Part shown: positions 1-64,000 of the stretch, in pieces
Numbering within the stretch: position 1 is the stretch's first letter
How the letters are laid out: each line of letters starts with the position of its first letter
Source: a virus
Virus record (IMG/VR): IMGVR_UViG_3300028895_000202
Coordinates: 1 to 64,000 of that record
Length of the DNA: 64,000 nucleotides
Reading direction: 5' to 3' (one strand)
Translations under genes and position numbers: made by a program
The notes under the pieces: generated by a model
Seen by the model: the letters and a program-made list of their open reading frames with translations, nothing else
Told to the model about the DNA's origin: nothing
The model's database searches: none

Positions 1-692
1 GAAACAGCGCGGACATGGAGCACGGTCTTCACTTCACCGCGCTGCCACAACCGTGGGCTGCCGGGTTCGACTTCCAGGGATCCATGTACATTGGATCGGG
101 CGCTGCATGGATCACCGACCAACCAGACGCTAGAGCTGGCTATCTGGAGTTCTCGGGCGCTGGCCTGGGGGCCATACGTGAGCAGATGGACCGCAAGGAG
201 CGGCGTATGGCGGCCCTTGGTGCTCGCCTACTCGAAGAGCAAGCTCCAGCGTCAGCCGCCGAGGCAGCTGAAACAGTGAAACTGCGTCACAGCGGCGAGG
301 GGTCAGTGCTCGCCCGTATCGCTGACAACGTCAGCCGTGGACTCAAGAAAGTCCTCGATGACGTGACGTACATGATGGGTCTCAGCGGTGAATCTGAAGT
401 TCGGCTGAACACTGACTTCGGTGTCGAGGGGCTATCCCCCCAGATGCTGACGGCCCTCATGCAACAGGTTCAAGCTGGTCTCATGAGCCACGCCGTTTAT
501 CGCTACAACCTCTCTCGCGGGGAGATGTACCCCGAAAACTGGCGCGATGAGGACGAGATAGAGGCGCTGTATGCAGACAGAAACACTGATCGAGGCGAGC
601 CCCAGCCGCTCGATCGTGAGGAGATGGACGATTCCACCGAAGTGGATGACGACGACTCCGATGATGGGGACTCTCAGACCGAGTCCGAGTAA
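1..692 (+). CDS. Portal protein, C-terminal part (DUF4055-like), 5' truncated by window
   Basis: The reading frame is open from base 3 to the stop at 692, with no stop upstream of the first ATG at 15, so the gene enters from outside the window. The stretch GYLEFSGAGLGAIREQ followed by MAALGARLLEEQ and an AAEAAET segment matches what I know of the C-terminal region of DUF4055 portal-type proteins. Portals form the dodecameric DNA gateway at the capsid vertex. The last 40 residues are very acidic (runs of D and E). The position directly before scaffold and coat genes fits a portal. Seen: sequence motifs and gene order. Inferred: portal role. The N-terminal portal core and the terminase would lie upstream, outside the window. 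Confidence 0.75.
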   Translation, partial: NSADMEHGLHFTALPQPWAAGFDFQGSMYIGSGAAWITDQPDARAGYLEFSGAGLGAIREQMDRKERRMAALGARLLEEQAPASAAEAAETVKLRHSGEGSVLARIADNVSRGLKKVLDDVTYMMGLSGESEVRLNTDFGVEGLSPQMLTALMQQVQAGLMSHAVYRYNLSRGEMYPENWRDEDEIEALYADRNTDRGEPQPLDREEMDDSTEVDDDDSDDGDSQTESE

Positions 693-755
693 CACTCCGT
701 TTACGGCACGCCCTTCCATTGCACGTCGCGATGCTAGGGATGCCCTAACAACCCC

Positions 756-1565
756 ATGAGTAACATGGCACTTAAGAAGCACTACGAAACAGAAGAAGAT
801 ATCCCTGAAGCCGCTCGCGGCATGTATGAGAAGACGGCTGACGGCTACGTCCTGTCAGACGAATACGTCGTCAAGGACGAGCGCGTAGACGAGTTCCGGG
901 ACAACAACCGCCAACTCAAGGCCGAACTGGACCAGATGCGGACAGAGTACGGTCGCCTCCAGAAGCAATTCGAGGGCGTAGACCCGGAGCAGTTTCAGAA
1001 GTTCCGTGAGCAGCTTGCCCGCGTTCAGGAGGACGAAGAGCGTCAGCTGATCGCCTCTGGTCAAATTGACGAGGTCGTAAAGCGCCGCACCGCCCGCATT
1101 CTCGATGAGAAGAATTCGATGTTCGAGGCGAAGTCTGCTGCGTACAGCGAGCTTGAGAAGAACTACAACCAACTTCGCGACAAGTTTGCCACCTCGCAAG
1201 CCCGTCAACAGATGGACATCCTGATGAGCGAGCGCGGCCTCCGCCTGCGCCCACAAGCGCGACAGCTCATGGAGTCGCAGGTCACGCGAGACTGGACGAC
1301 CGATGAGAAAGGTCGTCTGACCCTGCGCGATTCCACCATGATTGGCGAGACAGGTGATCCGATGAGCCCGATCGAGTACGTCGATCGCATGGTAACCCAG
1401 ATGGACTTCCTCTTCGAGCCCAACACTGGCGGTGGTGCCGGTGGCGGTGACGGCGCTACCTCAAGGCGTGAAAAGGTCGTACAGTCAGGCGACATGGACG
1501 CCATCAGCGCGAACCTTGCCGACATCGCGTCGGGCAAGATGCGTGTTGTGAAGGAGATCGATTGA
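756..1565 (+). CDS. Capsid scaffolding protein (probable)
   Basis: 269 residues, highly charged. Residues from about 45 to 150 read as a long coiled coil (heptad-like L/E/K pattern), and a glycine-rich linker follows near residue 225. It ends in a short charged tail (GKMRVVKEID). This architecture and the place between portal and coat genes are typical of internal scaffolds that template procapsid assembly and are then lost. No protease motif is visible. The start at 756 is preceded by a C/A-rich leader with no Shine-Dalgarno; an internal ATG at 765 is a possible alternative. The name rests on context and composition, not on a recognised signature. Confidence 0.65.
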   Translation: MSNMALKKHYETEEDIPEAARGMYEKTADGYVLSDEYVVKDERVDEFRDNNRQLKAELDQMRTEYGRLQKQFEGVDPEQFQKFREQLARVQEDEERQLIASGQIDEVVKRRTARILDEKNSMFEAKSAAYSELEKNYNQLRDKFATSQARQQMDILMSERGLRLRPQARQLMESQVTRDWTTDEKGRLTLRDSTMIGETGDPMSPIEYVDRMVTQMDFLFEPNTGGGAGGGDGATSRREKVVQSGDMDAISANLADIASGKMRVVKEID

Positions 1566-1801
1566 TGAAGTACCTAGCTCTATCGCTACTGCTGTGCGCG
1601 TCATGCCGTATGCCCGCTCAGGAGTACGTGGCGGCTGATCGTGCAACCTACGAGGCTCTGGCTCCGCAGCTGGTCCTGCTTGCCGACGAGGATCCCGAGA
1701 ACGATCCATCGTTCACGGGTATCAACGGTGTAGCACTCACCGCGCTGCTTGAATCATGGCTGCTCCGCATCGAGGCCGCCGAGGAGGGCTTCGGCAAATG
1801 A
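1565..1801 (+). CDS. Small exported or lipoprotein-like protein
   Basis: 78 residues beginning MKYLALSLLLCASCRMPAQ: a charged first residue, a hydrophobic core and a Cys that could be lipidated, although the -3 residue is Cys rather than Leu, so the lipobox is weak. The start ATG at 1565 overlaps the stop of the scaffold gene (TGATG), which decides it over an in-frame TTG three bases upstream. The mature part is short and acidic (ADRATYEALAPQ...WLLRIEAAEE). Similar small proteins occur in phage head or lysis regions but I cannot assign a function. The predicted export is the main observation. Confidence 0.6.
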   Translation: MKYLALSLLLCASCRMPAQEYVAADRATYEALAPQLVLLADEDPENDPSFTGINGVALTALLESWLLRIEAAEEGFGK

Positions 1802-2136
1802 GCGACATGGAAGACCTGCAGAAAGGTGCCGAGCGGGAGCTTGAGGAATTCCTCTCATCCGAGAAGGAGAAGCTCAATCAGCTCCTCGTGTCGCTGTCGG
1901 ATGATTCCGAAGAGACGCAGGAATACGCCGCCAAAGCTCTTGAGCTTGGCGCCATGATCCTGTCCGCACGCCTCAAGGGCGAGGACACGGAATTCGCGGA
2001 GCAGGCCCTGAAGGCCGTTAAGGCCAATCTCGCTTCAACGACCAGTTCCGCTGTGTCCGGCACTGTCCTCCGCTTTGTTGAGTCGTCTATCATCAATGTG
2101 GCGGTCAGCGTTGGCCGCCTGATCATGCTTCTATAA
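1798..2136 (+). CDS. Hypothetical protein, helical, hydrophobic C-terminus
   Basis: 112 residues. The start ATG at 1798 overlaps the preceding stop as ATGA, so it is translationally coupled to the small lipoprotein-like gene. The N-terminal half is acidic and helix-forming (MEDLQKGAERELEEFLSSEK). The last about 40 residues are hydrophobic (VSGTVLRFVESSIINVAVSV), suggesting membrane contact or helix packing. It is the last gene before a strong terminator at 2188-2215. I do not recognise the family; a head-associated or lysis-related small protein is possible. Confidence 0.55.
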   Translation: MSDMEDLQKGAERELEEFLSSEKEKLNQLLVSLSDDSEETQEYAAKALELGAMILSARLKGEDTEFAEQALKAVKANLASTTSSAVSGTVLRFVESSIINVAVSVGRLIMLL

Positions 2137-2187
2137 GCTATTAGAACCCTAGACCCCTGGTTGGGGGCTCTGGTTGATGTTGGACTT

Positions 2188-2215
2188 GGGGGCCGTGGTG
2201 AGAGCCACGGCCCCC
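2188..2215 (+). terminator. Terminator-like hairpin ending the portal/scaffold operon
   Basis: Perfect 11-bp stem: 2188-2198 (GGGGGCCGTGG) pairs with 2205-2215 around a 6-base loop. It follows the last head gene by about 50 bases. There is no long T-run after it (TCTATT), so termination may be partial or Rho-assisted. Confidence 0.6.
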
Positions 2216-2279
2216 TCTATTGACCCCAAGGAAATTGCCCAGCATGTGGCACTCAATGCCCCACTACTTTGCCGTTATT

Positions 2280-2288
2280 TGATATACT
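2280..2288 (+). promoter_or_regulatory. Extended -10 promoter for the coat gene
   Basis: TGATATACT, that is TG-n-TATACT, lies 65 bases after the terminator at 2188-2215. No -35 is evident 16-18 bases upstream, as expected for extended -10 promoters. The same TGnTATACT form occurs before the homing endonuclease gene at 3836. The predicted start near 2295 falls inside the hairpin 2286-2309. Confidence 0.5.
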
Positions 2289-2328
2289 GGTGGGCAGTAG
2301 CCCACCAGTTATGCGCTGTTTGGGCTAC
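2286..2328 (+). promoter_or_regulatory. Mutually exclusive hairpins in coat-gene leader
   Basis: 2286-2295 (ACTGGTGGGC) pairs perfectly with 2300-2309 around AGTA. The segment 2297-2304 (GTAGCCCA) can instead pair with 2321-2328 (TGGGCTAC). The two pairings share bases and cannot coexist, as in attenuators or folding switches. On the DNA level the first is also an inverted repeat over the promoter and could be an operator. Confidence 0.4.
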
Positions 2329-2506
2329 CACAACCAGAGCCCTGTGATCTGCGACAGCACGTCACCTCTGCTCCCAGCCGTTGCCGGGAGGGGCCAGCCC
2401 CGCTGGGCTGATACAACTCAAAGACAACTTCAGCCCCAAAGGTGATTAGTGGCCTAGGGGTCAACTCGACAACTCGGCCCACCTGGGCTAACTAAACGTA
2501 TCTATC

Positions 2507-3691
2507 ATGGCTTACACAGGCAACACTCTAGACAACGTAATCCCCCAGCTGCTGGCTCAGGGACTTATGGCGCTTCGCGAAAATGCGCGGATGCCCCAGC
2601 TTGTTAACCGCGCTTACGAGCGTATGGCTGGTATGCAGGGCTCAAGCATCGACATCCCCCTGCCGTCCGCCGTCACCGCTTCGGACGTGGTCGCCGGGAC
2701 CACCGCTCCGACTGATGCGGCAAGCAACATCAGCCCGACCTCCGTTTCTCTTCCTCTCTCTCAGTGGAAGGAAGCTGCCTTCTACATGAGCGACAAGGAG
2801 CGCATGGAGGTCCAGGCTGGCACCCTTCCCATGGTCGCCTCTGAGGCCGTCAAGGCCCTCGCGAACGCGGTCGACAACTACATCATCGGCCTAGGGGCTG
2901 CCGGTTTCGGCACCCGTATTGCACTGGGCGGGGACGGCATCGCTGTCAAGGCCACTGAGACCGACATCGTCGATCCCTTCGGTGGCAGCAGCGGCCTCGC
3001 TCACGCGACCCGCGCTCGTAAGCAGCTGAACAAGCAGCTTGCCCCGCTCAGCGACCGCTACTTCGTCTTCAACCCCGAGGCCGAAGCTGCTGCTCTTGAG
3101 CTTGAGGCTTTCCACAACGCTCAGTTCGGTGTTGGTGCCGCCGCGATCATGGAAGGTCGTATCGAGCGTCGCCTCGGCATGGGCTTCGTGATGGATCAGA
3201 ACATCGGTAACACCGCAGCTGTCACCCCCGCTGGCACCGCCACCGCTGTTAACAACGGAGACGGTTACCCCAAGGGAACCAAGGTCATCACGGTAGACAC
3301 CACGACCACGCCTTTCGCGGCTGGCACTTACATCACCTTTGCCAACCACGACACCTCGTACCGAATCGCATCCGCGACGGCAACCGCACTGACCCTGACC
3401 ACCGGGCTGGTTGAGCCCGTGGTCGACAACGAGGCATTCACTGTTGACTATGAAGGTGCGTTCGCACACAACCTGTGCTTCCACCGTGACGCCATCGCCT
3501 TCGCGACCCGTCCCATCCAGCGTGCGACCCACCCCGCCGTGATCTCCGAGACCGCAGTTGACCCCGTCTCCGGGCTCACCCTGCGCCTCGAAGTTGTCGC
3601 GGAACACAAAAGAGATCGTTTCTCTTTTGACATCTTGTATGGAGGCGTCGTCGTCCGTCCCGAGCTTGGCTGCATCGTAGCCGGGGTCTGA
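2507..3691 (+). CDS. Major capsid protein, P22 coat-like
   Basis: 394 residues of the P22 coat (gp5-like) HK97-fold group. It begins MAYTGNTLDNVIPQLLAQG. The C-terminal signature includes NLCFHRDAIAFATRP, then LEVVAEHKRDRFSFDILYGG and a final VRPELGCIVAG. These pieces are typical of this family. Residues about 255-312 form an insertion with pattern KVITVD..F.AG.YITF..HDTSYRI, matching where P22-type coats carry a beta-barrel insertion domain. It has its own promoter (2280), long leader, and hairpins after the stop, consistent with very high expression. Codons are strongly biased to C-ending forms compared with tail genes. There is no Shine-Dalgarno before the ATG. Confidence 0.88.
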   Translation: MAYTGNTLDNVIPQLLAQGLMALRENARMPQLVNRAYERMAGMQGSSIDIPLPSAVTASDVVAGTTAPTDAASNISPTSVSLPLSQWKEAAFYMSDKERMEVQAGTLPMVASEAVKALANAVDNYIIGLGAAGFGTRIALGGDGIAVKATETDIVDPFGGSSGLAHATRARKQLNKQLAPLSDRYFVFNPEAEAAALELEAFHNAQFGVGAAAIMEGRIERRLGMGFVMDQNIGNTAAVTPAGTATAVNNGDGYPKGTKVITVDTTTTPFAAGTYITFANHDTSYRIASATATALTLTTGLVEPVVDNEAFTVDYEGAFAHNLCFHRDAIAFATRPIQRATHPAVISETAVDPVSGLTLRLEVVAEHKRDRFSFDILYGGVVVRPELGCIVAGV

Positions 3692-3698
3692 TGAAGTA

Positions 3699-3724
3699 AG
3701 AATAGCGACGTAAGTCGCTATTCT
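3699..3724 (+). terminator. Hairpin after coat gene, 11-bp stem
   Basis: 3699-3709 (AGAATAGCGAC) pairs perfectly with 3714-3724 around GTAA, starting 8 bases after the coat stop codon. It lacks a T-run, so it may serve as a 3' stabiliser as well as a terminator. Confidence 0.55.
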
Positions 3725-3740
3725 ACGCTACCTTAGGTAG

Positions 3741-3786
3741 GCTGGCCCGGCTTGGGCCGGGTCAGCCCGCCACTCCCCACCTGGGG
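3741..3786 (+). terminator. Two further hairpins downstream of the coat gene
   Basis: 3741-3750 (GCTGGCCCGG) pairs with 3757-3766 with one G-T wobble and a 6-base loop. Next, 3775-3778 (CCCC) pairs with 3783-3786 (GGGG) around ACCT. The core CCCACCTGGG at 3776-3785 is repeated in the coat leader at 2478-2487. Together with the stem at 3699-3724, three hairpins separate the coat gene from the endonuclease gene. Confidence 0.45.
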
Positions 3787-3835
3787 AAACCGCTCTTGAA
3801 AAACTAAGCTGACGTCACACAAGATGCTCCTAGTG

Positions 3836-3844
3836 TGCTATACT
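3836..3844 (+). promoter_or_regulatory. Extended -10 promoter for homing endonuclease
   Basis: TGCTATACT (TG-n-TATACT). The expected start 7 bases after the -10 falls at 3851, exactly on an ATG of the downstream gene, so the transcript would be leaderless. No -35 box is seen at the usual spacing. Confidence 0.5.
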
Positions 3845-3850
3845 ATGGGC

Positions 3851-4699
3851 ATGAAGAACAAGACTTCCCACTACGTGTACCGCCTGGACTGCCCCAGTAC
3901 TGGCGAGTATTACCTCGGCCTCCGCTCCTGCCCCTGCTCCCCCGAGAAGGATCGCTACATGGGCAGTGGCCGAATCATCCGCTCCAAGGTCCGCAAGCGT
4001 CCCGACGCCTGGGCCAAGACCATCATCGACGTGTTCGATACGCGGGAGGAGGCCGCTGCCGCCGAGGCCGCTCTGGTAACCCCCGAGGTCATGGGTGACC
4101 CCCTCTGCCTGAACCTGAAGACGGGGGGCGAGACCGGCCAGGAGTACTCCGAGGAGTCCCGGCAGAAGATTGCCGAGTCCTGGGAGCGCCGCAAGGCCGA
4201 CCCCGACGAGCCCCAGCGCCAAGCCGGGGCTGCCAAGAAGCGGCTCGCAAATCCCGACTGGTGGGCCAACAACGCGGAAGGCAACCGCCGCCAGTACGAC
4301 GACCCCGCCCGTGTTGAGCAGAACCGACGCACCGCTGTCGAGCACCCCAACTGCATCGAGCGGAACAACCGTATGGCCGAGATCAACCGTGACCCCGACA
4401 AGATCCGGCGGCAGCTGGAGACCCGCGCCACTCACCCCACCTGGAGGGAAAACGTGGGCAAGGCAACCGCCGAGCGTTGGGCCGACCCGGAGAAGCGCGA
4501 GATCATGATGATGAGCATCAAGGAGGCCCGCCGCGAGAAGCGGATCTACACAGACGAGCAGGTGCGAGAGATGCGCCGACTCTACGCTCTCCCCAAGGGC
4601 GAGCGTCCTACCCAAAAACAACTCGTGGAGCAGTTCGGGGGTAACCAACCCCTGATTTCCCTGATCCTGCGAGGCAAACGATACACCGACGTCAGCTGA
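3851..4699 (+). CDS. GIY-YIG homing endonuclease (Seg-like)
   Basis: 282 residues from ATG 3851 (in-frame ATGs at 3824 and 3845 are alternatives, but both lie upstream of or inside the predicted transcription start). The N-terminus has a GIY-YIG-type nuclease pattern: Y8-V9-Y10 and Y21-L22-G23, then R25, followed by RYMGSGRIIRSKV and a FDTREEAAAAEAAL segment, as in free-standing phage Seg-type endonucleases. The middle has several repeats of the type ...NPDWWANNAEGN / ...HPNCIERNNRMAE / ...HPTWRENVGKAT, as in DNA-contact modules of these enzymes. A C-terminal helix-turn-helix (PTQKQLVEQFGGNQPLISLI) probably binds DNA. It sits between coat and tail genes as an independent unit flanked by hairpins, consistent with a mobile insertion. 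It likely cuts intron-less relatives nearby and spreads by gene conversion. Confidence 0.8.
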   Translation: MKNKTSHYVYRLDCPSTGEYYLGLRSCPCSPEKDRYMGSGRIIRSKVRKRPDAWAKTIIDVFDTREEAAAAEAALVTPEVMGDPLCLNLKTGGETGQEYSEESRQKIAESWERRKADPDEPQRQAGAAKKRLANPDWWANNAEGNRRQYDDPARVEQNRRTAVEHPNCIERNNRMAEINRDPDKIRRQLETRATHPTWRENVGKATAERWADPEKREIMMMSIKEARREKRIYTDEQVREMRRLYALPKGERPTQKQLVEQFGGNQPLISLILRGKRYTDVS

Positions 4700-4705
4700 T
4701 ACTCG

Positions 4706-4721
4706 GGGCGGCTCGCCGCCC
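4706..4721 (+). terminator. Short GC hairpin after endonuclease gene
   Basis: 4706-4711 (GGGCGG) pairs with 4716-4721 (CCGCCC) around CTCG, 6 bases after the stop codon. It is a weak terminator candidate. Confidence 0.4.
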
Positions 4722-4778
4722 TCTCCAACTGACCAATAAGCAGATCAACTTACCTCAACTCCCAACCCCCACTCAACT

Positions 4779-4976
4779 ATGACTGACAGGAACACAACTA
4801 TCGCGGGCTTGGGCGCGGCACTGGCTCTCTTCGGTACTGCACTTGTCGAGATCTTGGACGACGGGTGGCAGCTTGCCGATGTGGGTCTTCTGATCGCAGC
4901 CGTTGGGGTGGCACTTACAGGATACCTTGCAGCTGATAGATCCAGGAAGCGCAGGGAACAGCCACAGGAGCAATGA
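4779..4976 (+). CDS. Small membrane protein (holin-like possibility)
   Basis: 65 residues with two hydrophobic segments, about 8-24 (AGLGAALALFGTALVEI) and 33-50 (ADVGLLIAAVGVALTGYL), joined by a short acidic turn (DDGWQ). It ends in a basic/charged tail (DRSRKRREQ). This topology is compatible with small phage membrane proteins, including class II-like holins, but no family is recognised. It is preceded by a C/A-rich leader (CAACCCCCACTCAACT) with no Shine-Dalgarno. The following gene starts 4 bases after its stop, so they are probably co-transcribed. Confidence 0.6.
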   Translation: MTDRNTTIAGLGAALALFGTALVEILDDGWQLADVGLLIAAVGVALTGYLAADRSRKRREQPQEQ

Positions 4977-4979
4977 CCC

Positions 4980-5225
4980 ATGGCTGGTAAGAACAACAAG
5001 CCAGCCAAGGGTAAGGCTCGCGTCAAGCGGACGGCCTCGGGTAAGAAGGTCAGCTACGGTCAGAAGGGCGCTAATGTTGCTCCCGGGACATCCAGAGGTG
5101 ATGCGTATTGTGCTCGAAGCTACGGGCAGCTACAGATGCACCCGGAAGCTGCAAAAGACCCCAACTCCCCACTTCGTCTGTCAAGGAAACGCTGGAAGTG
5201 CTCTGGTAAAAGGAGCTTGAAGTAA
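4980..5225 (+). CDS. Small basic protein, DUF6321-like
   Basis: 81 residues, very basic. The order KARVKRTASGKKVSYGQKG, then a PGTSRGDAYCARSYGQ segment, then DPNSPLRLSRKRWKCSG closely resembles small conserved basic phage proteins I associate with DUF6321; the name is from memory and uncertain. The spacing of Cys residues (C44, C74) could allow a disulfide or metal site. Its basic charge suggests nucleic acid contact, for example packaged with DNA. An AGGAG lies about 11 bases upstream of the ATG. The stop overlaps the next start (TAATG). Confidence 0.55.
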   Translation: MAGKNNKPAKGKARVKRTASGKKVSYGQKGANVAPGTSRGDAYCARSYGQLQMHPEAAKDPNSPLRLSRKRWKCSGKRSLK

Positions 5226-5494
5226 TGCAGCGTGGGACAGACTGGCAGACTAACAGTGTCTACGTCCTAAAGAGTATTGACGATCTGAAGGACGAAGTAC
5301 ATGGCCTTAGAAACCAGCTTAGTGACGATCGATCTGACCTAATAACTCGCTTCGATGAGTTCAGAGATGAGATACGTGATGAGCATGGTAAAACACGTGA
5401 AGAGTTCGCGATCCTAAAGGGTCAGTCAACCGTGATTGCCAGCATAGCTGCGATCGTCATTACAGCCATAGCCAACTTTATCCTCAAAGAGTAA
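5225..5494 (+). CDS. Coiled-coil protein with C-terminal membrane anchor (XhlA-like)
   Basis: 89 residues. Residues about 15-60 are charged and heptad-like (SIDDLKDEVHGLRNQL, FDEFRDEIRDEHGK). The C-terminus is a single hydrophobic span (VIASIAAIVITAIANFIL) ending in KE. This layout is that of XhlA/hemolysin-type phage membrane proteins that assist holins. It is translationally coupled to the preceding gene (TAATG). Context with the 4779 membrane protein makes a lysis accessory role possible, but lysis genes in the middle of a head/tail operon are unusual. Confidence 0.55.
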   Translation: MQRGTDWQTNSVYVLKSIDDLKDEVHGLRNQLSDDRSDLITRFDEFRDEIRDEHGKTREEFAILKGQSTVIASIAAIVITAIANFILKE

Positions 5495-5496
5495 CC

Positions 5497-5730
5497 ATGA
5501 ACTGCAACTACTACCTAACAGAGTCGGGACAAGTCCTGTACACACGCGATGACTGGGTAGAGCCCGGGATGCGTAAATGCACCAAGGACGGCAAGCTACT
5601 TGTGGCCGAGCCCGTCAAGCAAGAAGCAAAACCAGCTGAGGAGCCTGCTGAGGCTGCCGAGGTGCCCGCTGCGGAGAAGACCCCCGCCGTCAAGAAGACC
5701 CGCAAGCGTAAGCAAGCTGAGGAGTTCTAG
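5497..5730 (+). CDS. Hypothetical protein with Ala/Glu/Lys-rich tail
   Basis: 77 residues. The first 35 look folded, with Cys at 3 and 28 and aromatic residues (MNCNYYLTESGQVLYTRDDW). The rest is a low-complexity Glu/Ala/Pro then Lys/Arg tail (EPAEAAEVPAAEKTP, KKTRKRKQ). It sits between membrane and head-tail genes with 2-base gaps on both sides. No function is recognised; it may be a minor virion or head-decorating peptide. Confidence 0.5.
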   Translation: MNCNYYLTESGQVLYTRDDWVEPGMRKCTKDGKLLVAEPVKQEAKPAEEPAEAAEVPAAEKTPAVKKTRKRKQAEEF

Positions 5731-5732
5731 AA

Positions 5733-6077
5733 GTGATAAAGCGCAGTGACGCCGTAAACGTCGTAGGGAAGGACAGCAAGGTCAGGTCGCACAATGTTAC
5801 GCGCCTGAACGCAGGCCAGAGCATGTCCTACAACTTTGCACGCCCTGACACAACTTACGGCATAGGTAGTTCCGGAGCTTCATACCTACGTGTCGTGGCG
5901 ACTGACGGGGAATTTACCGTAAGCATCACCAACTATGCCGGTGCCTCTGACGCTATCCAAATGAAGTCTACTGGCGGACTCTCGGATCTGGTTCTTGACG
6001 GCGTCAACATGTACACCGTGACGATCGAAGAATCCTCAACGTCAGCCAACTGTGCATACGTCTTGGTAGCCCACTGA
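5733..6077 (+). CDS. Hypothetical protein, probable small structural beta protein
   Basis: 114 residues from a GTG start at 5733, 2 bases after the previous stop; no ATG lies nearby in frame. The composition is rich in S, T, V, G and N with alternating strands (SYLRVVATDGEFTVSITNYA), as in small phage beta-sandwich proteins such as capsid decoration or fibre-base domains. The next gene begins 1 base later. The location right before the head-tail connector makes a virion role plausible, but no family is recognised. Confidence 0.5.
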   Translation: MIKRSDAVNVVGKDSKVRSHNVTRLNAGQSMSYNFARPDTTYGIGSSGASYLRVVATDGEFTVSITNYAGASDAIQMKSTGGLSDLVLDGVNMYTVTIEESSTSANCAYVLVAH

Positions 6078-6078
6078 T

Positions 6079-6870
6079 ATGCCGATCCTCATCCCGGTTG
6101 CACCCAGAAGCACTACTGCGAATAGCTACGTAACCGTGGCCGAGGCTGATCTGTATTTCGACCAAACTCGACTCTACACGACTGCATGGGACAACGCCGC
6201 AGCTACCCCCGACGCCGAGGGCTACACCGTAACACTGGCAGAACACGGCGGCCATCAAAACGAGAACGGGGAGGGGGACACCGTGGTAGTCGTGAACGGG
6301 ACTGGGACTGGTTCATTCACGGTGGGGTGTCGGATCTCCATGGCGAGTCACGACACGATCTACACCGTGACGGCGACCAGCTTCAGCGAGGGTCTGACTC
6401 ACTTGACAGTGTCGCCAGCTTTGTCACAAGATCTGTCGGACGAGGAGGCGATCACGCGGCTTAGCGGTAGCCAGAAGGAGAAAGCGCTAATCCAGGCAAC
6501 CTCCATGCTGGACGAGTACTTCAACTGGTTCGGGAGCATCCTGGACGAGGACCAACGGCTTCGCTGGCCTCGGTATAGCGCGTATGACCGCGATGGCTAC
6601 GTCTATGACGAAGAAGAGGTTCCAGAAGAGATCAAGAACGCAACCTGCGAACTGGCTTTGCGGCTTCTACAGGGCGACACCCTGACGGAGCCGTCACTGG
6701 TGAGCCAAGGTTTCTCACGAGTTACGCTAGGGCCGATCTCTGTCGCAGTTGAGACCAGTAACACCGAGGACATCATCTCCGACACCGTGATGTCAATGGT
6801 ATCGCACCTCGGCGCGCCAACTGCGCTTGCAACTCGCGGATCCAAGGTGATTCCGCTTTGGAGGGTCTGA
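6079..6870 (+). CDS. Head-tail connector/adaptor (DnaT-like group) with inserted beta domain
   Basis: 263 residues. Start NSYVTVAEADLYFDQTRLYTTAW and the later KALIQATSMLDEYFNWFG, QRLRWPR and PEEIKNATCELALRLL match the helical adaptor family often annotated as DnaT-like, which bridges portal and stopper. Residues about 43-128 interrupt this fold with a beta insertion (GDTVVVVNG...F.VGCRISMASHDTIYTV...LTHLTV). That insertion resembles the coat protein's insertion domain (see findings). It is the first gene of a classic connector, stopper, gp10-like, tail-terminator series. Confidence 0.7.
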   Translation: MPILIPVAPRSTTANSYVTVAEADLYFDQTRLYTTAWDNAAATPDAEGYTVTLAEHGGHQNENGEGDTVVVVNGTGTGSFTVGCRISMASHDTIYTVTATSFSEGLTHLTVSPALSQDLSDEEAITRLSGSQKEKALIQATSMLDEYFNWFGSILDEDQRLRWPRYSAYDRDGYVYDEEEVPEEIKNATCELALRLLQGDTLTEPSLVSQGFSRVTLGPISVAVETSNTEDIISDTVMSMVSHLGAPTALATRGSKVIPLWRV

Positions 6871-7268
6871 TGGGGATGCTCGATACATCTCTCAGATCTG
6901 TCGCATCCGACGTTATCGGGCTGTTCACCACTAACGCAGCCACGTTTACCGTCGTAACACACGGTTCCTACAACCCAGTTACGGGCACTGAATCAGAAGA
7001 GTCACTGACATACAGTATAAAGGTATCGCCGCCGAGCCGCGTTCAGTACAAGACCGCGCTCACAGGTGAGTCCGCTGGTGTCGTAGGAACCGATCTAACT
7101 GTGTTCGTGTCTGCCAAAGACGCGGACGACGCCGGGCTGGACCTAACTCCAGCAACGAATAAGACCATCTCCCTGACCATCGCCAACCGCACGTTCAAAG
7201 TAGTGACTACTTTCGAGGTATGGAGTGGCGATCAAACTGCGCTCTACGAGGTGGTGATACGTGGCTGA
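6870..7268 (+). CDS. Head-closure (stopper) protein
   Basis: 132 residues. ATG 6870 overlaps the stop of the adaptor gene (TGATG), which decides it over an in-frame codon at 6858. After a helical N-terminus the protein is beta-rich (TFTVVTHGSYNPVTGTES, KVSPPSRVQYKTALTG, FKVVTTFEVWSGDQTALYEV), as in gpFII/gp16-type stoppers that seal the head after packaging and dock the tail. Assignment rests on size, strand pattern and position two genes before the tail terminator. Confidence 0.55.
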   Translation: MGMLDTSLRSVASDVIGLFTTNAATFTVVTHGSYNPVTGTESEESLTYSIKVSPPSRVQYKTALTGESAGVVGTDLTVFVSAKDADDAGLDLTPATNKTISLTIANRTFKVVTTFEVWSGDQTALYEVVIRG

Positions 7269-7749
7269 TCCCAACAAGGTTCTACAGCAGTTCCTAGAGA
7301 AGACCGTTGACAAAATGGAGAATGTCGCGGTCGAACTGGGCTATGACCTTGCAGATAGGATCATGATCCAGTCACCCGTGTATACAGGGCAGTACAAGGC
7401 ATCATTCCGTGCGAATGTGAACGTCCCGGACACGACGGCCGAACCGCCGCGTGATCGTAAGATGAGGGAAGGGCCGGGTAGGCCGGGGATATCTATCGGA
7501 GGAGTCGGTGACGGCGGCGAGATTGCTGGGCGCGGAGGTGTTGAGACTGACGCCATGTACAACCAAGTCTATCTCGACTTCGACGCCGACGATAGTGCAA
7601 TCTACATCTCGAACAGCACGCCGTATGCCGGTGATATCGAGTTCACGCAACTCGCCGCAACGAGCCCCGAGGGTGTCATGCTTGTTGCTTACGAGGCCTT
7701 CAAAGGCTCCATAAATCAGATCATAGCGCGAGCTATCCAGGAGAACTAA
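7261..7749 (+). CDS. HK97 gp10-like tail component
   Basis: 162 residues from a GTG at 7261, overlapping the previous gene by 8 bases. An N-terminal helix is followed by DRIMIQSPVYTGQYKASFRANV, the typical start of the HK97-gp10 family (residues promoting the neck/tail-tube joint), and then SNSTPYAGDIEF..A..SPEGVM. A Gly/Arg-rich loop (about residues 63-90) is longer than usual. It lies immediately before the tail terminator. Confidence 0.7.
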   Translation: MADPNKVLQQFLEKTVDKMENVAVELGYDLADRIMIQSPVYTGQYKASFRANVNVPDTTAEPPRDRKMREGPGRPGISIGGVGDGGEIAGRGGVETDAMYNQVYLDFDADDSAIYISNSTPYAGDIEFTQLAATSPEGVMLVAYEAFKGSINQIIARAIQEN

Positions 7750-8192
7750 TGCTTAAGGAGCGTGAACTACGGTCTGCCCTACGCAGCAAGGCTCTCGAAC
7801 TCAGCCAGATGTATGCGCTGAGTGATAGCGGCTTGATCGCGTGGGAGAATCGACCATTCACGCCTCCCGACCCGGATGACGGCACACTGTGGGTCAGCGA
7901 GCGCCTCGTCGTGCAGACTGAGAGGCAGACAGCTACCGGGCAAAATCAGGCTGATGGAGCATACGAGCTTGCTATCTGGACGCCTGTAACAGCAGGAACG
8001 GAGGAGGCCGATGACCTTGCCGACGCACTGGTTGAACACCTCGCCCCCGTGACCGGGGTGTCCAACGGTGAGACAGAGGCCACAATCTATCGCACCTTCA
8101 GGCTACCACTTCAACAAAACAGAGCAAACACGGCATGGCGGGTCAAGACCGTTGCGTGCCTGTGGAGGTCTTTCAACGCAAATAACCCATAG
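7749..8192 (+). CDS. Tail terminator (DUF4128-like)
   Basis: 147 residues; ATG 7749 overlaps the previous stop (TAATG). It has an N-terminal helix (RELRSALRSKALELSQ), a WENRPFTPPD segment, then LWVSERLV and QADGAYELAIWTPVTAGTEEADDLADALVEHL. The order helix, strand, long helix and final strand with W (ACLWRSF) matches DUF4128/gpU-type proteins that cap the tail tube. The position directly before the tail-tube gene is standard. Confidence 0.65.
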   Translation: MLKERELRSALRSKALELSQMYALSDSGLIAWENRPFTPPDPDDGTLWVSERLVVQTERQTATGQNQADGAYELAIWTPVTAGTEEADDLADALVEHLAPVTGVSNGETEATIYRTFRLPLQQNRANTAWRVKTVACLWRSFNANNP

Positions 8193-8214
8193 GTAACCCA
8201 CCAAACACACAATC

Positions 8215-9795
8215 ATGGCTTCACTCGCTTCTGGAACGAAAACACTCGTCGTCATGGCCCCCGAGTCGACGGCGTACACTTCCTTCGACGCCTCTGGCGC
8301 TGCCATCGCTAACAAGGACATCGCTGGCGCTGCAGTATCGACCGACGCGAACGGCGTTGTGAACGTGAACCTTACCGACCACGGTTTCGTCACCGGAGAC
8401 TACGTCACTCTGACTATTGACGGAGGCAACACCGACGAGAGCGCCGACCTAGACGGCAACTCCTACTACATCCGCCGTGTTGATGACGACAACTTCAAAC
8501 TCTACACGGACCAGCGTCTTCGTCAGCTGCCCACCGCTACCAATATGGGCACCTCCTATACAGGCTCCGCACTCACCGGAACCAACACGGCCGAGTTCGT
8601 CACCCTTGGTGACGGCTACCACGTCGTGCGAGCCACCGAGAGGAATGTGAACCTTGAGAAGAACCTCCTGGAGTCTGAGGAGGTCCGCACTAGCCGCATG
8701 CAGCGCGATGTCCGTCACGGCTTCACGACTGCCTCGGCAAGCATTGGGTTCGAGTGGGTGGCCCAGGGTCACACGCAGCTGATTGATGCTGTTCTGGACA
8801 GCATCACAGACGAGGTCTATACGGATAACGCCATTGATATAACCAGTAGCCATTCAGGCGAAACTGCCACCGGCTTTGGGGATATCTGGGTCGCAGATGG
8901 TGACGCAGCCTCCATCAGCATCGGTGACCTACTTATCGCATTTAGGACCAACACTGGGGTTATCACTGGTTCATGCGTAGTCCTTGACATTGATGCAAGT
9001 GGCGACCCCGATGTGATAACAGTTAGTGATCGTGCGCCGTTTGATGGTTCAACCGGCACTCCAATATCAGTTATAGTTGCTAGGAAGAACGAGATTGGCA
9101 ACGGTGCCTTTCAGACCTACACGATTGAGCGGCAGTTCACTGACCTAGACACTCCCCAGTATGAGTCCTTCTATGGCATGGTCGGGAATACGCTCAATGT
9201 CTCGATTTCGCCAGAAGCAATTGTTGGTGGAACGGTTGAGTTTCTCGGCAGTGGAAGCGATGCGATGAGCGCCACGTCGAAAAACCCCACCCTCGACCCC
9301 ACTCCTGTGAGCGCCCTGTCACCGTTCGCGGCCTTCGATGGGGCAATCTTCTCAAACGAGTTCGATGAGAATGGCGACCGTACAACCTCCATCCTGGCAG
9401 TCGTCACGTCGATCGAGTTCACTGTCAACAACAACAGGACTACCGAGGCTAGGGTAGGCTCTAAGTTCTCACCAGCTGTATTCGATGCAACCTGTCAAGT
9501 AGAGGGCACTATGTCCGTGTTCTTCGAGAACAAAACCCTCTACAACAAGTTCGTTGACGAGGAAGTAGTCGAGATCATTGTACACCTGAAAGGGCCTTCT
9601 GCCACGTCGCGCACCTACGCTTCTATTTACTTCCCACGAGTCAAGTTCACTGGTGGCACCATTGATCCTCCCCAAGAGGGGCCGGTTACCATGGAGATGC
9701 CATTTAGGGCACTTGAGGGCTCTGCCGGAGAATCGGCCATCCGTATCTGCACGTTCGATTCTGACGTGTCAGCTATTGATACGGGTAATGCATAA
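8215..9795 (+). CDS. Major tail-tube protein, paralog 1 (with extra domains)
   Basis: 526 residues. Core tube blocks are EKNLLESEEVRTSRMQRDVR (near residue 148), a GNTLNVSISPEAIVGGTVEF block, NNNRTTEARVGSKF (near 405) and a C-terminal block TIDPPQEGPVTMEMPFRAL. The same blocks recur in the next gene. Compared with that paralog it has an added N-terminal domain (LTDHGFVTGDYVTLTIDG..) and a second insertion (GDIWVADGDAASISIGDLLI). Tail-tube subunits stack as hexamers. The start ATG is preceded by a C/A-rich leader (CCACCAAACACACAATC) with no Shine-Dalgarno. Confidence 0.72.
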   Translation: MASLASGTKTLVVMAPESTAYTSFDASGAAIANKDIAGAAVSTDANGVVNVNLTDHGFVTGDYVTLTIDGGNTDESADLDGNSYYIRRVDDDNFKLYTDQRLRQLPTATNMGTSYTGSALTGTNTAEFVTLGDGYHVVRATERNVNLEKNLLESEEVRTSRMQRDVRHGFTTASASIGFEWVAQGHTQLIDAVLDSITDEVYTDNAIDITSSHSGETATGFGDIWVADGDAASISIGDLLIAFRTNTGVITGSCVVLDIDASGDPDVITVSDRAPFDGSTGTPISVIVARKNEIGNGAFQTYTIERQFTDLDTPQYESFYGMVGNTLNVSISPEAIVGGTVEFLGSGSDAMSATSKNPTLDPTPVSALSPFAAFDGAIFSNEFDENGDRTTSILAVVTSIEFTVNNNRTTEARVGSKFSPAVFDATCQVEGTMSVFFENKTLYNKFVDEEVVEIIVHLKGPSATSRTYASIYFPRVKFTGGTIDPPQEGPVTMEMPFRALEGSAGESAIRICTFDSDVSAIDTGNA

Positions 9796-9798
9796 ACC

Positions 9799-9832
9799 AC
9801 TGATCGGCTTGCGCGCAAAACTGCTGATCAGT
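9799..9832 (+). terminator. Inverted repeat between the two tail-tube genes
   Basis: 9799-9805 (ACTGATC) pairs with 9826-9832 (GATCAGT) around a 20-base loop. It could attenuate transcription or protect a 3' end between the duplicated genes. It is weak as a terminator because there is no T-run. Confidence 0.3.
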
Positions 9833-9869
9833 TAACTACTTCTAAACAACCTAGCTAGGGATAACTACT

Positions 9870-11132
9870 ATGTCTGGAATCTACTCAGGGATCAAGGTCC
9901 GGGTCGTCGCCAAGGAACTTGATGGCGGACAACAGGCCGACGTGGCAAACACAACGACTGCGTGGGGCAATGAAACTTACAAAGCTGTAGAAAACGGCTC
10001 AGTAGCCGACGATACTACCGAGGCGCAAGTACTTCGCCTAACCGAACGTTCGCTCTCGCTTGAGAAGAACCTTCTGGAGACAGAGGAGGTACGAACCAGC
10101 CGAATGCAGTCGGACGTAAGGCACGGCTTCACAACGGCTACCGCTTCACTTGGCTTCGAGATTGCAAGCCCAAAGGATACGCCTGCTGGTACAGCACCAT
10201 ACGACGGTGGGCAAAAGATGCTCATGCAGGCAGTGCTTGAGAATGCCGTCGCTGGAGCGAGCGTAACCGTTTCAGGTGGCTCTGCCTCAGGTGGGTACAA
10301 CCTTTCGTCGGGGACGGCCAGCTTTGGCGATGTGCTTTATGCAGATGGTAATGCCCAGGTCGTAACCAGCAACAGCTACAACGCCAACTCTAGCCTTACG
10401 TGTGATAAGGCTACAGGCGCTTCAGATCTAAGCACTTCTGTCTACAGGGCTGAGGCCATGACCATCGGCAATGGCGTCCCACGCGCCTACGTACTTGAGC
10501 GCGTTTTCAGCCCAGATACGACTGGTGGTGATTACATCAGCGAAACCTTCGTCAACTGCGTAGGTAACTCGCTGAATATCAGCATCAGCCCAGAGGCCAT
10601 CGCTACCGGCACAGTAGAGTTCATCTCTACTGCGTCCCTTGGTATGTCGACAGACACCAATGAGGCTACTGCTACCTTCTTCGACTCACCAACAGCACCT
10701 GGGAGCACTCCCGTATACGCTGCATTCGACGGTGCGGTCTTTGAAGGTGGCACTGCCCTGGCTATTGTTACCTCTGTCGAGTTCACTATCAACAACAACA
10801 GGACTACCGAGGCTCGCATCGGATCTAAGTTTGCTGACTGTGTCTTCGACGCAACGTGCCAGGTTGAGGGCACGATGAGTGTCTTCTTCGCCGGTCCTAC
10901 GCAGTATAACAAGTTCGTAGAGGAGACGCCATCGCGTCTACTCGTTGTGCTTCGCGATCCAAACAACGACGGAGCCCTACTCGCCATCTCTTGCCCTAAC
11001 GTCAAGTACAACGGTGGCACTATCGATCCGCCCCAGGAGGGCCCGATCACCATGGAGATGCCATTCCGGGCTCTTGAAGGGAACAACGGAGAGTCCGCGA
11101 TCAAGATTGTCAACGTCAACTACGACGCCTGA
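9870..11132 (+). CDS. Major tail-tube protein, paralog 2
   Basis: 420 residues. It shares ordered blocks with the preceding gene: LEKNLLETEEVRTSRMQSDV (near residue 64), GFTTATASLGFE, a GNSLNISISPEAIATGTVEF block, NNNRTTEARIGSKF (near 309), VEGTMSVFF and the TIDPPQEGP..MEMPFRALEG end. It lacks the long N-terminal domain and most of the middle insertion of paralog 1, so it is closer to a minimal tube subunit. Tandem tube paralogs suggest either a mixed tube or one main and one minor, decorated subunit. Confidence 0.7.
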   Translation: MSGIYSGIKVRVVAKELDGGQQADVANTTTAWGNETYKAVENGSVADDTTEAQVLRLTERSLSLEKNLLETEEVRTSRMQSDVRHGFTTATASLGFEIASPKDTPAGTAPYDGGQKMLMQAVLENAVAGASVTVSGGSASGGYNLSSGTASFGDVLYADGNAQVVTSNSYNANSSLTCDKATGASDLSTSVYRAEAMTIGNGVPRAYVLERVFSPDTTGGDYISETFVNCVGNSLNISISPEAIATGTVEFISTASLGMSTDTNEATATFFDSPTAPGSTPVYAAFDGAVFEGGTALAIVTSVEFTINNNRTTEARIGSKFADCVFDATCQVEGTMSVFFAGPTQYNKFVEETPSRLLVVLRDPNNDGALLAISCPNVKYNGGTIDPPQEGPITMEMPFRALEGNNGESAIKIVNVNYDA

Positions 11133-11166
11133 TTGATTCCATAACCCCAGCAACACCCCAGTAACC

Positions 11167-11562
11167 ATGGACCTTTCAAAGTTTGATACCAAGTCCGTTG
11201 CCAACGAAGGCAAGTGGATGCACCTCATGTCCCCCGCCGGGGAGCCTCTGTACGCTGACGACTTCGACCAGGAGAAGCCGATGCGTATTAAGCTCCTCGG
11301 GGCTGACTCCGATGCCTTCCAGCGCCATGCCAAGCGTATGGGTCAATCCAACGCTAACAAGGCTATCGCCTCGAAGAGTGCCGAGTCCGCTGTGTACGCC
11401 ATGCTTGTGGCATGTACCCGTGATATCGAGAACATCATCCTTAACGGAGATGAGCTTGAGTTTACCCCGGAAAACGTCAGGATGCTCTACGAAGACTACC
11501 CGTGGATTACGGATCAGGTCTTCGAGTTCATCCGTGACCGCGCCCAGTACCTGGGGGACTGA
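11167..11562 (+). CDS. Tail assembly chaperone 1 (gpG-like)
   Basis: 131 residues, mostly helical, following the tube genes and preceding the tape measure, the standard place for gpG-type chaperones that coat the tape measure during tail assembly. Its end (LYEDYPWITDQVFEFIRDRAQYLGD) is typical of these proteins. The stop overlaps the next start (TGATG), and a run of five G (11553-11557) just before the stop could permit a -1 shift into the next gene, which lies in the -1 frame. There is a C/A-rich leader (ACCCCAGTAACC) and no Shine-Dalgarno. Confidence 0.65.
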   Translation: MDLSKFDTKSVANEGKWMHLMSPAGEPLYADDFDQEKPMRIKLLGADSDAFQRHAKRMGQSNANKAIASKSAESAVYAMLVACTRDIENIILNGDELEFTPENVRMLYEDYPWITDQVFEFIRDRAQYLGD

Positions 11563-11960
11563 TGTCGGAGTTCCGCTCCTTCGCTGAACAGCAATTCAAG
11601 CTGTCAGCGAAGGGCGGTTCTGGTGCCTCCGTAGAAACGAACGAGAATCAGGTAAGGAATTCCGCCTTCGCAAGCGCCACTGTGAAGGAAAAGGCCAGGG
11701 AAGAGGCCGAGCAACGGATACCTTGCCCAGACGAGCTAGAGTGGTTGTGGGGAGTATTCAGCGAACTCAACGCGACCAGGAACTACACAGAAGCTGGCCC
11801 AACTGCTATCAATCATCATGACCTGATTTGCTGGCAGTATGTCAACCAGACCTGTCTGACAATATGGGAATCCGATCTGCTCTTTGACGTTGATCTGCGA
11901 TACAGACTATTCGCGTCTAAGGAGAGGGATAAACAACTGAAGAAAGGCAGGAAGAAATAG
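11562..11960 (+). CDS. Tail assembly chaperone 2 (gpGT-like)
   Basis: 132 residues. The pattern ELEWLWGVFSELNATRNY, then INHHDLICWQYV and LTIWESDLLFDVDLRYRLF is that of the second chaperone (T-extension-like) in siphovirus tail operons: conserved W, a small helical domain, then a basic C-terminus (KERDKQLKKGRKK). It could be made both from its own ATG at 11562 and as a -1 frameshift extension of the upstream gene. The tape measure ATG follows directly at 11961. Confidence 0.6.
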   Translation: MSEFRSFAEQQFKLSAKGGSGASVETNENQVRNSAFASATVKEKAREEAEQRIPCPDELEWLWGVFSELNATRNYTEAGPTAINHHDLICWQYVNQTCLTIWESDLLFDVDLRYRLFASKERDKQLKKGRKK

Positions 11961-14900
11961 ATGGCCGACATCGCTACACTATCAATCAAGATTGACACTG
12001 CCGATATCAAGCGCGCAAAAGGCGAGCTTACGGCACTCGAAGCGTCAGTCAAGGCCATCTCAAAGGCACGCATCAATCCGGGTACGGCGCTGGGTATCCG
12101 CGACATCGTCGACGCCATGTCGCAGCTGGACAAGGTAAACTACGTCCGTGTGCGGACGACGATGGCGTCAGTCTCGAACCTATCGAAGGTACTTAATTCA
12201 CTGCCAACTCGCGCACTGCCTTCTAGGGCTATAGCGTCACTAGCAACATCACTGCAAGAGCTTAGTCGCGTGGATGGGGCTAAGCTAACTAGAGTTACTA
12301 CAGCTATTGCGGCCCTTGGGCCAGCGATGGACACCCTGAAGGGGGCGGCTGGACTGCGTCCAGCCACTCTTGGCAACCTTGCGAAATCGCTGGTAGCTAT
12401 CAGCGCGATAAACGGTGGGCAGGTAGCGGAGTCAGCCAAAGGTGTGCGAGCACTGGGTGCGGCACTTCGATCGATGCCTGCCAAGGCTGGTACGTCCCCC
12501 GCCGCTATTAGCAACCTTGCGAAGTCGCTGGAAGCTATCAGCAAGATAAACGGCGGGAAGGTAGCGGAGTCATCCAAGGGCATGCGCGCCCTTGGTGCCG
12601 CGCTACAAGCGATGCCTGCCAAGGCTGGTACGTCCCCCGCCGCTATTAGTAACCTTGCGAAGTCGCTGGCGGCCATTAGCAGGATAAATGGTGGGAAGGT
12701 AACAGAAGCGGCTGCAGGTATGCGAGCCCTTAGTGCCGCGCTACAAGCGATGCCAACTAAGGTCGGCACGTCACCAACCGCTATAAGCAACCTTTCAAAG
12801 GCGCTACGGCAGATCTCAAACTTGAGCGGCCAAAAGCTGGTTGACATTTCCAACTCGATGCGTCAGCTTGGGCAGGGCCTCTCGGCCTTCTCCGGCGTAA
12901 GGTTCCGCCCGAAGTCGATATCAAACTTCGCCGTGGCACTAACCGAACTGTCACGGGTCGACGCAGCCAAGCTGAGGGCTGTAGCCAAAGCACTTAGCCA
13001 GATAGAGCGTACTGGAACGGGTAGAAGCATAGAAGCGCTGACAAAGTCCGCCCTTCAGGCAGCCCGCTCCATAGAGCAACTCCAGGTGCGGACTAAGCGT
13101 CTTGAATCAAGGCTTAATCCTGCCAGAGTAACTGCGTTTGGCCGTGCGTTGTCATTCGTCGGTAGTGCTGCTGGGGGCGCTGTCGGTGCTATTCGACGCA
13201 CGGTCTCTTCCATCACTACCCTAGGAGCCAAGATGCGTACATTCAGGGCCAACATCCTCAATGTTGGCGCTGGATTCTTGGTGTTCTCATTTCTGCAAAG
13301 ATCTGTTGTTCAACTCATCAAGCCGATTCGTGAGTTCGAGACAGCACTGGTCAACATCTCGAAGACGACCAACCTGACGGGTAGAGACCTACAAGACCTC
13401 TCAGACGAACTCCTATCCATTGCCAGCAACTCGGTTGCCACCACAGACCAGCTGCTGCAAGTGGCCGGTATCGCTGGTCAGCTTGGCGTTAAGGGAAGGA
13501 GCGACATCCTAAAGTTCGCAGACACGGTAACCAGACTTGCCGACGCTGCACCGTCTCTCCGAGGTAGCTTCGAGCAGACCGCTCTACAACTGGCTCGTGT
13601 GCTCAACATCACTGGTGAGGGCATCGGCAAGGTTGACAGGCTGGCCTCTACCGTACTGAAGCTGGGTAACAACTTCGAGGCGCTGGAAAGCACCATCCTC
13701 AAAACTACGATTGAGGTTGCTGCTGCGTCGGCAGCCTTCGGTGTTACCTCCGCTGACGCTGCGGCTCTTGCAACCGCACTTGCCCGAGTTAGTGTACCGC
13801 CGGAACGTGGCCGAACGGCAATCATCACCACGATGAAAGCCATCTCTGACGCTCTGAGAAGTACTGGTGAGGATGCCCAGAACTTCAATCAGATAATCGG
13901 AACTGGAAGCGTCAAGGCCCTGCAAGAACTATTCAAGAACGATCCGACCGAAGCCTTCCTGAAGCTGGTAGAGGGTCTACGCGCTGTCCGAGACGGAGGC
14001 GGGGACGTTACGGCAACGCTGAACAGGCTTGGCCTGAACTCCATTCGTACTCAAACGTCTATCCTGGCACTGCTGGGTAGCACCGAGAAGTTCCGAAGGG
14101 CACTCTCCCTTGCACGGGAAGAGTTCGCCACAACGGGCGATGAACTGGAACGAGTAACCAGGCTCGCTAGTGATCGTCTTGACGCTGCGTTTGTGCGACT
14201 GACGAACACGTTTAGAGGGCTCCTAATCGAGTTCTCGAAGACATCTGGGCTTGAAACTGCCCTGCGCGATTCACTTGAACTGATCAGTGACATAGCCAGG
14301 TCTATCAGCCCAAACACCGTCGATCAAGTCGGACAGTTCGCTGGTAACGTCAAGCGGCTTCGCGACCAGCTTCTTGGAGTCAAGAAGGATGATGCGCTGA
14401 ACTCTGCGTTCTCAAACCTTGAGAACTACAGGGAACTTATAGGTAAGATTGGCGACTTTGTAAGGTCAGTCAGTGGCGGTGTCATAACCACGGCAGCGTC
14501 TTTCGCCAGCTTGTTCCTCGCCAGCCGAGCACTCAGCATCGGACTGAGCACGGTACTGTCACCACTTGGCCTAATCTCACTTGGCATCACTGGAGCGGTA
14601 GGACTCCTGGACAAGTTTGGAGACAAGGCACTCCGTGTCGGTGATCAGTTTGTCAGGCTTCGCGATGTAGTCAAGGCAATCGGCCAAGAATCCGCGAGAC
14701 GCCTCGAATCGTTCATCCAGGTTGTGGGTGAGATCGCCTCAAAGCAATCCGCGCTAACAAGCGCAGTCCTGGAAGACATCCTCAGCATAGACGAGAGTAA
14801 GCCGGGGGATGTATTCGACAGGATACTCGATGCGGCGGATATGGCTGTGGAGTACATCGGCGATCAATGGGTGACCACGCTTGCCAAGGTAGAGACGAGC

Positions 14901-17591
14901 TTGCTTAAGATAGGCAACTCCATGCGATCAATAACTACCGCAGTGCTTGAGACCACTGCCGCGTACCTCGATCTGCTGAAACCAGTGATAGCGTGGGCCC
15001 AGCTAGTTGGAGAAGAGATAGCTACTGCGGTAACGGACCTACTTGACGGCCAGGGGTCAGCTGTGCGTACCATAAACAGTGCCGCACGGATGTCTGGCAC
15101 TGTCAGTGAAGGCTACGCGGAGCAGCTAAGGGGAGAAATCTCCAGCCTTATTGCTGAACAAGAACGGCTCAAGTCCGCGCTGGACGCATTCAAGGAGAGG
15201 GGGGAGATTGATGAGTCCCTGGGGCGGGAGGTCATAGGAAGAGAGAGGTTTGACGAGCTTGGTGGTATGAAGCGTATCACTTATCAATACGAGCTTCATG
15301 ACAAGTGGCAAGAGGCTATCTACGAGAAGCGAAAGAAGATGGCGGAGCTTACCGCCATCGAGTTGCGTCTAACGACTAATCGTCTTAACGCGGAGTCAGC
15401 TGCGGCAGACAAGCGTATAGAGGATCTTAAGAAGGCTGCCTCCGGAGAGGCGTTCGACCAGTACAACAGCAGATTTGAGAAGACTGGTGAGGCAGTACGC
15501 AAAGCGATTAATTCTGTATTGACCTCGCTTGGTGCAACTGAGTCCTCTACAGACAAGCTGCTAGACGGCTTTATCGACGGTGTCCGTGAACTGGCTATAG
15601 CCGCTTTTGAATCGAGCAAGCCTGTAAACGACGCTGCCCAGGGTGTAACCAACTATGTCGAGGCTGTAAACGGCTCTGCAAAGGCTGTAACCGACTATGT
15701 TCAGCTGGTGCAAGACGCATCTGACGCCGCAGAGGACTTCGGCGGGACAAGCCTCGGGCTCGCCCCAGAAGAGGCTGAGAAGGTAGATGATATTCTAAGG
15801 AGGCTTACTCGACAGTATGAAGACTTGCGTAGAGAGACGGTCGGTGTATTCGATCCAGCGAGGGCCGAGATAGAGCAACTGTCAGCTACGACAAGTCGCG
15901 AAGTAGAAGACATCAGCCGCGAGTTGAACCAAATTGGTGCGACCCCCGAGCAACTTGCCAACTTTGATAGCCTGAAGGAAAAGCTAAAGGAGGCTCGCGA
16001 GGTTCTACTACAGACGCGGAGAGACAGGGCTGCCGAAGACCTGATTCGTACCCTAAGCCGTGGGGCAGAGGATGCCAAGCGCTCGATGGAAGCTGCGTCG
16101 TCCTACGTGCCAAGCCTAGGCCAGATGGCTGACGAGCAGGCTCGCTATGCACGGGAGGTCGAGGACACGGTTCGTCAGATGCGCGAGCTTGGTATGTCAC
16201 AAGAAGACATAAAGATCTCGAAAGCCTTTGCGTTTGATATTGGTCCATTCAAGGGCATAAAAGAAGCAATAGCTGGCATCCGTGTAGCAACAGCCCGAGC
16301 CGTGGAGGATGCCATTCGGCTAGGCGCCAGTCTGCAAGAGATCGAACAAATCGAACTCAAGGGCAAGCTGCAGGAAGATCTGGCTGTGATTGAAGCGGCG
16401 CAGAGCGCGGCAAGCGGGTTCGGCTCTGCAATCACCGGGGCAATCCGCAGCGGTATTGAGGAGGGCAAGAAGTTCAGGGAGGTCATCGGTGACGTGATGC
16501 TGGCCGCGTCCGAGAAGATCGTCACTGAGATCGCAATCAGGCCTATCGAGAACATCCTGGACAACGCCCTGGCGGGCCTTTTCGAGGGCATGATTGCAAA
16601 CCAAGTGACGATCACGGCGACTAACGTCACGCTGGCTGGTGCTGGGCTTGCCGCTGGTGCTCCTGGTGCGGTTGGTGCTGCTGGTGCGGTTGGTGCTCCT
16701 GGCGCTGGGGTATACGGCCCGCCGCTACCGGGGGTATACGGCCCGCCGCTACCGCCCGCCACCCCATCAGTTGATGCGGTAATAGGCGAAACCCTGCCAG
16801 GGGCAGCAGCAGGCGCCATTGATACAAGCGGCATCGAGGCCATGAATGCGGCTGCCGCCAATGGCGCTACGCAAGTCGCTGACATGGCTACCGCAGCGAC
16901 CGCAGCCAGTGTAGCTACGTCAGGTCAAGAGGCTGCGGCCCTACTCGGCACTGTGGCCCAGCAGGCTGAATCAACTGAAGAAACCAAAGCTGCATTTATT
17001 GAGCAGGCAGAGGCTCAGGCTAGTCAGCAGGCAGCAGCTGCGGCGGTGACGCTGGCCGCCGCGATGAAAGCGGCAGCTGCTTCGGCGGTGATCAGCGCCA
17101 AGGGAAACATCTTCGGCGCGAGCGGTGTGGTTAAGGCGTTTGCGAAGGGAGGTGTTCCGGGAGGAGGCCTGCGCGGCAGGTTCGGTGACATGCTCACCAA
17201 TGGGCCCGTGGCATTCCCATTAGGGCTGGCCGGTGAGGCTGGTCCGGAAGCCATTGTGCCTGTAAGCCGTCGTGGCGGGTCGTTCACCATGGGGACCGCC
17301 GACGGTAGGCAAATACCGCTGACGAGAGACACGAGCGGAAACCTTGTGGCCGATCTGGCTGGCATGTCTAGTAGAAATACAAGGAAGTTCGCGAGCGGGG
17401 CCATCCTTGCCAATGGCAGGCAAATGGAGCCACACGGGGGTTCAACTTCCGGTTATAATGGTGGCACTGTAGTAAATCAGACCATCAACATTCAAACCAA
17501 GGATGCAGATAGCTTCCGAAGGTCTGAGCGTCAGGTTCAGTCCCAGCTACGCAAGTCTGTATCGCGAGCTAACAACGTCGGTCAAGGATGA
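11961..17591 (+). CDS. Tail tape measure protein
   Basis: 1876 residues, the longest gene of the window, as expected for the tail-length ruler. Residues about 131-300 contain three to four 46-residue repeats (NLAKSL.AIS.INGG.VAES..G.RALGAAL..MPAKAGTSP). Residues about 455-650 carry the TP901-type minor tail core (FETALVNISKTTNLTG, LSDELLSIASNS, TTDQLLQVAGIAGQLG). Residues about 1560-1600 are Gly/Ala/Pro-rich, including two GVYGPPLP copies near 1583. The C-terminus has the family's usual FAKGGVPGGGL...GLAGEAGPEAIVPVSR ending (near 1740-1770). Hydrophobic stretches in the middle may help DNA passage through the host membrane. It overlaps the next gene by 4 bases. Confidence 0.9.
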   Translation: MADIATLSIKIDTADIKRAKGELTALEASVKAISKARINPGTALGIRDIVDAMSQLDKVNYVRVRTTMASVSNLSKVLNSLPTRALPSRAIASLATSLQELSRVDGAKLTRVTTAIAALGPAMDTLKGAAGLRPATLGNLAKSLVAISAINGGQVAESAKGVRALGAALRSMPAKAGTSPAAISNLAKSLEAISKINGGKVAESSKGMRALGAALQAMPAKAGTSPAAISNLAKSLAAISRINGGKVTEAAAGMRALSAALQAMPTKVGTSPTAISNLSKALRQISNLSGQKLVDISNSMRQLGQGLSAFSGVRFRPKSISNFAVALTELSRVDAAKLRAVAKALSQIERTGTGRSIEALTKSALQAARSIEQLQVRTKRLESRLNPARVTAFGRALSFVGSAAGGAVGAIRRTVSSITTLGAKMRTFRANILNVGAGFLVFSFLQRSVVQLIKPIREFETALVNISKTTNLTGRDLQDLSDELLSIASNSVATTDQLLQVAGIAGQLGVKGRSDILKFADTVTRLADAAPSLRGSFEQTALQLARVLNITGEGIGKVDRLASTVLKLGNNFEALESTILKTTIEVAAASAAFGVTSADAAALATALARVSVPPERGRTAIITTMKAISDALRSTGEDAQNFNQIIGTGSVKALQELFKNDPTEAFLKLVEGLRAVRDGGGDVTATLNRLGLNSIRTQTSILALLGSTEKFRRALSLAREEFATTGDELERVTRLASDRLDAAFVRLTNTFRGLLIEFSKTSGLETALRDSLELISDIARSISPNTVDQVGQFAGNVKRLRDQLLGVKKDDALNSAFSNLENYRELIGKIGDFVRSVSGGVITTAASFASLFLASRALSIGLSTVLSPLGLISLGITGAVGLLDKFGDKALRVGDQFVRLRDVVKAIGQESARRLESFIQVVGEIASKQSALTSAVLEDILSIDESKPGDVFDRILDAADMAVEYIGDQWVTTLAKVETSLLKIGNSMRSITTAVLETTAAYLDLLKPVIAWAQLVGEEIATAVTDLLDGQGSAVRTINSAARMSGTVSEGYAEQLRGEISSLIAEQERLKSALDAFKERGEIDESLGREVIGRERFDELGGMKRITYQYELHDKWQEAIYEKRKKMAELTAIELRLTTNRLNAESAAADKRIEDLKKAASGEAFDQYNSRFEKTGEAVRKAINSVLTSLGATESSTDKLLDGFIDGVRELAIAAFESSKPVNDAAQGVTNYVEAVNGSAKAVTDYVQLVQDASDAAEDFGGTSLGLAPEEAEKVDDILRRLTRQYEDLRRETVGVFDPARAEIEQLSATTSREVEDISRELNQIGATPEQLANFDSLKEKLKEAREVLLQTRRDRAAEDLIRTLSRGAEDAKRSMEAASSYVPSLGQMADEQARYAREVEDTVRQMRELGMSQEDIKISKAFAFDIGPFKGIKEAIAGIRVATARAVEDAIRLGASLQEIEQIELKGKLQEDLAVIEAAQSAASGFGSAITGAIRSGIEEGKKFREVIGDVMLAASEKIVTEIAIRPIENILDNALAGLFEGMIANQVTITATNVTLAGAGLAAGAPGAVGAAGAVGAPGAGVYGPPLPGVYGPPLPPATPSVDAVIGETLPGAAAGAIDTSGIEAMNAAAANGATQVADMATAATAASVATSGQEAAALLGTVAQQAESTEETKAAFIEQAEAQASQQAAAAAVTLAAAMKAAAASAVISAKGNIFGASGVVKAFAKGGVPGGGLRGRFGDMLTNGPVAFPLGLAGEAGPEAIVPVSRRGGSFTMGTADGRQIPLTRDTSGNLVADLAGMSSRNTRKFASGAILANGRQMEPHGGSTSGYNGGTVVNQTINIQTKDADSFRRSERQVQSQLRKSVSRANNVGQG
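12363..12850 (+). repeat. 138-bp tandem repeats inside tape measure gene
   Basis: About three and a half tandem copies of a 138-bp (46-codon) unit. Copies at 12480, 12618 and 12756 begin with the same CCAAGGCTGGTACGTC-type block; the first two are almost identical at base level, the third has diverged. This is recent in-frame amplification. Confidence 0.8.
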
Positions 17592-18601
17592 GTTTCCACG
17601 AATCAGCAACCTTCCCCGAGAAGATAGCAGCGGGCTCAGAGCGCATCAGCCGGTTTAATACTCGCGTATTTACGCACGATAACGGTGCATCTACGCGAAT
17701 CGCTGGATGGAGCCAGCCTCTGTTGTCGTTTGACGTGTCTCGCGGGCTTGATTTCCAGGAAGACGTAGCTGAGCTAGAGAGATTCTGGAGGGCGAGGCGC
17801 GGTGCTACGTTTGGTTTTCGGTTCAAGGACTGGTGGGATTACCACACCAATCCCACCGGGACTACCCATAACCCGGGTGACTACACCGATTCTACGGACC
17901 AGCTAACTCACACCAAGGGCCGTCTTCTGCCAGTCGAGGACTCGCTATCCGGCGGGCTATACTACGCGGCACAGCTGTGTAAACTGTATGACGATGCCGG
18001 TGTTGAGGAATACCGTGTTATCAACAAGCCAAGATCCGGCGCCGTCATCTCTGGCCTCACCCACAGCGGTATCGATACGACTACTGGAATCGTCGGCACT
18101 CCGAACGGCTGGAATGAGGATAGCATACTGAACGCCAAGTGGAGGGGCCAGTTCGACGTCCCGTGTCACTTCTCGGCCAATATTGATAACCAGGGCCTAT
18201 CACTGAGCGCCCAGGATTTCAACGCTAACTCCGTTCCGTCGGTTGAGATCTACGAGATCCGGGCTGAGTTTGAAACGCCTTCTGCCGCTTATGCTGGTGG
18301 TTCTCGCGACTTTGGTGTATCGGCAAACACGCTGCTGACTACATCTTCGGCAAACGGAAGGTTCCAGGTATTCCGCCCGTCAAGCGGCAGCACTATAACG
18401 GTCGTGGTTCTATCGCTATCCAAAGAGCCAGCCGGTGAAGGCATTCTGGTGTTGCACAACGCTGGCGAGGGCACACTCAGCGTACGCACGAGTTACGTCG
18501 ATGGATCGCCAACTTCTGTCGCGTCTGGCGAGACTGCCAGGATCCACATCGTCCGCGACTATGTGTCTGGAAGCTACGAGTCCTTCACGACGGTGTCCTG
18601 A
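17588..18601 (+). CDS. Distal tail protein, DUF2460 family (GTA gp12-like)
   Basis: 337 residues. It opens MSFHESATFPEKIAAGS, then GWSQPLLSFDVSRGLDF, LERFWRARRGATFGFRFKDW and a WDYHTNP segment: the signature order of DUF2460 (TIGR02217) proteins. The family's usual length is about 210, so the C-terminal about 110 residues (from about 225, YEIRAEFETPSAAYAGG...) are an extra beta-rich domain. It forms the distal tail ring in gene transfer agents and related siphophages. ATGA overlap with the tape measure gene. Confidence 0.8.
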   Translation: MSFHESATFPEKIAAGSERISRFNTRVFTHDNGASTRIAGWSQPLLSFDVSRGLDFQEDVAELERFWRARRGATFGFRFKDWWDYHTNPTGTTHNPGDYTDSTDQLTHTKGRLLPVEDSLSGGLYYAAQLCKLYDDAGVEEYRVINKPRSGAVISGLTHSGIDTTTGIVGTPNGWNEDSILNAKWRGQFDVPCHFSANIDNQGLSLSAQDFNANSVPSVEIYEIRAEFETPSAAYAGGSRDFGVSANTLLTTSSANGRFQVFRPSSGSTITVVVLSLSKEPAGEGILVLHNAGEGTLSVRTSYVDGSPTSVASGETARIHIVRDYVSGSYESFTTVS

Positions 18602-18604
18602 CAC

Positions 18605-21600
18605 ATGAGCCTTTCACAGAGACTACTCTACGGGAACTCTCAGTCAGAGAGCCCTACGCTGGCATCTTCGGCCATCACCGTTGCTGGCAACACGACGATC
18701 CTGGTTGTGCGTGAGGGGTCGTCCGTATCAACGCTCACCATTACCCTACCAGCGGTAAGACAGTCCCTAGTTGGCAGGCTCATCCGAATTCTCCGCAGCC
18801 CGGCTAACGCAACCACAGTAGTTATCAAGGACGAGTCGGGCTCAACACTACAGACAATCACATCTGCCGGGTCAGTAGACAACATCGAGGTCTACCTGAC
18901 TGACTACAACGGAGGCACGGGGTCCTGGGAGATCGTAGTTCCATCCACGACTTCCGTAACTCGACGCCAACCGCTGAACGTCATCATGATTAACTATGAT
19001 GACTGCGGCAGGCACCAACTTCCCACCTATTACGATCTGAACTCCTGGCCCGCAGGTTACTACCACCTGTATCCGCAGATGCCGTGGACTCAGGACCGTT
19101 GTGGAACCGTTTCTGATCAAGGTACTGAGGCCGGTACGCGGTTCGTGAACGCCCGCGTGTCTGCGCGCTGTACGCCGACACGGCAGTGCCTCGCCACCGG
19201 CAGGCAGCCGCATGTCTCGCAAACGCACCCATGGGGAAGTCGTGTGGGCAACATCCCTCAGCAGGGAGGCGTTACGCCAGAGTTCAGGACGATTAAGGGT
19301 ATAACACGCGACCAAAACCCATTCCCTGTTGTTGCCAGGAACGCTGGGGCACCGCACTACTTCTTCCACATCGGAAAGATCCACGCTACTGAGCACGAGA
19401 TTCGCGATGACGACAGTGACTATGTCTCTGTAGACGGGTTTGGTGTAGCCGACTTCACAAAGGCAGACGAGATCCGCACCAACTTCAAGCAGGTCATTAC
19501 CGACTTTGGGTTTGACGAGTCATACAAGCTAGAACTCGCCAAGCCCGATGGCGCGGAGACAGAGCCTTACAAGGGCTACCGTGGAACGTGGAGTGGAGAT
19601 GGAGCTGACACCACAACTCGCGACGCCCGCACCTTCTCCGTACACCACATCTACAGTGACACCGCCACTGCCGCTACAGGCTGGTCGGTAAACGGTACGG
19701 CGCGGCTTGGATCGAAGGTACTGCCAATCGCAGGAGGTAGCGGCCAGTTCAAGAAAGGTGACCGTATCCGCGTGTCAGGCGTCAATGGCGAGCTAATCGT
19801 CTGGGAGGATAGTGGGGCCTCACCTACGCAGATCACGCTATATCAGGGCTTGCTAGAAACGCCACGTGATGGTGCATCCATCACAGTCGTATTCCACATT
19901 GTTGGTGACGATGTGGAGAGTGGTGAGCTATACGGCGGCAACGAGCTTGGCGGTATGCGTCGCGCAGGCTTTACCCAGCAGCGTGACCCTGGGCAAGGTG
20001 GGGCATCGCTCATCCTGGCTACGGGAGGAACGCTAACAGAACGTCCGGACATACTGACAAGCAGCATAACAGTACACGGCACGGAGACCAGCACGAGTAC
20101 CGACTACGGTGAGGATCCATACTACTTCACCTACGAGCTTACCAAGATCAAGGAGTGCATCGACGCCTGCGCCAGCCGCAACAAGCCGTTCTTCATCGAG
20201 TGGTGGACTCACGCACCACACGGCACCCTGCCAGCTATCGAGTCAAACATAGGCCCCAACTGGAGCCGTTGTGGTGTAGCCGCTGACGGGACGACGTACT
20301 TCTTCACTGACGCTCAACACTCGGGTGGCGTAACGCCAGAGCAGTCTGTCGCGACTGGTATGCACCGTGAAGCTGACAGCGTGACTGGGCGCACGTTCAG
20401 CGCGGCAGAAGTTCAGGCAATGTGCCGTAGGTATCTACGTACCTTCAAGGACGAGGTGGTCGATGGTATCGACGTCAGCGATCCGCAGCATCCCCTGATC
20501 CAACAGGGCATCTACGCTACAGCTTCACTCGACGGGCGGATACGTATCAGTAACCTGTACAACAGGGATAAGCGATACACCGTAAGCGGTAACACAGCCA
20601 GCACCGAACCTCAGAACTTCGGGCCAGGATACGACGCTGACGGCAACTGGGACAACAGCAGCCCATATGGTCCGCTTGGGCAGATCAGCGTCGCCTACAG
20701 GCGGATGATCGCGAACATGGAGTCCATCGATCGCGGCTGCCAAATGCTCGATGACTGGCTTCAGCTGAACTACCCAGAGGTTCACGCCAACACGCTGTGG
20801 GTAATCCACGCCGATAACGGGCCGACAGAGTCAGACGCATCTCCACGCGCCGATTCCTGGGCATCCCATTACGACAACAGCGGAACTTCGATCTCTATCA
20901 CAGGTGGTGGAGGCCCATCGCTCCGCACCCGTGGGGATCTTGTGCCAGCGAGGTGGACTACCTTGCGAGATTCGGAAGGGGACACGGCTGTCTGGGACAA
21001 CTACAGCGCCTTGCCGCCCTGCGTCGGTGGGCGCGACGCGCTTACGGATCAGTTCTTTGGGTGGACTTCAGGCGTCGATAGCCCGGACATAACCTATCAC
21101 AACCCCGATCACTCCAAGAACCAAGTCAACGACGACGGCATTCTGACGCACCTGAGTGTCTGGGGTTACAACCTGCACGAGGGCGGCAACGACGCTACCG
21201 CGTTCATCGATGCATGTGACTTCTACAAGTTCGTGCTGGACATCATAGACCCGGGGTCATACGACGTCGCACTCTCTCCCGAGGGGAAGTACTACGCACA
21301 GGATTCGGTGAGCTTCGCGCCATCGCTAGCTGACCCATCCTTCGTCCCAAAGACCTCTACTCTTCATCAGATCTTTATTCCATCTGGAGGTTCTGAAGGA
21401 AACCTGCGTCGTATCGAGAGATGCGTCATTGATGTAGCATCAAATTACAAGTTGATGCGTAGGTACAACGAGACCCTAACTGATGCATACTTCGGTGGAG
21501 TGGATAACAACGGCAGTCCACTACAGGGCGTCAAGTACTATAGGATCGCTGGTGGAACAATGCAGTTCCAGCTATCCGAACCAACAATAGACGTTGGGCC

Positions 21601-22024
21601 TGTCGAAGACGGAGAACCCGCACGTGCCGTAGCGCCCGTGCCGGAACCGATTGACGGTGATACGGTTTGGGACATCGTCAGCACTTACGGCGTCATCTAC
21701 GTCCGTCTTATTGCGGAGGCCGATGATACAACTGGCGCAATACTCGACCTGTGGAGAGATGCCGCTCTGACAACACCAGTAACGGCAGCTGGATTCACGG
21801 CCACAAGTTGGACAGAGATAAGTACGGCTGGGAACTGGGAGGTTAACTTCAAGCTATCCCGCGAGGAGTCCTGGATCTTTGATCCGGACAATACGGGCTG
21901 GTTCCTCTACAACCTCAACGACGACCCTCGTGAGACTACGAACCTATACGGGGCTGACGGATACGATAACGTGGTCTCCCTTATGCGTAACCTGTATCTG
22001 GACAAGGTCGGAAACCTGGACTGA
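18605..22024 (+). CDS. Tail-associated sulfatase (formylglycine-type, CxPTR)
   Basis: 1139 residues. Residues 1-115 are a beta-rich domain likely to dock on the tail. From about 125 the sulfatase alkaline-phosphatase-like fold follows with its landmarks in order: NVIMINYDDCG (metal ligands D132, D133), ARCTPTRQCLATGRQPH with catalytic C189-T-P-T-R193 and G199-R200, HIGKIH (K258, H260), KPFFIEWWTHAPHG (H536, H539), an RRMIANMESIDRGCQMLDDWL-type helix near 700-719, LWVIHADNGP (D737, N738), and a C-terminal LYNLNDDPRETTNL. These are the hallmarks of S1-type arylsulfatases, in which the Cys is converted to formylglycine. Residues about 325-445 are an inserted beta domain. It lies between the DUF2460 and DUF2163 tail genes and is coupled to both (ATG 18605; TGATG at 22024), so it is almost certainly a virion component. 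Likely role: desulfating host surface polysaccharide on adsorption. No maturation enzyme is seen in the window. Confidence 0.88.
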   Translation: MSLSQRLLYGNSQSESPTLASSAITVAGNTTILVVREGSSVSTLTITLPAVRQSLVGRLIRILRSPANATTVVIKDESGSTLQTITSAGSVDNIEVYLTDYNGGTGSWEIVVPSTTSVTRRQPLNVIMINYDDCGRHQLPTYYDLNSWPAGYYHLYPQMPWTQDRCGTVSDQGTEAGTRFVNARVSARCTPTRQCLATGRQPHVSQTHPWGSRVGNIPQQGGVTPEFRTIKGITRDQNPFPVVARNAGAPHYFFHIGKIHATEHEIRDDDSDYVSVDGFGVADFTKADEIRTNFKQVITDFGFDESYKLELAKPDGAETEPYKGYRGTWSGDGADTTTRDARTFSVHHIYSDTATAATGWSVNGTARLGSKVLPIAGGSGQFKKGDRIRVSGVNGELIVWEDSGASPTQITLYQGLLETPRDGASITVVFHIVGDDVESGELYGGNELGGMRRAGFTQQRDPGQGGASLILATGGTLTERPDILTSSITVHGTETSTSTDYGEDPYYFTYELTKIKECIDACASRNKPFFIEWWTHAPHGTLPAIESNIGPNWSRCGVAADGTTYFFTDAQHSGGVTPEQSVATGMHREADSVTGRTFSAAEVQAMCRRYLRTFKDEVVDGIDVSDPQHPLIQQGIYATASLDGRIRISNLYNRDKRYTVSGNTASTEPQNFGPGYDADGNWDNSSPYGPLGQISVAYRRMIANMESIDRGCQMLDDWLQLNYPEVHANTLWVIHADNGPTESDASPRADSWASHYDNSGTSISITGGGGPSLRTRGDLVPARWTTLRDSEGDTAVWDNYSALPPCVGGRDALTDQFFGWTSGVDSPDITYHNPDHSKNQVNDDGILTHLSVWGYNLHEGGNDATAFIDACDFYKFVLDIIDPGSYDVALSPEGKYYAQDSVSFAPSLADPSFVPKTSTLHQIFIPSGGSEGNLRRIERCVIDVASNYKLMRRYNETLTDAYFGGVDNNGSPLQGVKYYRIAGGTMQFQLSEPTIDVGPVEDGEPARAVAPVPEPIDGDTVWDIVSTYGVIYVRLIAEADDTTGAILDLWRDAALTTPVTAAGFTATSWTEISTAGNWEVNFKLSREESWIFDPDNTGWFLYNLNDDPRETTNLYGADGYDNVVSLMRNLYLDKVGNLD

Positions 22025-23034
22025 TGGCTGACCGTATTGCTCGTAGCGTCGTAGACGTGGTGACCCGCAGAGCGGTCACTTATAGCACAGCCTGGAGGGT
22101 TGAGCGCCGCGATGGCGTGATCATCGCTATATGCAACCACTCCTCCGACGTGACGTTGCCTGACGGATACAGGTATCGTGCAGCCTTCGGCGGGGCTACG
22201 TCAGCAGTGCGACGCGAAGAGGGTATGGGTAACTCAGACGTTGAGGTGCAGAGCATCGTCAATAGCGCGTTTATCAGCTACACAGACCTTCAGCAAGGCA
22301 AATACGATGACGCTACCGTAGTCGTAAGCATCTTCGATGCTGATAGGCCATACGCCGGTATCCTTGAGTCGAGAAGGTATCTGCTAAGGCCGAGTTCATA
22401 TGGTGAGCTTGGCTGGAAGGCTACGCTTGTCGGTCTTCACGAAACTACCAGAACCGAGGTTGGTCAAACGCTATCGCCAACCTGTGTTCATGTCCTAGGG
22501 GCTGGGTACGATACTGGCAATCCCTACATGTGTACGGTTAATCTGGCAAGGCATCCAGCCACCGTCTACGGGACAGTCGTAAGTCCAGCGTCTATTCCAG
22601 GTGAATTCACGGCTGCTAGGGCGGATGGGTATTTTGGCCGAGCGTATGTGATCGTTGACGGGGCAACACTTAACGATGCTGATGGCAACGTGCTGACAAC
22701 TGTTGTGTCAGACTTCGCTAACGGGACACTCTATTTCATGGATGGAGCTAACGTCGGAGCATCCGGGTACATCCGAGAGCATGGCAATCCTGGCGAACCA
22801 GGAACATACACAGACATTGGTGCCGGAGATTTCGCCGTAAAGCTGCTGAACCCAATGCGCGCACCTATAGTGGGGGGCGAGCGCGTTCAGCTACGGCTTG
22901 GCTGCAATAAGCGTCTAGGCAATACGTCGTCAGACGGTCACTGCTACAACAGGTTCCAGAACACGCACCAGTTCAAGGGCGACCCAATCATCCCCGGAAC
23001 CGCACCGGCCCTTAAAGTGTCCGCCGTGAACTGA
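22024..23034 (+). CDS. Tail hub protein, DUF2163 family (GTA gp13-like)
   Basis: 336 residues; ATG 22024 overlaps the sulfatase stop. It shows WRVERRDGVIIAICNHSSDV (the family's early W-x-hydrophobic block), GMGNSDVEVQSIV, DDATVVVSIFDAD, the GELGWKATLVGL block and the C-terminal Cys-rich end CNKRLGNTSSDGHCYNRFQN followed by FKGDPIIPG. The Cys pair and FxGxPxIPG ending are diagnostic of DUF2163/TIGR02218 proteins of gene transfer agents and related phages, where it forms the tail hub. The start is decided by the overlap. Confidence 0.82.
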   Translation: MADRIARSVVDVVTRRAVTYSTAWRVERRDGVIIAICNHSSDVTLPDGYRYRAAFGGATSAVRREEGMGNSDVEVQSIVNSAFISYTDLQQGKYDDATVVVSIFDADRPYAGILESRRYLLRPSSYGELGWKATLVGLHETTRTEVGQTLSPTCVHVLGAGYDTGNPYMCTVNLARHPATVYGTVVSPASIPGEFTAARADGYFGRAYVIVDGATLNDADGNVLTTVVSDFANGTLYFMDGANVGASGYIREHGNPGEPGTYTDIGAGDFAVKLLNPMRAPIVGGERVQLRLGCNKRLGNTSSDGHCYNRFQNTHQFKGDPIIPGTAPALKVSAVN

Positions 23035-23459
23035 TGGATTACGGCAAGCAAGCACTCAGGATCGCCAGGGATCTCATCGGAACCCGCGCCGCCCTTACGT
23101 CAACGGACAAACGTAAGGGACTCTGCTGCTATGGCCTCATCTGGCACTGCCATCCACACCTACAAGACCGACTGCCCGAAGTAGACGACGTGTACAGCCT
23201 TGGTCACAAGCGCCAGATACTTGAGATCACGAAGTATGCTGACCGAGTGAGTCGCCCGAAGCCAGGATGCGTAGCTGCCTTTAACAACAACATGCTTGGC
23301 AGAAACGGTCTATCGGAACTGCATCTAGCTGTTGTCTCCTCTGTAAGCCCGGACAGGGTAATACACGCGGATATGGGGAGTAGGAAGATAAGTGAGGATA
23401 CCCTTACCGACTTGTTCTTACGGGGTCTGTCTCTGATAGGGTATTGGAGGGCTAAGTAG
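23034..23459 (+). CDS. NlpC/P60-like tail peptidase (GTA gp14-like)
   Basis: 141 residues, ATG overlapping the previous stop (TGATG). Cys-containing helix start GLCCYGLIWHCH (C31/C32) and a later LHLAVVS (H97) fit the Cys-His catalytic core of NlpC/P60 peptidases carried at siphovirus tail tips, and VIHADMGSRK (H110) matches the strand that usually follows. The typical G-x-D-C nucleophile motif is modified here to GLCC, so activity is likely but not certain. It would locally open peptidoglycan during DNA entry. The order DUF2460, sulfatase, DUF2163, peptidase, tip protein makes the sulfatase the only extra gene in an otherwise standard module. Confidence 0.7.
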   Translation: MDYGKQALRIARDLIGTRAALTSTDKRKGLCCYGLIWHCHPHLQDRLPEVDDVYSLGHKRQILEITKYADRVSRPKPGCVAAFNNNMLGRNGLSELHLAVVSSVSPDRVIHADMGSRKISEDTLTDLFLRGLSLIGYWRAK

Positions 23460-23460
23460 T

Positions 23461-26400
23461 ATGGTATCACTCATCTTCGCTGCCGCAGTTGCTGGTGGTG
23501 CGATTACAAGCACTACAGCAATCATTATCGGTGGTATATTGGCTGCTGTAGCTGATGCAGCCCTAGCCCAGGCCTTCTTTAAGGATCGCACTGAAGATCC
23601 AATCGCCGGGGATACTGAGCGTGGCAAGCAAATCAAGACCAGTGCCTCCGCAGAGGGGCAGGGCCTGACATACGTGCTTGGTCGAGCCCGCGTCCCGATG
23701 CGCCTGATAGCGTCGCAGAACGGATGGAGGCTCCAGTCTGGTGATCCAGATAAGCATAACATCAACTTCGCCGTAGACGTATCCAATGGTCCCGTAAAAA
23801 CGCGAGTAGTAAAGTCATCAACTACTGGGTATGACGAGACCGGGTTCATTGAGGCTGTATACGCGGAAGGGCAGCCGATCTACCTACAGTCGGGAGAAGT
23901 CACGTATTCTGGTCCAGACCTGTACTTCCTATCGTGCCCGAGACAAGTAGAGGCCGGGTCGAATCGTAATGACATTGATTCCTACACAAGCAGTATTTTA
24001 GGGACGAATATACAAAGGTATAAGACTAGATATGATGCTTCCGTGTCTCAAGACGAGTTGGCATATCCATGGCCCACAATACAGCGCCCGATTGTAATTG
24101 TATCACCGCCCTGGGGACCTTCCCTCAGCAGCCTTCTGCCGGTTGGCGAGGAGGTCACATTTTCCGGCGTACCAGTAGCAACATACACACCTAGCTCTGC
24201 GGATCCATCCGGCGTAACTAGCATAACATTCGATCCGAACATAGACGGGCAATTCTTTGGAAGAAGCGTTGACCAGCGCGTGCCGTCCGGTTCATCCGCC
24301 GACTTTTACGACGACGATACGAATTTATCTACGCAAGGGCATGACCAAGACGCGCCGGGGTATCGGCTTACGTACCGCGTCGCATATGTGTCTGATGGTT
24401 TCAATACATCGGTAGTCGGGACGTTGCCATTGACAGTTTTCTCAAGCGTAGCAGACATGACGGGGTGGGAAGTTGCTTCGCTAGAACTATACCCTCACCG
24501 TAACGTGCGTGGTAACCAAGACGACTACGGTGATTGGAAATATGACATTAAAAAGCGCGGCATTAGATGCACTAGGCCAAGCGGTGTCCCGATACTAGCG
24601 ACAGACATTACAAGTAAATCACTGTTTTGTTGCACCGCATCAGACGGCCAAACATCTGTATATCCGGGATTTGGCCGTGACATAGTAATATCCGCTGGTA
24701 ACTCAACACTAGGCTACTACGGTGGCACCACGGGGGACTTTCGTGCAGTAGATGCACTTGTAGTTCCAGGCATTCCATTGAATAGAACAGTAACTGCTAG
24801 TTACTTCGATCCCTACGGTAATATAAAAACGGGTAAGGGTATTCAGCTAAATCAAAATTACGATAACACAGGGTTCCACAATGTTCTAATAAAAGAGTCT
24901 GGTATTAGTTACTATTTACCTGTCTTCACACCACCCCCGTCAACCACTAACCCGGCATATCTCGACTCATCAGACTACGATCTAGATGATGATGGAGTAA
25001 CCCATCATAGCAATGACCTTGCTGAGTTCGTAGCTAGGTTCCCGCAGGGTGTAGTCCCAAGTAACTATGCGGAACACTACCCCCTAGCATTCGGCGTAGT
25101 ACAGCATACGTCGTACCCATCGGGAGCGTCTACCGTCAAAAAGGGTATGGAAGGCACACTATCTACGACGCTCGGGACAAGCGGTACGCAGCCTTTTGCC
25201 GCCATGTATCAGATTTCTGGGTCTGATACTACTCCTACCTCTGATGTACGTAACCCGAGCACGCCCGTAGGAGCAGTTCTAGCTGAGCTATTTGGGCAGC
25301 CGTCTGCGTCTGGGTCTACTAATCCGAACATCTCATCCTGGGTGCCAAACCGCGTTGGTCGAGCCTGGGTTGTGTTCAAGGATATGGACCTCGTCAACTT
25401 TGGCGACAGGATACCGAACATGGAGGCCGTTGTCGTGGAGCGAGAAGACCTGGATCTGGCAACAGCCATCGGAGCCCTGCTGGAGCGACACGGCATCAAA
25501 CCCTGGCAGTATGACGTGTCAGAGGTTACCGGCGAGCTAGAGGGGCTTGCCGTCGTGGAGCCCGTAGGCTCCATCGAGACTATCCAGGCATTGATGGAAG
25601 TGTATCGCATTGATGCTCGCGAAGTTGACGGCAAACTCCACTTCTCAATGCGAGAAGACGCACCAACTTACGCACTAGAATACGGCGAGCTTGGGGCTAA
25701 CGACTCAAACGAACGTGTAGAGCCCATAAACGTAACCGTTCTACCGACGTCCGCTGCCCCAAAAGTAGTTCAGGTCAAGTTCATGGAAGATGGCGCTGGA
25801 CTCATCATCAACGCCGTCACGGTCACATCTGACGGGTCTGGTACTGTATTCGACAGGACAAAGACAGAGAAGCTACAGTACCCGTTTGCCATGACCCGTC
25901 GGCGCGCAAACCTCGCCGCGCTACAAGAGCTTGTAGACAGACAACTGGAGCTTGAGCAGTACTCACTTAACATACCTCCAACGCGACTTGACATCCGTGA
26001 CAGCGACTGCTTCAGCACCGTGGTAGATGCTGACGACTCTAGCTTCGAGGTGGTGGGTAGGATTACAGAGATTGAACGTGGTGCTAACTTCTACCCCGTA
26101 GCCAGGGCGACGAAGGTTAACCCGAGTGCTAAGGCCCTACCGATCGATCTAATACCGGAGGAAGGGGCGTCGGGTACATTCGGTGGTCAGGGTGATTCTG
26201 GCGGCGGGCAGCCACCAACAGATCAGGCCTATACCCCACACCCAGTGTTAGCTTCGTGGATTAACGTTGGTTACGTAAGCGGTAGCACTAACTCCACGGA
26301 AATTCATGACACGAATGTGCCGCAGGCCACCGTGGCGTGGCTAAACCCAGGTGGAATAAGCCCCAACCAACAACTGCTTGAGACAGACGACGACCAAGAA

Positions 26401-27510
26401 CGAGCTATAGTAGCCTCATCAGTAATTGAGAATTCCATACTGGGACTAGATCTTAGCTACGAGATAGTGGCAGCTAACCTCTACGGAAGTGCTAGTGCAG
26501 ACCTAGCACAAAAACTAGGACTTGACCCGACCGACTACGCCGCAGTGTCTGCGCCGACAAACTACCTTAGCAGGCATGAGAGCATCACAATCGAGGATCC
26601 GACCGGCTCGTTCCGCGATTTGTATGATGGCCCGGCGTATGATAACAGTGCCCCATCTGCCGCCGAAGCCTCCCTTCATCAAAGGTATCTGGTCATAGGT
26701 ACGGAAATCATAAGCTGGTCAAAGTGGGAGATATCTGGCAGTCAAGTAACTCTGAGCGGACTGCAGCGCGGTATCGGCAACACGAACGCGCCAACTACGC
26801 TGGTGTATACGTCGGACGGAGACATAATCGACTATACGACAGAGCCACTATTCATCAATCCGCTAAGCACGATACCACGTGCCTATATCGATGCTGGACA
26901 AAGGGTTATGTTTACCGTCCCGCAAAGCGTACCGTCGGAAGAACTCCGGTTTGAGTCAGCTACTGGCGGTCAAGGTGGACTTGTCGATTTCCCATACTAC
27001 AATGAGGGTGTAGCGATAACAGTCGGTGGTGATACGTTACCTACCCGAATCTATTACGACTCCACCTTCACGCGGAGACCGCCTGTACTGGTCAGGCCAG
27101 CCAAATACTTCCAATACGGGGCGGAATATGGCTGCTCTGCCACTATCGCCCTGACACTGAGGTCTTCAGGCGGAGGACTGGAGATAGGTTGTTGGCCCCC
27201 ATCCTTCGTGCTGAACCAGTTGGATAGTTTCCCAGGTGTCACCGGAGTACTGCGCGACTCTGCAAATGCTCCTATAGCCATTTTCCGGATAACCGGCACG
27301 TACGCCAACCCAACAGTAAGCATCACTTCTGGGTCTGAAACTGGCCTTCAAGTAGAGGCCCGTGGTGTCGGTGAGTCATCTACAGATGGCACGATTGCCA
27401 TAAAACACGTCATTTCGATTATAGTAAAGGGAGTCAGCCAGGAATTCAGCCTCATGCTACGCGAGACAGAGCAGAACTATGGGGCATCCTGCGGCCTAAT
27501 CGTAACCTGA
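23461..27510 (+). CDS. Tail tip / host-specificity protein (GTA gp15-like, Phage-tail_3)
   Basis: 1349 residues. The N-terminus has a hydrophobic segment (VSLIFAAAVAGGAITSTTAI, continuing to about residue 45), then a GQGLTYVLGRARVPMRL block common to tip proteins that begin with a YGR-V motif. The middle (about 640-910) carries the conserved part: DLATAIGALLERHG, SIETIQALMEVYRIDAREVDG and PVARATKVNP. The C-terminal third is beta-rich and probably contacts receptors. Part of the gene (about 24.0-25.2 kb) is richer in A/T and in AUA and AGA codons than the neighbours, as in recently exchanged host-range segments. It starts 1 base after the peptidase stop codon. Confidence 0.78.
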   Translation: MVSLIFAAAVAGGAITSTTAIIIGGILAAVADAALAQAFFKDRTEDPIAGDTERGKQIKTSASAEGQGLTYVLGRARVPMRLIASQNGWRLQSGDPDKHNINFAVDVSNGPVKTRVVKSSTTGYDETGFIEAVYAEGQPIYLQSGEVTYSGPDLYFLSCPRQVEAGSNRNDIDSYTSSILGTNIQRYKTRYDASVSQDELAYPWPTIQRPIVIVSPPWGPSLSSLLPVGEEVTFSGVPVATYTPSSADPSGVTSITFDPNIDGQFFGRSVDQRVPSGSSADFYDDDTNLSTQGHDQDAPGYRLTYRVAYVSDGFNTSVVGTLPLTVFSSVADMTGWEVASLELYPHRNVRGNQDDYGDWKYDIKKRGIRCTRPSGVPILATDITSKSLFCCTASDGQTSVYPGFGRDIVISAGNSTLGYYGGTTGDFRAVDALVVPGIPLNRTVTASYFDPYGNIKTGKGIQLNQNYDNTGFHNVLIKESGISYYLPVFTPPPSTTNPAYLDSSDYDLDDDGVTHHSNDLAEFVARFPQGVVPSNYAEHYPLAFGVVQHTSYPSGASTVKKGMEGTLSTTLGTSGTQPFAAMYQISGSDTTPTSDVRNPSTPVGAVLAELFGQPSASGSTNPNISSWVPNRVGRAWVVFKDMDLVNFGDRIPNMEAVVVEREDLDLATAIGALLERHGIKPWQYDVSEVTGELEGLAVVEPVGSIETIQALMEVYRIDAREVDGKLHFSMREDAPTYALEYGELGANDSNERVEPINVTVLPTSAAPKVVQVKFMEDGAGLIINAVTVTSDGSGTVFDRTKTEKLQYPFAMTRRRANLAALQELVDRQLELEQYSLNIPPTRLDIRDSDCFSTVVDADDSSFEVVGRITEIERGANFYPVARATKVNPSAKALPIDLIPEEGASGTFGGQGDSGGGQPPTDQAYTPHPVLASWINVGYVSGSTNSTEIHDTNVPQATVAWLNPGGISPNQQLLETDDDQERAIVASSVIENSILGLDLSYEIVAANLYGSASADLAQKLGLDPTDYAAVSAPTNYLSRHESITIEDPTGSFRDLYDGPAYDNSAPSAAEASLHQRYLVIGTEIISWSKWEISGSQVTLSGLQRGIGNTNAPTTLVYTSDGDIIDYTTEPLFINPLSTIPRAYIDAGQRVMFTVPQSVPSEELRFESATGGQGGLVDFPYYNEGVAITVGGDTLPTRIYYDSTFTRRPPVLVRPAKYFQYGAEYGCSATIALTLRSSGGGLEIGCWPPSFVLNQLDSFPGVTGVLRDSANAPIAIFRITGTYANPTVSITSGSETGLQVEARGVGESSTDGTIAIKHVISIIVKGVSQEFSLMLRETEQNYGASCGLIVT

Positions 27511-27527
27511 TTCGATAGAGAAGTATC

Positions 27528-30191
27528 ATGTCCAAATTCCTGACTAGGCACACAGAGGGCTCCACCGGGCAAGCACTGATTGCTAACGAGAACTACCTTC
27601 TGATGGAGGTTCTCTCGGGCGCGAACCCCGTGAAGGGGATTGTGCTGAACTACAACATCCCTGGTATATCTACCTCTAATGCCGCAGACAAGGTGCTGAC
27701 CTACGACACGTCAGATGGTGCGACTGCGGTCACGCCTGCGGAAGGCGATGCGTATATCGTAGCTAACTGGGCAACGGAGATCAGGTTTAGGAACGATGCC
27801 CCCGGTTCGCTTATCTCGGGGGCTGCTGGTACTCCACTTGATGCCTCAGGCAACCCGCTCGCCAATGCTGTTGCCGCTAATGGTATAGACTTGGCAACAT
27901 GTCTACCCTCCGACTGGCGTGCAGCTGACAATTACCTGCCGCTCCCCGGCGATCTCATGATCTACACGGGTGCAGAGTGGCTGTGCTTCACTCCACAAGA
28001 CGGGTGGACCGTAACGATGGCGCAGGATGCACGGGAGACCGACATCTGCTACAACCCAGTCCTCAACGTAAAGGCCGACGGTACGCTGGTCGCGGTAGAT
28101 GGCGACGGGGATACGCACTACTCGAATGTAAACGAGATAGGCTCGCCAAGCCGTGGTATGACGCTTACATACAAGACGGCAAAGACGTTCAATGGTGCTA
28201 CCCAGGGCTACGAGGACTGGCTTTTCCTTACGCCAAAGGATCAGGCAGCAACGTCACAACCGACAGTTGTGAACGTAGCAACGACCGCGCACGCCCCGAG
28301 TGCCACGGCCCCAACCACAACTGGAACCATCAGCGGGCGCTGGACCAGGGATGCAGTTGTCACCGTCAACGCTGGGAACACTCCGGCTGACGGTGCTAAC
28401 TACGCCATTAGTGCCATGACAGCTGACGGTGACGGCGTTAGCTGGAACATAACCGTGGACTCTGGGGCTACTGTAGGTGTCGGTGACATAATATCTTATG
28501 CTAGGTCGGATGCGACTGCGTATCTCACAGGTACTCTCGGTTGGACCTTGACTGTTCTAACCGCAAGCAATACCAGTGGTGATAACTGGAACATCACCGT
28601 GATGCCATCTCGTGCAAACTTCAATTCATATGACGGTTCCCCAATTAGTCAGGCAAGCCTGAGTGCCCTTGGGTGGGATGAGACAGCCACACCACGTAGG
28701 GGTGGATCGCTGAAGTTCTCCAATAACGACCTCGGACTGTGTGATACGGGTACGTTCTGGTACATGGTGCCTAACACAAGCGACGGAGACGTGTACCAGT
28801 GTAAGAACTTCTACGCCAAGCAGCGTACCTGGAAGAGCATCACCAGCGCATCCGGTGGCAGCGGGGCCGTTGACAATGCCATCAAAACGGTCACAGCCGA
28901 CGCAGGTAGCACGTTCAATGCCGTTGGTGAGGATACTTTCAACATACGTGGAAGCGGTGCATCAGGCATAACCACTAGCATAACTAGCGATAACCTTACT
29001 ATCTCACAATCAGCTGCGTCTGCCAGTTCTTCCGGGTATATGTCAGTCGCAGAGTACCGGCTAAACAAGGCTGTACAGTACTGGCTGGACGATCCTGTAC
29101 TGAAGGGCTTTGGGACAACAGACCCGCCCTCTTCGCCATCAGAGGGTGACAAGTACCTTGTCGGATCGCCACCTACGGGAGTCTGGGCGTCCGGAGGATA
29201 CGCGCTAAAAGTAGTCGTGTATGTCGGCTCAACCTGGGTCATCGTAGCAGACGTTACCCACGGGCTAACCGTATGTCTTGGAAATGAGACCGTTCCAGAG
29301 GGCCTTTTTAGTACGTATCCGGCTGAGTTCGCTGGCAAGACACTTGTGTACGACTCCGTCGCGCAGGCGTTCTACCCGACTACACCCGTTACGACAGCTA
29401 CGCCACACTTCACGGGTAAGTACCAGTATGTGGGGTCAACTGCGGCACCGGTATACGCGAAGTGCTTCGAGGAGGGGACACTTGAGACGACCACCGGCAC
29501 CAAATTCGCGATTCGTGATAGCGATACAGTAACCACCGACGGGAACCTAAAAGTTGTCACGGCAGCGCCCGGTACGTATGGTTACGACATCCTAGGCGTC
29601 AGACACGCGATATGGGACACAACTACTGAGGAATTCTTCCTGATATTTGACAACCAGTCGCTTCGTAACACCTTCTTTAACCCGGGTAATGATCAAAGCG
29701 GCACACTTGACATAGCTTTCGACATCTCGCTAACTGTCCTAAACACATCGGCTTTATCCGAAACCGACACCCTACCCCTTGATACGAATGCGCTAGAACT
29801 AACCGCTGCACTTATATCCTTCAAGGGACTTAGTGCCTACGCTCCAGGAGGTTCTGAGGTAGGCCTGTATTGGGCCTCAGGGACGCTCACACCTACGACG
29901 GCATCATACCTTGACGCTATTTCTACACTGCAGCTTAGAGTAAACGTGATCAACCCACCAGATCACTACATACCTCATGGGCTCTCAATTAGCTCAAGTT
30001 ACCCGCGCAGCATCGACGCAACCTTTGCTCGTGGCACAATTCACTTCGCTTTGGGCGGCGTGCTTAAACTTGGTGGAAGCGAATTCGTTACGGCAGCGTT
30101 CGTGACTAACACGAATATCGTTTTGTCGTACCCAGAAATCAGCACTCCATCTTCAAAGGTATTTGCCCGTCTGGAGTACACCCCACAGTAA
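27528..30191 (+). CDS. Tail fibre-like protein with DUF2793-like segment
   Basis: 887 residues, rich in T, S, G, A and D, with long beta stretches. Residues about 520-580 contain DPPSSPSEGDKYLVGSPPTG followed by W and VVVYVGSTWVIVADVTHG, a DUF2793-type segment frequent in tail fibres. The N-terminus (MSKFLTRHTEGSTGQALIAN) has no recognised domain. Its C-terminal half differs in composition and may bind the receptor. Position after the tip protein and before the late terminator fits a fibre. No chaperone domain or enzymatic motif is seen. Confidence 0.6.
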   Translation: MSKFLTRHTEGSTGQALIANENYLLMEVLSGANPVKGIVLNYNIPGISTSNAADKVLTYDTSDGATAVTPAEGDAYIVANWATEIRFRNDAPGSLISGAAGTPLDASGNPLANAVAANGIDLATCLPSDWRAADNYLPLPGDLMIYTGAEWLCFTPQDGWTVTMAQDARETDICYNPVLNVKADGTLVAVDGDGDTHYSNVNEIGSPSRGMTLTYKTAKTFNGATQGYEDWLFLTPKDQAATSQPTVVNVATTAHAPSATAPTTTGTISGRWTRDAVVTVNAGNTPADGANYAISAMTADGDGVSWNITVDSGATVGVGDIISYARSDATAYLTGTLGWTLTVLTASNTSGDNWNITVMPSRANFNSYDGSPISQASLSALGWDETATPRRGGSLKFSNNDLGLCDTGTFWYMVPNTSDGDVYQCKNFYAKQRTWKSITSASGGSGAVDNAIKTVTADAGSTFNAVGEDTFNIRGSGASGITTSITSDNLTISQSAASASSSGYMSVAEYRLNKAVQYWLDDPVLKGFGTTDPPSSPSEGDKYLVGSPPTGVWASGGYALKVVVYVGSTWVIVADVTHGLTVCLGNETVPEGLFSTYPAEFAGKTLVYDSVAQAFYPTTPVTTATPHFTGKYQYVGSTAAPVYAKCFEEGTLETTTGTKFAIRDSDTVTTDGNLKVVTAAPGTYGYDILGVRHAIWDTTTEEFFLIFDNQSLRNTFFNPGNDQSGTLDIAFDISLTVLNTSALSETDTLPLDTNALELTAALISFKGLSAYAPGGSEVGLYWASGTLTPTTASYLDAISTLQLRVNVINPPDHYIPHGLSISSSYPRSIDATFARGTIHFALGGVLKLGGSEFVTAAFVTNTNIVLSYPEISTPSSKVFARLEYTPQ

Positions 30192-30216
30192 ATAGCTAAG
30201 GCAAGGACGGAATAGT

Positions 30217-30966
30217 ATGGCACAAGCAAGACACTTCCTAGTGAACGCCTATAACGCGACATCACAGCCTACCGATCCGGTGAACGGTTATAGCGTTCAC
30301 ATTGCTAGTACTGGAGCTGCAGGGACGTTTGCTGACTACCCTGGGTACATCGCAACATACAACTCCGTATTCGGATGGACTTACGAGTATCCCAAAGTAG
30401 CAGACCGGATGACGCAGATCGCCGGATCTGAACAGACTTTCTTCTTCACCCCGCAAGGCCCCTCCCCAGCATCAACTTGGGTCAGCAAGTCAAACTTGTA
30501 CTCTTACAAGTCCAACACGCAAGATCTTACAACAAGCTATGCAGCTGTAGACGACTGGGAACCGGCGGACCCCTACTCCACGGCCAGCACATTCGGTGCA
30601 TTCACGTGGAGCACAACTGATGGTGTGTTATCGCTATCTCGCACTGTATATGGTTCCCTGGAGCTTATTTGGTGTGTACACGTACAGCAGACAGCATCAG
30701 GCAACCTCAACACATATACTGTAAAGGCACAGAAAGATGCAGGTGGTACGGGTAGCTGGGTAGACATGGACGGTGGCTTTGCTGGAGGATCAACGTACTC
30801 AGACACAAACCTGTTTCACGCCTCTGCAACGATATGCGTGCAGGATGCTGCCGCCCAGGAAGACGATGAGTACAGGCTGGTAGCTCAGGTTGAGAGCGAC
30901 TCGGCTGACAACCTGCTCACCATCACCTCCGCGTCCCTCAGCGCGAAGGAGATCAGCCCATGGTGA
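30217..30966 (+). CDS. Small tail fibre-like protein
   Basis: 249 residues. The N-terminus is related in style to DUF2793-like fibre segments (SQPTDPVNGYSVHIASTG..GTFADYPGYIATYN, then FGWTYEYP). The rest is beta-rich with Ser/Thr/Ala. It has a better ribosome site (AAGGACGG about 11 bases upstream) than most structural genes here. It is the last gene of the late operon; a GC-rich hairpin at 31000-31033 follows. It may be a fibre cap, a second receptor-binding subunit or a fibre-associated protein. Confidence 0.5.
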   Translation: MAQARHFLVNAYNATSQPTDPVNGYSVHIASTGAAGTFADYPGYIATYNSVFGWTYEYPKVADRMTQIAGSEQTFFFTPQGPSPASTWVSKSNLYSYKSNTQDLTTSYAAVDDWEPADPYSTASTFGAFTWSTTDGVLSLSRTVYGSLELIWCVHVQQTASGNLNTYTVKAQKDAGGTGSWVDMDGGFAGGSTYSDTNLFHASATICVQDAAAQEDDEYRLVAQVESDSADNLLTITSASLSAKEISPW

Positions 30967-30999
30967 CGCACAGGTAGAGATATAAGACCAGAGCCCCGA

Positions 31000-31033
31000 G
31001 ACACCGCCCTGTTCCAACACCCGGGGCGGTGTC
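31000..31033 (+). terminator. Terminator of the tail operon
   Basis: 31000-31009 (GACACCGCCC) pairs perfectly with 31024-31033 (GGGCGGTGTC) around 14 bases, followed by ATTCTGT. It lies 34 bases after the last late gene and marks the start of the long non-coding region. Confidence 0.65.
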
Positions 31034-31039
31034 ATTCTG

Positions 31040-31142
31040 TATACTCACGAGTATATTGCGGGAGTCACGCCTACGTAGACCGGGTTACAGCTTTATACTC
31101 ACGAGTATATTGCGGGAGTCACGCATACTTAGACCGGGTTAC
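31040..31142 (+). repeat. Two 49-bp direct repeats with palindromic TATACTC sites
   Basis: 31040-31088 and 31094-31142 match at 47 of 49 positions, 54 bp apart start to start. Each begins with the perfect palindrome TATACTCACGAGTATA (7-bp arms, 2-bp centre), which reads TATACT, a -10-like hexamer, on both strands, then TTGCGGGAGTCACGC and AGACCGGGTTAC. It could be a pair of operators, divergent promoters or initiator-protein sites. Confidence 0.7.
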
Positions 31143-31274
31143 GGGGCAGGCTGTAAGCCAGCTACGGGCAGGCTGTAGGCTAGCTACGGGCAGGCTGTAG
31201 GCCGAGATACGGGCAGGCTGTGGGCTAGCTACTGGCAGGCTGTAGCCTAGCTACGGGCAGGCTGTAGGCCGAGA
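31140..31274 (+). repeat. Six tandem 22-23-bp units (iteron-like)
   Basis: Six adjoining units of the form TAC[G/T]GGCAGGCTGTAGGC followed by TAGC or CGAGA, lengths 23, 22, 23, 22, 22 and 23. Unit ends alternate between TAGC and GAGA. Length and head-to-tail arrangement are those of replication iterons. They are not CRISPR-like, as there are no spacers. Confidence 0.7.
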
Positions 31275-31374
31275 TACTGGGGCAGAACAGCAAGTCAAGA
31301 TAGAACCCGCCCGATTCTACAGCAGACATAAGTCGTGTACAGCTAGTACGTTACAACCTCGATGTTTTGGCCCT

Positions 31375-31411
31375 CTGGCTGGAGAGCGCGCGCAGCGCGC
31401 TCTTCTGCCAG
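31375..31411 (+). other. 37-base GC-rich hairpin
   Basis: 31375-31379 (CTGGC) pairs with 31407-31411 (GCCAG), and inside it 31383-31391 (AGAGCGCGC) pairs with 31395-31403 around GCA, with a symmetric 3x3 internal loop (TGG/TCT). It is directly followed by the 59-base hairpin. Confidence 0.6.
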
Positions 31412-31412
31412 C

Positions 31413-31471
31413 GAGACAAGGCCTCGGGTTGGCCGGGGCCTTCGGCCCCGGCCCATCCGGGGTCTTGTCTC
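31413..31471 (+). other. 59-base long hairpin
   Basis: 31413-31427 pairs with 31457-31471 (15 bp, two G-T wobbles). After a 3x3 internal loop (GTT/CAT), 31431-31440 (GGCCGGGGCC) pairs with 31444-31453 around TTC. Two co-axial GC-rich hairpins in a row with equal internal loops suggest a folded RNA or a protein-bound cruciform rather than a simple terminator; no T-run follows. Confidence 0.6.
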
Positions 31472-31588
31472 CGTGGCCTCACCCCATCAATGTTGCACGC
31501 AGGCTGTAATATAGTTCATGTAAGTGCTTACTGTAGAAGTACTTACAGCAACTACACCTCAACCGGCCCTTCAGCCCTGTATTCCTAG

Positions 31589-31645
31589 GACTCAATTGAC
31601 TCAATTGGTTCAATTGAGTCAAAGGATTCAATTGACTCCTTTGAG
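31589..31645 (+). repeat. 9-bp tandem array with CAATTG cores
   Basis: From 31592, six 9-bp units: TCAATTGAC, TCAATTGGT, TCAATTGAG, TCAAAGGAT, TCAATTGAC, TCCTTTGAG. CAATTG occurs at 31593, 31602, 31611 and 31629. The array also folds: 31589-31599 pairs with 31610-31620 (11 bp), and 31620-31626 (CAAAGGA) pairs with 31637-31643. A stop codon (TAG) precedes it in the TCA frame, so it is not coding. Confidence 0.65.
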
Positions 31646-31671
31646 CCTAAAGACCAATGACATACTCCTGT

Positions 31672-31816
31672 CACCAAGGGTGTCCTCTACGCTGCGTTTC
31701 GGGGAGGCTGACGCCTCCCCTCACTTACGTAGAGGCCACCCCCTTGGTGTTAGCTCGTACACTTCCTCGTCGGCGGCTTCGCCGCCTCCTCGTCGTGTAC
31801 TTCACTAACACCAAGG
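31672..31816 (+). promoter_or_regulatory. Nested hairpins with a switchable arm
   Basis: Fold A: 31672-31680 (CACCAAGGG) pairs with 31741-31749, enclosing 31684-31691/31728-31735 (CCTCTACG/CGTAGAGG) and 31701-31708/31713-31720 (GGGGAGGC/GCCTCCCC). Fold B: 31742-31753 (CCTTGGTGTTAG) pairs perfectly with 31805-31816, enclosing 31757-31762/31795-31800 (GTACAC/GTGTAC) and 31772-31777/31781-31786 (GGCGGC/GCCGCC). Bases 31742-31749 are shared, so the outer stems exclude each other. Confidence 0.6.
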
Positions 31817-31981
31817 ATAACGTGGAAGGCCTGCCCGGAACTAGCTTGACCCGCAGACGTCCTCACGTACAGCCTGTTACATGGAGTGTGGGTACGGAGG
31901 CCCCCAGAACAGGCCAGGGAGAACACTTTCACCATTACCAGGGCTCAGGCGGGACCTGCACTACCGTGTTCACATGGAGTG

Positions 31982-32028
31982 CGAGAGGCTTGACCCTCTC
32001 GGCTCACTACCGGGGCCGAGGTAGTGAG
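31982..32028 (+). other. Paired hairpins with possible pseudoknot
   Basis: 31982-31988 (CGAGAGG) pairs with 31995-32001, and 32003-32011 (CTCACTACC) pairs with 32020-32028 around GGGGCCGA. The 3' arm of the first (CTCGGC at 31998-32003) is complementary to GCCGAG (32015-32020) in the loop of the second, allowing a pseudoknot or an alternative fold. Confidence 0.45.
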
Positions 32029-32360
32029 ACTGGTTTACTCCCGTTGATTTCAGCCGTAGGGAGTGCCTGATGCGAACCTTACTCGACTGAGACACGCTGT
32101 GCAACGCCGAGGCCACGCGCTTTACCTGCTCCCAGCTTCCAACCCTAGCGAGGTCGGCAGCGCAGCTGCTGGACAGGCGATTCCAGATTGTGAAGAGGTC
32201 TCGATCCAGGGGTTCGCTCTTTCCCGGACACGATGAGACCGCTCCTACTATACAGTCTAGTCGGCTAGCTGGTACGCTACAACCCCCAAGAGTTTCTTTG
32301 TGCTCGTAACTCACCGTGATCCCGTGACTTACGACGGCTGGTATACGGAAAACCGGAAAG

Positions 32361-32394
32361 CTACTGGAGATCTCAGGATCTGTGCTAAGATCTG
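32361..32394 (+). promoter_or_regulatory. Duplicated promoter/operator, copy 1
   Basis: The extended -10 TGCTAAGAT (32383-32391) is preceded by a GAGATCTC palindrome (32367-32374). The 34-bp block 32361-32394 is repeated with one mismatch at 33221-33254. The predicted start near 32398 gives a leader of about 55 bases before the gene at 32454. Confidence 0.65.
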
Positions 32395-32453
32395 CCCATG
32401 TCGCCACGCAGGGTGGCGGCACCACTACCACCTGCATCCACAGGAGCACCACG

Positions 32454-33149
32454 ATGCCCGTCACCTTCAAGAACGCCCGCATCTCCACGATTCTGCCCCT
32501 CTACGACGGCCACGGTCGGCAACGTGGCTACACCGTCGGACACAGCCTGATCAACCGTAAGTGCTGGGTCCCTAACGAGGGCAGCCAGCCCCTCTCCCTC
32601 TGTGGCGACACCCACACCTCCCTGGTGGCGCGCTGGCGTCACGTGACTCCCTCGCTGGACGAACAGGGTGAGTACCGCCGCTACTACGACCGCGAGTTCC
32701 AGAAGAAGCGGCTGTACGCCGCTGAGCGCAGCCTCGCTAGCGTCCAGCTCTGGGGCTTCCACGAGGTCACCCCTACCCCGCTGGACACGGCACGCTTCCT
32801 CGACAAGGTGCTCCACTCGGCCACCTTCCAGCGCCGCTGGGGCCGTCGTAGAATCGAGCTGCGCTATGTTCCCCAGCTGAACGGGGCGCGCGCCCTCCTC
32901 GACACCATCAGCCTTCCCACCCAGGACCGCATCATCACCCCGCTCGTGGTGCTTCACGAGCTGGCCCATTGCCTCTGCCCCATGTGGGAGCGCCACGGTC
33001 GCCTGTACGCTGCGAACTACCTGGAGCTTGTCCGCCTGTTCCACCCCGACGAGGATGCCTACCCGCAGCTCAAGGCGGCCTTCCGTGCCTACGGGGTCAA
33101 GAAGAACGCCCGCCGCGCCCCTCGCGCCTGGGAGGCCTGGGGGCGCTAG
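32454..33149 (+). CDS. Zinc metallohydrolase, TIGR04338-like
   Basis: 231 residues from ATG 32454, chosen because the in-frame codon at 32382 lies inside the promoter. It carries LHELAH (H168, E169, H172) followed by ERHGRLYAANYLELVRLF (H181), a gluzincin-like zinc site. Upstream YDREFQKKRLYAAERSL and DTISLP resemble the actinobacterial/phage TIGR04338 metallohydrolase family, though the N-terminal about 70 residues are extra. Substrate unknown. It has its own promoter and a terminator (33164-33194). Codon use is C/G-ending like DUF932 next to it, suggesting strong early expression. Confidence 0.65.
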   Translation: MPVTFKNARISTILPLYDGHGRQRGYTVGHSLINRKCWVPNEGSQPLSLCGDTHTSLVARWRHVTPSLDEQGEYRRYYDREFQKKRLYAAERSLASVQLWGFHEVTPTPLDTARFLDKVLHSATFQRRWGRRRIELRYVPQLNGARALLDTISLPTQDRIITPLVVLHELAHCLCPMWERHGRLYAANYLELVRLFHPDEDAYPQLKAAFRAYGVKKNARRAPRAWEAWGR

Positions 33150-33163
33150 AGGGTACAGCCTGG

Positions 33164-33194
33164 ACCTAACCCGCCTGTACTAAGCGGGTTAGGT
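33164..33194 (+). terminator. Terminator after the metallohydrolase gene
   Basis: 33164-33174 (ACCTAACCCGC) pairs perfectly with 33184-33194 around 9 bases, starting 15 bases after the stop codon. An inverted CAGGCTGTA core (33154-33162) lies just before it. Confidence 0.65.
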
Positions 33195-33220
33195 TCATGC
33201 CCAAGAAGAAACCAGAAAAG

Positions 33221-33254
33221 CTACTTGAGATCTCAGGATCTGTGCTAAGATCTG
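33221..33254 (+). promoter_or_regulatory. Duplicated promoter/operator, copy 2
   Basis: Same block as 32361-32394 with one change, which extends the palindrome to TGAGATCTCA (33226-33235) and creates TTGAGA (33225-33230). The extended -10 TGCTAAGAT is at 33243-33251; the predicted start is near 33258, giving a leader of about 125 bases before the DUF932 gene. Confidence 0.65.
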
Positions 33255-33312
33255 GACATCGCTCGACGGCGGCTGCCACACGGCGGCGACCAAGATCTCT
33301 CGAAGATACTGC

Positions 33313-33341
33313 TTGACACCGAGCGATACCCGTACTAGACT
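33313..33341 (+). promoter_or_regulatory. Canonical sigma-70 type promoter for the DUF932 gene
   Basis: TTGACA (33313-33318), 17-base spacer, TAGACT (33336-33341). This is the only consensus -35 with good spacing in this region and would be read by the host housekeeping sigma. Together with copy 2 of the repeated promoter, the gene has tandem promoters. Confidence 0.6.
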
Positions 33342-33383
33342 AGGAAGCATCAGCTACCACCCTTACACAAAGGAGAAACTACC

Positions 33384-34400
33384 ATGGCTCACATGATCAA
33401 CACCACCGACAAGTTCGCGGAAGTTCGTTACAACGGGCAGCGTGCGTGGCACGGCCTCGGCATCGGGCTGCCCCAGGAAGTGGAGTCCGCCTCCGAGGCC
33501 TTCGAGTTCGTCGGCCTGGACTGGCGCACCGACAAGCAGCCCGTGTTCTACACGGGTCCTAACGGCGAGAAACTCACGGTTCCGGGCCAGTACGCCCACC
33601 TCCGCGAGGACACTGGCGAGCTTCTCGGCATGGTTGCCGAGCGGTACAAGCCGCTGGAGAACAGCGACCTCGCTGATTTCGCTGACGCCGTCGCCCTGAC
33701 GGCTGAGGGCGCTGCCCGGGTCGAGACCTGTGGCTCGCTGCGTAGCGGCAAGACCGTGTACGCCCTGATGGCCCTTGACAAGGACATCGACATCAACGGC
33801 GACGTGACGAAGCCCTACATCATGGTCAGCAACGGCCATGGTGGCACCTCCGGGCTCCGCGCCTACTTCACGGGCGTCCGCGTCGTCTGCGCCAACACCG
33901 AGGCCATGAGCCTCGCTGACCTCGGGACCGGCGTCAGCTTCGCCCACACGGGTGATGTGGCTGCCAAGATCGAGGCCGCCAAGATGGTCCTGGGTCGCGC
34001 TACCGAGGCCGTCAAGAAGTTCGAGTCCGAGGCGTATCACCTGACTGGTGCGTCCTGGAACAAGAAGGAGATGGAGGAGGCGCTCCGGACCGTCTGGGAG
34101 GTCGTCCACGCCGACGCTCTGCGCGGCGCTAAGACCTCCAAGGCCGTCCGGGACAGGCTGACGCAGCAGTGCGATGAGGATGTCGCCCGTTGGCTGGAGC
34201 TTGCCTCTGCCGATGGCAACTCCGTGGCCTCGACGCAGGGGACGGCCTTCGCCGCCCTCCAGGGTGTGACCTACGACCTGGATCACACGCCTGCCGCTCG
34301 CCGGAAGCTGTCCCCCGATGCGCGGATCAACAGCCGTCTGTTCGGCACCTCCAGCCGGATGAAGAGCCGGGCGCGAGCCGCCATGCTCCAGCTGGTCTGA
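33384..34400 (+). CDS. DUF932 / phage-plasmid-like protein (TIGR03299)
   Basis: 338 residues. The N-terminus (QRAWHGLGIGLPQEVESASEAFEFVGLDW), NPV-type strand (KQPVFYTGPNG), ERYKPLENSDLADF and MVSNGHGGTSGLRAYFTGVRVVCANT follow the DUF932/TIGR03299 family order. Function in the family is unknown; it is widespread in phages and plasmids and usually expressed early and strongly. Here it has two promoters, a good Shine-Dalgarno (AAAGGAG, 33369-33375), unlike most genes of this phage, GC-rich codon choice and a 15-bp-stem terminator, all consistent with high early expression. Confidence 0.8.
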   Translation: MAHMINTTDKFAEVRYNGQRAWHGLGIGLPQEVESASEAFEFVGLDWRTDKQPVFYTGPNGEKLTVPGQYAHLREDTGELLGMVAERYKPLENSDLADFADAVALTAEGAARVETCGSLRSGKTVYALMALDKDIDINGDVTKPYIMVSNGHGGTSGLRAYFTGVRVVCANTEAMSLADLGTGVSFAHTGDVAAKIEAAKMVLGRATEAVKKFESEAYHLTGASWNKKEMEEALRTVWEVVHADALRGAKTSKAVRDRLTQQCDEDVARWLELASADGNSVASTQGTAFAALQGVTYDLDHTPAARRKLSPDARINSRLFGTSSRMKSRARAAMLQLV

Positions 34401-34420
34401 TCCGCTGCCATCCCCCCGAT

Positions 34421-34458
34421 GGGGAGTCACCTACGCCCTCCCCCGTAGGTGGCTCCCC
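34421..34458 (+). terminator. Strong terminator hairpin after the DUF932 gene
   Basis: 34421-34435 pairs with 34444-34458, 15 bp with one T-G wobble (GGGGAG-T-CACCTACG against its complement) and an 8-base loop. It lacks a T-run. Confidence 0.65.
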
Positions 34459-34474
34459 GCCACACGGACCAGTG

Positions 34475-34483
34475 TGGTACAAT
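34475..34483 (+). promoter_or_regulatory. Extended -10 promoter for the replication cluster
   Basis: TGGTACAAT (TG-n-TACAAT) 17 bases after the terminator. No clear -35. It would start transcription near 34490 and drive the long gene run beginning at 34612, with a leader of about 120 bases in which I see no gene. Confidence 0.5.
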
Positions 34484-34611
34484 CCAGGACCGGGAGGGTG
34501 CTCAGGCAGCGCGTTAGCCTTCATGCGCGCCGGGCGCTACCTAGGTCCACGGGCCGTCACCGTTGTGGTAGGCGGTGACGGCCCACCTCACACCCCATAC
34601 CACACCAGGGA

Positions 34612-35937
34612 ATGGATAACAACCTAACGATCAGGGCTGAGCTACGCGCCTGCCTACATGCGGTAGCCAGACGCATGCGGTACTTCACTACCGATGAGAT
34701 CTGGGAAGAGGCCGATCGTCGTGGAATCAACGTGGAGCGGAGAGGCGCCGATCCTAGGGTCCTCGCTCCGGTCATCCAGCAGTCATCTCGTGCCGGAGAG
34801 ATCGAGAAGACTGGGGGTACGAGAAACAGCCGCGATCGTACTTGCCACGGTCGCGGTAAGACAGTGTGGCGATCACTGATCTGCGAAGTTGATTGCGAGG
34901 AAGCGGAGGAACCCTCCGCTGACGTCCTGCGCGAGAGACTTGAACGCGAAGAAGACGCGATAAAGCACGAGATCAGCGTAAGGGAACTTCGTCGCAAACT
35001 ATCCTCTCAGCGTCGGATCATCGACAGGCTCTCTACTCGTCTGTCTGCGTACGAATCCACAGAGGATCTTGGCGAGCAGATAGACGGGATCCCGAAGCGA
35101 CTGAAAGAGAGCCACACGGTGGAGCTTCGCGCTAGCGAGCCCGACGAGAGTACCCTGCTCGTGCTGGCTTCTGACTGGCACGTTGAAGAGGTAGTCGATC
35201 CGGCGGAGGTGCCTGGGAACGAGTACAACCCAAACATCGCTGAGGAGCGCGTGAACAACTTCATCCGTGGTGTACTGGCCGTTAGGGACATGTCGCCAGG
35301 GACTGTGGAGCGCCTTGTCTTCGCGATGATGGGTGACTTCATAACCGGACACATCCACGAGGAGCTTATCCATACAACCGCGATGCCTCCGCTGGAAGCG
35401 ATGGCGTTCGCTGAGGAGCTTCTTGAGCGATGCCTGGATATCTTCATCGAGGAGTTCCCGGAGGTCGTGGTGCCGACGTGTAACGGTAACCACGGAAGAA
35501 CTACACAGCGTAGTTATTACTCCCGTAACAGCGACTTCTCCCTGGAGTACCAGACGTACGTGCGCCTCGCACGGCGATATAAGTCGAAGGCTACTTTCCT
35601 GGTGAATAGGTCCAGGCAGAATGAAGACCTCTCCATCTACGGCAAGAGGCTTCGCTTTCACCATGGGGAGGATTGCCGCAGTTCTGGTGGTGATGTGCTT
35701 GCCGGGCTACGGAAGTACCACTACAAGCAGAACACGAAGACGATGGACTGCGACATGTCTTACGTGGGGCACTGGCACACGGCATCGAGCAGCTTCTCAT
35801 TCGGAGCCGTGAACGGTTCCCTGATAGGCAACACGGCTTACGGTCTACAGTACGGGGCCGAGCGCCCGCAGCAGGTCTACCAACTTCTCTGCCCGACTAG
35901 AGGCGTGATACAGACTGGTCCTATCTTTGTAGAGTGA
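34612..35937 (+). CDS. Metallophosphoesterase with N-terminal winged-helix-like region
   Basis: 441 residues. Calcineurin-like phosphoesterase motifs in order: LLVLASDWHVEE (D188, H190), AMMGDFITGHIHEE (G241-D242), VPTCNGNHGR (N293, H294), LRFHHGEDC and YVGHWHTASS. The N-terminal about 90 residues (RMRYFTTDEIWEEADRRGINV) look like a helix-turn-helix, followed by a coiled coil (residues 105-150). It likely hydrolyses phosphodiester bonds in DNA or a nucleotide; it is distinct from the Mre11-like gene at 51161. First gene of the replication cluster; the next gene starts inside its stop codon (GTGA). Confidence 0.75.
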   Translation: MDNNLTIRAELRACLHAVARRMRYFTTDEIWEEADRRGINVERRGADPRVLAPVIQQSSRAGEIEKTGGTRNSRDRTCHGRGKTVWRSLICEVDCEEAEEPSADVLRERLEREEDAIKHEISVRELRRKLSSQRRIIDRLSTRLSAYESTEDLGEQIDGIPKRLKESHTVELRASEPDESTLLVLASDWHVEEVVDPAEVPGNEYNPNIAEERVNNFIRGVLAVRDMSPGTVERLVFAMMGDFITGHIHEELIHTTAMPPLEAMAFAEELLERCLDIFIEEFPEVVVPTCNGNHGRTTQRSYYSRNSDFSLEYQTYVRLARRYKSKATFLVNRSRQNEDLSIYGKRLRFHHGEDCRSSGGDVLAGLRKYHYKQNTKTMDCDMSYVGHWHTASSSFSFGAVNGSLIGNTAYGLQYGAERPQQVYQLLCPTRGVIQTGPIFVE

Positions 35938-36299
35938 AGGTCACCTGGGATAACAAAGAGTGGCGTAGAGCCAAGCAGCGACTTTCTGGACTGTGCCCGC
36001 CGCCCGATGACTGCGATGTCATTGTGCGGCGGGTGCGTATGGACGACGAGTCGTTCGGAGATAGTGAGCGCGAGGAGGTGAAGCCAGAGCCTGGGTTTGA
36101 GGATGAGCCCACGAAGTACCGCTACGTCATCCGCGTCAACAGCGGCCTCCCAACGGACTTCGCGATCTGGGTTCTGATCCACGAGTGGGCCCACGTCCTT
36201 GTGTGGCCGATTTACGGAGAACGTGACACCGACCATGGTGCCTACTGGGGTGTCGCGTACGGCAAGGCTTATCAGGCTGCATACCCTTCTAACCAATGA
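35934..36299 (+). CDS. HExxH zinc-binding protein
   Basis: 121 residues from GTG 35934, coupled to the previous gene (GTGA). It has VLIHEWAHVLVW (H83, E84, H87) and a downstream TDHGAYWGVAYGKAY (H101) that would complete a zinc site. This is a compact phage version of HExxH metallopeptidase-like proteins; substrate unknown. It is the second HExxH protein in 4 kb and not similar to the first outside the motif. Confidence 0.65.
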   Translation: MKVTWDNKEWRRAKQRLSGLCPPPDDCDVIVRRVRMDDESFGDSEREEVKPEPGFEDEPTKYRYVIRVNSGLPTDFAIWVLIHEWAHVLVWPIYGERDTDHGAYWGVAYGKAYQAAYPSNQ

Positions 36300-36457
36300 G
36301 AGACATCGATTTGAACCCAAACGGGCGTGGCAAGCGCAACCTGATCCCCCTAGAACCTGAGAAGCGCACGTTTGTGTCCGCAGACACAGCCGTAGGTTTA
36401 CTTGTCTTGATGTTCATGATCTACTACGTGGCTAAGGTAGTTGGGGTGGAAGGTTGA
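36296..36457 (+). CDS. 53-residue membrane-anchored small protein
   Basis: ATG 36296 overlaps the preceding stop (ATGA) and the stop at 36455-36457 overlaps the next TTG start. A basic N-terminus (MRDIDLNPNGRGKRNLIPL) is followed by one transmembrane segment (AVGLLVLMFMIYYVAKVVGV). The perfect coupling on both sides supports a real gene despite its size. Function unknown; likely an inner-membrane peptide with the N-terminal part in the cytoplasm. Confidence 0.65.
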   Translation: MRDIDLNPNGRGKRNLIPLEPEKRTFVSADTAVGLLVLMFMIYYVAKVVGVEG

Positions 36458-36966
36458 GCGACGACGAGTTTGATGCTCTACTTGGGAGCCTGATGGACCT
36501 GACGCCGGAACAGCGCAAGCTAGTTTCGGCGCAGCTGGTTATGGTGAGAAACCAGCATCGCAAGTTCGAGGTTGCAGACGAGACCCTTGAGACTGTCGAT
36601 CCAGTACGAATCGTATGGGTCGCAAGCAAGACCGTAGCGGAGCATCTCGGCTTGGGCATGGTGTGGATCGACCCGACCCGCATGGCCCAGGCTTACGTCA
36701 ATCAAGCTGATATTGACGAGTACACTGGAGCGTGTCATAGGCTGATGTCGTATGTCGAGCATCATGTCGCACCTCGCAGTTACAAGGAAAGGTGGAGAGC
36801 CGTTTACAAGATACTTCTTGCGTGCTTCCATGCCGATCCGTTTCCTAAGAAGAGAACGATTAGCGTCAAAGCTCTTGTGAGCCGTATCTCCAACTTCGAG
36901 GGAGCGGTCAACAACCAGTACCCAGGATACGCCGCCGCAGGACAGCTGCGATTCGCGCTACTCTAG
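36454..36966 (+). CDS. Hypothetical protein in replication cluster
   Basis: 170 residues from a TTG start at 36454 that overlaps the preceding stop; no closer ATG in frame keeps the acidic N-terminus (SDDEFDALLGSLMDLTPEQ). It is mostly helical with WRAVYKILLACFHADPFPKK and a C-terminal SNFEGAVNNQYPGYAAAGQL. It lies directly before the replicative helicase gene, the place of helicase loaders or replisome adaptors in many phages, but no motif supports that. Family not recognised. Confidence 0.55.
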   Translation: MSDDEFDALLGSLMDLTPEQRKLVSAQLVMVRNQHRKFEVADETLETVDPVRIVWVASKTVAEHLGLGMVWIDPTRMAQAYVNQADIDEYTGACHRLMSYVEHHVAPRSYKERWRAVYKILLACFHADPFPKKRTISVKALVSRISNFEGAVNNQYPGYAAAGQLRFALL

Positions 36967-36976
36967 ACCTACCACG

Positions 36977-38383
36977 ATGAAGCTACAGTCAGCAGTACAG
37001 AATGCGATCGTTGGCCTCCTGTGCATGGACGACAGGGCGGCTGCCGAGTTGTCCATGATGGTTGAGCCCGAGGATCTCGACCTGGGCTACCGCGAGGTGG
37101 CTGAGGTGGCCCTCGCGCATCGGCAGCGGTGGGGATCCGTACTGGGGAAGTCCACGCGAGTTGCGCTGGAGGATCTGGCGCGCCAGGACGAGAACATGGT
37201 CCAGGCTTACGCCAACATCTACAGCTACATCCAGAGCGAGCTTGGTAGCGTAGGGGTGGAGTATGTGCTGGACAAGGCCAGAGCCTTCGTGCGCTATCAG
37301 CGGTTCCGCAAGGCCGCGTCTGACGCGATCCGTGGCCTGGGCAAGAACAACGAGGAGGGCGTAGACGAGGCTGAGGCAGCATTCACCAGAGCACTCCAGA
37401 CGACCGTCAACGCTTTCGATCCTGGTGTTGTCTTCGGCGTGGACGAGGAGAAGACGCTAGAGTTCTTGACTCGCAAGGAGTCTCCCCTCATGAAGATCGG
37501 AATCCCGGCTCTGGACGAGGCGAACATTGGTCCGATGGAGTCCAGGCTCATGATCCTCAATGCCGCGTCTGGCCGGGGCAAGTCGTGGTTTCTGATCCAC
37601 CTCGCCGTCCAGGCTCTTCGCCAGGGAGTTCCCGTCGCGTACATCGCGTTGGAGATGACCGAGACCGAGGTCACGGCTCGTCTCATGCAGTGCCTCATGA
37701 ACGCCCCGAAGCGACCGGGTACGGGCGGTGAGCTACGCAAGTTCGACAAGACCACGTCTCCAGAGGACGTGGGCAGCGTCCTGTTGTCGTCTGGGCCCGC
37801 GTCGAATATCTCGCTGTACGGCAACCAGGACAAGGTCGTTGATGAGGTCCGCAAGTGGCGCGACGAGAGCCGCCTCGTGATCAAGGAATTCGCGCAAGGT
37901 ACTCTCACGCCGCAGCAACTAGACGCCTACCTCACGGTGCTCTCCGACCGGACGAATTTCATGCCGAGGCTGCTCCTCGTTGACTACGGCGACATCATGC
38001 GCCTACCCTCTGGTATGGACAGGTGGCAGGCACTCATCCAGAACACCGAGGCACTGCGGCGTATTGCCCAGGAGCGCAAGATTGCGGTTGTCACGGTGTC
38101 GCAGGTGAAGCACGAGGGCGCCAACGCCGAGGAGGTAGACGTGGAGCACACTGCCGGAGCATGGGACAAGGTTGCAACTGCGGACACGATCTTGACGCTA
38201 TCGCAGACCAAGAGCGAGCGCGAGGATCAGCGTGCGCGGATCTTCGTTGCTAAGAACCGCGCCGACGCCGACCGCTTTCGTGTGGCTATCACGCAGAACT
38301 ACGCGACTGGTCAGTTCGTCGTAGACAGCGTCAAGCTGGATAACGATTCGACCTACGACGCTAATAGCCGAGCCGCGATCTGA
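36977..38383 (+). CDS. dnaB: Replicative DNA helicase, DnaB-like
   Basis: 468 residues. An N-terminal helical domain (about 1-130) precedes a RecA-like helicase core: Walker A in LNAASGRGKSWFLIHLA (near residue 200), motif 1a (PVAYIALEMTE), Walker B LLLVDYGDIM (near 335), RRIAQERKIAVVTVSQVKHE (motif 3/H4 with Q) and FVAKNRADADRF at the end. It would unwind at the fork with the primase encoded at 40365. Stop and next start overlap (TGATG). The leader is short and C/A-rich without a Shine-Dalgarno. Confidence 0.85.
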   Translation: MKLQSAVQNAIVGLLCMDDRAAAELSMMVEPEDLDLGYREVAEVALAHRQRWGSVLGKSTRVALEDLARQDENMVQAYANIYSYIQSELGSVGVEYVLDKARAFVRYQRFRKAASDAIRGLGKNNEEGVDEAEAAFTRALQTTVNAFDPGVVFGVDEEKTLEFLTRKESPLMKIGIPALDEANIGPMESRLMILNAASGRGKSWFLIHLAVQALRQGVPVAYIALEMTETEVTARLMQCLMNAPKRPGTGGELRKFDKTTSPEDVGSVLLSSGPASNISLYGNQDKVVDEVRKWRDESRLVIKEFAQGTLTPQQLDAYLTVLSDRTNFMPRLLLVDYGDIMRLPSGMDRWQALIQNTEALRRIAQERKIAVVTVSQVKHEGANAEEVDVEHTAGAWDKVATADTILTLSQTKSEREDQRARIFVAKNRADADRFRVAITQNYATGQFVVDSVKLDNDSTYDANSRAAI

Positions 38384-40365
38384 TGCCGATTAGCCAGAGC
38401 AAGATCTTCGAGTTCAAGAACCGCGAGCTTCAGTCGTTTGCCAAGTACAAGGGCCTAGACGACGACAGGCTTCAGGCCATGGTCAGCGACGCTGACCTCA
38501 GCTTTCACACCAAACCTCGGCGCGCCCAGCTTCTCTGCACGCTTCTTGGGTGGCATCAGGAGTCGTTCATGTTCCTGCTTGGGCTTGGCGCTGGCAAAGC
38601 CCTGGCGAACGGTGAGCCGGTTCTGCTGCCTGACATGACGTGGAAGCCTATCGAGGATCTGCGTGTGGGGGAGTACGTGCTGGGCTGGGACGGTGAACCC
38701 AAGATCGTGGAGGGCGTATACCCGCAAGGCGTGACCGAGCTATGCAAGGTCAAGTTCACTGGCGGCCTGTACTCGATCTGTTCGCCGGATCATCTGTGGA
38801 CGGTCTGGATGCGAGATCTCTCGCCCCAGACCATGACTCTCCGCGAGATCGAAGCTAAGGGCCTCAAGTTCGGCACCCGCAGGCGTACTACACGGTACAA
38901 GTGGAAGGTCCCCGTATTCATTAAGAAAGCAGGCTACTCAAACTACCGGAAGATCGTAGGCGTCGAGGAGTATGAGCCTGGAGAGTCCACCTGCATCAAG
39001 GTAGACGGTGGGCATTTCATCACTCGTGACTACGTCGGAACGCACAATACGAAGGTCTCGCTCGACCTAGCCGCCAACAGGAAGCGTCACGGCCAGATCA
39101 AGTCTGCTATTGTTCTGGTTCCGAACACGGCGAACCTTTGGGCTTGGCAGATCGAGGTCCAGAAGCACGCACCCGATCTTTCCGTTGTTGTGATCGACCA
39201 AAGCGGCCCGGCAGCCCGTGAACGTGCGCTGTATTCTGGCGCAGACGTCGTGGTCTGCACCTACGTTGGGCTTGGCAACCTGCTATCCAAGAACAGGAAA
39301 CTGGATAACAAGAAGGTGCAGCGGTTGTGCCAGCAGTTCCAGATGCTTGTGATGGATGAGATCACGGCTATCAAGAATCCGCAGAGCCGCAACTTCAAGA
39401 TGTGCAGACTTTTGTCTGTGGGTATGAAGTACCGCTACGGGCTCACGGGTACGCCGATCCACAAGGACCCCGCCGACCTGTGGAGTCAGTTCTGGACGAT
39501 CGATCACGGGAAAGCCCTTGGCGAGAACATCACCTTGTTCCGCGAAACCTATTTTAGAACTGACTATAATAGGTTCGGGTTCACGGAGTACAAGTTCGAT
39601 AGACGCTTCACCAGCGAGGTGGCTCGCCGCGTAGAGTCGTGTAGTGTCCGCTTTGCTGAGCACGAGGTTCAGGATCTCCCTGAGGCCGTCGGTGGCCTCA
39701 GCTCTGACGACTATCTGCGTATCCCGGTTGAGATGCCAAAGGCCCAGACTGGCTACTACAGGTCAGCCCTCGGGGAACTCAAGTCTGCCGAGGACACTGT
39801 CGCTATCGACCAAGCCTACGCCAAGATGCGGATGGTCTGCTCCGGCTGGTGCGCGGCGAGTGATGAGGCTGGCGAGCGTGTCGAGGTAGAGTTCCCCAAG
39901 GTGCCTAAGCTGGATGCGCTCGTGCAGCTCCTGGAGGACATCCCGCCCGAGGAGAAGGTGGTCGTTGTAGCTTGGTATCATCACTCGATCAAGCTCATGC
40001 AACGCCGTTTCCGCAAGGAGAACATCAGCTTCACCGAGGTGACTGGTCGCGTTTCTGCCAAGAAGAAGATCGAGAGCCTGGAGGCGTTCTGCTCTGAGGG
40101 CGGACCCCGCGTCCTCATTGGTAGTACCGCCATTAGCAAAGGCGTAAACCTACAGGGAGCTTCCCGCTACATGGTCTTCTACGAGAGCCCCGACAGCACC
40201 ATCGAGAGAGCGCAGATCGAGGGCCGGATCCGTAGGGAGGGTGGAATCTCCGGCACCAGATACTACTACGATCTGGTGACCAAGGACTCCGTGGAGGAGA
40301 GCATCCTCCAGAGCCTCCGCACCGGACGTAACATCCACGAGCTACTGATCGAGGGAAAGAAGTGA
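38383..40365 (+). CDS. SNF2-like SF2 helicase interrupted by an intein
   Basis: 660 residues as translated, 510 after splicing. Helicase motifs: Walker A GLGAGK (67-72) continued by T223 after the intein, VMDEITAIKNPQSR (DExx box), YGLTGTPIHKDPADLW (motif III), VVVVAWYHHSIKLMQ (IV), GSTAISKGVNLQGAS (V) and RAQIEGRIRREGG (VI). These place it in SNF2/DEAD-like phage helicases, perhaps for fork remodelling or branch migration. The inserted 150 residues are described separately. Overlaps the helicase gene upstream (TGATG) and the primase gene downstream. Confidence 0.85.
   Translation: MPISQSKIFEFKNRELQSFAKYKGLDDDRLQAMVSDADLSFHTKPRRAQLLCTLLGWHQESFMFLLGLGAGKALANGEPVLLPDMTWKPIEDLRVGEYVLGWDGEPKIVEGVYPQGVTELCKVKFTGGLYSICSPDHLWTVWMRDLSPQTMTLREIEAKGLKFGTRRRTTRYKWKVPVFIKKAGYSNYRKIVGVEEYEPGESTCIKVDGGHFITRDYVGTHNTKVSLDLAANRKRHGQIKSAIVLVPNTANLWAWQIEVQKHAPDLSVVVIDQSGPAARERALYSGADVVVCTYVGLGNLLSKNRKLDNKKVQRLCQQFQMLVMDEITAIKNPQSRNFKMCRLLSVGMKYRYGLTGTPIHKDPADLWSQFWTIDHGKALGENITLFRETYFRTDYNRFGFTEYKFDRRFTSEVARRVESCSVRFAEHEVQDLPEAVGGLSSDDYLRIPVEMPKAQTGYYRSALGELKSAEDTVAIDQAYAKMRMVCSGWCAASDEAGERVEVEFPKVPKLDALVQLLEDIPPEEKVVVVAWYHHSIKLMQRRFRKENISFTEVTGRVSAKKKIESLEAFCSEGGPRVLIGSTAISKGVNLQGASRYMVFYESPDSTIERAQIEGRIRREGGISGTRYYYDLVTKDSVEESILQSLRTGRNIHELLIEGKK
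38599..39048 (+). other. Class 3 mini-intein in Walker A motif
   Basis: Residues A73 to N222 of the host protein, exactly between GK and T of the P-loop. The first residue is Ala, not Cys/Ser. Splicing-domain landmarks: ALANGEPVLLPDMTWKPIED and LRVGEYVLGWDGEP (block A region), SICSPDHLW (block B, H137, W139), ESTCIKVDGGHF (block F, C204) and YVGTHN (block G, T220, H221, N222), with Thr as the +1 residue. Trp at B:12, Cys at F:4 and Thr at G:5 form the WCT triplet defining class 3 inteins. No endonuclease domain is present, so it is not self-mobile now. Confidence 0.88.
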
Positions 40366-41321
40366 TGGATTGGATAGCTTTCTTCGAGCAGCATGGTATC
40401 CGCTATGTCGAAGGCCCTAGCAAAGATGTCTCAGCGGGCGCCATCGGCATTCCGTGCCCAGTGTGCGGTAACGACACGGGTACTCACTATGCTGTCGTTG
40501 CTGGCGAGCCGCTAGTCAAGGGGTGCTGGAGAAATCAAACACACTTCATGCCAGCGAGCGAGCTTGTACAGCTGCTGTCTGGTTGCGGACCTGATCGAGC
40601 TAGACGTATACTCTTCGGTGAGGACGCGATCCCGACTGTTGAGCAGCTTGAACAACGTATCGTTGCGATCGGATCGACGGAGTCTGTGGCTACTGCTAGT
40701 CATGGACGTATGGTCGGTGATGCGTCGTTCAAGCTGTTCACGGATCAGCCTTCGGAAGGTGATGCCACCTACAGGGCTTACCTCGAATCCCGGGGCTTCA
40801 ACCCGGCTCGACTGTCCGACGTGTATGACGTTAGCTGGTGCGATAGCGGGCCGTTTGGTGGCAGGATCATCGTGCCGATCTATGAATACGAGACGCAGTC
40901 GAGGCGCACGCTGATGGGCTGGACTGGGCGCACGGTCATGAATAGCCCAATCAGGTACAGGGCACACCCGTCTGGTGATGCCTTGTCACGGTGTCTTCTT
41001 GAGACTGGCTTTGTTGACAAGCAAAGCCACCTAGTTATCGTGGAGGGGCCGTTCGACGCGCTTCGTGTGGCTGAGGCGGGCTATGCTGCCGTCGCGTTGA
41101 TGACCAACCGCGTTGGTCCGGGCAAGTTCGCCAGACTTGAGTACCTTGCCGACAGGGCCAGGAGGGTAAGCATCATGCTGGACTCAGACGCGATGGAGAC
41201 GCATGCCTTCAACGTCATGGCGGGCATCAGAAGCAGCACGGACATCGAGTTGGCCTTCCTTCCAGACGGCGTGAAGGACCCAGGCGATATGACGGAGGAC
41301 ATGATCAGATGCGCGCTATGA
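40365..41321 (+). CDS. DNA primase (Zn finger plus Toprim)
   Basis: 318 residues from ATG 40365 (TGATG overlap with the helicase gene; a GTG one codon upstream is less likely). The N-terminal zinc ribbon has C31-P-V-C34, H41 and C54. The Toprim core has LVIVEGPFDALRVAE (Glu near 227) and SIMLDSDAME (DxD near 273-275). Together they indicate a compact DnaG-like primase making primers for the phage replisome. It is shorter than cellular DnaG; no helicase domain is fused. Confidence 0.8.
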   Translation: MDWIAFFEQHGIRYVEGPSKDVSAGAIGIPCPVCGNDTGTHYAVVAGEPLVKGCWRNQTHFMPASELVQLLSGCGPDRARRILFGEDAIPTVEQLEQRIVAIGSTESVATASHGRMVGDASFKLFTDQPSEGDATYRAYLESRGFNPARLSDVYDVSWCDSGPFGGRIIVPIYEYETQSRRTLMGWTGRTVMNSPIRYRAHPSGDALSRCLLETGFVDKQSHLVIVEGPFDALRVAEAGYAAVALMTNRVGPGKFARLEYLADRARRVSIMLDSDAMETHAFNVMAGIRSSTDIELAFLPDGVKDPGDMTEDMIRCAL

Positions 41322-42229
41322 AGCCTAATGCGCTGTCGCTGGAGCGGGAGTTCGTGGAAGCGACGGGCCTGTACCGGAAGAACGACGAGGACGAGTTCAG
41401 CTGGGTGGCAAGGTGCTGCGCGGCGCTAATGTCTCTACCCGAGGATGAGCTTAACTCGGATATCGTCAGTGACGAGGCCTACGAGTTTGCGTCCAACAAC
41501 CTGGACGCGATGGACTCTGGATACATGATTCGGGGGTTCAACGGGTATCCTCTGATGGCGTTGGCGAGGACTTACAGGTTCAACGGCATTGCCCCATCTA
41601 AATACGCCAGGATGAAGTCGCTGCCCCCTATCCCGATTGACTTCTACAAGCGTGGGGATAAGATCTCTATCAGCGATATGTTCTGTCTGGTAGCCGCACC
41701 CAGCACTGGCGGTAGGAGCGGTATCATGAAATCTCACGGGCCCGTATCTGGGGCCTATGTCAGCATGACAGCCGCGTTTCGGGAACTGGCCGTGTGCTTC
41801 GCTGAAGACTACGAGGATGACGAAGTTATCGGCTATGGATACGCACTAGGGCTTACGTTGACTCCATCTAGTGCGAGGTCAGTGCTGGCGTCTGTCAGGG
41901 CTGTGTTCAATGCCGTGAAGCGAGTGTTCGGGCTAGATGTCGGACAGCATATTCGTGAGTTCAAGCAAGAGCACCCGTTCCCTGTGTGGACGCTGTTCAC
42001 CCGCAGCATGATCGACAGCGCCACCAAGGAGTACTCTGCCCTCGACTATGAGAGGCGACTGCTAGACAGCTATGGCCCTGGTCTGCGAGACGATATCGAT
42101 CTATACAAGCGTACAGGCGTCGTTCAGGGCGGGCTGAGGGATTGGGCTCGCGATCATGGCCGACTAGGGATAATGGAGAGTTCAGGAAAAGCCTTCATGG
42201 AGACGTATGGACAGGATCTCAGCGAATGA
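41318..42229 (+). CDS. Hypothetical protein between primase and clamp-like genes
   Basis: 303 residues from ATG 41318 (ATGA overlap with primase; ATG 41309 is an alternative). A helix-rich N-terminal half contains YMIRGFNGYPLMALARTYRF. The centre, GLTLTPSSARSVLASVRAVF, and the C-terminus, YKRTGVVQGGLRDWARDHGR, show no motif I recognise. Conserved placement inside the replication block suggests a replisome accessory role, but the sequence shows nothing decisive. Confidence 0.55.
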   Translation: MKPNALSLEREFVEATGLYRKNDEDEFSWVARCCAALMSLPEDELNSDIVSDEAYEFASNNLDAMDSGYMIRGFNGYPLMALARTYRFNGIAPSKYARMKSLPPIPIDFYKRGDKISISDMFCLVAAPSTGGRSGIMKSHGPVSGAYVSMTAAFRELAVCFAEDYEDDEVIGYGYALGLTLTPSSARSVLASVRAVFNAVKRVFGLDVGQHIREFKQEHPFPVWTLFTRSMIDSATKEYSALDYERRLLDSYGPGLRDDIDLYKRTGVVQGGLRDWARDHGRLGIMESSGKAFMETYGQDLSE

Positions 42230-43259
42230 GCTTGGCGAAATACTTACGCTAGCTAAGACGTGGCAGAAGGGGGACAGCGTGATTGTTCCGTCGTTCAAGC
42301 AGCTGATCCTGCACAACGGCGGTGTGGACGTATACAGCGAGCATGGCATCATCAGCTTCCCGGTAGCCACGCTCTCACTGGCGGAGCCGGTTGCTGTCGA
42401 TAAGCCAACCATCGCAGCTTGGCACGGCACCCGACGCGGCGCTTTCGACATTATGGTCGAGGTCGTCGATGGATCCGTCAGGCTTAGCGAGGGCGATGTC
42501 AGCACGCTGATCCTTCCGACGATGCCCGTCGAGGGTTTCGTTGGGTCTAACTGGGATGTCGTCGAGCGTGTCGTTGTCACCGAGGAGCGCGGTAGGCGTT
42601 TCACTGACGATCTGCGTGTAGTCGGCGGCTTCTCCGGTGATCCAACCGTGTCGGGTCAGCACTCCGGCGTGCATGTCTACCCGTCTAGCGATGGAACCCG
42701 TATGTTCTCTACGGATAACCTTGGCGCTGCGTCTGCCGTTAGTGAGCCGATGGAGGGCCGTAGCTTCGTGATCCCCCACCAGCTGGCCGCCAGGAGCGGG
42801 TTCCTGTCGGCAGCGATCCCGATTGTCGAGGTCTCATACGGGTCCGGCTCTCAGATAACCCTGGTCCGCGAAGACGGTGCCTCGTGCTCGTTCGAGGACA
42901 TGGGTACTTACGACGAGGGATGGTGGCGAGACGTCCTGCCGGGCTATAGTGGTGGCGACGCGATCGCAGACGGGTTTGGGCACACCATTGCGTCGTTGCG
43001 AAGACTGGCAAGCGTGGACGCCAACGGGGCACCGTGCGTTAGCCTCACCATCCGTGACGGCATTATGACTGTTCGGCTGTCCGAGTGCAATCTAGCCGAG
43101 GCTGTCTCGACCTTCCCCTGCCGACTGGCTGACGTGTCTGCCTCATTGCCGATGACGCAGTTCAGCCGGGCCATGTCGGGAGCAACGCACTTCAACGTGT
43201 CGGAGAATCTGCTTGTAACCAAGCGTGGCCGCGTCTCGGCCTACTGTACGTCGCAATGA
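42207..43259 (+). CDS. Possible sliding-clamp-like protein
   Basis: 350 residues. The beginning (ISANELGEILTLAKTWQ) and the pattern of strands with DGTRMFSTDNLGAA and SFVIPHQLAARSGFL recall beta-clamp (DnaN-like) domains, where an ATDG-R-like loop and a helix follow each other. It sits right before a DNA polymerase and two genes before a clamp loader, which requires a clamp. I see no clear full DnaN signature, so the call rests on context plus weak resemblance. It overlaps the preceding gene by 23 bases and the polymerase gene by 4 (ATGA). Confidence 0.4.
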   Translation: MDRISANELGEILTLAKTWQKGDSVIVPSFKQLILHNGGVDVYSEHGIISFPVATLSLAEPVAVDKPTIAAWHGTRRGAFDIMVEVVDGSVRLSEGDVSTLILPTMPVEGFVGSNWDVVERVVVTEERGRRFTDDLRVVGGFSGDPTVSGQHSGVHVYPSSDGTRMFSTDNLGAASAVSEPMEGRSFVIPHQLAARSGFLSAAIPIVEVSYGSGSQITLVREDGASCSFEDMGTYDEGWWRDVLPGYSGGDAIADGFGHTIASLRRLASVDANGAPCVSLTIRDGIMTVRLSECNLAEAVSTFPCRLADVSASLPMTQFSRAMSGATHFNVSENLLVTKRGRVSAYCTSQ

Positions 43260-45862
43260 AGAAGGGTTTCCTCGGCGGAGTTAGCAGGAGCGCCAAGGTC
43301 GCAGGAGTTTCGGCCTCAAGCGTCTTTGAACGCAGTCACGGTTGGGCTGCTGTGGCGCACTTGTGCCAGAAGTACCCCTCGGAGCTACCGGGCCATACCC
43401 CCGACGGCAATGTGTCGGCGCTGGTCATCACAGGGCTCCCCTCGGAGGAGTCGGCTGCGTCTGGCAGGTGTTACTCTCCGACGGATCTGCTCATGTTTGA
43501 GCGGCTAGCAGTCGCTGGGCGAATCAATCGTGGTTACGTCAACCGTATTGCGGTTGAGTCCATCTGCCCCGTTCGCCCAGATAGCGACAAGGTTACCAAC
43601 AACACGAAGCCGTACCTGATCAAGGCGTACTCGACTCATGTCGATGACATGGTCAGGAAGCACGCCCCAAACCTAGTCGTCCTCCTGGGGTCCGAGGTCG
43701 TCAAGGCTGTCCTTGGCGACGGGTCTGTGGAGAGCTACCGGGGCAAGCCGCTGCGTGCGTACCTAGGTGGTAGACCCGTGTGGGTATTCGTCGCACACTC
43801 CTCAGCCGAGATGGCTTCGATCTCTGCCGAGGGCAGGTTGGGCAAGGTAAACTCCGACGAGTGGATTCGTGTTCGCGAGCAGGACATCTGCCACATGATG
43901 TCCCCCGCGTTCATTGCCAAGCCTCCGAAAGCTGTCAGTGACGCTGAGGCCAAGCAATGTGGGCTCGCGTGTAGGTATACCGATGCTGGCCGCATCGTAG
44001 AGGTGCTGCGTACGTTTACCGAGTTCGTAGCCTTCGATATCGAGACGAACGGGCTCCGCCCATACAAGTCCGGGGCGAAGATCCTCTCGATCGCCATTTC
44101 CGATGGTGAGAGGACGGTGGCGTTCCCGATCAACCACCCTGGGCATGAATGGTCACCGGCAGAGAAGCAGGCGATCGGCATCGCCATTCTGGACCTGTTC
44201 ATGGACGACAGCATTCGGAAGGTGGCCCACAACCTCCCCTTCGACCTGGAGTGGATGGCGTACTTCTTCGGACAGCAGATCCTGACTGGGGTGTATGGCG
44301 ACACTCTTGGGCAGGCGTATTGCATCAACCCGGGCCCACCTGGAGACGGTCCTTCGGGACTGTCCCTTGGTCAGCTGTGTCGCCAGTACTTTGGTTTCTC
44401 ACTTAAGAGGCTCACGGAGGGGGCTGCGGAGGTCGGAAGACTGGAGTACGTCACCACGGACCAAGTCTGCGAGTACAACGCGCTTGACGCTTACTGGACC
44501 GCGAGGCTGCACGTCGAGCTTTGCAAGGCCCTTGATGAGGCTGGTCAGGATAAGGCCTACGAGATGCACATAGAGCGTATTCCGGCGCTCGTGCAGGCGC
44601 AGATCTTGGGCTTGCCCGTGAATCAGGAGATTCGTGCTAGGCTGGCAAGGGAGGGCAGGGCCGAGATCGAGAAACTCCAAGAAGAGCTTTGTCAGATGGA
44701 GGAAGTCAAGGGTACTGGGCTCAACCCCAACTCTCCCTCGACTGTAGGTGCCTTCATCGTCAATGTGCTGAAGGACGATCGAGTCATCGGAGAGGACGGC
44801 AAAGTTAGCACCCGACGTAACGTGCTTGAGGTCATTGCTGAAGATCACCGCAGCGTGAAGGCCATCCTCGACATCCGCAACCAGCACAAGCTGGTCAGTA
44901 CCTTCGTGGACAGGTTCGATCCAAGACACCCGAAGGCACTATGCTTCCCAGACGGCAAGGTTCATGGCATCTACAAGGTCTCGGGCACCCGCACGGGTCG
45001 TCTCTCGTCCTCTGACCCTAACTGTCAGAACTTCCCCAAAAGAACAAACAAGCACATCCGCTCGCAGTTCTCGGCTCCAGAGGGCTGGGTGTGGCTGGCG
45101 TGCGACCTCGCGCAGATCGAGGCGCGTGTATTGGCGATGGCGAGCCGAGATCCACGCTGGGTGCAGTCAATCAAGGACGGCATCGACGTACACTCACACT
45201 GGGCGAACAGGGCTGCGGAGATCAGCCCAGTGTGGGCTCAGATGGTTGAGCGCGACTTCAAGGGCGCAAGAACAACGGCTAAGAACGCATGGGTGTTCGC
45301 GTCCTTCTATGGGAGTAGCTTCAAGTCAGTAGCCCGCAACATGGGATTCGATCGGGAGGGCCCGCAGGTGATGCATGATGCCGAAGCCCTGTTCGCAGAC
45401 TTCTGGCGCGAGTTCGCCGGGATCAAGTCGTGGCAAGAGGGGTCCTGGGAGACCTACAAGAAGACGGGGATGGTCAGGTCACTCACAGGTCGTCGTCGTC
45501 TGGCACCGTTGAGTTGGAACCAAGTGATCAACTCGGGCATCCAGGGAGCCGCGTCTGATATCTGCGTTGATGCGGCGGTTAGGCTCTGGCGTACTGGCGT
45601 TGAAACCGAGCAGATTTGGCTTACACCACGTTGGATCATCCACGACGACCTCAGCATGATGGTTCCGCTTGATCGCGTAGGCTATGCCGCAAAGCTGCTA
45701 GTTGAGGCGCAGATCGGGTTCAGCGCCCCGTGGGTAAACGTGCCGATCGGGGCAGAACTTGAGGTCGGAACCGACTACAGTAAGATGGTCGCTGTCGGTG
45801 AATGGTTCACCGGAGACGACACCTCAGACGTAGCAGAGAAGACACTAGCGGCACTCTCGTGA
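43256..45862 (+). CDS. polA: DNA polymerase I (family A) with N-terminal UDG-like domain
   Basis: 868 residues. Residues about 1-215 resemble family 4/5 uracil-DNA glycosylases (LVITGLPSEESAASGRCYSP, LVVLLGSEVVKAVLG, SYRGKPLRAYLGGRPVWVF followed by AHSSAEM), as in SPO1-type polymerases. Then a 3'-5' exonuclease: AFDIETNGL (D260), VAHNLPFD (near 325), and EYNALDAYWT (near 407). The polymerase has DLAQIEARVLA (motif A, near 618), RTTAKNAWVFASFYG (motif B, near 672; one residue longer than in E. coli PolA, as in SPO1-like enzymes) and IIHDDL (motif C, D797-D798). All catalytic residues are present. The UDG-like HPS motif is altered to AHSSA, so the glycosylase part may bind rather than cut. Confidence 0.87.
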   Translation: MKKGFLGGVSRSAKVAGVSASSVFERSHGWAAVAHLCQKYPSELPGHTPDGNVSALVITGLPSEESAASGRCYSPTDLLMFERLAVAGRINRGYVNRIAVESICPVRPDSDKVTNNTKPYLIKAYSTHVDDMVRKHAPNLVVLLGSEVVKAVLGDGSVESYRGKPLRAYLGGRPVWVFVAHSSAEMASISAEGRLGKVNSDEWIRVREQDICHMMSPAFIAKPPKAVSDAEAKQCGLACRYTDAGRIVEVLRTFTEFVAFDIETNGLRPYKSGAKILSIAISDGERTVAFPINHPGHEWSPAEKQAIGIAILDLFMDDSIRKVAHNLPFDLEWMAYFFGQQILTGVYGDTLGQAYCINPGPPGDGPSGLSLGQLCRQYFGFSLKRLTEGAAEVGRLEYVTTDQVCEYNALDAYWTARLHVELCKALDEAGQDKAYEMHIERIPALVQAQILGLPVNQEIRARLAREGRAEIEKLQEELCQMEEVKGTGLNPNSPSTVGAFIVNVLKDDRVIGEDGKVSTRRNVLEVIAEDHRSVKAILDIRNQHKLVSTFVDRFDPRHPKALCFPDGKVHGIYKVSGTRTGRLSSSDPNCQNFPKRTNKHIRSQFSAPEGWVWLACDLAQIEARVLAMASRDPRWVQSIKDGIDVHSHWANRAAEISPVWAQMVERDFKGARTTAKNAWVFASFYGSSFKSVARNMGFDREGPQVMHDAEALFADFWREFAGIKSWQEGSWETYKKTGMVRSLTGRRRLAPLSWNQVINSGIQGAASDICVDAAVRLWRTGVETEQIWLTPRWIIHDDLSMMVPLDRVGYAAKLLVEAQIGFSAPWVNVPIGAELEVGTDYSKMVAVGEWFTGDDTSDVAEKTLAALS

Positions 45863-46791
45863 GCCTCCACACAACCTACAGGCCGAACACCCTTGACGCG
45901 CTTGTCGGCGTCCCGTCGGCTGGCGTTGCCATTGAAACCCTGATCAAGAACCGTTGCGGCTCTCTGCTGCTAACCGGACCCCCTGGTACGGGCAAGACTA
46001 CCGTGGCTAGACTCCTCGCCAAGGAGGTCGGCGCTACCGTAGGTTTGCATGAAATCTCAGGCTCTGAGCACACTGGTGTGGATGATGCTAGGGCACTTGT
46101 TGACCTAGCGAGGACGCGCCCCATCGGTGGTGGCCCCCGCGTTATCGTCGTCGATGAGGCCCACTACCTCTCCAAGAACGCCTGGAGTGCCCTTCTGAAG
46201 GCGCTCGAAGAGCCTCAGAGGGATGTGTACTGGGCGATCGCCACCAGCGAGGCGGGGAAAGTCCCGAAGGCTATCGCAAGCCGCTGCCAGCATGTCAAGA
46301 CAAGGCTGCTATCTCCAGCCGAGATGGCGACCATTCTTGGCAGCGTCTGCGAGGCAGAGGGCATAAAGGTCAGCCAGGACGTCGGAACACTTTTGCTGCG
46401 TGAGGCCGGAGGTTCGCCACGCGAGGCACTTGTCCTCCTAGACGCACTCGTCACCGGGGGAGCCCTGACTGACGCTACAGCTGCGGCGGGTATCATGGGC
46501 CAGGGGACCTGTGAGTCTGACCCCATGCGAGATCTCCTGGCGGCTTTCGCAAGGCCGCTGTCGATTGACGGGCTGGCGAAGGCCGTTCTTGATGCCGGTC
46601 TTGATCCTGAGGCCTGCCGCCGCGCCGTCGTGTCGATGCTTGCTGGAAAGGTAGCCAGAGGTTCTGCCAAGGATGAGCACATAGCTATCCTGCAAAGTTT
46701 CGGGACATCGATTGAGGCCGGAGCCGAGCCGTCGAGGCTTGTCGCGCTCCTGGCGTCGAACTACGAAAGGCTGTCCCGAAACACGGGATAA
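45859..46791 (+). CDS. Clamp loader ATPase (DnaX/RFC-like)
   Basis: 310 residues from GTG 45859 (GTGA overlap with the polymerase stop; the open frame extends upstream but only inside polA). AAA+ motifs: YRPNTLDALVG at the start, Walker A LLTGPPGTGKTTVARLLA (near residues 37-50), Walker B VIVVDEAHYLSKNAW, EEPQRDVYWAIATSE (sensor 1) and AIASRCQHVKTRLL (SRC motif). These are hallmarks of clamp loaders. A helical lid and C-terminal domain follow. A phage clamp loader implies a dedicated clamp, best candidate the gene at 42207. Confidence 0.85.
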   Translation: MSLHTTYRPNTLDALVGVPSAGVAIETLIKNRCGSLLLTGPPGTGKTTVARLLAKEVGATVGLHEISGSEHTGVDDARALVDLARTRPIGGGPRVIVVDEAHYLSKNAWSALLKALEEPQRDVYWAIATSEAGKVPKAIASRCQHVKTRLLSPAEMATILGSVCEAEGIKVSQDVGTLLLREAGGSPREALVLLDALVTGGALTDATAAAGIMGQGTCESDPMRDLLAAFARPLSIDGLAKAVLDAGLDPEACRRAVVSMLAGKVARGSAKDEHIAILQSFGTSIEAGAEPSRLVALLASNYERLSRNTG

Positions 46792-46814
46792 TGCCACACA
46801 AGTGCGCTACGGTT

Positions 46815-46823
46815 TGGTACACT
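46815..46823 (+). promoter_or_regulatory. Extended -10 promoter for the recombination genes
   Basis: TGGTACACT (TG-n-TACACT), 24 bases after the clamp loader stop, with a predicted start near 46830. It drives the UvsY-like, gp32-like and RecA-like genes. Almost identical to TGGTACAAT at 34475. Confidence 0.5.
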
Positions 46824-46882
46824 GATGTTGCACCAGGGATAGAACTTCCAAGACGCGCACAGTCACAAGCCCCGATAATACA

Positions 46883-47296
46883 TTGCTTACAATCGAAGAA
46901 GCAGAGGAGTGCCTCGCCATCGACGTGGATAACCTCGACGGCGAGCTTGCCCGACAGCCGCAACTCGTGTACTCAGTGGGAGAGGCCACAGCTAACGCCC
47001 TCGCCCTGTCAGATACTGCCAAGGACGCCGTCCGTTCGGCTGAGGCCGTGGCACAGCAGGAGGCTAGAGCAGTGCTGTCTGCCCGTAATGAGCGAGTCAC
47101 GGAAGCGATGGTTTCGGCCCAGACGCAGCTGCAGCCGGTTCTGCTGTCCGCAAGGGAGGACTACGCTGTGGCTATCACGACCAGCCGTAAGTGGCAGGCC
47201 ATGCAGGACGCCGTCCACAGCCGTGGTTTTGCGCTTCTGAAGCTGGCGGACATCGAGCTTCAGCATCAGAAGTCAATCGGAATGTCGTCCCGATGA
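46883..47296 (+). CDS. Recombination mediator (UvsY-like, probable)
   Basis: 137 residues from a TTG start at 46883. Helical throughout: LTIEEAEECLAIDVDNLDGEL, ANALALSDTAKDAVRSAEAV, RNERVTEAMVSAQTQ, KWQAMQDAVHSRGFALLKLAD. The TEA-V and W-A-L-x-x-A-x-x-x-R-x-x-x-L-x-x-L spacing is typical of small helical phage proteins annotated as UvsY-like mediators, which load recombinase onto gp32-coated DNA. The following gp32-like and UvsX-like genes make this assignment much stronger than the sequence alone. The stop overlaps the next start (ATGA). Confidence 0.5.
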   Translation: MLTIEEAEECLAIDVDNLDGELARQPQLVYSVGEATANALALSDTAKDAVRSAEAVAQQEARAVLSARNERVTEAMVSAQTQLQPVLLSAREDYAVAITTSRKWQAMQDAVHSRGFALLKLADIELQHQKSIGMSSR

Positions 47297-47391
47297 AGCT
47301 ATTCAGGACAGCAGAGGAATCGTTGGAGATCGTCGTCACAGTAGCAGCGATTGTTGTGGCACTGCTGGCTCTGATTGTAGCAATCAGTTAG
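47293..47391 (+). CDS. 32-residue single-span membrane peptide
   Basis: ATG 47293 overlaps the preceding stop (ATGA). A polar head MKLFRTAEESLE is followed by a single hydrophobic segment IVVTVAAIVVALLALIVAIS to the end. Such short peptides are easily missed. Membrane placement between recombination genes is odd; a role in membrane-linked replication or host interference is possible but unproven. Confidence 0.55.
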   Translation: MKLFRTAEESLEIVVTVAAIVVALLALIVAIS

Positions 47392-47402
47392 AATAGAGAA
47401 CA

Positions 47403-47425
47403 GCCGTACTCACTTCGGGTACGGC
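47403..47425 (+). promoter_or_regulatory. Hairpin in leader of the ssDNA-binding protein gene
   Basis: 47403-47409 (GCCGTAC) pairs with 47419-47425 (GTACGGC), extended by T-G and C-G pairs to 9 bp with a 5-base loop. It lies 36 bases before the ATG. T4 gp32 represses its own mRNA through a folded leader, so this could be a similar autoregulatory site or a weak terminator. Confidence 0.4.
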
Positions 47426-47460
47426 GTACACAACGACACCTAGCAAGTAAAGCATTAGTC

Positions 47461-48234
47461 ATGAGTTTCGAGTACAAGCCGTCTGATCCGAACATCGCCA
47501 GCCGTGCCGCCCAGGGTGGTACTGGCTCCCGCTTTGACAACGCCCTGGAAACCCCCATTGGCGTTTGGGTTCCTGCCGAGGGTAAGAACCGAGTCCGCAT
47601 CCTCCCCCGCACCTGGGGTGACGACGAGGGCCCCGCACACTGGGGCTACGAGGTCGCGATCCACTACAGCATTGGGCCTGACAAGGGTTCTTTCCTCTGC
47701 AACCAGACGATGAAGGGTGAGAAGTGCCCTGTGTGCGAAGAGCGGGCACGTCTCAGTCGCCTTGGTGACGAGGAAGGTGCCAAGGAACTGCGCGTCAGCC
47801 GTGCCGTTGTCGTCTACATCGTTGACCGCGATAAGCCTCAGGACAGTCCGAAGCTGTGGAAGATGCCCATGTCCATCTTCCGCGACATCTGCGACCTGAG
47901 CTTCTCTGGTAACAGCGTTCTGGCGATTGATCACCCCATCGAGGGGTTTGACATCGACTTCCGTCGTGCTGGTCAGGGTCTCATGACGAAGTACTCCGGC
48001 CTTCAGATTGCGCGTGACGCGAGCCCGGCCATGGACAGCCCTGACGAGCTGGAGCGCGTGCTCCGGGTTATCTCCGAGAACCCCGTCCCGAAGGCTTTCA
48101 ACTGGAAGGACTACGACTACATCTCCCGCGTCTTCGGGGGCGCTGTTGAGCAGACTGAGCCGTATACCGGCCAGAACTCCGAGCCCAGCAACGACGCTTT
48201 TGCTGACGCCGTCAGCCGCGCCTTCGGGGGCTGA
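47461..48234 (+). CDS. Single-stranded DNA-binding protein, T4 gp32-like
   Basis: 257 residues. The N-terminal part has GKNRVRILPRTW and aromatic strands; the zinc site H68, C80, C89 and C92 (KCPVCEERARL) has nearly the same spacing as T4 gp32. RVSRAVVVYIVDRDK and KMPMSIFRDICDL follow the gp32 OB-fold order. The C-terminus is rich in E, D, S and N (TEPYTGQNSEPSNDAFADAV), the flexible acidic tail that recruits replication proteins. It would coat single strands for the polymerase and the UvsX-like recombinase encoded next. Confidence 0.78.
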   Translation: MSFEYKPSDPNIASRAAQGGTGSRFDNALETPIGVWVPAEGKNRVRILPRTWGDDEGPAHWGYEVAIHYSIGPDKGSFLCNQTMKGEKCPVCEERARLSRLGDEEGAKELRVSRAVVVYIVDRDKPQDSPKLWKMPMSIFRDICDLSFSGNSVLAIDHPIEGFDIDFRRAGQGLMTKYSGLQIARDASPAMDSPDELERVLRVISENPVPKAFNWKDYDYISRVFGGAVEQTEPYTGQNSEPSNDAFADAVSRAFGG

Positions 48235-48239
48235 GCTAG

Positions 48240-49268
48240 ATGGCGGCCAAGGCAAAGGCCGCAGCTAAGGAGAGCGTCCCGTCCATCTACGGGACGCTCT
48301 CTCCTCGCTGCGAGGAGGTTATCCCCACTGGCTGTACGATGCTTGACTGCGTCATCGGCGGTGGGTGGCCTGTTGGCAGGATGTCGAATCTGGTTGGCAA
48401 CAAGTCCAGCGGTAAGACTCTCCTGGCTATCGAGGCTGCAACGAACTTCATGGAGAAGTACCCAGACGGGCGCGTTATCTACTTCGAGGCGGAATCCGCT
48501 TTCGATTCGGAATACGCAGCAAGTCTTGGGCTGCCCCTTGAGAGCGTCGCGTTCCCCTCTGTGAACACCGTCGAGGACGTGTTTGACGCGATGCAGCCCC
48601 TGTACGAGGAGAAGGTTCCGACATTCGTCGTGATCGACTCCCTTGACAGCCTATCTGACGAGGCTGAGGCGGACAGGGACATCCGTGCGGGTACTTATGG
48701 TGCCACCAAGCAGAAGAAGCTCTCCGAGCTTTTCCGCCGTGATGTACGTAAGATGACCAAGAGCAACGTCACCCTGCTGATCGTCTCGCAAATCAGGGAC
48801 AACATCGGGGTGTCGTTTGGCGACAAGCACACACGTTCAGGCGGGAAGTCGATCGACTTCTATGCTTCGACTATCGTGTGGCTCGCGCACATTGGCAAGA
48901 TCAAGCGTACAATCCGTGGCATCGACAGGACTGTCGGCGTGAAGGTCAAGGCATCAGTCAAGAAGAACAAGGTTGCAGCGCCCTTCCGTGACGCGGAGTA
49001 CGAGTTGTACTTCGGCTATGGTACGGAGGAGCTAACGTCTTGCGCGAAGTGGCTGAAGAAGACTCTGAAGGATTCCGAGGTCAAGGTTCTCGACGAGAAG
49101 CTACCTGAGGGCGTTGATCTCAAGTACCTCTGCACGGGCTTCAACGCCTACGATCTCGAAGCGGATAGCTACGCGGCTGCGATGGAGGTTGTAAAACCGT
49201 TCACGATAAGCTGCTGGAACGCTATCGAGGACACGTTCGCCCCTAAACGTAAGAAGTACCGGGGCTAA
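48240..49268 (+). CDS. RecA/UvsX-like recombinase
   Basis: 342 residues. Walker A LVGNKSSGKTLLAIEAA (G53-T60), VIYFEAESAFD (motif with catalytic Glu near 83-85), Walker B PTFVVIDSLDSLSDE (D133), and LLIVSQIRDNIG..FGDKHTRSGG (L2-type region with Q) are present, as is the Mg-binding and polymerisation core. The N-terminus is a short Lys/Ala-rich arm (AAKAKAAAKES), the C-terminus is basic (KRKKYRG). This is a strand-exchange recombinase for repair and recombination-dependent replication. A strong terminator follows. Confidence 0.85.
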   Translation: MAAKAKAAAKESVPSIYGTLSPRCEEVIPTGCTMLDCVIGGGWPVGRMSNLVGNKSSGKTLLAIEAATNFMEKYPDGRVIYFEAESAFDSEYAASLGLPLESVAFPSVNTVEDVFDAMQPLYEEKVPTFVVIDSLDSLSDEAEADRDIRAGTYGATKQKKLSELFRRDVRKMTKSNVTLLIVSQIRDNIGVSFGDKHTRSGGKSIDFYASTIVWLAHIGKIKRTIRGIDRTVGVKVKASVKKNKVAAPFRDAEYELYFGYGTEELTSCAKWLKKTLKDSEVKVLDEKLPEGVDLKYLCTGFNAYDLEADSYAAAMEVVKPFTISCWNAIEDTFAPKRKKYRG

Positions 49269-49278
49269 GTTCGGGGAT

Positions 49279-49324
49279 GGGGGCGGCTCTATTAACCAAC
49301 ATGTCGTCGGGTAGAGTCGCCCCC
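49279..49324 (+). terminator. Terminator after the recombinase gene
   Basis: 49279-49291 (GGGGGCGGCTCTA) pairs with 49312-49324 (13 bp, one G-T) across a 20-base loop and is followed by TCTTTCT. It begins 11 bases after the stop codon. Confidence 0.7.
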
Positions 49325-49342
49325 TCTTTCTAAAGTAGAACA

Positions 49343-49651
49343 ATGGCACTGAAGAAAGCGGCCAAGGCATTCAGAGAGAAGTATGGTGAGGTTCTTGGTA
49401 GGCGTCTCGATACGGCGCAGTACATCAAGCACCCGCGCCGACTTCTCAACGTCGTGTGGGGTAGGTCCAGGAAGGTGGCGATTGAGGCCATGTGCCTCTC
49501 GTGCCTTGGCGAGCACCAACTGACGAAGGTTGCCGAATGCACTTGCGATACATGCCCGCTCTGGTGCGTGCGTCCTGGAGCCAAGCCCGGCGATAGGCCT
49601 TCCTGGGCCCCGGACAAGCAGGATGTCATTGATGCGCTGGAGGGGGAGTGA
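49343..49651 (+). CDS. Small Cys-rich zinc-binding-like protein
   Basis: 102 residues. A basic helical start (MALKKAAKAFREKYGEVLGR) and then AIEAMCLSCLGEHQ, VAECTCDTCPLWCVRPG: five or six Cys in two clusters (MCLSC ... CTCDTCPLWC) that could bind zinc. A similar small protein with a CLxC...CPLW pattern precedes RuvC-like nucleases in other phages. Role unknown, perhaps DNA binding. Stop overlaps the next start (TGATG). Confidence 0.55.
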   Translation: MALKKAAKAFREKYGEVLGRRLDTAQYIKHPRRLLNVVWGRSRKVAIEAMCLSCLGEHQLTKVAECTCDTCPLWCVRPGAKPGDRPSWAPDKQDVIDALEGE

Positions 49652-50142
49652 TGCGGTTCTATTTCGATCCGGGCGATATCTCCATGCTCCCTACCGGTGG
49701 CTTCGTTGGTGTGGATCCAGGCCGCTCATCCGGTGGTATTGCGTATATCGGGCCTGGGGATGCGCCCAAGCTGGGCTGGTGTCGCAAGATCTCGGACATG
49801 ACCGACCAAGACCTGTGGCACGTCTTCGCGGCTGTCGGTAGGCTACAGCCCTCTCACGCGGTGCTTGAGAAGGTGTCTGCCATGCCTGGGCAAGGCGTGT
49901 CAAGCACGTTCAAGTTTGGGGCTAGCTTTGGCGAGTTGAAGATGGCCCTTACAGCGATTGGCGTCCCGTTCACGCTGGTTACCCCCGCCACATGGCAGAA
50001 AAGCATGAAATGCCTCTCGAAGGGGGACAAGAACGTGACTAAGAGTAGGGCACAGCAGCTGTATCCGAAGGCTAACGTGACACACGCCACAGCCGACGCT
50101 CTGCTGATTGCCACCTACGCTAAGACCCTACACTACATCTGA
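49651..50142 (+). CDS. RuvC-like Holliday junction resolvase
   Basis: 163 residues; ATG 49651 fits the TGATG overlap better than GTG 49648. RNase H-fold motifs: FVGVDPGRSSGGIAYI (D22), AVLEKVSAMPGQGVSSTFKF (E73), FTLVTPATWQKSMK, and THATADALLIATY (H145, D149). Order and spacing are those of phage RuvC-like nucleases that resolve branched DNA before packaging. It belongs to the recombination block. Confidence 0.8.
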   Translation: MRFYFDPGDISMLPTGGFVGVDPGRSSGGIAYIGPGDAPKLGWCRKISDMTDQDLWHVFAAVGRLQPSHAVLEKVSAMPGQGVSSTFKFGASFGELKMALTAIGVPFTLVTPATWQKSMKCLSKGDKNVTKSRAQQLYPKANVTHATADALLIATYAKTLHYI

Positions 50143-50147
50143 TACCC

Positions 50148-50546
50148 ATGAACTTCGACGAGTACCAGAAACTAGCGATCGAGACAGCCTCCCCAGCCAA
50201 CAACGCTACCATGCAGGTGGCCGACTTCTACGTCTACCCTGGTTCTGAGGTAGCGAAGTCAGATATGGCAGGCGTGCTTCGTATGCACTATGGCGCGATG
50301 GGGCTGTGCTCTGAGGCAGGCGAAGTTGCTGGCAAAGTCAAGAAGATCATGCGTGATGACCTCTGTAATCCAGACGCGAAAACCGTGGATGCTCTAGCTT
50401 CTGAGGTTGGCGACGTGCTTTGGTACGTCGCGTATATCTGCGACGTTATTGGAATTGACATGAGCGAGGTTGCGAGCCGCAACCTCTTCAAGCTGCGGCA
50501 GCGCGCCTCGCGTGGCACGCTGACCGGCAGCGGGGATCAGAGGTAG
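50148..50546 (+). CDS. mazG: MazG-like nucleotide pyrophosphohydrolase
   Basis: 132 residues. MazG core: GAMGLCSEAGEVAGKVKKIM (ExxE near residues 52-57) and LASEVGDVLWYVAYICDVIG (ExxD), the divalent-metal-binding pairs. The N-terminal EYQKLAIETA helix is standard. It hydrolyses NTPs or dNTPs, or lowers (p)ppGpp in phage-infected cells, favouring phage DNA synthesis. It starts 5 bases after the resolvase stop codon; the leader (GATACCC) has no Shine-Dalgarno. Confidence 0.82.
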   Translation: MNFDEYQKLAIETASPANNATMQVADFYVYPGSEVAKSDMAGVLRMHYGAMGLCSEAGEVAGKVKKIMRDDLCNPDAKTVDALASEVGDVLWYVAYICDVIGIDMSEVASRNLFKLRQRASRGTLTGSGDQR

Positions 50547-50547
50547 A

Positions 50548-50904
50548 GTGCTGAGGATCGCAAGGAAGCTGGCCGAGAGGGCCGAGTCCAGGTTCAAGCA
50601 TGGAGCTGTGATCGCGAAGGGAAACCGGGTGCTTGGCTGCGGCATCTGCGACAGCACCAAGACGCACCCGAGGTGGGGGTCTGGCCCTATCTGCTCCATC
50701 CACGCAGAGGCTGCTGCCATCCGCGATGCACTTAGCCGTGGAATCGACATTGCGAGGGCTACGATCTACGTTGCCAGACACGGTCGATGCAGCCACATCT
50801 CCCGCCCGTGCCCGGACTGCATGGAACTCATCATTTCACATAACCTAAAGGCTGTCGTGTACACTACTGCTGATGGCGGCCACAAGATGGAGAAGCTACG
50901 ATGA
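50548..50904 (+). CDS. Cytidine/deoxycytidylate deaminase-like protein
   Basis: 118 residues from GTG 50548, one base after the mazG stop. Zinc-dependent deaminase signature CSIHAEAAAIRDAL (H52, E54) and SRPCPDCMELI (C88, C91). The fold and short length match the small CDA-like group of phage deaminases rather than the dCMP deaminase at 60956, which has a different frame of motifs. It would convert C-type to U-type nucleotides, feeding dTTP or modified-base synthesis. Confidence 0.75.
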   Translation: MLRIARKLAERAESRFKHGAVIAKGNRVLGCGICDSTKTHPRWGSGPICSIHAEAAAIRDALSRGIDIARATIYVARHGRCSHISRPCPDCMELIISHNLKAVVYTTADGGHKMEKLR

Positions 50905-51161
50905 CTGAAGAAACCCTACCCGATGGCGTCCAGGAGGTGCCTGTCGTTGACGACCTGACCCCCGAGCAGGAGGCTGAGCAGACTATTCGTAGCCACAAGG
51001 CCGCGTTCTACGAGGGCTTCGAGGTCGGCAGGAACGCCGTTCGGAATAGCGTCGTAACCAACGCTGAGACTTCGTGGCAGGAGTCGCAGATCTACAAGGT
51101 TATCCAGGGGGCTGTTGATGTGTACCTTCAGCACATGAGGGAGAAGGAGGGCTCCGAGTAA
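50901..51161 (+). CDS. Hypothetical acidic protein
   Basis: 86 residues, ATGA overlap with the deaminase gene. An acidic N-terminus (TEETLPDGVQEVPVVDDL) is followed by helices (EQEAEQTIRSHKAAFYEGFEVGR, IYKVIQGAVDVYLQHMREK). The next gene's start overlaps the stop (TAATG). No family recognised; it could act with the Mre11-like protein encoded next. Confidence 0.5.
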   Translation: MTEETLPDGVQEVPVVDDLTPEQEAEQTIRSHKAAFYEGFEVGRNAVRNSVVTNAETSWQESQIYKVIQGAVDVYLQHMREKEGSE

Positions 51162-52168
51162 TGATCGTTGTAATCAGCGATCTACACCTGACTGCCCAGC
51201 CACTCGATGAGTACCGCTGGGCAGTCATGTACCGTCTCCGAGACGAGGTCAACGCACGCGACGACGTTGACGAAGTGTGGTGCCTCGGAGACATCACAGA
51301 CGCCAAGGACAAGCACCCATCCGCGCTGGTAAACCGGCTTGTGGGCTGGGTACTGTCGTTTGACGTTCCAGTGCGTATCCTGAAGGGTAACCACGACTAC
51401 ATCAACGGCGAGATGCCGTTCTTCAAGTTCCTCGATAGTTTTGAGGATATCTACTACTACACAGAGCCGACCCTGGAGGACACTCCGGCTGGCCGCGTCC
51501 TGTGGCTACCTCACACGAGGACGGCTGTAGAGGACTGGGCCAAGCAGAGCCTAAAGGGCGTGGACATTGTCCTGACGCACCAGAGCTACGACGGGGCCAT
51601 GGCCGCAAACGGCTTCAAGCTGGAGTCGAAGCTGACGCCGCGCTACTTCAGTAAGCGAGGCTTCAATGGGGTCGTGCTGTCCGGCGACATTCACACGCCG
51701 CAGGCTATCGGTGATGTCACCTACGTCGGAACTCAATACCCGGTGGTCTTCGGGGATACGTATTCCCCGCGATACCTTGAGGTGCATGGCTCTGGTAGTG
51801 ATGTCGAGGTTCGGCCAGTGCCCGTGGATTCGATCAGGAAGATGGTCGTACAGATGACGACGCTTGAGGATCTACCCAAGCTAAGGGCTGGCGACCAGAT
51901 CAAGGTCGTCTACAACCTCGAAAGGTCGGAGATCGGACGCTGGGACGAGATCTGCAACGATGTTCGTACGTGCGTCGAGTTCGCAGGTGCCGTGCTTCGC
52001 GGGATGGAGTGTAAGTTCACCGACGTGAACCACAAGCAGGGTACGGCCCATCGATACTCTAAGGACGCCAAGTCAAGCAGCGACATCGTGCGTTCCTTCA
52101 TCATGAGCGTTGGTCTTGGGCAAGAGGACGAGCGATACGCTCTCAAGTTCACCAATGACAAGGGATGA
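51161..52168 (+). CDS. sbcD: SbcD/Mre11-like exonuclease subunit (T4 gp47-like)
   Basis: 335 residues. Metallophosphoesterase motifs: VVISDLHLT (D7, H9), VWCLGDITDAKD (D44), VRILKGNHDY (N77, H78), VLTHQSYDG (H140), VVLSGDIHTPQ (G175-D176, H178). After the nuclease domain a capping region follows (residues about 205-335). It pairs with the Rad50/SbcC-like ATPase encoded two genes downstream to process DNA ends, as T4 gp47/gp46 do in recombination-dependent replication and host DNA breakdown. Confidence 0.83.
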   Translation: MIVVISDLHLTAQPLDEYRWAVMYRLRDEVNARDDVDEVWCLGDITDAKDKHPSALVNRLVGWVLSFDVPVRILKGNHDYINGEMPFFKFLDSFEDIYYYTEPTLEDTPAGRVLWLPHTRTAVEDWAKQSLKGVDIVLTHQSYDGAMAANGFKLESKLTPRYFSKRGFNGVVLSGDIHTPQAIGDVTYVGTQYPVVFGDTYSPRYLEVHGSGSDVEVRPVPVDSIRKMVVQMTTLEDLPKLRAGDQIKVVYNLERSEIGRWDEICNDVRTCVEFAGAVLRGMECKFTDVNHKQGTAHRYSKDAKSSSDIVRSFIMSVGLGQEDERYALKFTNDKG

Positions 52169-52331
52169 GGCTATAAAGTCGGCGCAGCAGGCACTAGATG
52201 CGTGTGGTGAGCTTGTGCCTGCAATGCAGAAGTTTAGGCGTAAACTTGTAGGCGCTGGATTCACGACTGACGAGATCGCCCACATCATGGGCGTGGTTAT
52301 CCTGCAGATCATGACACCACGATGCGACTGA
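52155..52331 (+). CDS. 58-residue hypothetical protein
   Basis: ATG 52155, inside the end of the Mre11-like gene (14-base overlap) and running into the start of the Rad50-like gene (10-base overlap). Helical: MTRDEAIKSAQQALDACGEL, KFRRKLVGAGFTTDEIAHIM. Overlaps on both sides in a tightly coupled nuclease operon support a real gene. Function unknown. Confidence 0.5.
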   Translation: MTRDEAIKSAQQALDACGELVPAMQKFRRKLVGAGFTTDEIAHIMGVVILQIMTPRCD

Positions 52332-54157
52332 ACCACATCGAGGCCGAGGGCTTCAAGGCGTTTCGACAACCAACCGGGCTGGCTTTCGACGAGGAGGCTG
52401 GCCTGTGGTTCGTTCAGGGCAGAAACCTGGACTCCCCCGCCCTAGGAGCCAACGGGGCCGGAAAGTCAACGCTATGGGACGCCCTTTGCTGGTGTCTGTA
52501 CGGCAAGACTGTCCGGGGCACATACGGTTCTGCCGTATCCAGCTGGGGAGGGGACGGACACTCCCGGGTCACGCTGTCGATCGAGGTCGGGGGTCGCGGG
52601 CACATCATCGAGAGAACCAGGAAACCCAACGCCCTGATCCTAGACGGCGACACGGTGGTGCAATCCGACGTGGACTCGCTACTGGAGATGAACTATGAGG
52701 CGTTTCTAAACACGACGATCTTCGGTCAGTTCAACTCCCAGTTCGCGGACAAGACGCCAGCACAGCGGCTGGACGCCCTTAGCTCCGCGCTGTGTCTCGA
52801 CGTCTGGGATACGTACTCTGCCGCGTCCAAGGATGACGTACGCGAGACCGAGCGTCGGCTCGTGGCTCTTGAGGCTGATCTCTCCTCCGCCAGGGCCGTC
52901 CAGGACAGCCGGGTGGCAGATCTGCGCGATATGCGTCAGCGTGACGACGAGTGGCTTGAGGGCGTCCAGAACGACAGGGAGCGCCTAGAGCGGAGGCTTG
53001 GGGTAAAGCGTGCGGAAATGGAGGCCCTGAGTTCGGAGCTTGCGCGGGCCCGAAACGAGGTCCGCGAGAAGAGGTCCGAGGAGGCAGACTGCCGCCGACT
53101 CCTTGCTAGTGCAAAGCTGGCGCTCGACAATACAAACGCCGCAATCCTACAGACACGCACGGATCTCCGCAACAAGCGTGAGAACCTGACCTCCATCCAG
53201 GCCAAGATCGAGGGCATGAGGTCCTCCGAGGGGGCCTGCCCGGGGTGCCTTCAACCAATCACGGAGGCCGCCCGCGAGCACTTCTGCGCGGAGGGCGCCC
53301 TAGCGGCCCAAAAGACAGGCGAATATATCGCAAAACTTGAGTCCAAGCTCCAGGACGACCTGGAAGACCTGGAGACGCTCAAGTCGTCTGTTTTGGATGC
53401 AGAACGTCGATTATCGCGTACTGGTAAAGAAGCGGCGGGGCTATCCGCGACCGTCGCATCACTGCCCCGTGAGATCGAGATGGCGGAGAGGGCGTATTCA
53501 GAGGTCGTTTCTGACCTTGAGAACCTTGAAATGGGGACTTCACCCTATATGGACATGATCCGCCAGGAGGAGGAGAGGATCCATGAGGGTGACGTCGCTA
53601 TCGCCGAGCTTGAGGAAGCCCGCGACGCCGTAGCAACAGCTTTGGAGATAGCGAAGCCGTGGCCCAAGAGGTTCAGGCAGATTCGTCTTTGGCTGCTGGA
53701 AGAGGCGGTTGATGAGCTTTCTGCGCTGACATCTTCCGCCCTTTCGCAACTCGGCCTGTCTGGCTGGGAGATCGAATACAGGCTTGAGAAGGAGAATTCG
53801 GCAGGTAAAGTAACACGAAGTTTCGAGATTCTGGTAAGATGTGACGCAACAGACGGATATGTCCCGTGGACATCTTGGTCTGGCGGTGAGACGCAGCGCC
53901 TTCGTCTTGCCATATCAATTGCGTTGAGTACTCTACTGCGAAGCAGGATGTCTAATCCCCCGTCAATCGAAGTCTGGGATGAGCCCACGACGCATCTGAA
54001 CGCAGATGGCGTGGATGACCTGATTCGTCTGCTTGGGGATAGGGCACAGTCAAGGCCTGTGTATCTCGTGGATCACAGGGCTCTGGACCAGGGTATCTTC
54101 TCAGGCACTGTCACGGTAACCAAGAGTGATGGGCTTTGTACAATCACCAGATCCTAG
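52322..54157 (+). CDS. sbcC: SbcC/Rad50-like ATPase (T4 gp46-like)
   Basis: 611 residues. SMC-type ATPase: Walker A LGANGAGKSTLWDALCW (42-50), Q-loop FGQFNSQFAD, coiled coils (about 160-300 and 320-440) around a zinc-hook CPGC (306-309), signature SWSGGETQRLRLAISIAL and Walker B/D-loop VWDEPTTHLNADG (near 550). With the SbcD-like subunit it forms an end-processing nuclease complex. It is shorter than cellular Rad50, as in phages. Confidence 0.85.
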   Translation: MRLNHIEAEGFKAFRQPTGLAFDEEAGLWFVQGRNLDSPALGANGAGKSTLWDALCWCLYGKTVRGTYGSAVSSWGGDGHSRVTLSIEVGGRGHIIERTRKPNALILDGDTVVQSDVDSLLEMNYEAFLNTTIFGQFNSQFADKTPAQRLDALSSALCLDVWDTYSAASKDDVRETERRLVALEADLSSARAVQDSRVADLRDMRQRDDEWLEGVQNDRERLERRLGVKRAEMEALSSELARARNEVREKRSEEADCRRLLASAKLALDNTNAAILQTRTDLRNKRENLTSIQAKIEGMRSSEGACPGCLQPITEAAREHFCAEGALAAQKTGEYIAKLESKLQDDLEDLETLKSSVLDAERRLSRTGKEAAGLSATVASLPREIEMAERAYSEVVSDLENLEMGTSPYMDMIRQEEERIHEGDVAIAELEEARDAVATALEIAKPWPKRFRQIRLWLLEEAVDELSALTSSALSQLGLSGWEIEYRLEKENSAGKVTRSFEILVRCDATDGYVPWTSWSGGETQRLRLAISIALSTLLRSRMSNPPSIEVWDEPTTHLNADGVDDLIRLLGDRAQSRPVYLVDHRALDQGIFSGTVTVTKSDGLCTITRS

Positions 54158-54485
54158 ATTAGACGTGCTCTGGGCACCGATGGCGGCCATGCTTGGGCAG
54201 CTATCGCTAGTTGGTAAGCGCCCTATCCGTGCAGAGGATCATGTTTTACGAGAGCAGGATAGCGGTCTTTACATCAACATCGACGGTGGCAAGCTGTGCT
54301 GGTGCCATGAGCCTGAGTGCGCCACGCTCATGGCTCGCGATGACGCCAAGGAGCTTGCCCAGTACTTCATGTTCAAGGCCCACCAGATTGGCATCGAGAG
54401 CATCGTCCACTACGACGCTGTGGATCCAACCCTGACAACTCCTGACTACATGCCAGAGGATCTGGACGGGGAGCCAGAGAAGTGA
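54129..54485 (+). CDS. Hypothetical protein with CxC-like motif
   Basis: 118 residues from ATG 54129 (29-base overlap with the SbcC gene; GTG 54165 or ATG 54180 are possible later starts). YINIDGGKLCWCHEPECATL has Cys and His that could bind a metal. ARDDAKELAQYFMFKAHQI follows as a helix, and the C-terminus is acidic (DYMPEDLDGEPEK). No family recognised. It is followed by another acidic small protein with a GTGA overlap. Confidence 0.45.
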   Translation: MGFVQSPDPRLDVLWAPMAAMLGQLSLVGKRPIRAEDHVLREQDSGLYINIDGGKLCWCHEPECATLMARDDAKELAQYFMFKAHQIGIESIVHYDAVDPTLTTPDYMPEDLDGEPEK

Positions 54486-54739
54486 GCGATCTATACATGG
54501 ATGACTTCGAGGAGATCGAAGAGATTCACGTTCTATACACTGATGGCGGGGAGATCGAGGCCCGCTATCGTTTCCTGGGCGACGATGTCTGGGATTGGGT
54601 TTCTCTTGACGAGTACAGCGGCAGGCGTAAACGTCTGACGCAGTCTGCGATCGTGGAGTACATTGAGGATGCGCTGGGTGTTCCCGTTGCAAACGACTGC
54701 AATGTCACTCTCACGTGGGTTGACGATATTGATGAGTGA
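54482..54739 (+). CDS. Hypothetical acidic protein
   Basis: 85 residues from GTG 54482 (GTGA overlap). Asp/Glu-rich N-terminus (MSDLYMDDFEEIEEIHVLYTD), a short beta region (EIEARYRFLGDDVWDWV), and an acidic end (VTLTWVDDIDE). Strong negative charge recalls DNA-mimic or anti-host proteins, but nothing else supports that. It overlaps the next gene by 8 bases. Confidence 0.45.
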   Translation: MSDLYMDDFEEIEEIHVLYTDGGEIEARYRFLGDDVWDWVSLDEYSGRRKRLTQSAIVEYIEDALGVPVANDCNVTLTWVDDIDE

Positions 54740-55226
54740 GAAGCCCAAGAGGGAGCGCCGAGACGTGTCTATAGAGCCATACTCCGCGCCTATAGCAAGG
54801 ACAGGACGCCGGATGGATCTACCATTCATGGCGCCTATCCGGCGTGCTCCAGGGTCTCACCCTGTGTTCGGCTCCAATCCAGCGGCAGAGCTAGATGAGC
54901 ACCTTCTGGCGAACATCCGAGCGGTGTGTCAGGGTGATGTCTCTCCGTCGTACAGCACAATAGCGGCGCGTGTCGGCGTTACGGAGGGTACGCTACAGCG
55001 GTGGCTAGATGAGTACCCGGCGCTTGCTGGTCAGATCGCGTCGTGGCGGGCCGACGGGCTGGCTGCGCTACGTAGGCGAGCTGCCGAGTTGGCTATGGAG
55101 GGCAACCCGCAGCTGCTGAAGATGCTCCTCGAAAAGCGCGATCCAGACTTCCGTGACGATCCTCGCGATGGCTTCTCCAGCGGAGCTGAGAGCGACGGAA
55201 CCGCACCAGACCCCAGTTTCCTCTAA
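54732..55226 (+). CDS. Terminase small subunit-like HTH protein
   Basis: 164 residues from ATG 54732 (8-base overlap). After a basic disordered N-terminus (about 1-50), a helix-turn-helix lies at about 72-95: PSYSTIAARVGVTEGTLQRW. It is followed by long helices (ALAGQIASWRADGLAALRRR, ELAMEGNPQLLKMLLEKRDP), the domain order of many small terminase subunits (DNA binding, oligomerisation, then LLEK-DP). It would recognise the packaging site. The large subunit and portal N-terminus are not in the window. A transcription regulator is the alternative. Confidence 0.5.
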   Translation: MSEKPKRERRDVSIEPYSAPIARTGRRMDLPFMAPIRRAPGSHPVFGSNPAAELDEHLLANIRAVCQGDVSPSYSTIAARVGVTEGTLQRWLDEYPALAGQIASWRADGLAALRRRAAELAMEGNPQLLKMLLEKRDPDFRDDPRDGFSSGAESDGTAPDPSFL

Positions 55227-55271
55227 CTCTCGCCAGCTTGCTGCAGCCGCCTTGAGCGCCTAGCGATAGCC

Positions 55272-55595
55272 ATGCACCTCATCACGCTAATTCTGGGCAA
55301 CACGCGGGTTGTTGATCCGACGAATCATGTGACCTCCTGCTGGTTGTGGGATGCCGCTTTCGATCATGGTGAGCCCAGCCTGTGGGTGAATGGTGTTCGG
55401 TATAGAGCGCGTCAGGAGCTTTTCCGGCAGGAGTTCGGCTACGATAACGACGCGCCGTTCAGGGGCACCCACTGCGGCGTCCCAGGCTGCGTCAACCCGC
55501 TGCACGACCTGCGCGCACCGAAACCTCAGCGCATGGTCGGAGTCTTTGAGGAGGTCGATACCGGACAACGCATTGTCCACAGCCCTAAGTTCTGA
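55272..55595 (+). CDS. HNH-type nuclease-like small protein
   Basis: 107 residues. SCWLWDAAFDHGEPSLWVNG and the C-terminal THCGVPGCVNPLHDLRAP form the HNH-like zinc/nuclease motif (H-C-x4-C-x-N-P-x-H) seen in small phage HNH proteins and homing endonucleases. A canonical HH pair at the first motif position is not evident, so activity is uncertain. It could nick at a packaging or homing site; HNH proteins near terminase genes are common. The gap before it (45 bases) holds no clear promoter. Confidence 0.6.
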   Translation: MHLITLILGNTRVVDPTNHVTSCWLWDAAFDHGEPSLWVNGVRYRARQELFRQEFGYDNDAPFRGTHCGVPGCVNPLHDLRAPKPQRMVGVFEEVDTGQRIVHSPKF

Positions 55596-57232
55596 TGGAA
55601 CAACGACTTAACAACATCGAGTCGCTAGCGAAGCGCATTCTTAGCGAGGTACACTACATGCGGCAGGGCGACGAGCCTGTCCGCGAGCCCGCGCCTGTTC
55701 GCGAGCCCGCTCCTGTCCGCGAACCCGCGCCGGTTCGCCCGCCTGTCTCTGGTCTTCCCGTGCAGGTCAGGATGATTCTGGGCGGACAGCCGAAGACGCT
55801 GACGTTCCGTGCCTGCGAGAACCTTCCGGAAGTCTTCATGACTGACGTCGCTGGTGGCGTTTGTGCCGTCGCGATGCCGACGTTTGGTGGCTATGCTGTC
55901 GGCGTGCTGAATCCGTTCGCGGATAACGGTAGTGTTCAGATCGATGAGCTTACCGTTGTCGTGGACGGCACGACAGTTACTGCGGACGACGTGATCATCC
56001 ACCCCGGCTTCGGGCGTTGGCATGTTTCGAAGCTGCATGATGTGCCGGACCCGCAGACAGCGACCGGGCCTGGGCGTGAGAACGCTCGCAAGACGCTTGA
56101 GAAGTTCCAGTTCAGCTTCCACGACGGCCTTAGGATCTCGACTCCCAAGGATGCCAATGGACCCGGAGGCACTGGTATCTACATGGAGAATGCCTGGGCT
56201 GTTGGCTGCCGTGACGGTATGGAGGTCGCGCACTACGTCCTCCAGGGCTGGGCTAACAGGAACGCAATCTTCCGGTTTGATCGTGCAAGCTGGGCGCGGG
56301 GTCTGATCGTGCCGCACAAGTTTGAGTTCGATGCTCCGTTCAACGGGGTTGACAAGACCAAGACGTTCCCCGCTCAGGGGTACGAGTTCACCAAGCCTGT
56401 TGGCGAGCGCCAGGGGGCACTCAACCAGCTGGACTATTCGCACATCGTGCGTATGGTTCACGTGGCCGAGGCGGTAGCAATCCACGGTAGCAAGTTCGGC
56501 TTCCTGATGACGCTCTGCCTAGCCGCCGATGCGCGTGCCTGCTGGATCATCCCCACCAAGCACGACACTGGCACGAACCTGCACTACTGGAGCCTAGCGG
56601 GCGCGGCCAACAGCCGACCCGTGGGCGGTGGATCACAGTTCGGTGGTAGGGGCCTCAACGGCCTGATGCGCGCGCTGACGGCTCAGGTTTGGGCCTCTCT
56701 GTGCCACGCTGAGCCGGATCCCGAGGTGTTCTACGACCCCTATGTCAGCGGGCTTGAGATGGTCGTGAAGTTCGTCAAGCACTGCTTCTCGTGGGATGAG
56801 GGCCTGCTTTACCGCCTGGGTTATACTGCTGACAATGGCTACCAGCCGAACAACGCATGGAAGCACAAGGTGGAGCAGGAGCAGTGGCCTCACCACATTC
56901 CAGAGGGTGAGAAGCCCGCTGTGTGGAAGGGCTTCGAGGCCGCACTCACCTTCGGCGGTCTGCGCGAGGTTGAGGAGGTACTCAACGGCGTTCTAGGCCA
57001 CGAAGATCACGAGCTAGAGGACATCGTGGAGCGTATGCGTGAGCGGATGGCCGAGAACAATCCTACGCTTGGTGTCTGGGGTAACAGTCGCTGGGGAACC
57101 CACGACGTTGCAACGTGGACGGAATACATCCTGGGGTATGGTAGAGATGAGGTCATCGAACTAACGAAGACGTACCCAACCCCGTGGACCGGAGATCACC
57201 CAGCGAACTCGTTCTACGGCGATCTGAACTAG
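55595..57232 (+). CDS. Large unknown protein with REPAPV repeats
   Basis: 545 residues. The N-terminus has a short coiled coil (RLNNIESLAKRILSEVHYMR), three 6-residue repeats REPAPV, and then a beta domain (residues about 55-130). The C-terminal two thirds are alpha-helical with many W, H and F (NQLDYSHIVRMVHVAEAVAI, WVSLCHAEPDPEV-type stretches), reminiscent of alpha/alpha toroid folds of polysaccharide-active enzymes, but no signature is recognised. Alternating Asp/His residues would suit metal-assisted catalysis. It may be a large structural or injected protein. Ends just before a folded element and tRNA. Confidence 0.6.
   Translation: MEQRLNNIESLAKRILSEVHYMRQGDEPVREPAPVREPAPVREPAPVRPPVSGLPVQVRMILGGQPKTLTFRACENLPEVFMTDVAGGVCAVAMPTFGGYAVGVLNPFADNGSVQIDELTVVVDGTTVTADDVIIHPGFGRWHVSKLHDVPDPQTATGPGRENARKTLEKFQFSFHDGLRISTPKDANGPGGTGIYMENAWAVGCRDGMEVAHYVLQGWANRNAIFRFDRASWARGLIVPHKFEFDAPFNGVDKTKTFPAQGYEFTKPVGERQGALNQLDYSHIVRMVHVAEAVAIHGSKFGFLMTLCLAADARACWIIPTKHDTGTNLHYWSLAGAANSRPVGGGSQFGGRGLNGLMRALTAQVWASLCHAEPDPEVFYDPYVSGLEMVVKFVKHCFSWDEGLLYRLGYTADNGYQPNNAWKHKVEQEQWPHHIPEGEKPAVWKGFEAALTFGGLREVEEVLNGVLGHEDHELEDIVERMRERMAENNPTLGVWGNSRWGTHDVATWTEYILGYGRDEVIELTKTYPTPWTGDHPANSFYGDLN
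55678..55739 (+). repeat. 18-bp tandem repeats encoding REPAPV
   Basis: Three 18-bp units of the form [C/T]CGCGA[G/A]CCCGC[G/T]CC[T/G]GT followed by CGCCCGCC. They encode a flexible Pro/Glu/Arg spacer between coiled coil and globular domain. Confidence 0.6.
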
Positions 57233-57244
57233 ATAACGCAGTAC

Positions 57245-57304
57245 AGCCGACGAGGGGCTGCCCGGAAGGTCAGCTGCTCCGAGTAAGACGCGGCCTCGTC
57301 GGCT
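57245..57304 (+). other. 60-base closed hairpin element before the tRNA
   Basis: 57245-57255 (AGCCGACGAGG) pairs perfectly with 57294-57304 (11 bp), enclosing 38 bases with an inner stem 57257-57260 (GCTG) with 57271-57274 (CAGC). It starts 12 bases after the preceding stop. It could terminate the upstream operon or be a small RNA precursor upstream of the tRNA. Confidence 0.5.
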
Positions 57305-57310
57305 TCAAGT

Positions 57311-57387
57311 GCGCCCATAGCTCAATTGGTCAGAGCACTCGTCTTATATGCGATAGGTTCTAGGTTCAAGTCCTAGTGGGCGTACCA
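57311..57387 (+). tRNA. tRNA-Ile (anticodon UAU, reads AUA)
   Basis: 77 bases. The acceptor stem pairs GCGCCCA with TGGGCGT (one G-T), D stem GCTC/GAGC, anticodon loop CTTATAT (anticodon TAT at 57345-57347), T stem CTAGG/CCTAG with loop TTCAAGT, then A73 and an encoded CCA. The anticodon stem has a mismatch at its first pair (C-T). It reads AUA, used in several late genes such as the tip protein. The encoded CCA shows it is a functional tRNA and not an attachment-site fragment. Confidence 0.9.
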
Positions 57388-57438
57388 CACTCACACCCGG
57401 CTTCGCAGCGTGACTAACTCGCAACCCTACACTAAGTC

Positions 57439-58056
57439 ATGAAATACCTACTTCCCACCATTGCGGCCTGCCTGTTTGCGCTGGCCGTCATGCCAGCGAG
57501 CACGACTGCTGGGCAGGGTGCTCGCCCCGTTGTACATACACAGCAGATTGAGGTTCAGGAGAACGGGTTCGCGTCCGTAAACCTGCCCCAGTCGCCCACC
57601 ACACCTGTCCGAGTTGAGCTTCGTGCCAGCTACAGCATCGAGTGGCTCGACACGATCACGGCTGGCGAGACTCCGGCAGCCGTGATCGCTTCGTGGGACT
57701 ACCCCGAGCGAGGCGGCCTTCCGTCGCAGGGCGACTACGGTAGCTTTGGCGACACCTTTGTTGACCTCGATGTGCGTGCTTTCGGAATGCGATCGGTTGC
57801 TCGCGTCTCGCGCATCATTCAGACGGTGCTGGTTCAGCCCGGCGAGACCGACTTCCTCGGCTATGACGGGGGCGCGTTCGTCGGCGTGAACTCCACTACC
57901 GATCCCAAGGTCATCGCCAACTTCGTCGGTGACGGTGAGGTGTTCCTTCCCTACGTCTTCACCAGCGAGGATCACCTTGCTGGTGGTAGCAACGCTTCGA
58001 TCCAGCGCAGCACCACGGCGGCTGCCGCAATCACGGTGATTTACTACTATGAATAG
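57439..58056 (+). CDS. Secreted protein (signal peptide), unknown function
   Basis: 205 residues with a classic signal peptide: MKYLLPTIAACLFALAVMPA then STTAG (cleavage near residue 25). The mature part is beta-rich (QIEVQENGFASVNLPQS, RIIQTVLVQPGETDF, FLPYVFTSEDHL). It overlaps the next exported protein gene by 8 bases. Phage-encoded exported proteins can block superinfection, adapt the cell envelope or help lysis; nothing specific is visible. Ends in ITVIYYYE. Confidence 0.65.
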   Translation: MKYLLPTIAACLFALAVMPASTTAGQGARPVVHTQQIEVQENGFASVNLPQSPTTPVRVELRASYSIEWLDTITAGETPAAVIASWDYPERGGLPSQGDYGSFGDTFVDLDVRAFGMRSVARVSRIIQTVLVQPGETDFLGYDGGAFVGVNSTTDPKVIANFVGDGEVFLPYVFTSEDHLAGGSNASIQRSTTAAAAITVIYYYE

Positions 58057-58750
58057 CCTACTCAAAGCAGTCGTTATGGTCTGCCTTATGGCAGCCTCCG
58101 CGTCGGCCCAGTTCGCCAACACTTCGGTAGCCACTGGGCCTGCCAGGAAGCCGATTGTTCTCACTAACCGAGAGCTGATCGGTGCCGGGGTTCCGCGCAG
58201 CTTCCAGATTCCCGACCAGCCGGTCGGCACGGACACCCTGCGGATGCAACTGTTCACGAGGCAGTGGACTCGGGTGGGCGGTCAGAACCGCAGCGGGCAG
58301 GTCCACCCTGGGTTCGACTACAACATCGAGAACCCCCAGCACGCTCGCGCCTCGCTCCAGCAATACTTCTACGACGACAACGGCTACGCCGGACTGCCGA
58401 GCAGTTGGAACGCACACTTGGTCCTCTGGGAGTGGGGTCCGACCCTCCCGGCTTCTCCCTCGGAGTACATCGACCCCCAGGACTGGGAGTGGGCGTGTGA
58501 GAACAACCCCACATGCTATTGGGGCGCGGCCACCTACGACGGCCCGAAGAGCCACCGCGACACCTGGAGGGAGTATACGATTCAGCAGGGCTCTCCCTGG
58601 TATCCTGCCGCGCAGACCCCCGGCTCGACAATCCACTTCGTCCCGGTGCTGGAGTGGTACGACGCCCAGGGCGTGTGGGATGGCAGCCACGCTTGGCCCG
58701 TGGCAATCCGATGGGAGCAGACCACCCTCCTCTGGCTGACCTGGGAGTGA
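58049..58750 (+). CDS. Second secreted protein, unknown function
   Basis: 233 residues; signal peptide MNSLLKAVVMVCLMAASASA-Q (cleavage after ASA). The mature part has many W, Y, D and Q (SWNAHLVLWEWGPTLPA, PQDWEWACENNPTCYWGAA; two Cys that may form a disulfide, DAQGVWDGSHAWPVAIRWEQ). It is compatible with a sugar-binding or hydrolase-like fold but none is recognised. Its start is inside the end of the previous secreted gene, so they are coupled. Confidence 0.62.
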   Translation: MNSLLKAVVMVCLMAASASAQFANTSVATGPARKPIVLTNRELIGAGVPRSFQIPDQPVGTDTLRMQLFTRQWTRVGGQNRSGQVHPGFDYNIENPQHARASLQQYFYDDNGYAGLPSSWNAHLVLWEWGPTLPASPSEYIDPQDWEWACENNPTCYWGAATYDGPKSHRDTWREYTIQQGSPWYPAAQTPGSTIHFVPVLEWYDAQGVWDGSHAWPVAIRWEQTTLLWLTWE

Positions 58751-58754
58751 TCCG

Positions 58755-59024
58755 ATGTCCGACGACGAGATCTATGCTCACCTCGAAGAGATGAACCCGG
58801 ATGCCCTCGTGGCTGACGGCTTCGAGTCTGCGTATGTTGGGCATACTGTGCTGGGCCCATGCGGCCCCGTGCGTGCCGTATACGACGCTTACAAGTGCAT
58901 CGACGTCCTGGTAGAGGACGAGGGCATGACAACTGTGGAAGCGATGGAGTTCCTGGACTTCAACGTGTTCGGGGCGCACATGGGAGAGCATACTCCGATC
59001 TTCGTCTGGATCAAGAAGACGTAA
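58755..59024 (+). CDS. Conserved small phage protein
   Basis: 89 residues. EMNPDALVADGFESAYVGHT, VRAVYDAYKCIDVLVEDEGMT, EAMEFLDFNVFGAHMGEHTP: a compact pattern (D-G-A-F-x-G, VYD-K-ID-L, N-x-x-G-x-x-G-x-x-TP) I have seen in many phages as a hypothetical protein of unknown function. Starts 4 bases after the preceding stop. Followed by a strong terminator. Confidence 0.6.
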   Translation: MSDDEIYAHLEEMNPDALVADGFESAYVGHTVLGPCGPVRAVYDAYKCIDVLVEDEGMTTVEAMEFLDFNVFGAHMGEHTPIFVWIKKT

Positions 59025-59050
59025 CCTACTATAGGATACGCACTTAGGGC

Positions 59051-59096
59051 GGCCCGCAGGTTCTCTCAGGAAATGAGTTGACCTGCGGGCCTTTCT
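59051..59096 (+). terminator. Strong terminator before the sigma factor gene
   Basis: 59051-59061 (GGCCCGCAGGT) pairs perfectly with 59081-59091 around 19 bases, followed by TTTCT, the best-formed terminator of the window. Its 3' arm overlaps the -35 box (TTGACC, 59078-59083) of the next promoter. Confidence 0.75.
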
Positions 59097-59106
59097 GTGC
59101 CAAGAT
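59078..59106 (+). promoter_or_regulatory. Promoter of the phage sigma factor
   Basis: TTGACC (59078-59083), 17-base spacer, CAAGAT (59101-59106) with an upstream TG (59098-59099). The predicted start lies at about 59113, the A of the start codon, so the mRNA would be leaderless. The -35 overlaps the terminator hairpin. Confidence 0.6.
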
Positions 59107-59112
59107 AGCGCC

Positions 59113-60123
59113 ATGATCACTTCTACTGACATCACGGCGCTGCTCACTGAGTACGCTGCCGACATGGAGACCTACGACACGAAACTCGCTTCGCTAGTCG
59201 AGCAGCACCGGGGCATCCGGCTGGAGATCCAGCAGGAGCGCCGCGAAGTTCGACCGTCCAAGTTCCCACTACCCGCCGAGCGGGCCTTCCGCCGCGACCT
59301 CTACAAGTACCCGGCGTGGAGCGCCAAGAAGAGCACTGAAGCTGCCCGCCTCCTCGAATACTGCCGTGCCCGCTACGAGGACGACCCGAGCGAGGCGCGT
59401 GAGGCAGAACTTCACAGGGTTCGGGACCTCTTCGTCGTGCATAATATGCGCTTGGTACTCAAGAAGCTCGACAAGTATACTAAGCAAGACGACGACTTCC
59501 GCCTCGACCTTCTCCAGGAGTGCAGTCTGTCACTCTTCGATGCTGTCGATCGGTATGAGTGGCGGCGGGGCATCAGCTTTACTACTTACGCTTCCTACTG
59601 GGTCCACGAGCGTGCCATGAATACCTGTTATGATCGGCATGTCGTGAAGGTTTCCAGGAGTCTCCAGAAGGAGGCTCGACGGGCAGCCAGCATCGCGTCC
59701 ACCTACGAGTCTCTGGTTTCCGAGCAGGTTGCTGAGCAACTCGGTGTTAGCAGCGAGCGGGCGGACTACCTGCTCAGCCAAGACAGTCGTCGTACCATGT
59801 CGATCCATGGGCCCGACGACGGCGACGACGAAGGTGAGATCGGTGATACCATCGAGGACGAAGGCTACGAGGTCTACAGCCCCAAGATGGAGGACATGTC
59901 TCCGAAGGATTGTGTGGCTGCGGCCATGGAGCGCCTGCTGGAGAGGGAGCAGGAGGTCATTGCACGGTACTACGGTATCGGCTGCGAGGCTCAGAGCATG
60001 CCTAGCATTGCCCGGGATCTCGGCGTTAGCTCTCAGCGGATCCAGCAGATTCACCGACGTGCGCTTGGGAAGATGAGCACGCACAAGATCTACAGCATCT
60101 CAGAGCCCTATCTGCCGTGCTGA
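59113..60123 (+). CDS. Phage sigma-70 family sigma factor
   Basis: 336 residues. Region 2: FVVHNMRLVLKKLDKYTK, LLQECSLSLFDAVDRYEWRRG, FTTYASYWVHERAMNTCYDR (about 110-190). A region-3-like segment (about 195-240) contains VAEQLGVSSERADYL. Region 4: LLEREQEVIARYYGIGC, PSIARDLGVSSQRIQQIHRR (about 280-325). The N-terminal 100 residues are charged and not clearly sigma. It should redirect host RNA polymerase to phage promoters. Its own promoter has a consensus-like -35, so host sigma may start it. Candidates for targets are the TGnTATACT sites at 2280 and 3836. Confidence 0.83.
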   Translation: MITSTDITALLTEYAADMETYDTKLASLVEQHRGIRLEIQQERREVRPSKFPLPAERAFRRDLYKYPAWSAKKSTEAARLLEYCRARYEDDPSEAREAELHRVRDLFVVHNMRLVLKKLDKYTKQDDDFRLDLLQECSLSLFDAVDRYEWRRGISFTTYASYWVHERAMNTCYDRHVVKVSRSLQKEARRAASIASTYESLVSEQVAEQLGVSSERADYLLSQDSRRTMSIHGPDDGDDEGEIGDTIEDEGYEVYSPKMEDMSPKDCVAAAMERLLEREQEVIARYYGIGCEAQSMPSIARDLGVSSQRIQQIHRRALGKMSTHKIYSISEPYLPC

Positions 60124-60521
60124 GCCTACGTAAAGATGGCGTAATTCCGAAGATTGTTCTTGAGTTCCTGGAGGCGGTAGCCGATACTCTGGTTGTCGCG
60201 CCAATCGCGATTCCAACCGAAGGAGACACTACGACGATGATTCAGACATGCCACATGTGCGAGTGCCCGCTGCCCTCGCTGATCCCCAGCATCAAAGCAA
60301 AGGCGAGTATCGCCGATGGCGTTGCACAGCTAGTGCCCAGCCAGGATGGTACGTACCACATCTGTCTCGGGTGTGCGCCTAAGATGGTGTCCATCTTCGA
60401 TGTGACGTGTGACGACCCGCTGTCGGCTCAGCTGTGGGTTTCGGCCATCAACGATGCGTGGGCTGAGATTGAGCCCGGAGTGGAGTTTTACCTTAGCGAC
60501 TACAGGCAGGATACGGTCTGA
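60117..60521 (+). CDS. Zinc-ribbon-like hypothetical protein
   Basis: 134 residues from GTG 60117 (overlap with sigma gene), or 94 from ATG 60237, which has a good GAAGGAGA upstream; I list the longer form. Two CxxC pairs, CHMCECPLP and ICLGCAPK, indicate a zinc ribbon in the ATG-started part, which argues for the shorter form. The C-terminal part is acidic (EIEPGVEFYLSDYRQDTV). Role unknown; next to the sigma factor it could be a transcription-related protein. Confidence 0.5.
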   Translation: MLSLRKDGVIPKIVLEFLEAVADTLVVAPIAIPTEGDTTTMIQTCHMCECPLPSLIPSIKAKASIADGVAQLVPSQDGTYHICLGCAPKMVSIFDVTCDDPLSAQLWVSAINDAWAEIEPGVEFYLSDYRQDTV

Positions 60522-60724
60522 TGATGTACGCGGAATACTGCAAGGTGGCGCAGGTCTGGCGCCTTATCTTCGGCGCTCCCGGTGCCTACAACGAATCCAG
60601 CCTCATCGACCTGGACGGCCAGTTTGGCTGGCAAACCAGGACTGAGTTGGCGTTCGATCTGGGCCGTAAGGGGCTTACGCTCACCGAGTCGAACAAGGTG
60701 GTTCTTACTGAGGCTACGAAGTAA
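60521..60724 (+). CDS. Hypothetical small protein
   Basis: 67 residues; TGATG overlap with the preceding gene, TAATG overlap with the next. MMYAEYCKVAQVWRLIFGAP, then DLDGQFGWQTRTELAFDLGR. No motif recognised. Translational coupling on both sides supports it as a real gene. Confidence 0.5.
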   Translation: MMYAEYCKVAQVWRLIFGAPGAYNESSLIDLDGQFGWQTRTELAFDLGRKGLTLTESNKVVLTEATK

Positions 60725-60972
60725 TGGAATCCGGATACCTCAAGGCGTTTTGCCTCATGATGTGCAACGTGTCCCCTAGGGGCATTGCACAGTACGTCTA
60801 CGGCAGCCAACACGAGCAAAGCTACCTTGGCGCTAAGGAACACAGTATCGCTACTGATCCGCTGCGGTGGGTCGCGACGCTGGACAGCGTCAGCCTGGGT
60901 AGGCTACGCAAGATGGTGGCGGACTACGATTCGATGTACTTTTGCGAGGAGGATCATGTCAGCCAAGACTAG
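60724..60972 (+). CDS. Hypothetical small protein
   Basis: 82 residues; ATG overlaps the previous stop. It has several aromatic and Cys residues (KAFCLMMCNVSPRGIAQYVY, YDSMYFCEEDHVSQD). Its 3' end overlaps the dCMP deaminase start (AGGAGG then ATG at 60956) by 17 bases. No family recognised. Confidence 0.5.
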   Translation: MESGYLKAFCLMMCNVSPRGIAQYVYGSQHEQSYLGAKEHSIATDPLRWVATLDSVSLGRLRKMVADYDSMYFCEEDHVSQD

Positions 60973-61381
60973 AGTATGGGACCAGCGCATGCTTGGCCTT
61001 GCTGAGCTGGTCGCTAGTTGGTCGAAAGACCCCAGGACCAAGGTGGGTGCCGTCATTGCCGACACGAGCTTCAGAGTCTGTGGAGTCGGCTACAATGGCT
61101 TTCCCCGAGGCGTGATCGACGTTGCATCTCGCTTGGCTGATCACGACGCCAAGCATGCGTGTACGGTGCATGCTGAGGTGAACGCTATCCACAATGCCTC
61201 CCTAACCGAGGGCTGCACGATCTACACCACGCTGGCCCCGTGCTCGCAGTGCATGGCGCAGATCATCCAAGCTGGAATCATTCGTGTGATTTACGGTAGG
61301 AGGCATGACAACATCGACTACACATATACAGACACAATGGCGCGTGAGGCCAAGGTGATCCTGGAGCAACATCATGGATAA
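60956..61381 (+). CDS. dCMP deaminase
   Basis: 141 residues from ATG 60956, with GAGGAGG just upstream. Zinc site: ACTVHAEVNAIHNA (H72, E74) and TLAPCSQCMAQII (C96, C99). GVGYNGFPRGVIDVASRLAD is the substrate-loop pattern of dCMP deaminases, so this converts dCMP to dUMP for dTTP synthesis. It is the second deaminase in the window. The gene overlaps the next by 8 bases. Confidence 0.83.
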   Translation: MSAKTRVWDQRMLGLAELVASWSKDPRTKVGAVIADTSFRVCGVGYNGFPRGVIDVASRLADHDAKHACTVHAEVNAIHNASLTEGCTIYTTLAPCSQCMAQIIQAGIIRVIYGRRHDNIDYTYTDTMAREAKVILEQHHG

Positions 61382-61601
61382 CGTGAATCATCCCCCGCAT
61401 TACACCGCAGGCGGTTTCGAGGCGATCGATGTGATTGCGTCGAAGCTGGGGGACGAGGGGTTCGTAGCGTATTGCCACGGCAATGCTCTCAAGTATCTCC
61501 TCCGTTGCAGGTACAAGGGCAAGATGCTGGAGGACTTGTCGAAGGCGCGGTGGTACATCACGGCAATCATTGAACAGATGGAGAAAGACGATGCACAGTG
61601 A
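61374..61601 (+). CDS. DUF3310 family protein
   Basis: 75 residues. VNHPPHYTAGGFEAIDVIAS, then AYCHGNALKYLLRCRYKGKM and LSKARWYITAIIEQME match DUF3310 (often called SaV-like nucleotide kinase). Conserved HPPHY, GN-x-KY-x-x-R and K-A-x-W-Y residues are all present. Its enzymatic activity is unproven; it usually accompanies nucleotide metabolism genes, as here after dCMP deaminase. Confidence 0.75.
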   Translation: MDNVNHPPHYTAGGFEAIDVIASKLGDEGFVAYCHGNALKYLLRCRYKGKMLEDLSKARWYITAIIEQMEKDDAQ

Positions 61602-61797
61602 AGACGAAAACCAATGGCATGTCCCGTATGACGGTGGCGACGAGTTCGAGGAGTACGACAAGGACGCCCTGGATCTGTTCTTCGACAGAGCCAATATTCG
61701 TTACGGCAAGAAGCGTAAGGCGGCTATCCCGCTGCCCGACGCCATCACTGTTCCTAGGCTTATTGACGAAATGAATCTCTGGTGGTGCAACAATTGA
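61591..61797 (+). CDS. Hypothetical acidic small protein
   Basis: 68 residues from ATG 61591 (11-base overlap with DUF3310). MHSEDENQWHVPYDGGDEFE, then RANIRYGKKRKAAIPLPDAI and LIDEMNLWWCNN. Acidic first half, basic middle. Possibly a short DNA- or protein-binding peptide. The stop overlaps the next TTG start. Confidence 0.5.
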   Translation: MHSEDENQWHVPYDGGDEFEEYDKDALDLFFDRANIRYGKKRKAAIPLPDAITVPRLIDEMNLWWCNN

Positions 61798-62156
61798 AGA
61801 TCGAGGCTGAAGACTTTACTCCGGACGCTTGCGAGAGCAAGAATCGTACTGGATCCCCTCGGTTCACTGTAGGTGAGATGTTCGTGCTGGCTACAGTAGC
61901 GTCGCAGATTGTTGACAACATCAACCAGGACATCCGAGACGTAGGTACTGACGTTTACTACCACGAGTGCCGTGTTACTAACGCTGCCAATAGGATCGTG
62001 ATGTCGTTCAAGAGCGGTATGCCCAGGGCTGAGGCTAACCTATCCCATGATTCAATCGATGAGGGCAGCGCGCTCGTGTCGGTCGAGATCGTGGGTGGGC
62101 TGTCCACCCCAGGCACTCGTCAACTCGCCAAGGCCCTGTCTCGGTGTCTGATTTAG
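61794..62156 (+). CDS. Hypothetical protein
   Basis: 120 residues from TTG 61794, which overlaps the preceding stop (TTGA); upstream GTG 61782/61785 are alternatives. A folded alpha/beta pattern is suggested (FTVGEMFVLATVASQIVDNI, YYHECRVTNAANRIVMSFKS, ALVSVEIVGGLSTPGTRQL). No motif recognised. Confidence 0.48.
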   Translation: MKIEAEDFTPDACESKNRTGSPRFTVGEMFVLATVASQIVDNINQDIRDVGTDVYYHECRVTNAANRIVMSFKSGMPRAEANLSHDSIDEGSALVSVEIVGGLSTPGTRQLAKALSRCLI

Positions 62157-62158
62157 CC

Positions 62159-62350
62159 ATGACTGAACGCAAGTGGGAGAACGACGAGGACGAGGTCGAG
62201 CGCCGGGAAGAGCACGCACCGGACGGCGCACTGTCCAACTTTGTCGATTACGATAGGCTTCTGGTTGAGATTATGGAGATCATGGATGAGATTGGCGATG
62301 ACGACGGTGACTCGTCTGTGTCAATCGAAAGCGAGGATTCTTATGACTGA
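62159..62350 (+). CDS. Very acidic small protein
   Basis: 63 residues from ATG 62159, two bases after the previous stop. MTERKWENDEDEVERREEH at the start and IMDEIGDDDGDSSVSIESED at the end give a strong negative charge. Such proteins can mimic DNA or bind host factors, but there is no other evidence. It overlaps the next gene's start by 8 bases. Confidence 0.45.
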   Translation: MTERKWENDEDEVERREEHAPDGALSNFVDYDRLLVEIMEIMDEIGDDDGDSSVSIESEDSYD

Positions 62351-62672
62351 TGCAACTAACTACAAGGGTGCGCGCAGCATCATCGCGCTCCTGACGCTTC
62401 TCGGTCTCTGCGCGTGTGCGATTGAGTTCGCCGTATCTGTTGGCACGCTTTTGTACGCCCTCTCGTACAACGGCGCGTTCAGCTACGTGTCTGCCGCCAT
62501 AGGCATGGTCCTGTCCGTGGTCGGCTTCGTAGCCACGATGGCGATGTTCAACGCTCTGAGCGTTGTGTTCGACATCGCTGACAGGGCTGCGGATCAGTGC
62601 TACGTGCTGCACAAGATCAAGGACGAGGTCAAGCTGATTCGGCAGAACTCCGTTCCGGGAGAGTTCGAGTAG
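62343..62672 (+). CDS. Small multi-span membrane protein
   Basis: 109 residues from ATG 62343. Two or three hydrophobic spans: SIIALLTLLGLCACAIEFAV, TLLYALSYNGAFSYV and AAIGMVLSVVGFVATMAMFN, followed by a polar C-terminal tail (KIKDEVKLIRQNSVPGEFE). It could be a holin given the exported lysozyme-like gene 0.5 kb downstream, or another membrane component. Followed by a promoter/hairpin region. Confidence 0.55.
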   Translation: MTDATNYKGARSIIALLTLLGLCACAIEFAVSVGTLLYALSYNGAFSYVSAAIGMVLSVVGFVATMAMFNALSVVFDIADRAADQCYVLHKIKDEVKLIRQNSVPGEFE

Positions 62673-62690
62673 ATTTCCTCTCGAAATGGC

Positions 62691-62719
62691 TTGAGTTCTG
62701 GCCGCCCCCGTGCGATATT
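62691..62719 (+). promoter_or_regulatory. Promoter for the final small-gene operon
   Basis: TTGAGT (62691-62696), 17-base spacer, GATATT (62714-62719), with TGC just before it. The -10 lies within the loop of the hairpin at 62701-62743, so forming the hairpin and using the promoter are physically linked. Confidence 0.55.
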
Positions 62720-62743
62720 CCCCCTGTCGCCAACGGGGGCGGC
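62701..62743 (+). terminator. Terminator-like hairpin containing the promoter
   Basis: 62701-62711 (GCCGCCCCCGT) pairs perfectly with 62733-62743 around a 21-base loop that includes the -10 box. It would stop readthrough from upstream RNA, while transcripts started inside lack the 5' arm and cannot form it. Confidence 0.6.
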
Positions 62744-62768
62744 GTTTCACCTACCAGGAGACACGAGC

Positions 62769-62996
62769 ATGTACCACTACGACGACGAGCAAGTCCAGCG
62801 TCACAAGCTGGAGTACGAGCAGGCCAGGATGGCGCGCCGCGATGCGTGGGTCATCGCCAACGGCGGCACCGAACAACCCTTTCAGGCTGCTGACAAGAAC
62901 TGGTACGTCTACGTTCACAACTTCCGTACGGGCAAGCACGGCTATCTCGGCCTGCACAACGACGTGGTCATCGACAACGTGGAGGTGGTGCTGTGA
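62769..62996 (+). CDS. Hypothetical protein with aromatic core
   Basis: 75 residues from ATG 62769 with AGGAGACACGAGC upstream (a good Shine-Dalgarno). MYHYDDEQVQRHKLEYEQAR, then KNWYVYVHNFRTGKHGYLGL. Repeated Y/H/W residues and a likely beta hairpin. No family recognised. GTGA overlap with the next gene. Confidence 0.5.
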   Translation: MYHYDDEQVQRHKLEYEQARMARRDAWVIANGGTEQPFQAADKNWYVYVHNFRTGKHGYLGLHNDVVIDNVEVVL

Positions 62997-63223
62997 TCCG
63001 TAAGATCTCGGAGTACCAGTGGCGAGTCCGGTATGAGCCGCTGCACTGCTCCAAGTGCTTGGACGCTCTGGTTGACCCCTACAAGGAGTCCACTGGCGAC
63101 TACTTCACCGTGGGCGGTCACGTCTGGGAGGCGTTCGAGAAGCGCCTCGGGCGGGCCGAGATCGTCGTTTTCGCCGTGTGCGCGGACTGCCAGAAGGACG
63201 GTGAGCCGAGGGTGGTGCGATGA
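62993..63223 (+). CDS. Small zinc-binding-like protein
   Basis: 76 residues from GTG 62993 (GTGA overlap). Two CxxC motifs, LHCSKCLD and AVCADCQK, separated by about 40 residues, would bind one zinc ion. Central YFTVGGHVWEAFEKRLGRAE. Likely a small regulatory or nucleic-acid-binding protein. ATGA overlap with the following gene. Confidence 0.55.
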   Translation: MIRKISEYQWRVRYEPLHCSKCLDALVDPYKESTGDYFTVGGHVWEAFEKRLGRAEIVVFAVCADCQKDGEPRVVR

Positions 63224-63666
63224 GGGTCCTCGTTGCTATGGTCGCGCTTGCCAGCCTCGCCTTCGGGCAGGCTGGCGCGTCGGCCAGCAAGGCCATCGAG
63301 GCCAAGGACGGGAAAGCGTGCGCGGCCTCGTTTGTAGATGCGATCGAGGTCAACGTTCGACCGGAGTGCCGCGATCGGCTTGCACCTATCGTGGCTGCAA
63401 TCCGGTACGCGGAGAATGGAGGGCGAGGCCGGGAGTACGGCATCCTCCACCCCAGGGTGAAGCCGACCTACAGGTCGCAGGCTGGATGGTGCGCTGCCAC
63501 CGTGCAGAAGAACTACGATAGATGGAAGAAGGCTGGCAGTAAAGGCGAGTTTATCGCCTATCTAGGGGCTAAGTACTGTCCAGTTGACGACCCGAGGGAC
63601 AAGGAAGGCCTGAATCGGCATTGGGTTAGGAACGTCACGTACTTCAGCAAGAAGTTCACGGATTGA
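63220..63666 (+). CDS. Exported lysozyme/transglycosylase-like protein (endolysin candidate)
   Basis: 148 residues with a signal peptide (MRVLVAMVALASLAFGQAGA-SA). The mature part has IVAAIRYAENGGRGREYGIL (possible catalytic Glu in YAENG), RSQAGWCAATVQKNYDRW and LNRHWVRNVTYF, an arrangement typical of small lysozyme-like glycosidases of phages and related to transglycosylase-like folds. With Cys residues at positions that may pair after export, it could act in the periplasm or envelope. It could instead be a virion-independent endolysin released by a signal sequence. Needs homology search to settle. Confidence 0.55.
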   Translation: MRVLVAMVALASLAFGQAGASASKAIEAKDGKACAASFVDAIEVNVRPECRDRLAPIVAAIRYAENGGRGREYGILHPRVKPTYRSQAGWCAATVQKNYDRWKKAGSKGEFIAYLGAKYCPVDDPRDKEGLNRHWVRNVTYFSKKFTD

Positions 63667-63668
63667 GC

Positions 63669-63696
63669 TTGAACCCGGGCGCTCATGGCCTATAAT
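63669..63696 (+). promoter_or_regulatory. Promoter for the last genes of the window
   Basis: TTGAAC (63669-63674), 16-base spacer, TATAAT (63691-63696), a near-consensus host-type promoter. It precedes the gene at 63750 by about 47 bases. An AAGGAG lies in the leader at 63711-63716, too far from the ATG for a standard ribosome site. Confidence 0.6.
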
Positions 63697-63749
63697 CTCT
63701 TCGTCGTGGCAAGGAGAGCCGCGACTCGAACTCAACCACATAAACTACC

Positions 63750-63941
63750 ATGAACGAGATCACCTTTGAGGAGTTTGTCGAGCGCCTTCGTTGGCTTGAC
63801 TGGTACTACATGATGTCTGAGGACCCGTCGGCGTATCGCCGTGGGTGCGACGCGATCCGCAAGTACCGCGAGATCGCTGAGAGCCACGGGCAGGACTGGG
63901 TCGCTGCGTTTGACGCCGAAGAGCGCAAGCACTGCATTTGA
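63750..63941 (+). CDS. Hypothetical small protein
   Basis: 63 residues: ITFEEFVERLRWLDWYYMMS, then PSAYRRGCDAIRKYREIAES and WVAAFDAEERKHC. Helical and charged, with several aromatic residues. Driven by the promoter at 63669-63696. No family recognised. Confidence 0.5.
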   Translation: MNEITFEEFVERLRWLDWYYMMSEDPSAYRRGCDAIRKYREIAESHGQDWVAAFDAEERKHCI

Positions 63942-63960
63942 CAACGGAGGGCTAGATACG

Positions 63961-64000
63961 ATGAATAACCAAGAAATCATCAAAAGCCTTGAGGCAATCA
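63961..64000 (+). CDS. Start of a gene running out of the window
   Basis: ATG at 63961, 19 bases after the previous stop, reading MNNQEIIKSLEAI to the window edge with no stop. AGGGCTAG upstream is a weak ribosome site. Too short to assign. Confidence 0.35.
   Translation, partial: MNNQEIIKSLEAI

Follow-up and report, generated by a model that had tools for sequence, protein, structure and literature searches.

Known phage tail enzymes act by capsule cutting or deacetylation. The protein described here, P0001, is proposed to share the logic of the virion-associated depolymerases and deacetylases (tail spikes, polysaccharide lyases and glycosidases), in which a tail enzyme modifies host polysaccharide at adsorption; it would differ from them in its predicted chemistry, sulfate ester hydrolysis, and in the need for a post-translational cofactor. 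The trimeric beta-helix tail spikes differ from P0001 in a further respect, as its gene lies between those for the distal ring and the hub. With type I sulfatases (PF00884 / SulfAtlas S1; e.g., P. aeruginosa arylsulfatase 1HDH, 6USS, and carrageenan and mucin sulfatases) P0001 shares the ordered metal-site and catalytic residues, the C-terminal DPxE region and, by a partly circular model, the core fold. It departs from them in its low sequence identity (~20%), in an extended N-terminus and in several insertions, the one measured at 139 aa among them, and it is encoded in a phage tail-tip operon without secretion context. The RcGTA and GTA-type tail tip (DUF2460, DUF2163 hub, NlpC/P60, tip) is matched by window genes in the same order on both sides, and the window adds the 1139-aa sulfatase gene between DUF2460 and the hub. 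The window analyzed comprises bases 1-64000 of a linear virus record of 70,929 bases (G000), and its features are collected in Table 1. The reading considered probable is that P0001 is a virion-borne type I sulfatase at the tail tip, situated between the DUF2460 ring and the hub and desulfating the host coat.

The assignment to sulfatases does not come readily from Pfam: a search with P0001 did return PF00884 (E=4e-4), but at 20.2 bits the match is under the curated cut-off of 25. As PF00884 alone is weak evidence for P0001, a broader bacterial sulfatase profile was built to decide the matter, for which 80 loci were collected and 63 of their proteins used. P0001 scores 42.6 bits against it (E=1.6e-15), with matched stretches that are colinear and in sulfatase order. 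The match is not due to chance, since the best of 2000 shuffles of P0001 reached 2.4 bits with the same profile; the window contains a single C-x-P-x-R signature pattern, against an expectation of 0. The reverse comparison gave a similar result, as a profile of the eight-protein viral family described below found 57 distinct matches among PDB sequences at E<=1e-3 (best 1.3e-19), all of them named sulfatases and one a rhamnosidase/sulfatase module, and it picks many sulfatase-like loci in a Planctomycetes genome and an Arenibacter genome. The PF00884 cut-off is passed by the relatives of P0001 on contigs G001 (P0006), G014, G016 and G011, and we take the Pfam shortfall of P0001 itself to reflect divergence and insertions and not to exclude it from the sulfatases. 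Identity to 58 bacterial sulfatases is ~20%. Judged by its sequence, P0001 is a type I (formylglycine) sulfatase that has diverged but is complete; two independent profile directions, together with conservation at the level of residues, strongly support this predicted identity, and the sulfate is most likely carried on sugars.

The earlier note, which was made from the sequence alone, had claimed a complete sulfatase and had placed its motifs at D132/D133, CTPTR 189-193, K258/H260, THAPHG, D737/N738 and LYNLNDDPRE; the profile match and the full set of catalytic residues bear out the former, and the alignment confirms each of the positions. A MAFFT alignment of three sequences misaligned the insertions, which was mended by adding the 58 bacterial sulfatases. 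In the bacterial alignment D737 is invariant and position 738 is occupied by N, H or Q. A tenth active-site residue, overlooked in the earlier note, is the lysine K838 in HSKNQVNDDGILTHL; it is aligned to HMKGRSYEGGIRVPL of the viral relative P0006 (HMKGRSYEGG), the stretch of PDB 6uss that pairs with this segment in the viral family profile is KGSAYEGGVREPM (KGSAYEGG), and K838 is thereby matched to the lysine of the sulfatase K-G-S-x-Y-E-G-G. The HEGG at 858 was considered as the sulfatase YEGG motif and rejected, because NDDG, following K838, takes that place in the family alignment.

Table 1. Features of the tail-tip region in the window (positions in bases; residue numbers refer to P0001).
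Feature	Position	Strand	Evidence or remark
Probable tape measure, 1876 aa	11961..17591	+	Locally similar to the tape measure of MAR10 (E=5e-7); precedes DUF2460
DUF2460 distal-tail gene	17588..18601	+	PF09343, 8e-28; ends 3 bases before the sulfatase ATG
Tail-tip sulfatase gene (P0001)	18605..22024	+	1139-aa ORF, ATG start, uninterrupted
Residues 1-118, N-terminal beta-rich domain, proposed virion anchor	18605..18958	+	Strands predicted with modest confidence; before the sulfatase core
D132, D133, metal ligands (MINYDDCG from 128)	18998..19003	+	D in 57/57 bacterial sulfatases with a residue there
C189-T-P-T-R193, formylglycine motif	19169..19183	+	C, P and R invariant in all aligned sulfatases (58 bacterial, 8 viral)
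K258, H260 (GKIH from 257)	19376..19384	+	Invariant in bacterial and viral alignments
Residues 346-428, inserted domain, resembles one in phage major head proteins	19640..19888	+	phrog_283, E=1e-3
H539 (THAPHG from 535)	20219..20221	+	H in 57/58 bacterial sulfatases; invariant in viral family
D737, N738, metal ligands (HADNG from 735)	20813..20818	+	Both invariant in viral family
K838, second, sulfate-binding lysine	21116..21118	+	Invariant in 8 viral family members; alignment position
LYNLNDDPRE, sulfatase ending (from 1101)	21905..21934	+	C-terminus of P0001 against SGSH_C, E=0.015; stretch matched by the bacterial profile
DUF2163-type baseplate hub gene	22024..23034	+	PF09931, 3e-21; PF09356, 3e-12; start overlaps sulfatase stop (TGATG)
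Possible cell-wall peptidase (CHAP/NlpC-like)	23034..23459	+	Weak: CHAP E=0.016, below cut-off
Tail tip protein (Phage-tail_3)	23461..27510	+	PF13550, 8e-14; phrog_4271, 2e-24
Tail fibre with DUF2793	27528..30191	+	PF10983, 1e-11; phrog_7049 tail fibre, 2e-6

All ten metal and catalytic residues are invariant across the eight viral members at 30-42% identity, and this retention of every catalytic residue argues for an active enzyme. Genes for FGE (PF03781) and radical-SAM proteins were searched for and none were found on the record, which is linear and may be incomplete; maturation of C189 would thus probably fall to the host, provided that no such gene sits in a stretch absent from the record. 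Both results bear on the reading of P0001 as a catalytically idle receptor-binding protein, in which the sulfatase fold would serve as a lectin on sulfated glycans or would be left unmatured. Tail proteins frequently bind glycans without cleavage, and an idle protein would be in keeping with a record that holds no maturase gene; however, an idle fold should lose some of the ten active-site residues, which in this family have all been kept, including the cysteine and both lysines, and the idle reading is considered unlikely.

The virion-borne sulfatase reading relies further on the surroundings of the gene. The GTA-type order of DUF2460, DUF2163-type hub and Phage-tail_3 tip is present in the window, so that of the tail module claimed in the earlier note these three components hold, but its NlpC/P60 peptidase has only the CHAP match listed in Table 1, which falls below the cut-off. 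GC and GC3 of the sulfatase gene are inside the range of its neighbours, and because of this the gene does not have the appearance of a recent import. In scaffold, DNA polymerase and broad gene order the window resembles the Vibrio siphophages MAR10/R01 (Mardecavirus), whose major head protein is 41% identical to that of the window. The MAR10 tail-tip genes, when tested, gave neither a DUF2460 nor a sulfatase match; the G000 genome is a mosaic, with MAR10/R01-like head and replication genes. The domain inserted at residues 346-428 is missing from the other viral family members, and the N-terminal domain (residues 1-118) had zero matches in the phage records searched.

Relatives were sought in 2.9 million viral contigs. 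Scanning with two canonical sulfatase baits, one a consensus sequence and the other an approximation of P. aeruginosa AtsA, was too narrow and gave a single match. The sulfatase signature led to ~20 contigs with true sulfatases, among them the 47 kb contig G001, whose protein P0006 is 35% identical to P0001 and matches PF00884 at E=2e-20, above the cut-off. A narrower pattern, R-V-x-A-R-C-x-P-T-R, added six more relatives from viral contigs, and a third scan of viral contigs with the family alignment found zero additional ones. The family therefore totals seven relatives, the best being L181 (phmmer E=2e-93), and L001, which is of the same population as the window; all members are metagenomic, and the family is rare in the scanned viral-contig collection at the sensitivity of the scan. 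One of the relatives, on L195 (10626-12521), is compact, with 631 aa. PHROG 19870, listed as of "unknown function" and not annotated as sulfatase, matches P0006 across the whole sulfatase domain (E=4e-10) as well as the G014, G011 and G016 proteins, and P0001 weakly (E=0.02); it seems to bring together phage sulfatases that lack annotation. A match on G001 to a PHROG named "sulfatase-modifying factor" was rejected, as the sequence is of low complexity.

The gene order on two of these contigs is informative. In the siphophage contig G014 (67.7 kb) a tape measure (PhageMin_Tail, 3.5e-21) is followed by a 1381-aa protein with a C-terminal sulfatase, a 233-aa protein, a 152-aa protein and the central tail fibre J (phrog_31, 3e-68). 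Stop and start codons overlap at both the tape measure-sulfatase and the sulfatase-233-aa junctions. G016 has the order sulfatase, 233-aa protein, 128-aa protein, J; its 233-aa protein is weakly hub-like (phrog_778 E=0.013, PF09931 E=0.038), and the window hub matches the same families strongly. Comparison by hhalign gave no support for equivalents of the hub, peptidase or DUF2460 in G014 and G016, and a DUF2460-sulfatase fusion in these contigs is accordingly not claimed. On G011 the sulfatase shares its strand with a gene for the terminase large subunit, one that matches a head-tail adaptor and others of structural size, and the layout of G001 is similar (terminase/portal-type structural operon); judged from gene layout, both look like short-tailed phages, and G012, G013 and G015 were assessed from layout alone. 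Scans with the two flanking genes recovered the same population only; a second contig carries the DUF2460-sulfatase junction at 100% identity to the window, and a sulfatase stands beside tail-tip genes in G014 and G016. The tail-tip placement made in the earlier note is supported by operon coupling, by the inserted head-type domain and above all by this adjacency on two other contigs.

Such a setting could also be occupied by a non-virion enzyme that merely lodged in a tail operon, namely an auxiliary metabolic or lysis-stage enzyme for sulfate scavenging or for clearing matrix after lysis. Phages are reported to carry auxiliary genes of sulfur metabolism (PMC8190135), and sulfatases of other lineages were also found on viral contigs in varied contexts. 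Against this stand the stop/start coupling to tail genes in the window, G014 and G016, the additional N-terminal regions together with the phage-type inserted domain, and a tail-tip position that is the same across different tail types; a non-virion enzyme is therefore judged improbable, to about the same degree as an idle one.

In a tree that sets the eight family members among 58 bacterial sulfatases and seven further viral ones, the family forms one clade (support 99/95), although the bacterial sample is biased toward near-consensus sequences and the clade holds against that sample alone. P0001 pairs with L181, which has an operon of short-tailed type, and the siphophage L186 pairs with L190, so that long-tailed and apparently short-tailed members are mixed within the clade. 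This mixing suggests a swapped virion module; on the simplest reading of the tree, the gene would have been captured once and then passed between phages as such a module. The wider proposal, that these are mobile virion "tail sulfatases" traded among long- and short-tailed phages, which desulfate the host coat and make the host maturase an infection factor, is given an even chance; the maturase would take on this role because the producing cell must activate the enzyme of each virion.

Structural models provide a further view of the fold. An AlphaFold2 model of P0001 computed with the bacterial alignment had a pTM of 0.63 and a mean pLDDT of 52, with core segments at ~90 and insertions low. 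Its top PDB matches are all sulfatases, the first being P. aeruginosa arylsulfatase (E=1e-8, probability 1.00), a fold match that is partly circular because the input alignment contained bacterial sulfatases. A second model from viral relatives only was poor (pLDDT 39); even so, sulfatases make up the top 26 of its PDB matches, beginning at E=1.3e-3, and ENPP, LtaP and EptA structures are found lower in the fold list. Phosphonate monoester hydrolases also carry C-x-P-x-R, and taken with these lower-ranked structures this could point to an alkaline-phosphatase superfamily relative acting on phosphate or phosphonate esters, for example in teichoic-acid-like or phosphorylated coat polymers. Such an activity is very unlikely, as the PDB sequence matches of the viral profile are all sulfatases and the DPxExxNL ending and both lysines are as in S1 sulfatases. 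An artefact, whether a chimeric assembly that joined a bacterial sulfatase to a phage contig or a chance likeness of motifs, is barely credible in spite of the one metagenomic record and the low Pfam score, and both forms are rejected on the 2000-shuffle control, the repeat of the DUF2460-sulfatase junction on a second contig, nearest relatives that are viral and not bacterial, and a composition like that of the neighbouring genes.

The sulfatase at the tail tip seems to be a known enzyme type in a location where none has been described before. No phage or tail sulfatase was found in PMC open-access full text, and this agrees, as do the database searches, with the earlier statement that no established tail arylsulfatase was known. 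Two papers came near: PMC10232697 deals with FGE genes of Pseudoalteromonas phages, and PMC10473537 with a Vibrio phage ORF named "arylsulfatase regulator". P0001 had zero matches in 50,697 phage records, and zero in direct searches of plasmid records and PDB sequences; genome contigs scanned with P0001 peptides yielded zero relatives. The lone sulfatase match in a viral structure library was a giant-virus protein (E=0.12), and sulfatase matches in INPHARED were mostly unannotated faecal fragments or bacterial contigs and not clear phages. Among 385 Alphaproteobacteria genomes no match to the viral-family profile was found at E<=1e-16, in a run made without a positive control.

Bacterial sulfatase maturases work in the cytosol, and a virion-borne sulfatase could be activated there before assembly. 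A cytosolic host maturase of the FGE or anSME type would oxidise C189 to formylglycine during virion production, and the folded sulfatase would then become part of the tail tip, with the N-terminal and inserted beta domains as its probable attachment. When the virion meets a host cell, the enzyme would hydrolyse sulfate esters of a sulfated surface polysaccharide, and this desulfation might expose a receptor or loosen the coat, allowing the tip to reach the envelope. For P0001 we infer its presence in the virion, formylglycine formation, catalysis, the substrate and the step in infection, and a sulfated coat is assumed for the host of this phage.

Some phages may thus strip sulfate from the host coat in order to infect. 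If this is true, a tail sulfatase would represent a new chemistry for phage entry, sulfated exopolysaccharide would be a barrier to phages, and infection would be tied to a host maturation enzyme through the formylglycine carried in the virion. A function is also offered for the unannotated phage family phrog_19870, and its members may provide new sulfatases for work on sulfated glycans.

Two neighbouring tail tube genes of unequal length in the window each carry a PF18906 match, and G014, a viral contig with a sulfatase of the same family as the tail-tip enzyme, likewise has two similar neighbouring genes. The probable tape measure gene (window 11961-17591) encodes 1876 aa, compared to 1916 aa in L001, an otherwise identical contig of the same virus population; the length difference falls in a region with internal repeats.

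Coordinates of features in the window and in other viral contigs
Feature	Location	Remark
Tail tube genes, adjacent	window 8215-9795, 9870-11132	
Family A DNA polymerase gene	window 43256-45862	N-terminus weakly resembles uracil-DNA glycosylase domain
SNF2-type helicase gene	window 38383-40365	weak homing-endonuclease-associated Hint match inside
Sigma-70-like factor gene	window 59113-60123	regions 2 and 4 present
Lone tRNA-Ile gene	window 57311-57387	anticodon TAT
Leader-like repeat	L005 6300-7450 (record about 66300-67450)	upstream of several small ORFs
Other-lineage sulfatases	G005 L159:1389-2558; G002 L153/L155; G003 L156:7024-8382	
Related sulfatases	G014 L207:6835-10980; G016 L204:1-2904	G014, 1381 aa

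In the family A polymerase, the PF03167 match (residues 45-181, E=1.7e-4, under the cut-off) suggests a possible UDG-PolA fusion. The PF05203 match in the helicase (residues 75-124, E=4e-5) is also under the cut-off and may represent an intein remnant or have arisen by chance. The phage encodes its own sigma-70-like factor, and its single tRNA bears an anticodon that is rare among those for isoleucine. Further along the record, in L005, the frames of the leader-like stretch read C-R-N-K-A-x-P-T-P-P-Q-H-R-R, and this is perhaps a repeated regulatory element.

The other-lineage sulfatases lie beside large, structural-looking genes; that of G002 is seemingly divided, with one part at each end of the contig, as would be expected of a circular record. 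The phage protein family PHROG 19870, which has no annotation, matches the viral sulfatases across their catalytic domain. In G014 and G016, the sulfatases of the tail-tip enzyme's own family begin with a long stretch ahead of the catalytic part (some 760 aa in the G014 protein), and these N-terminal regions are candidate tail-docking parts.
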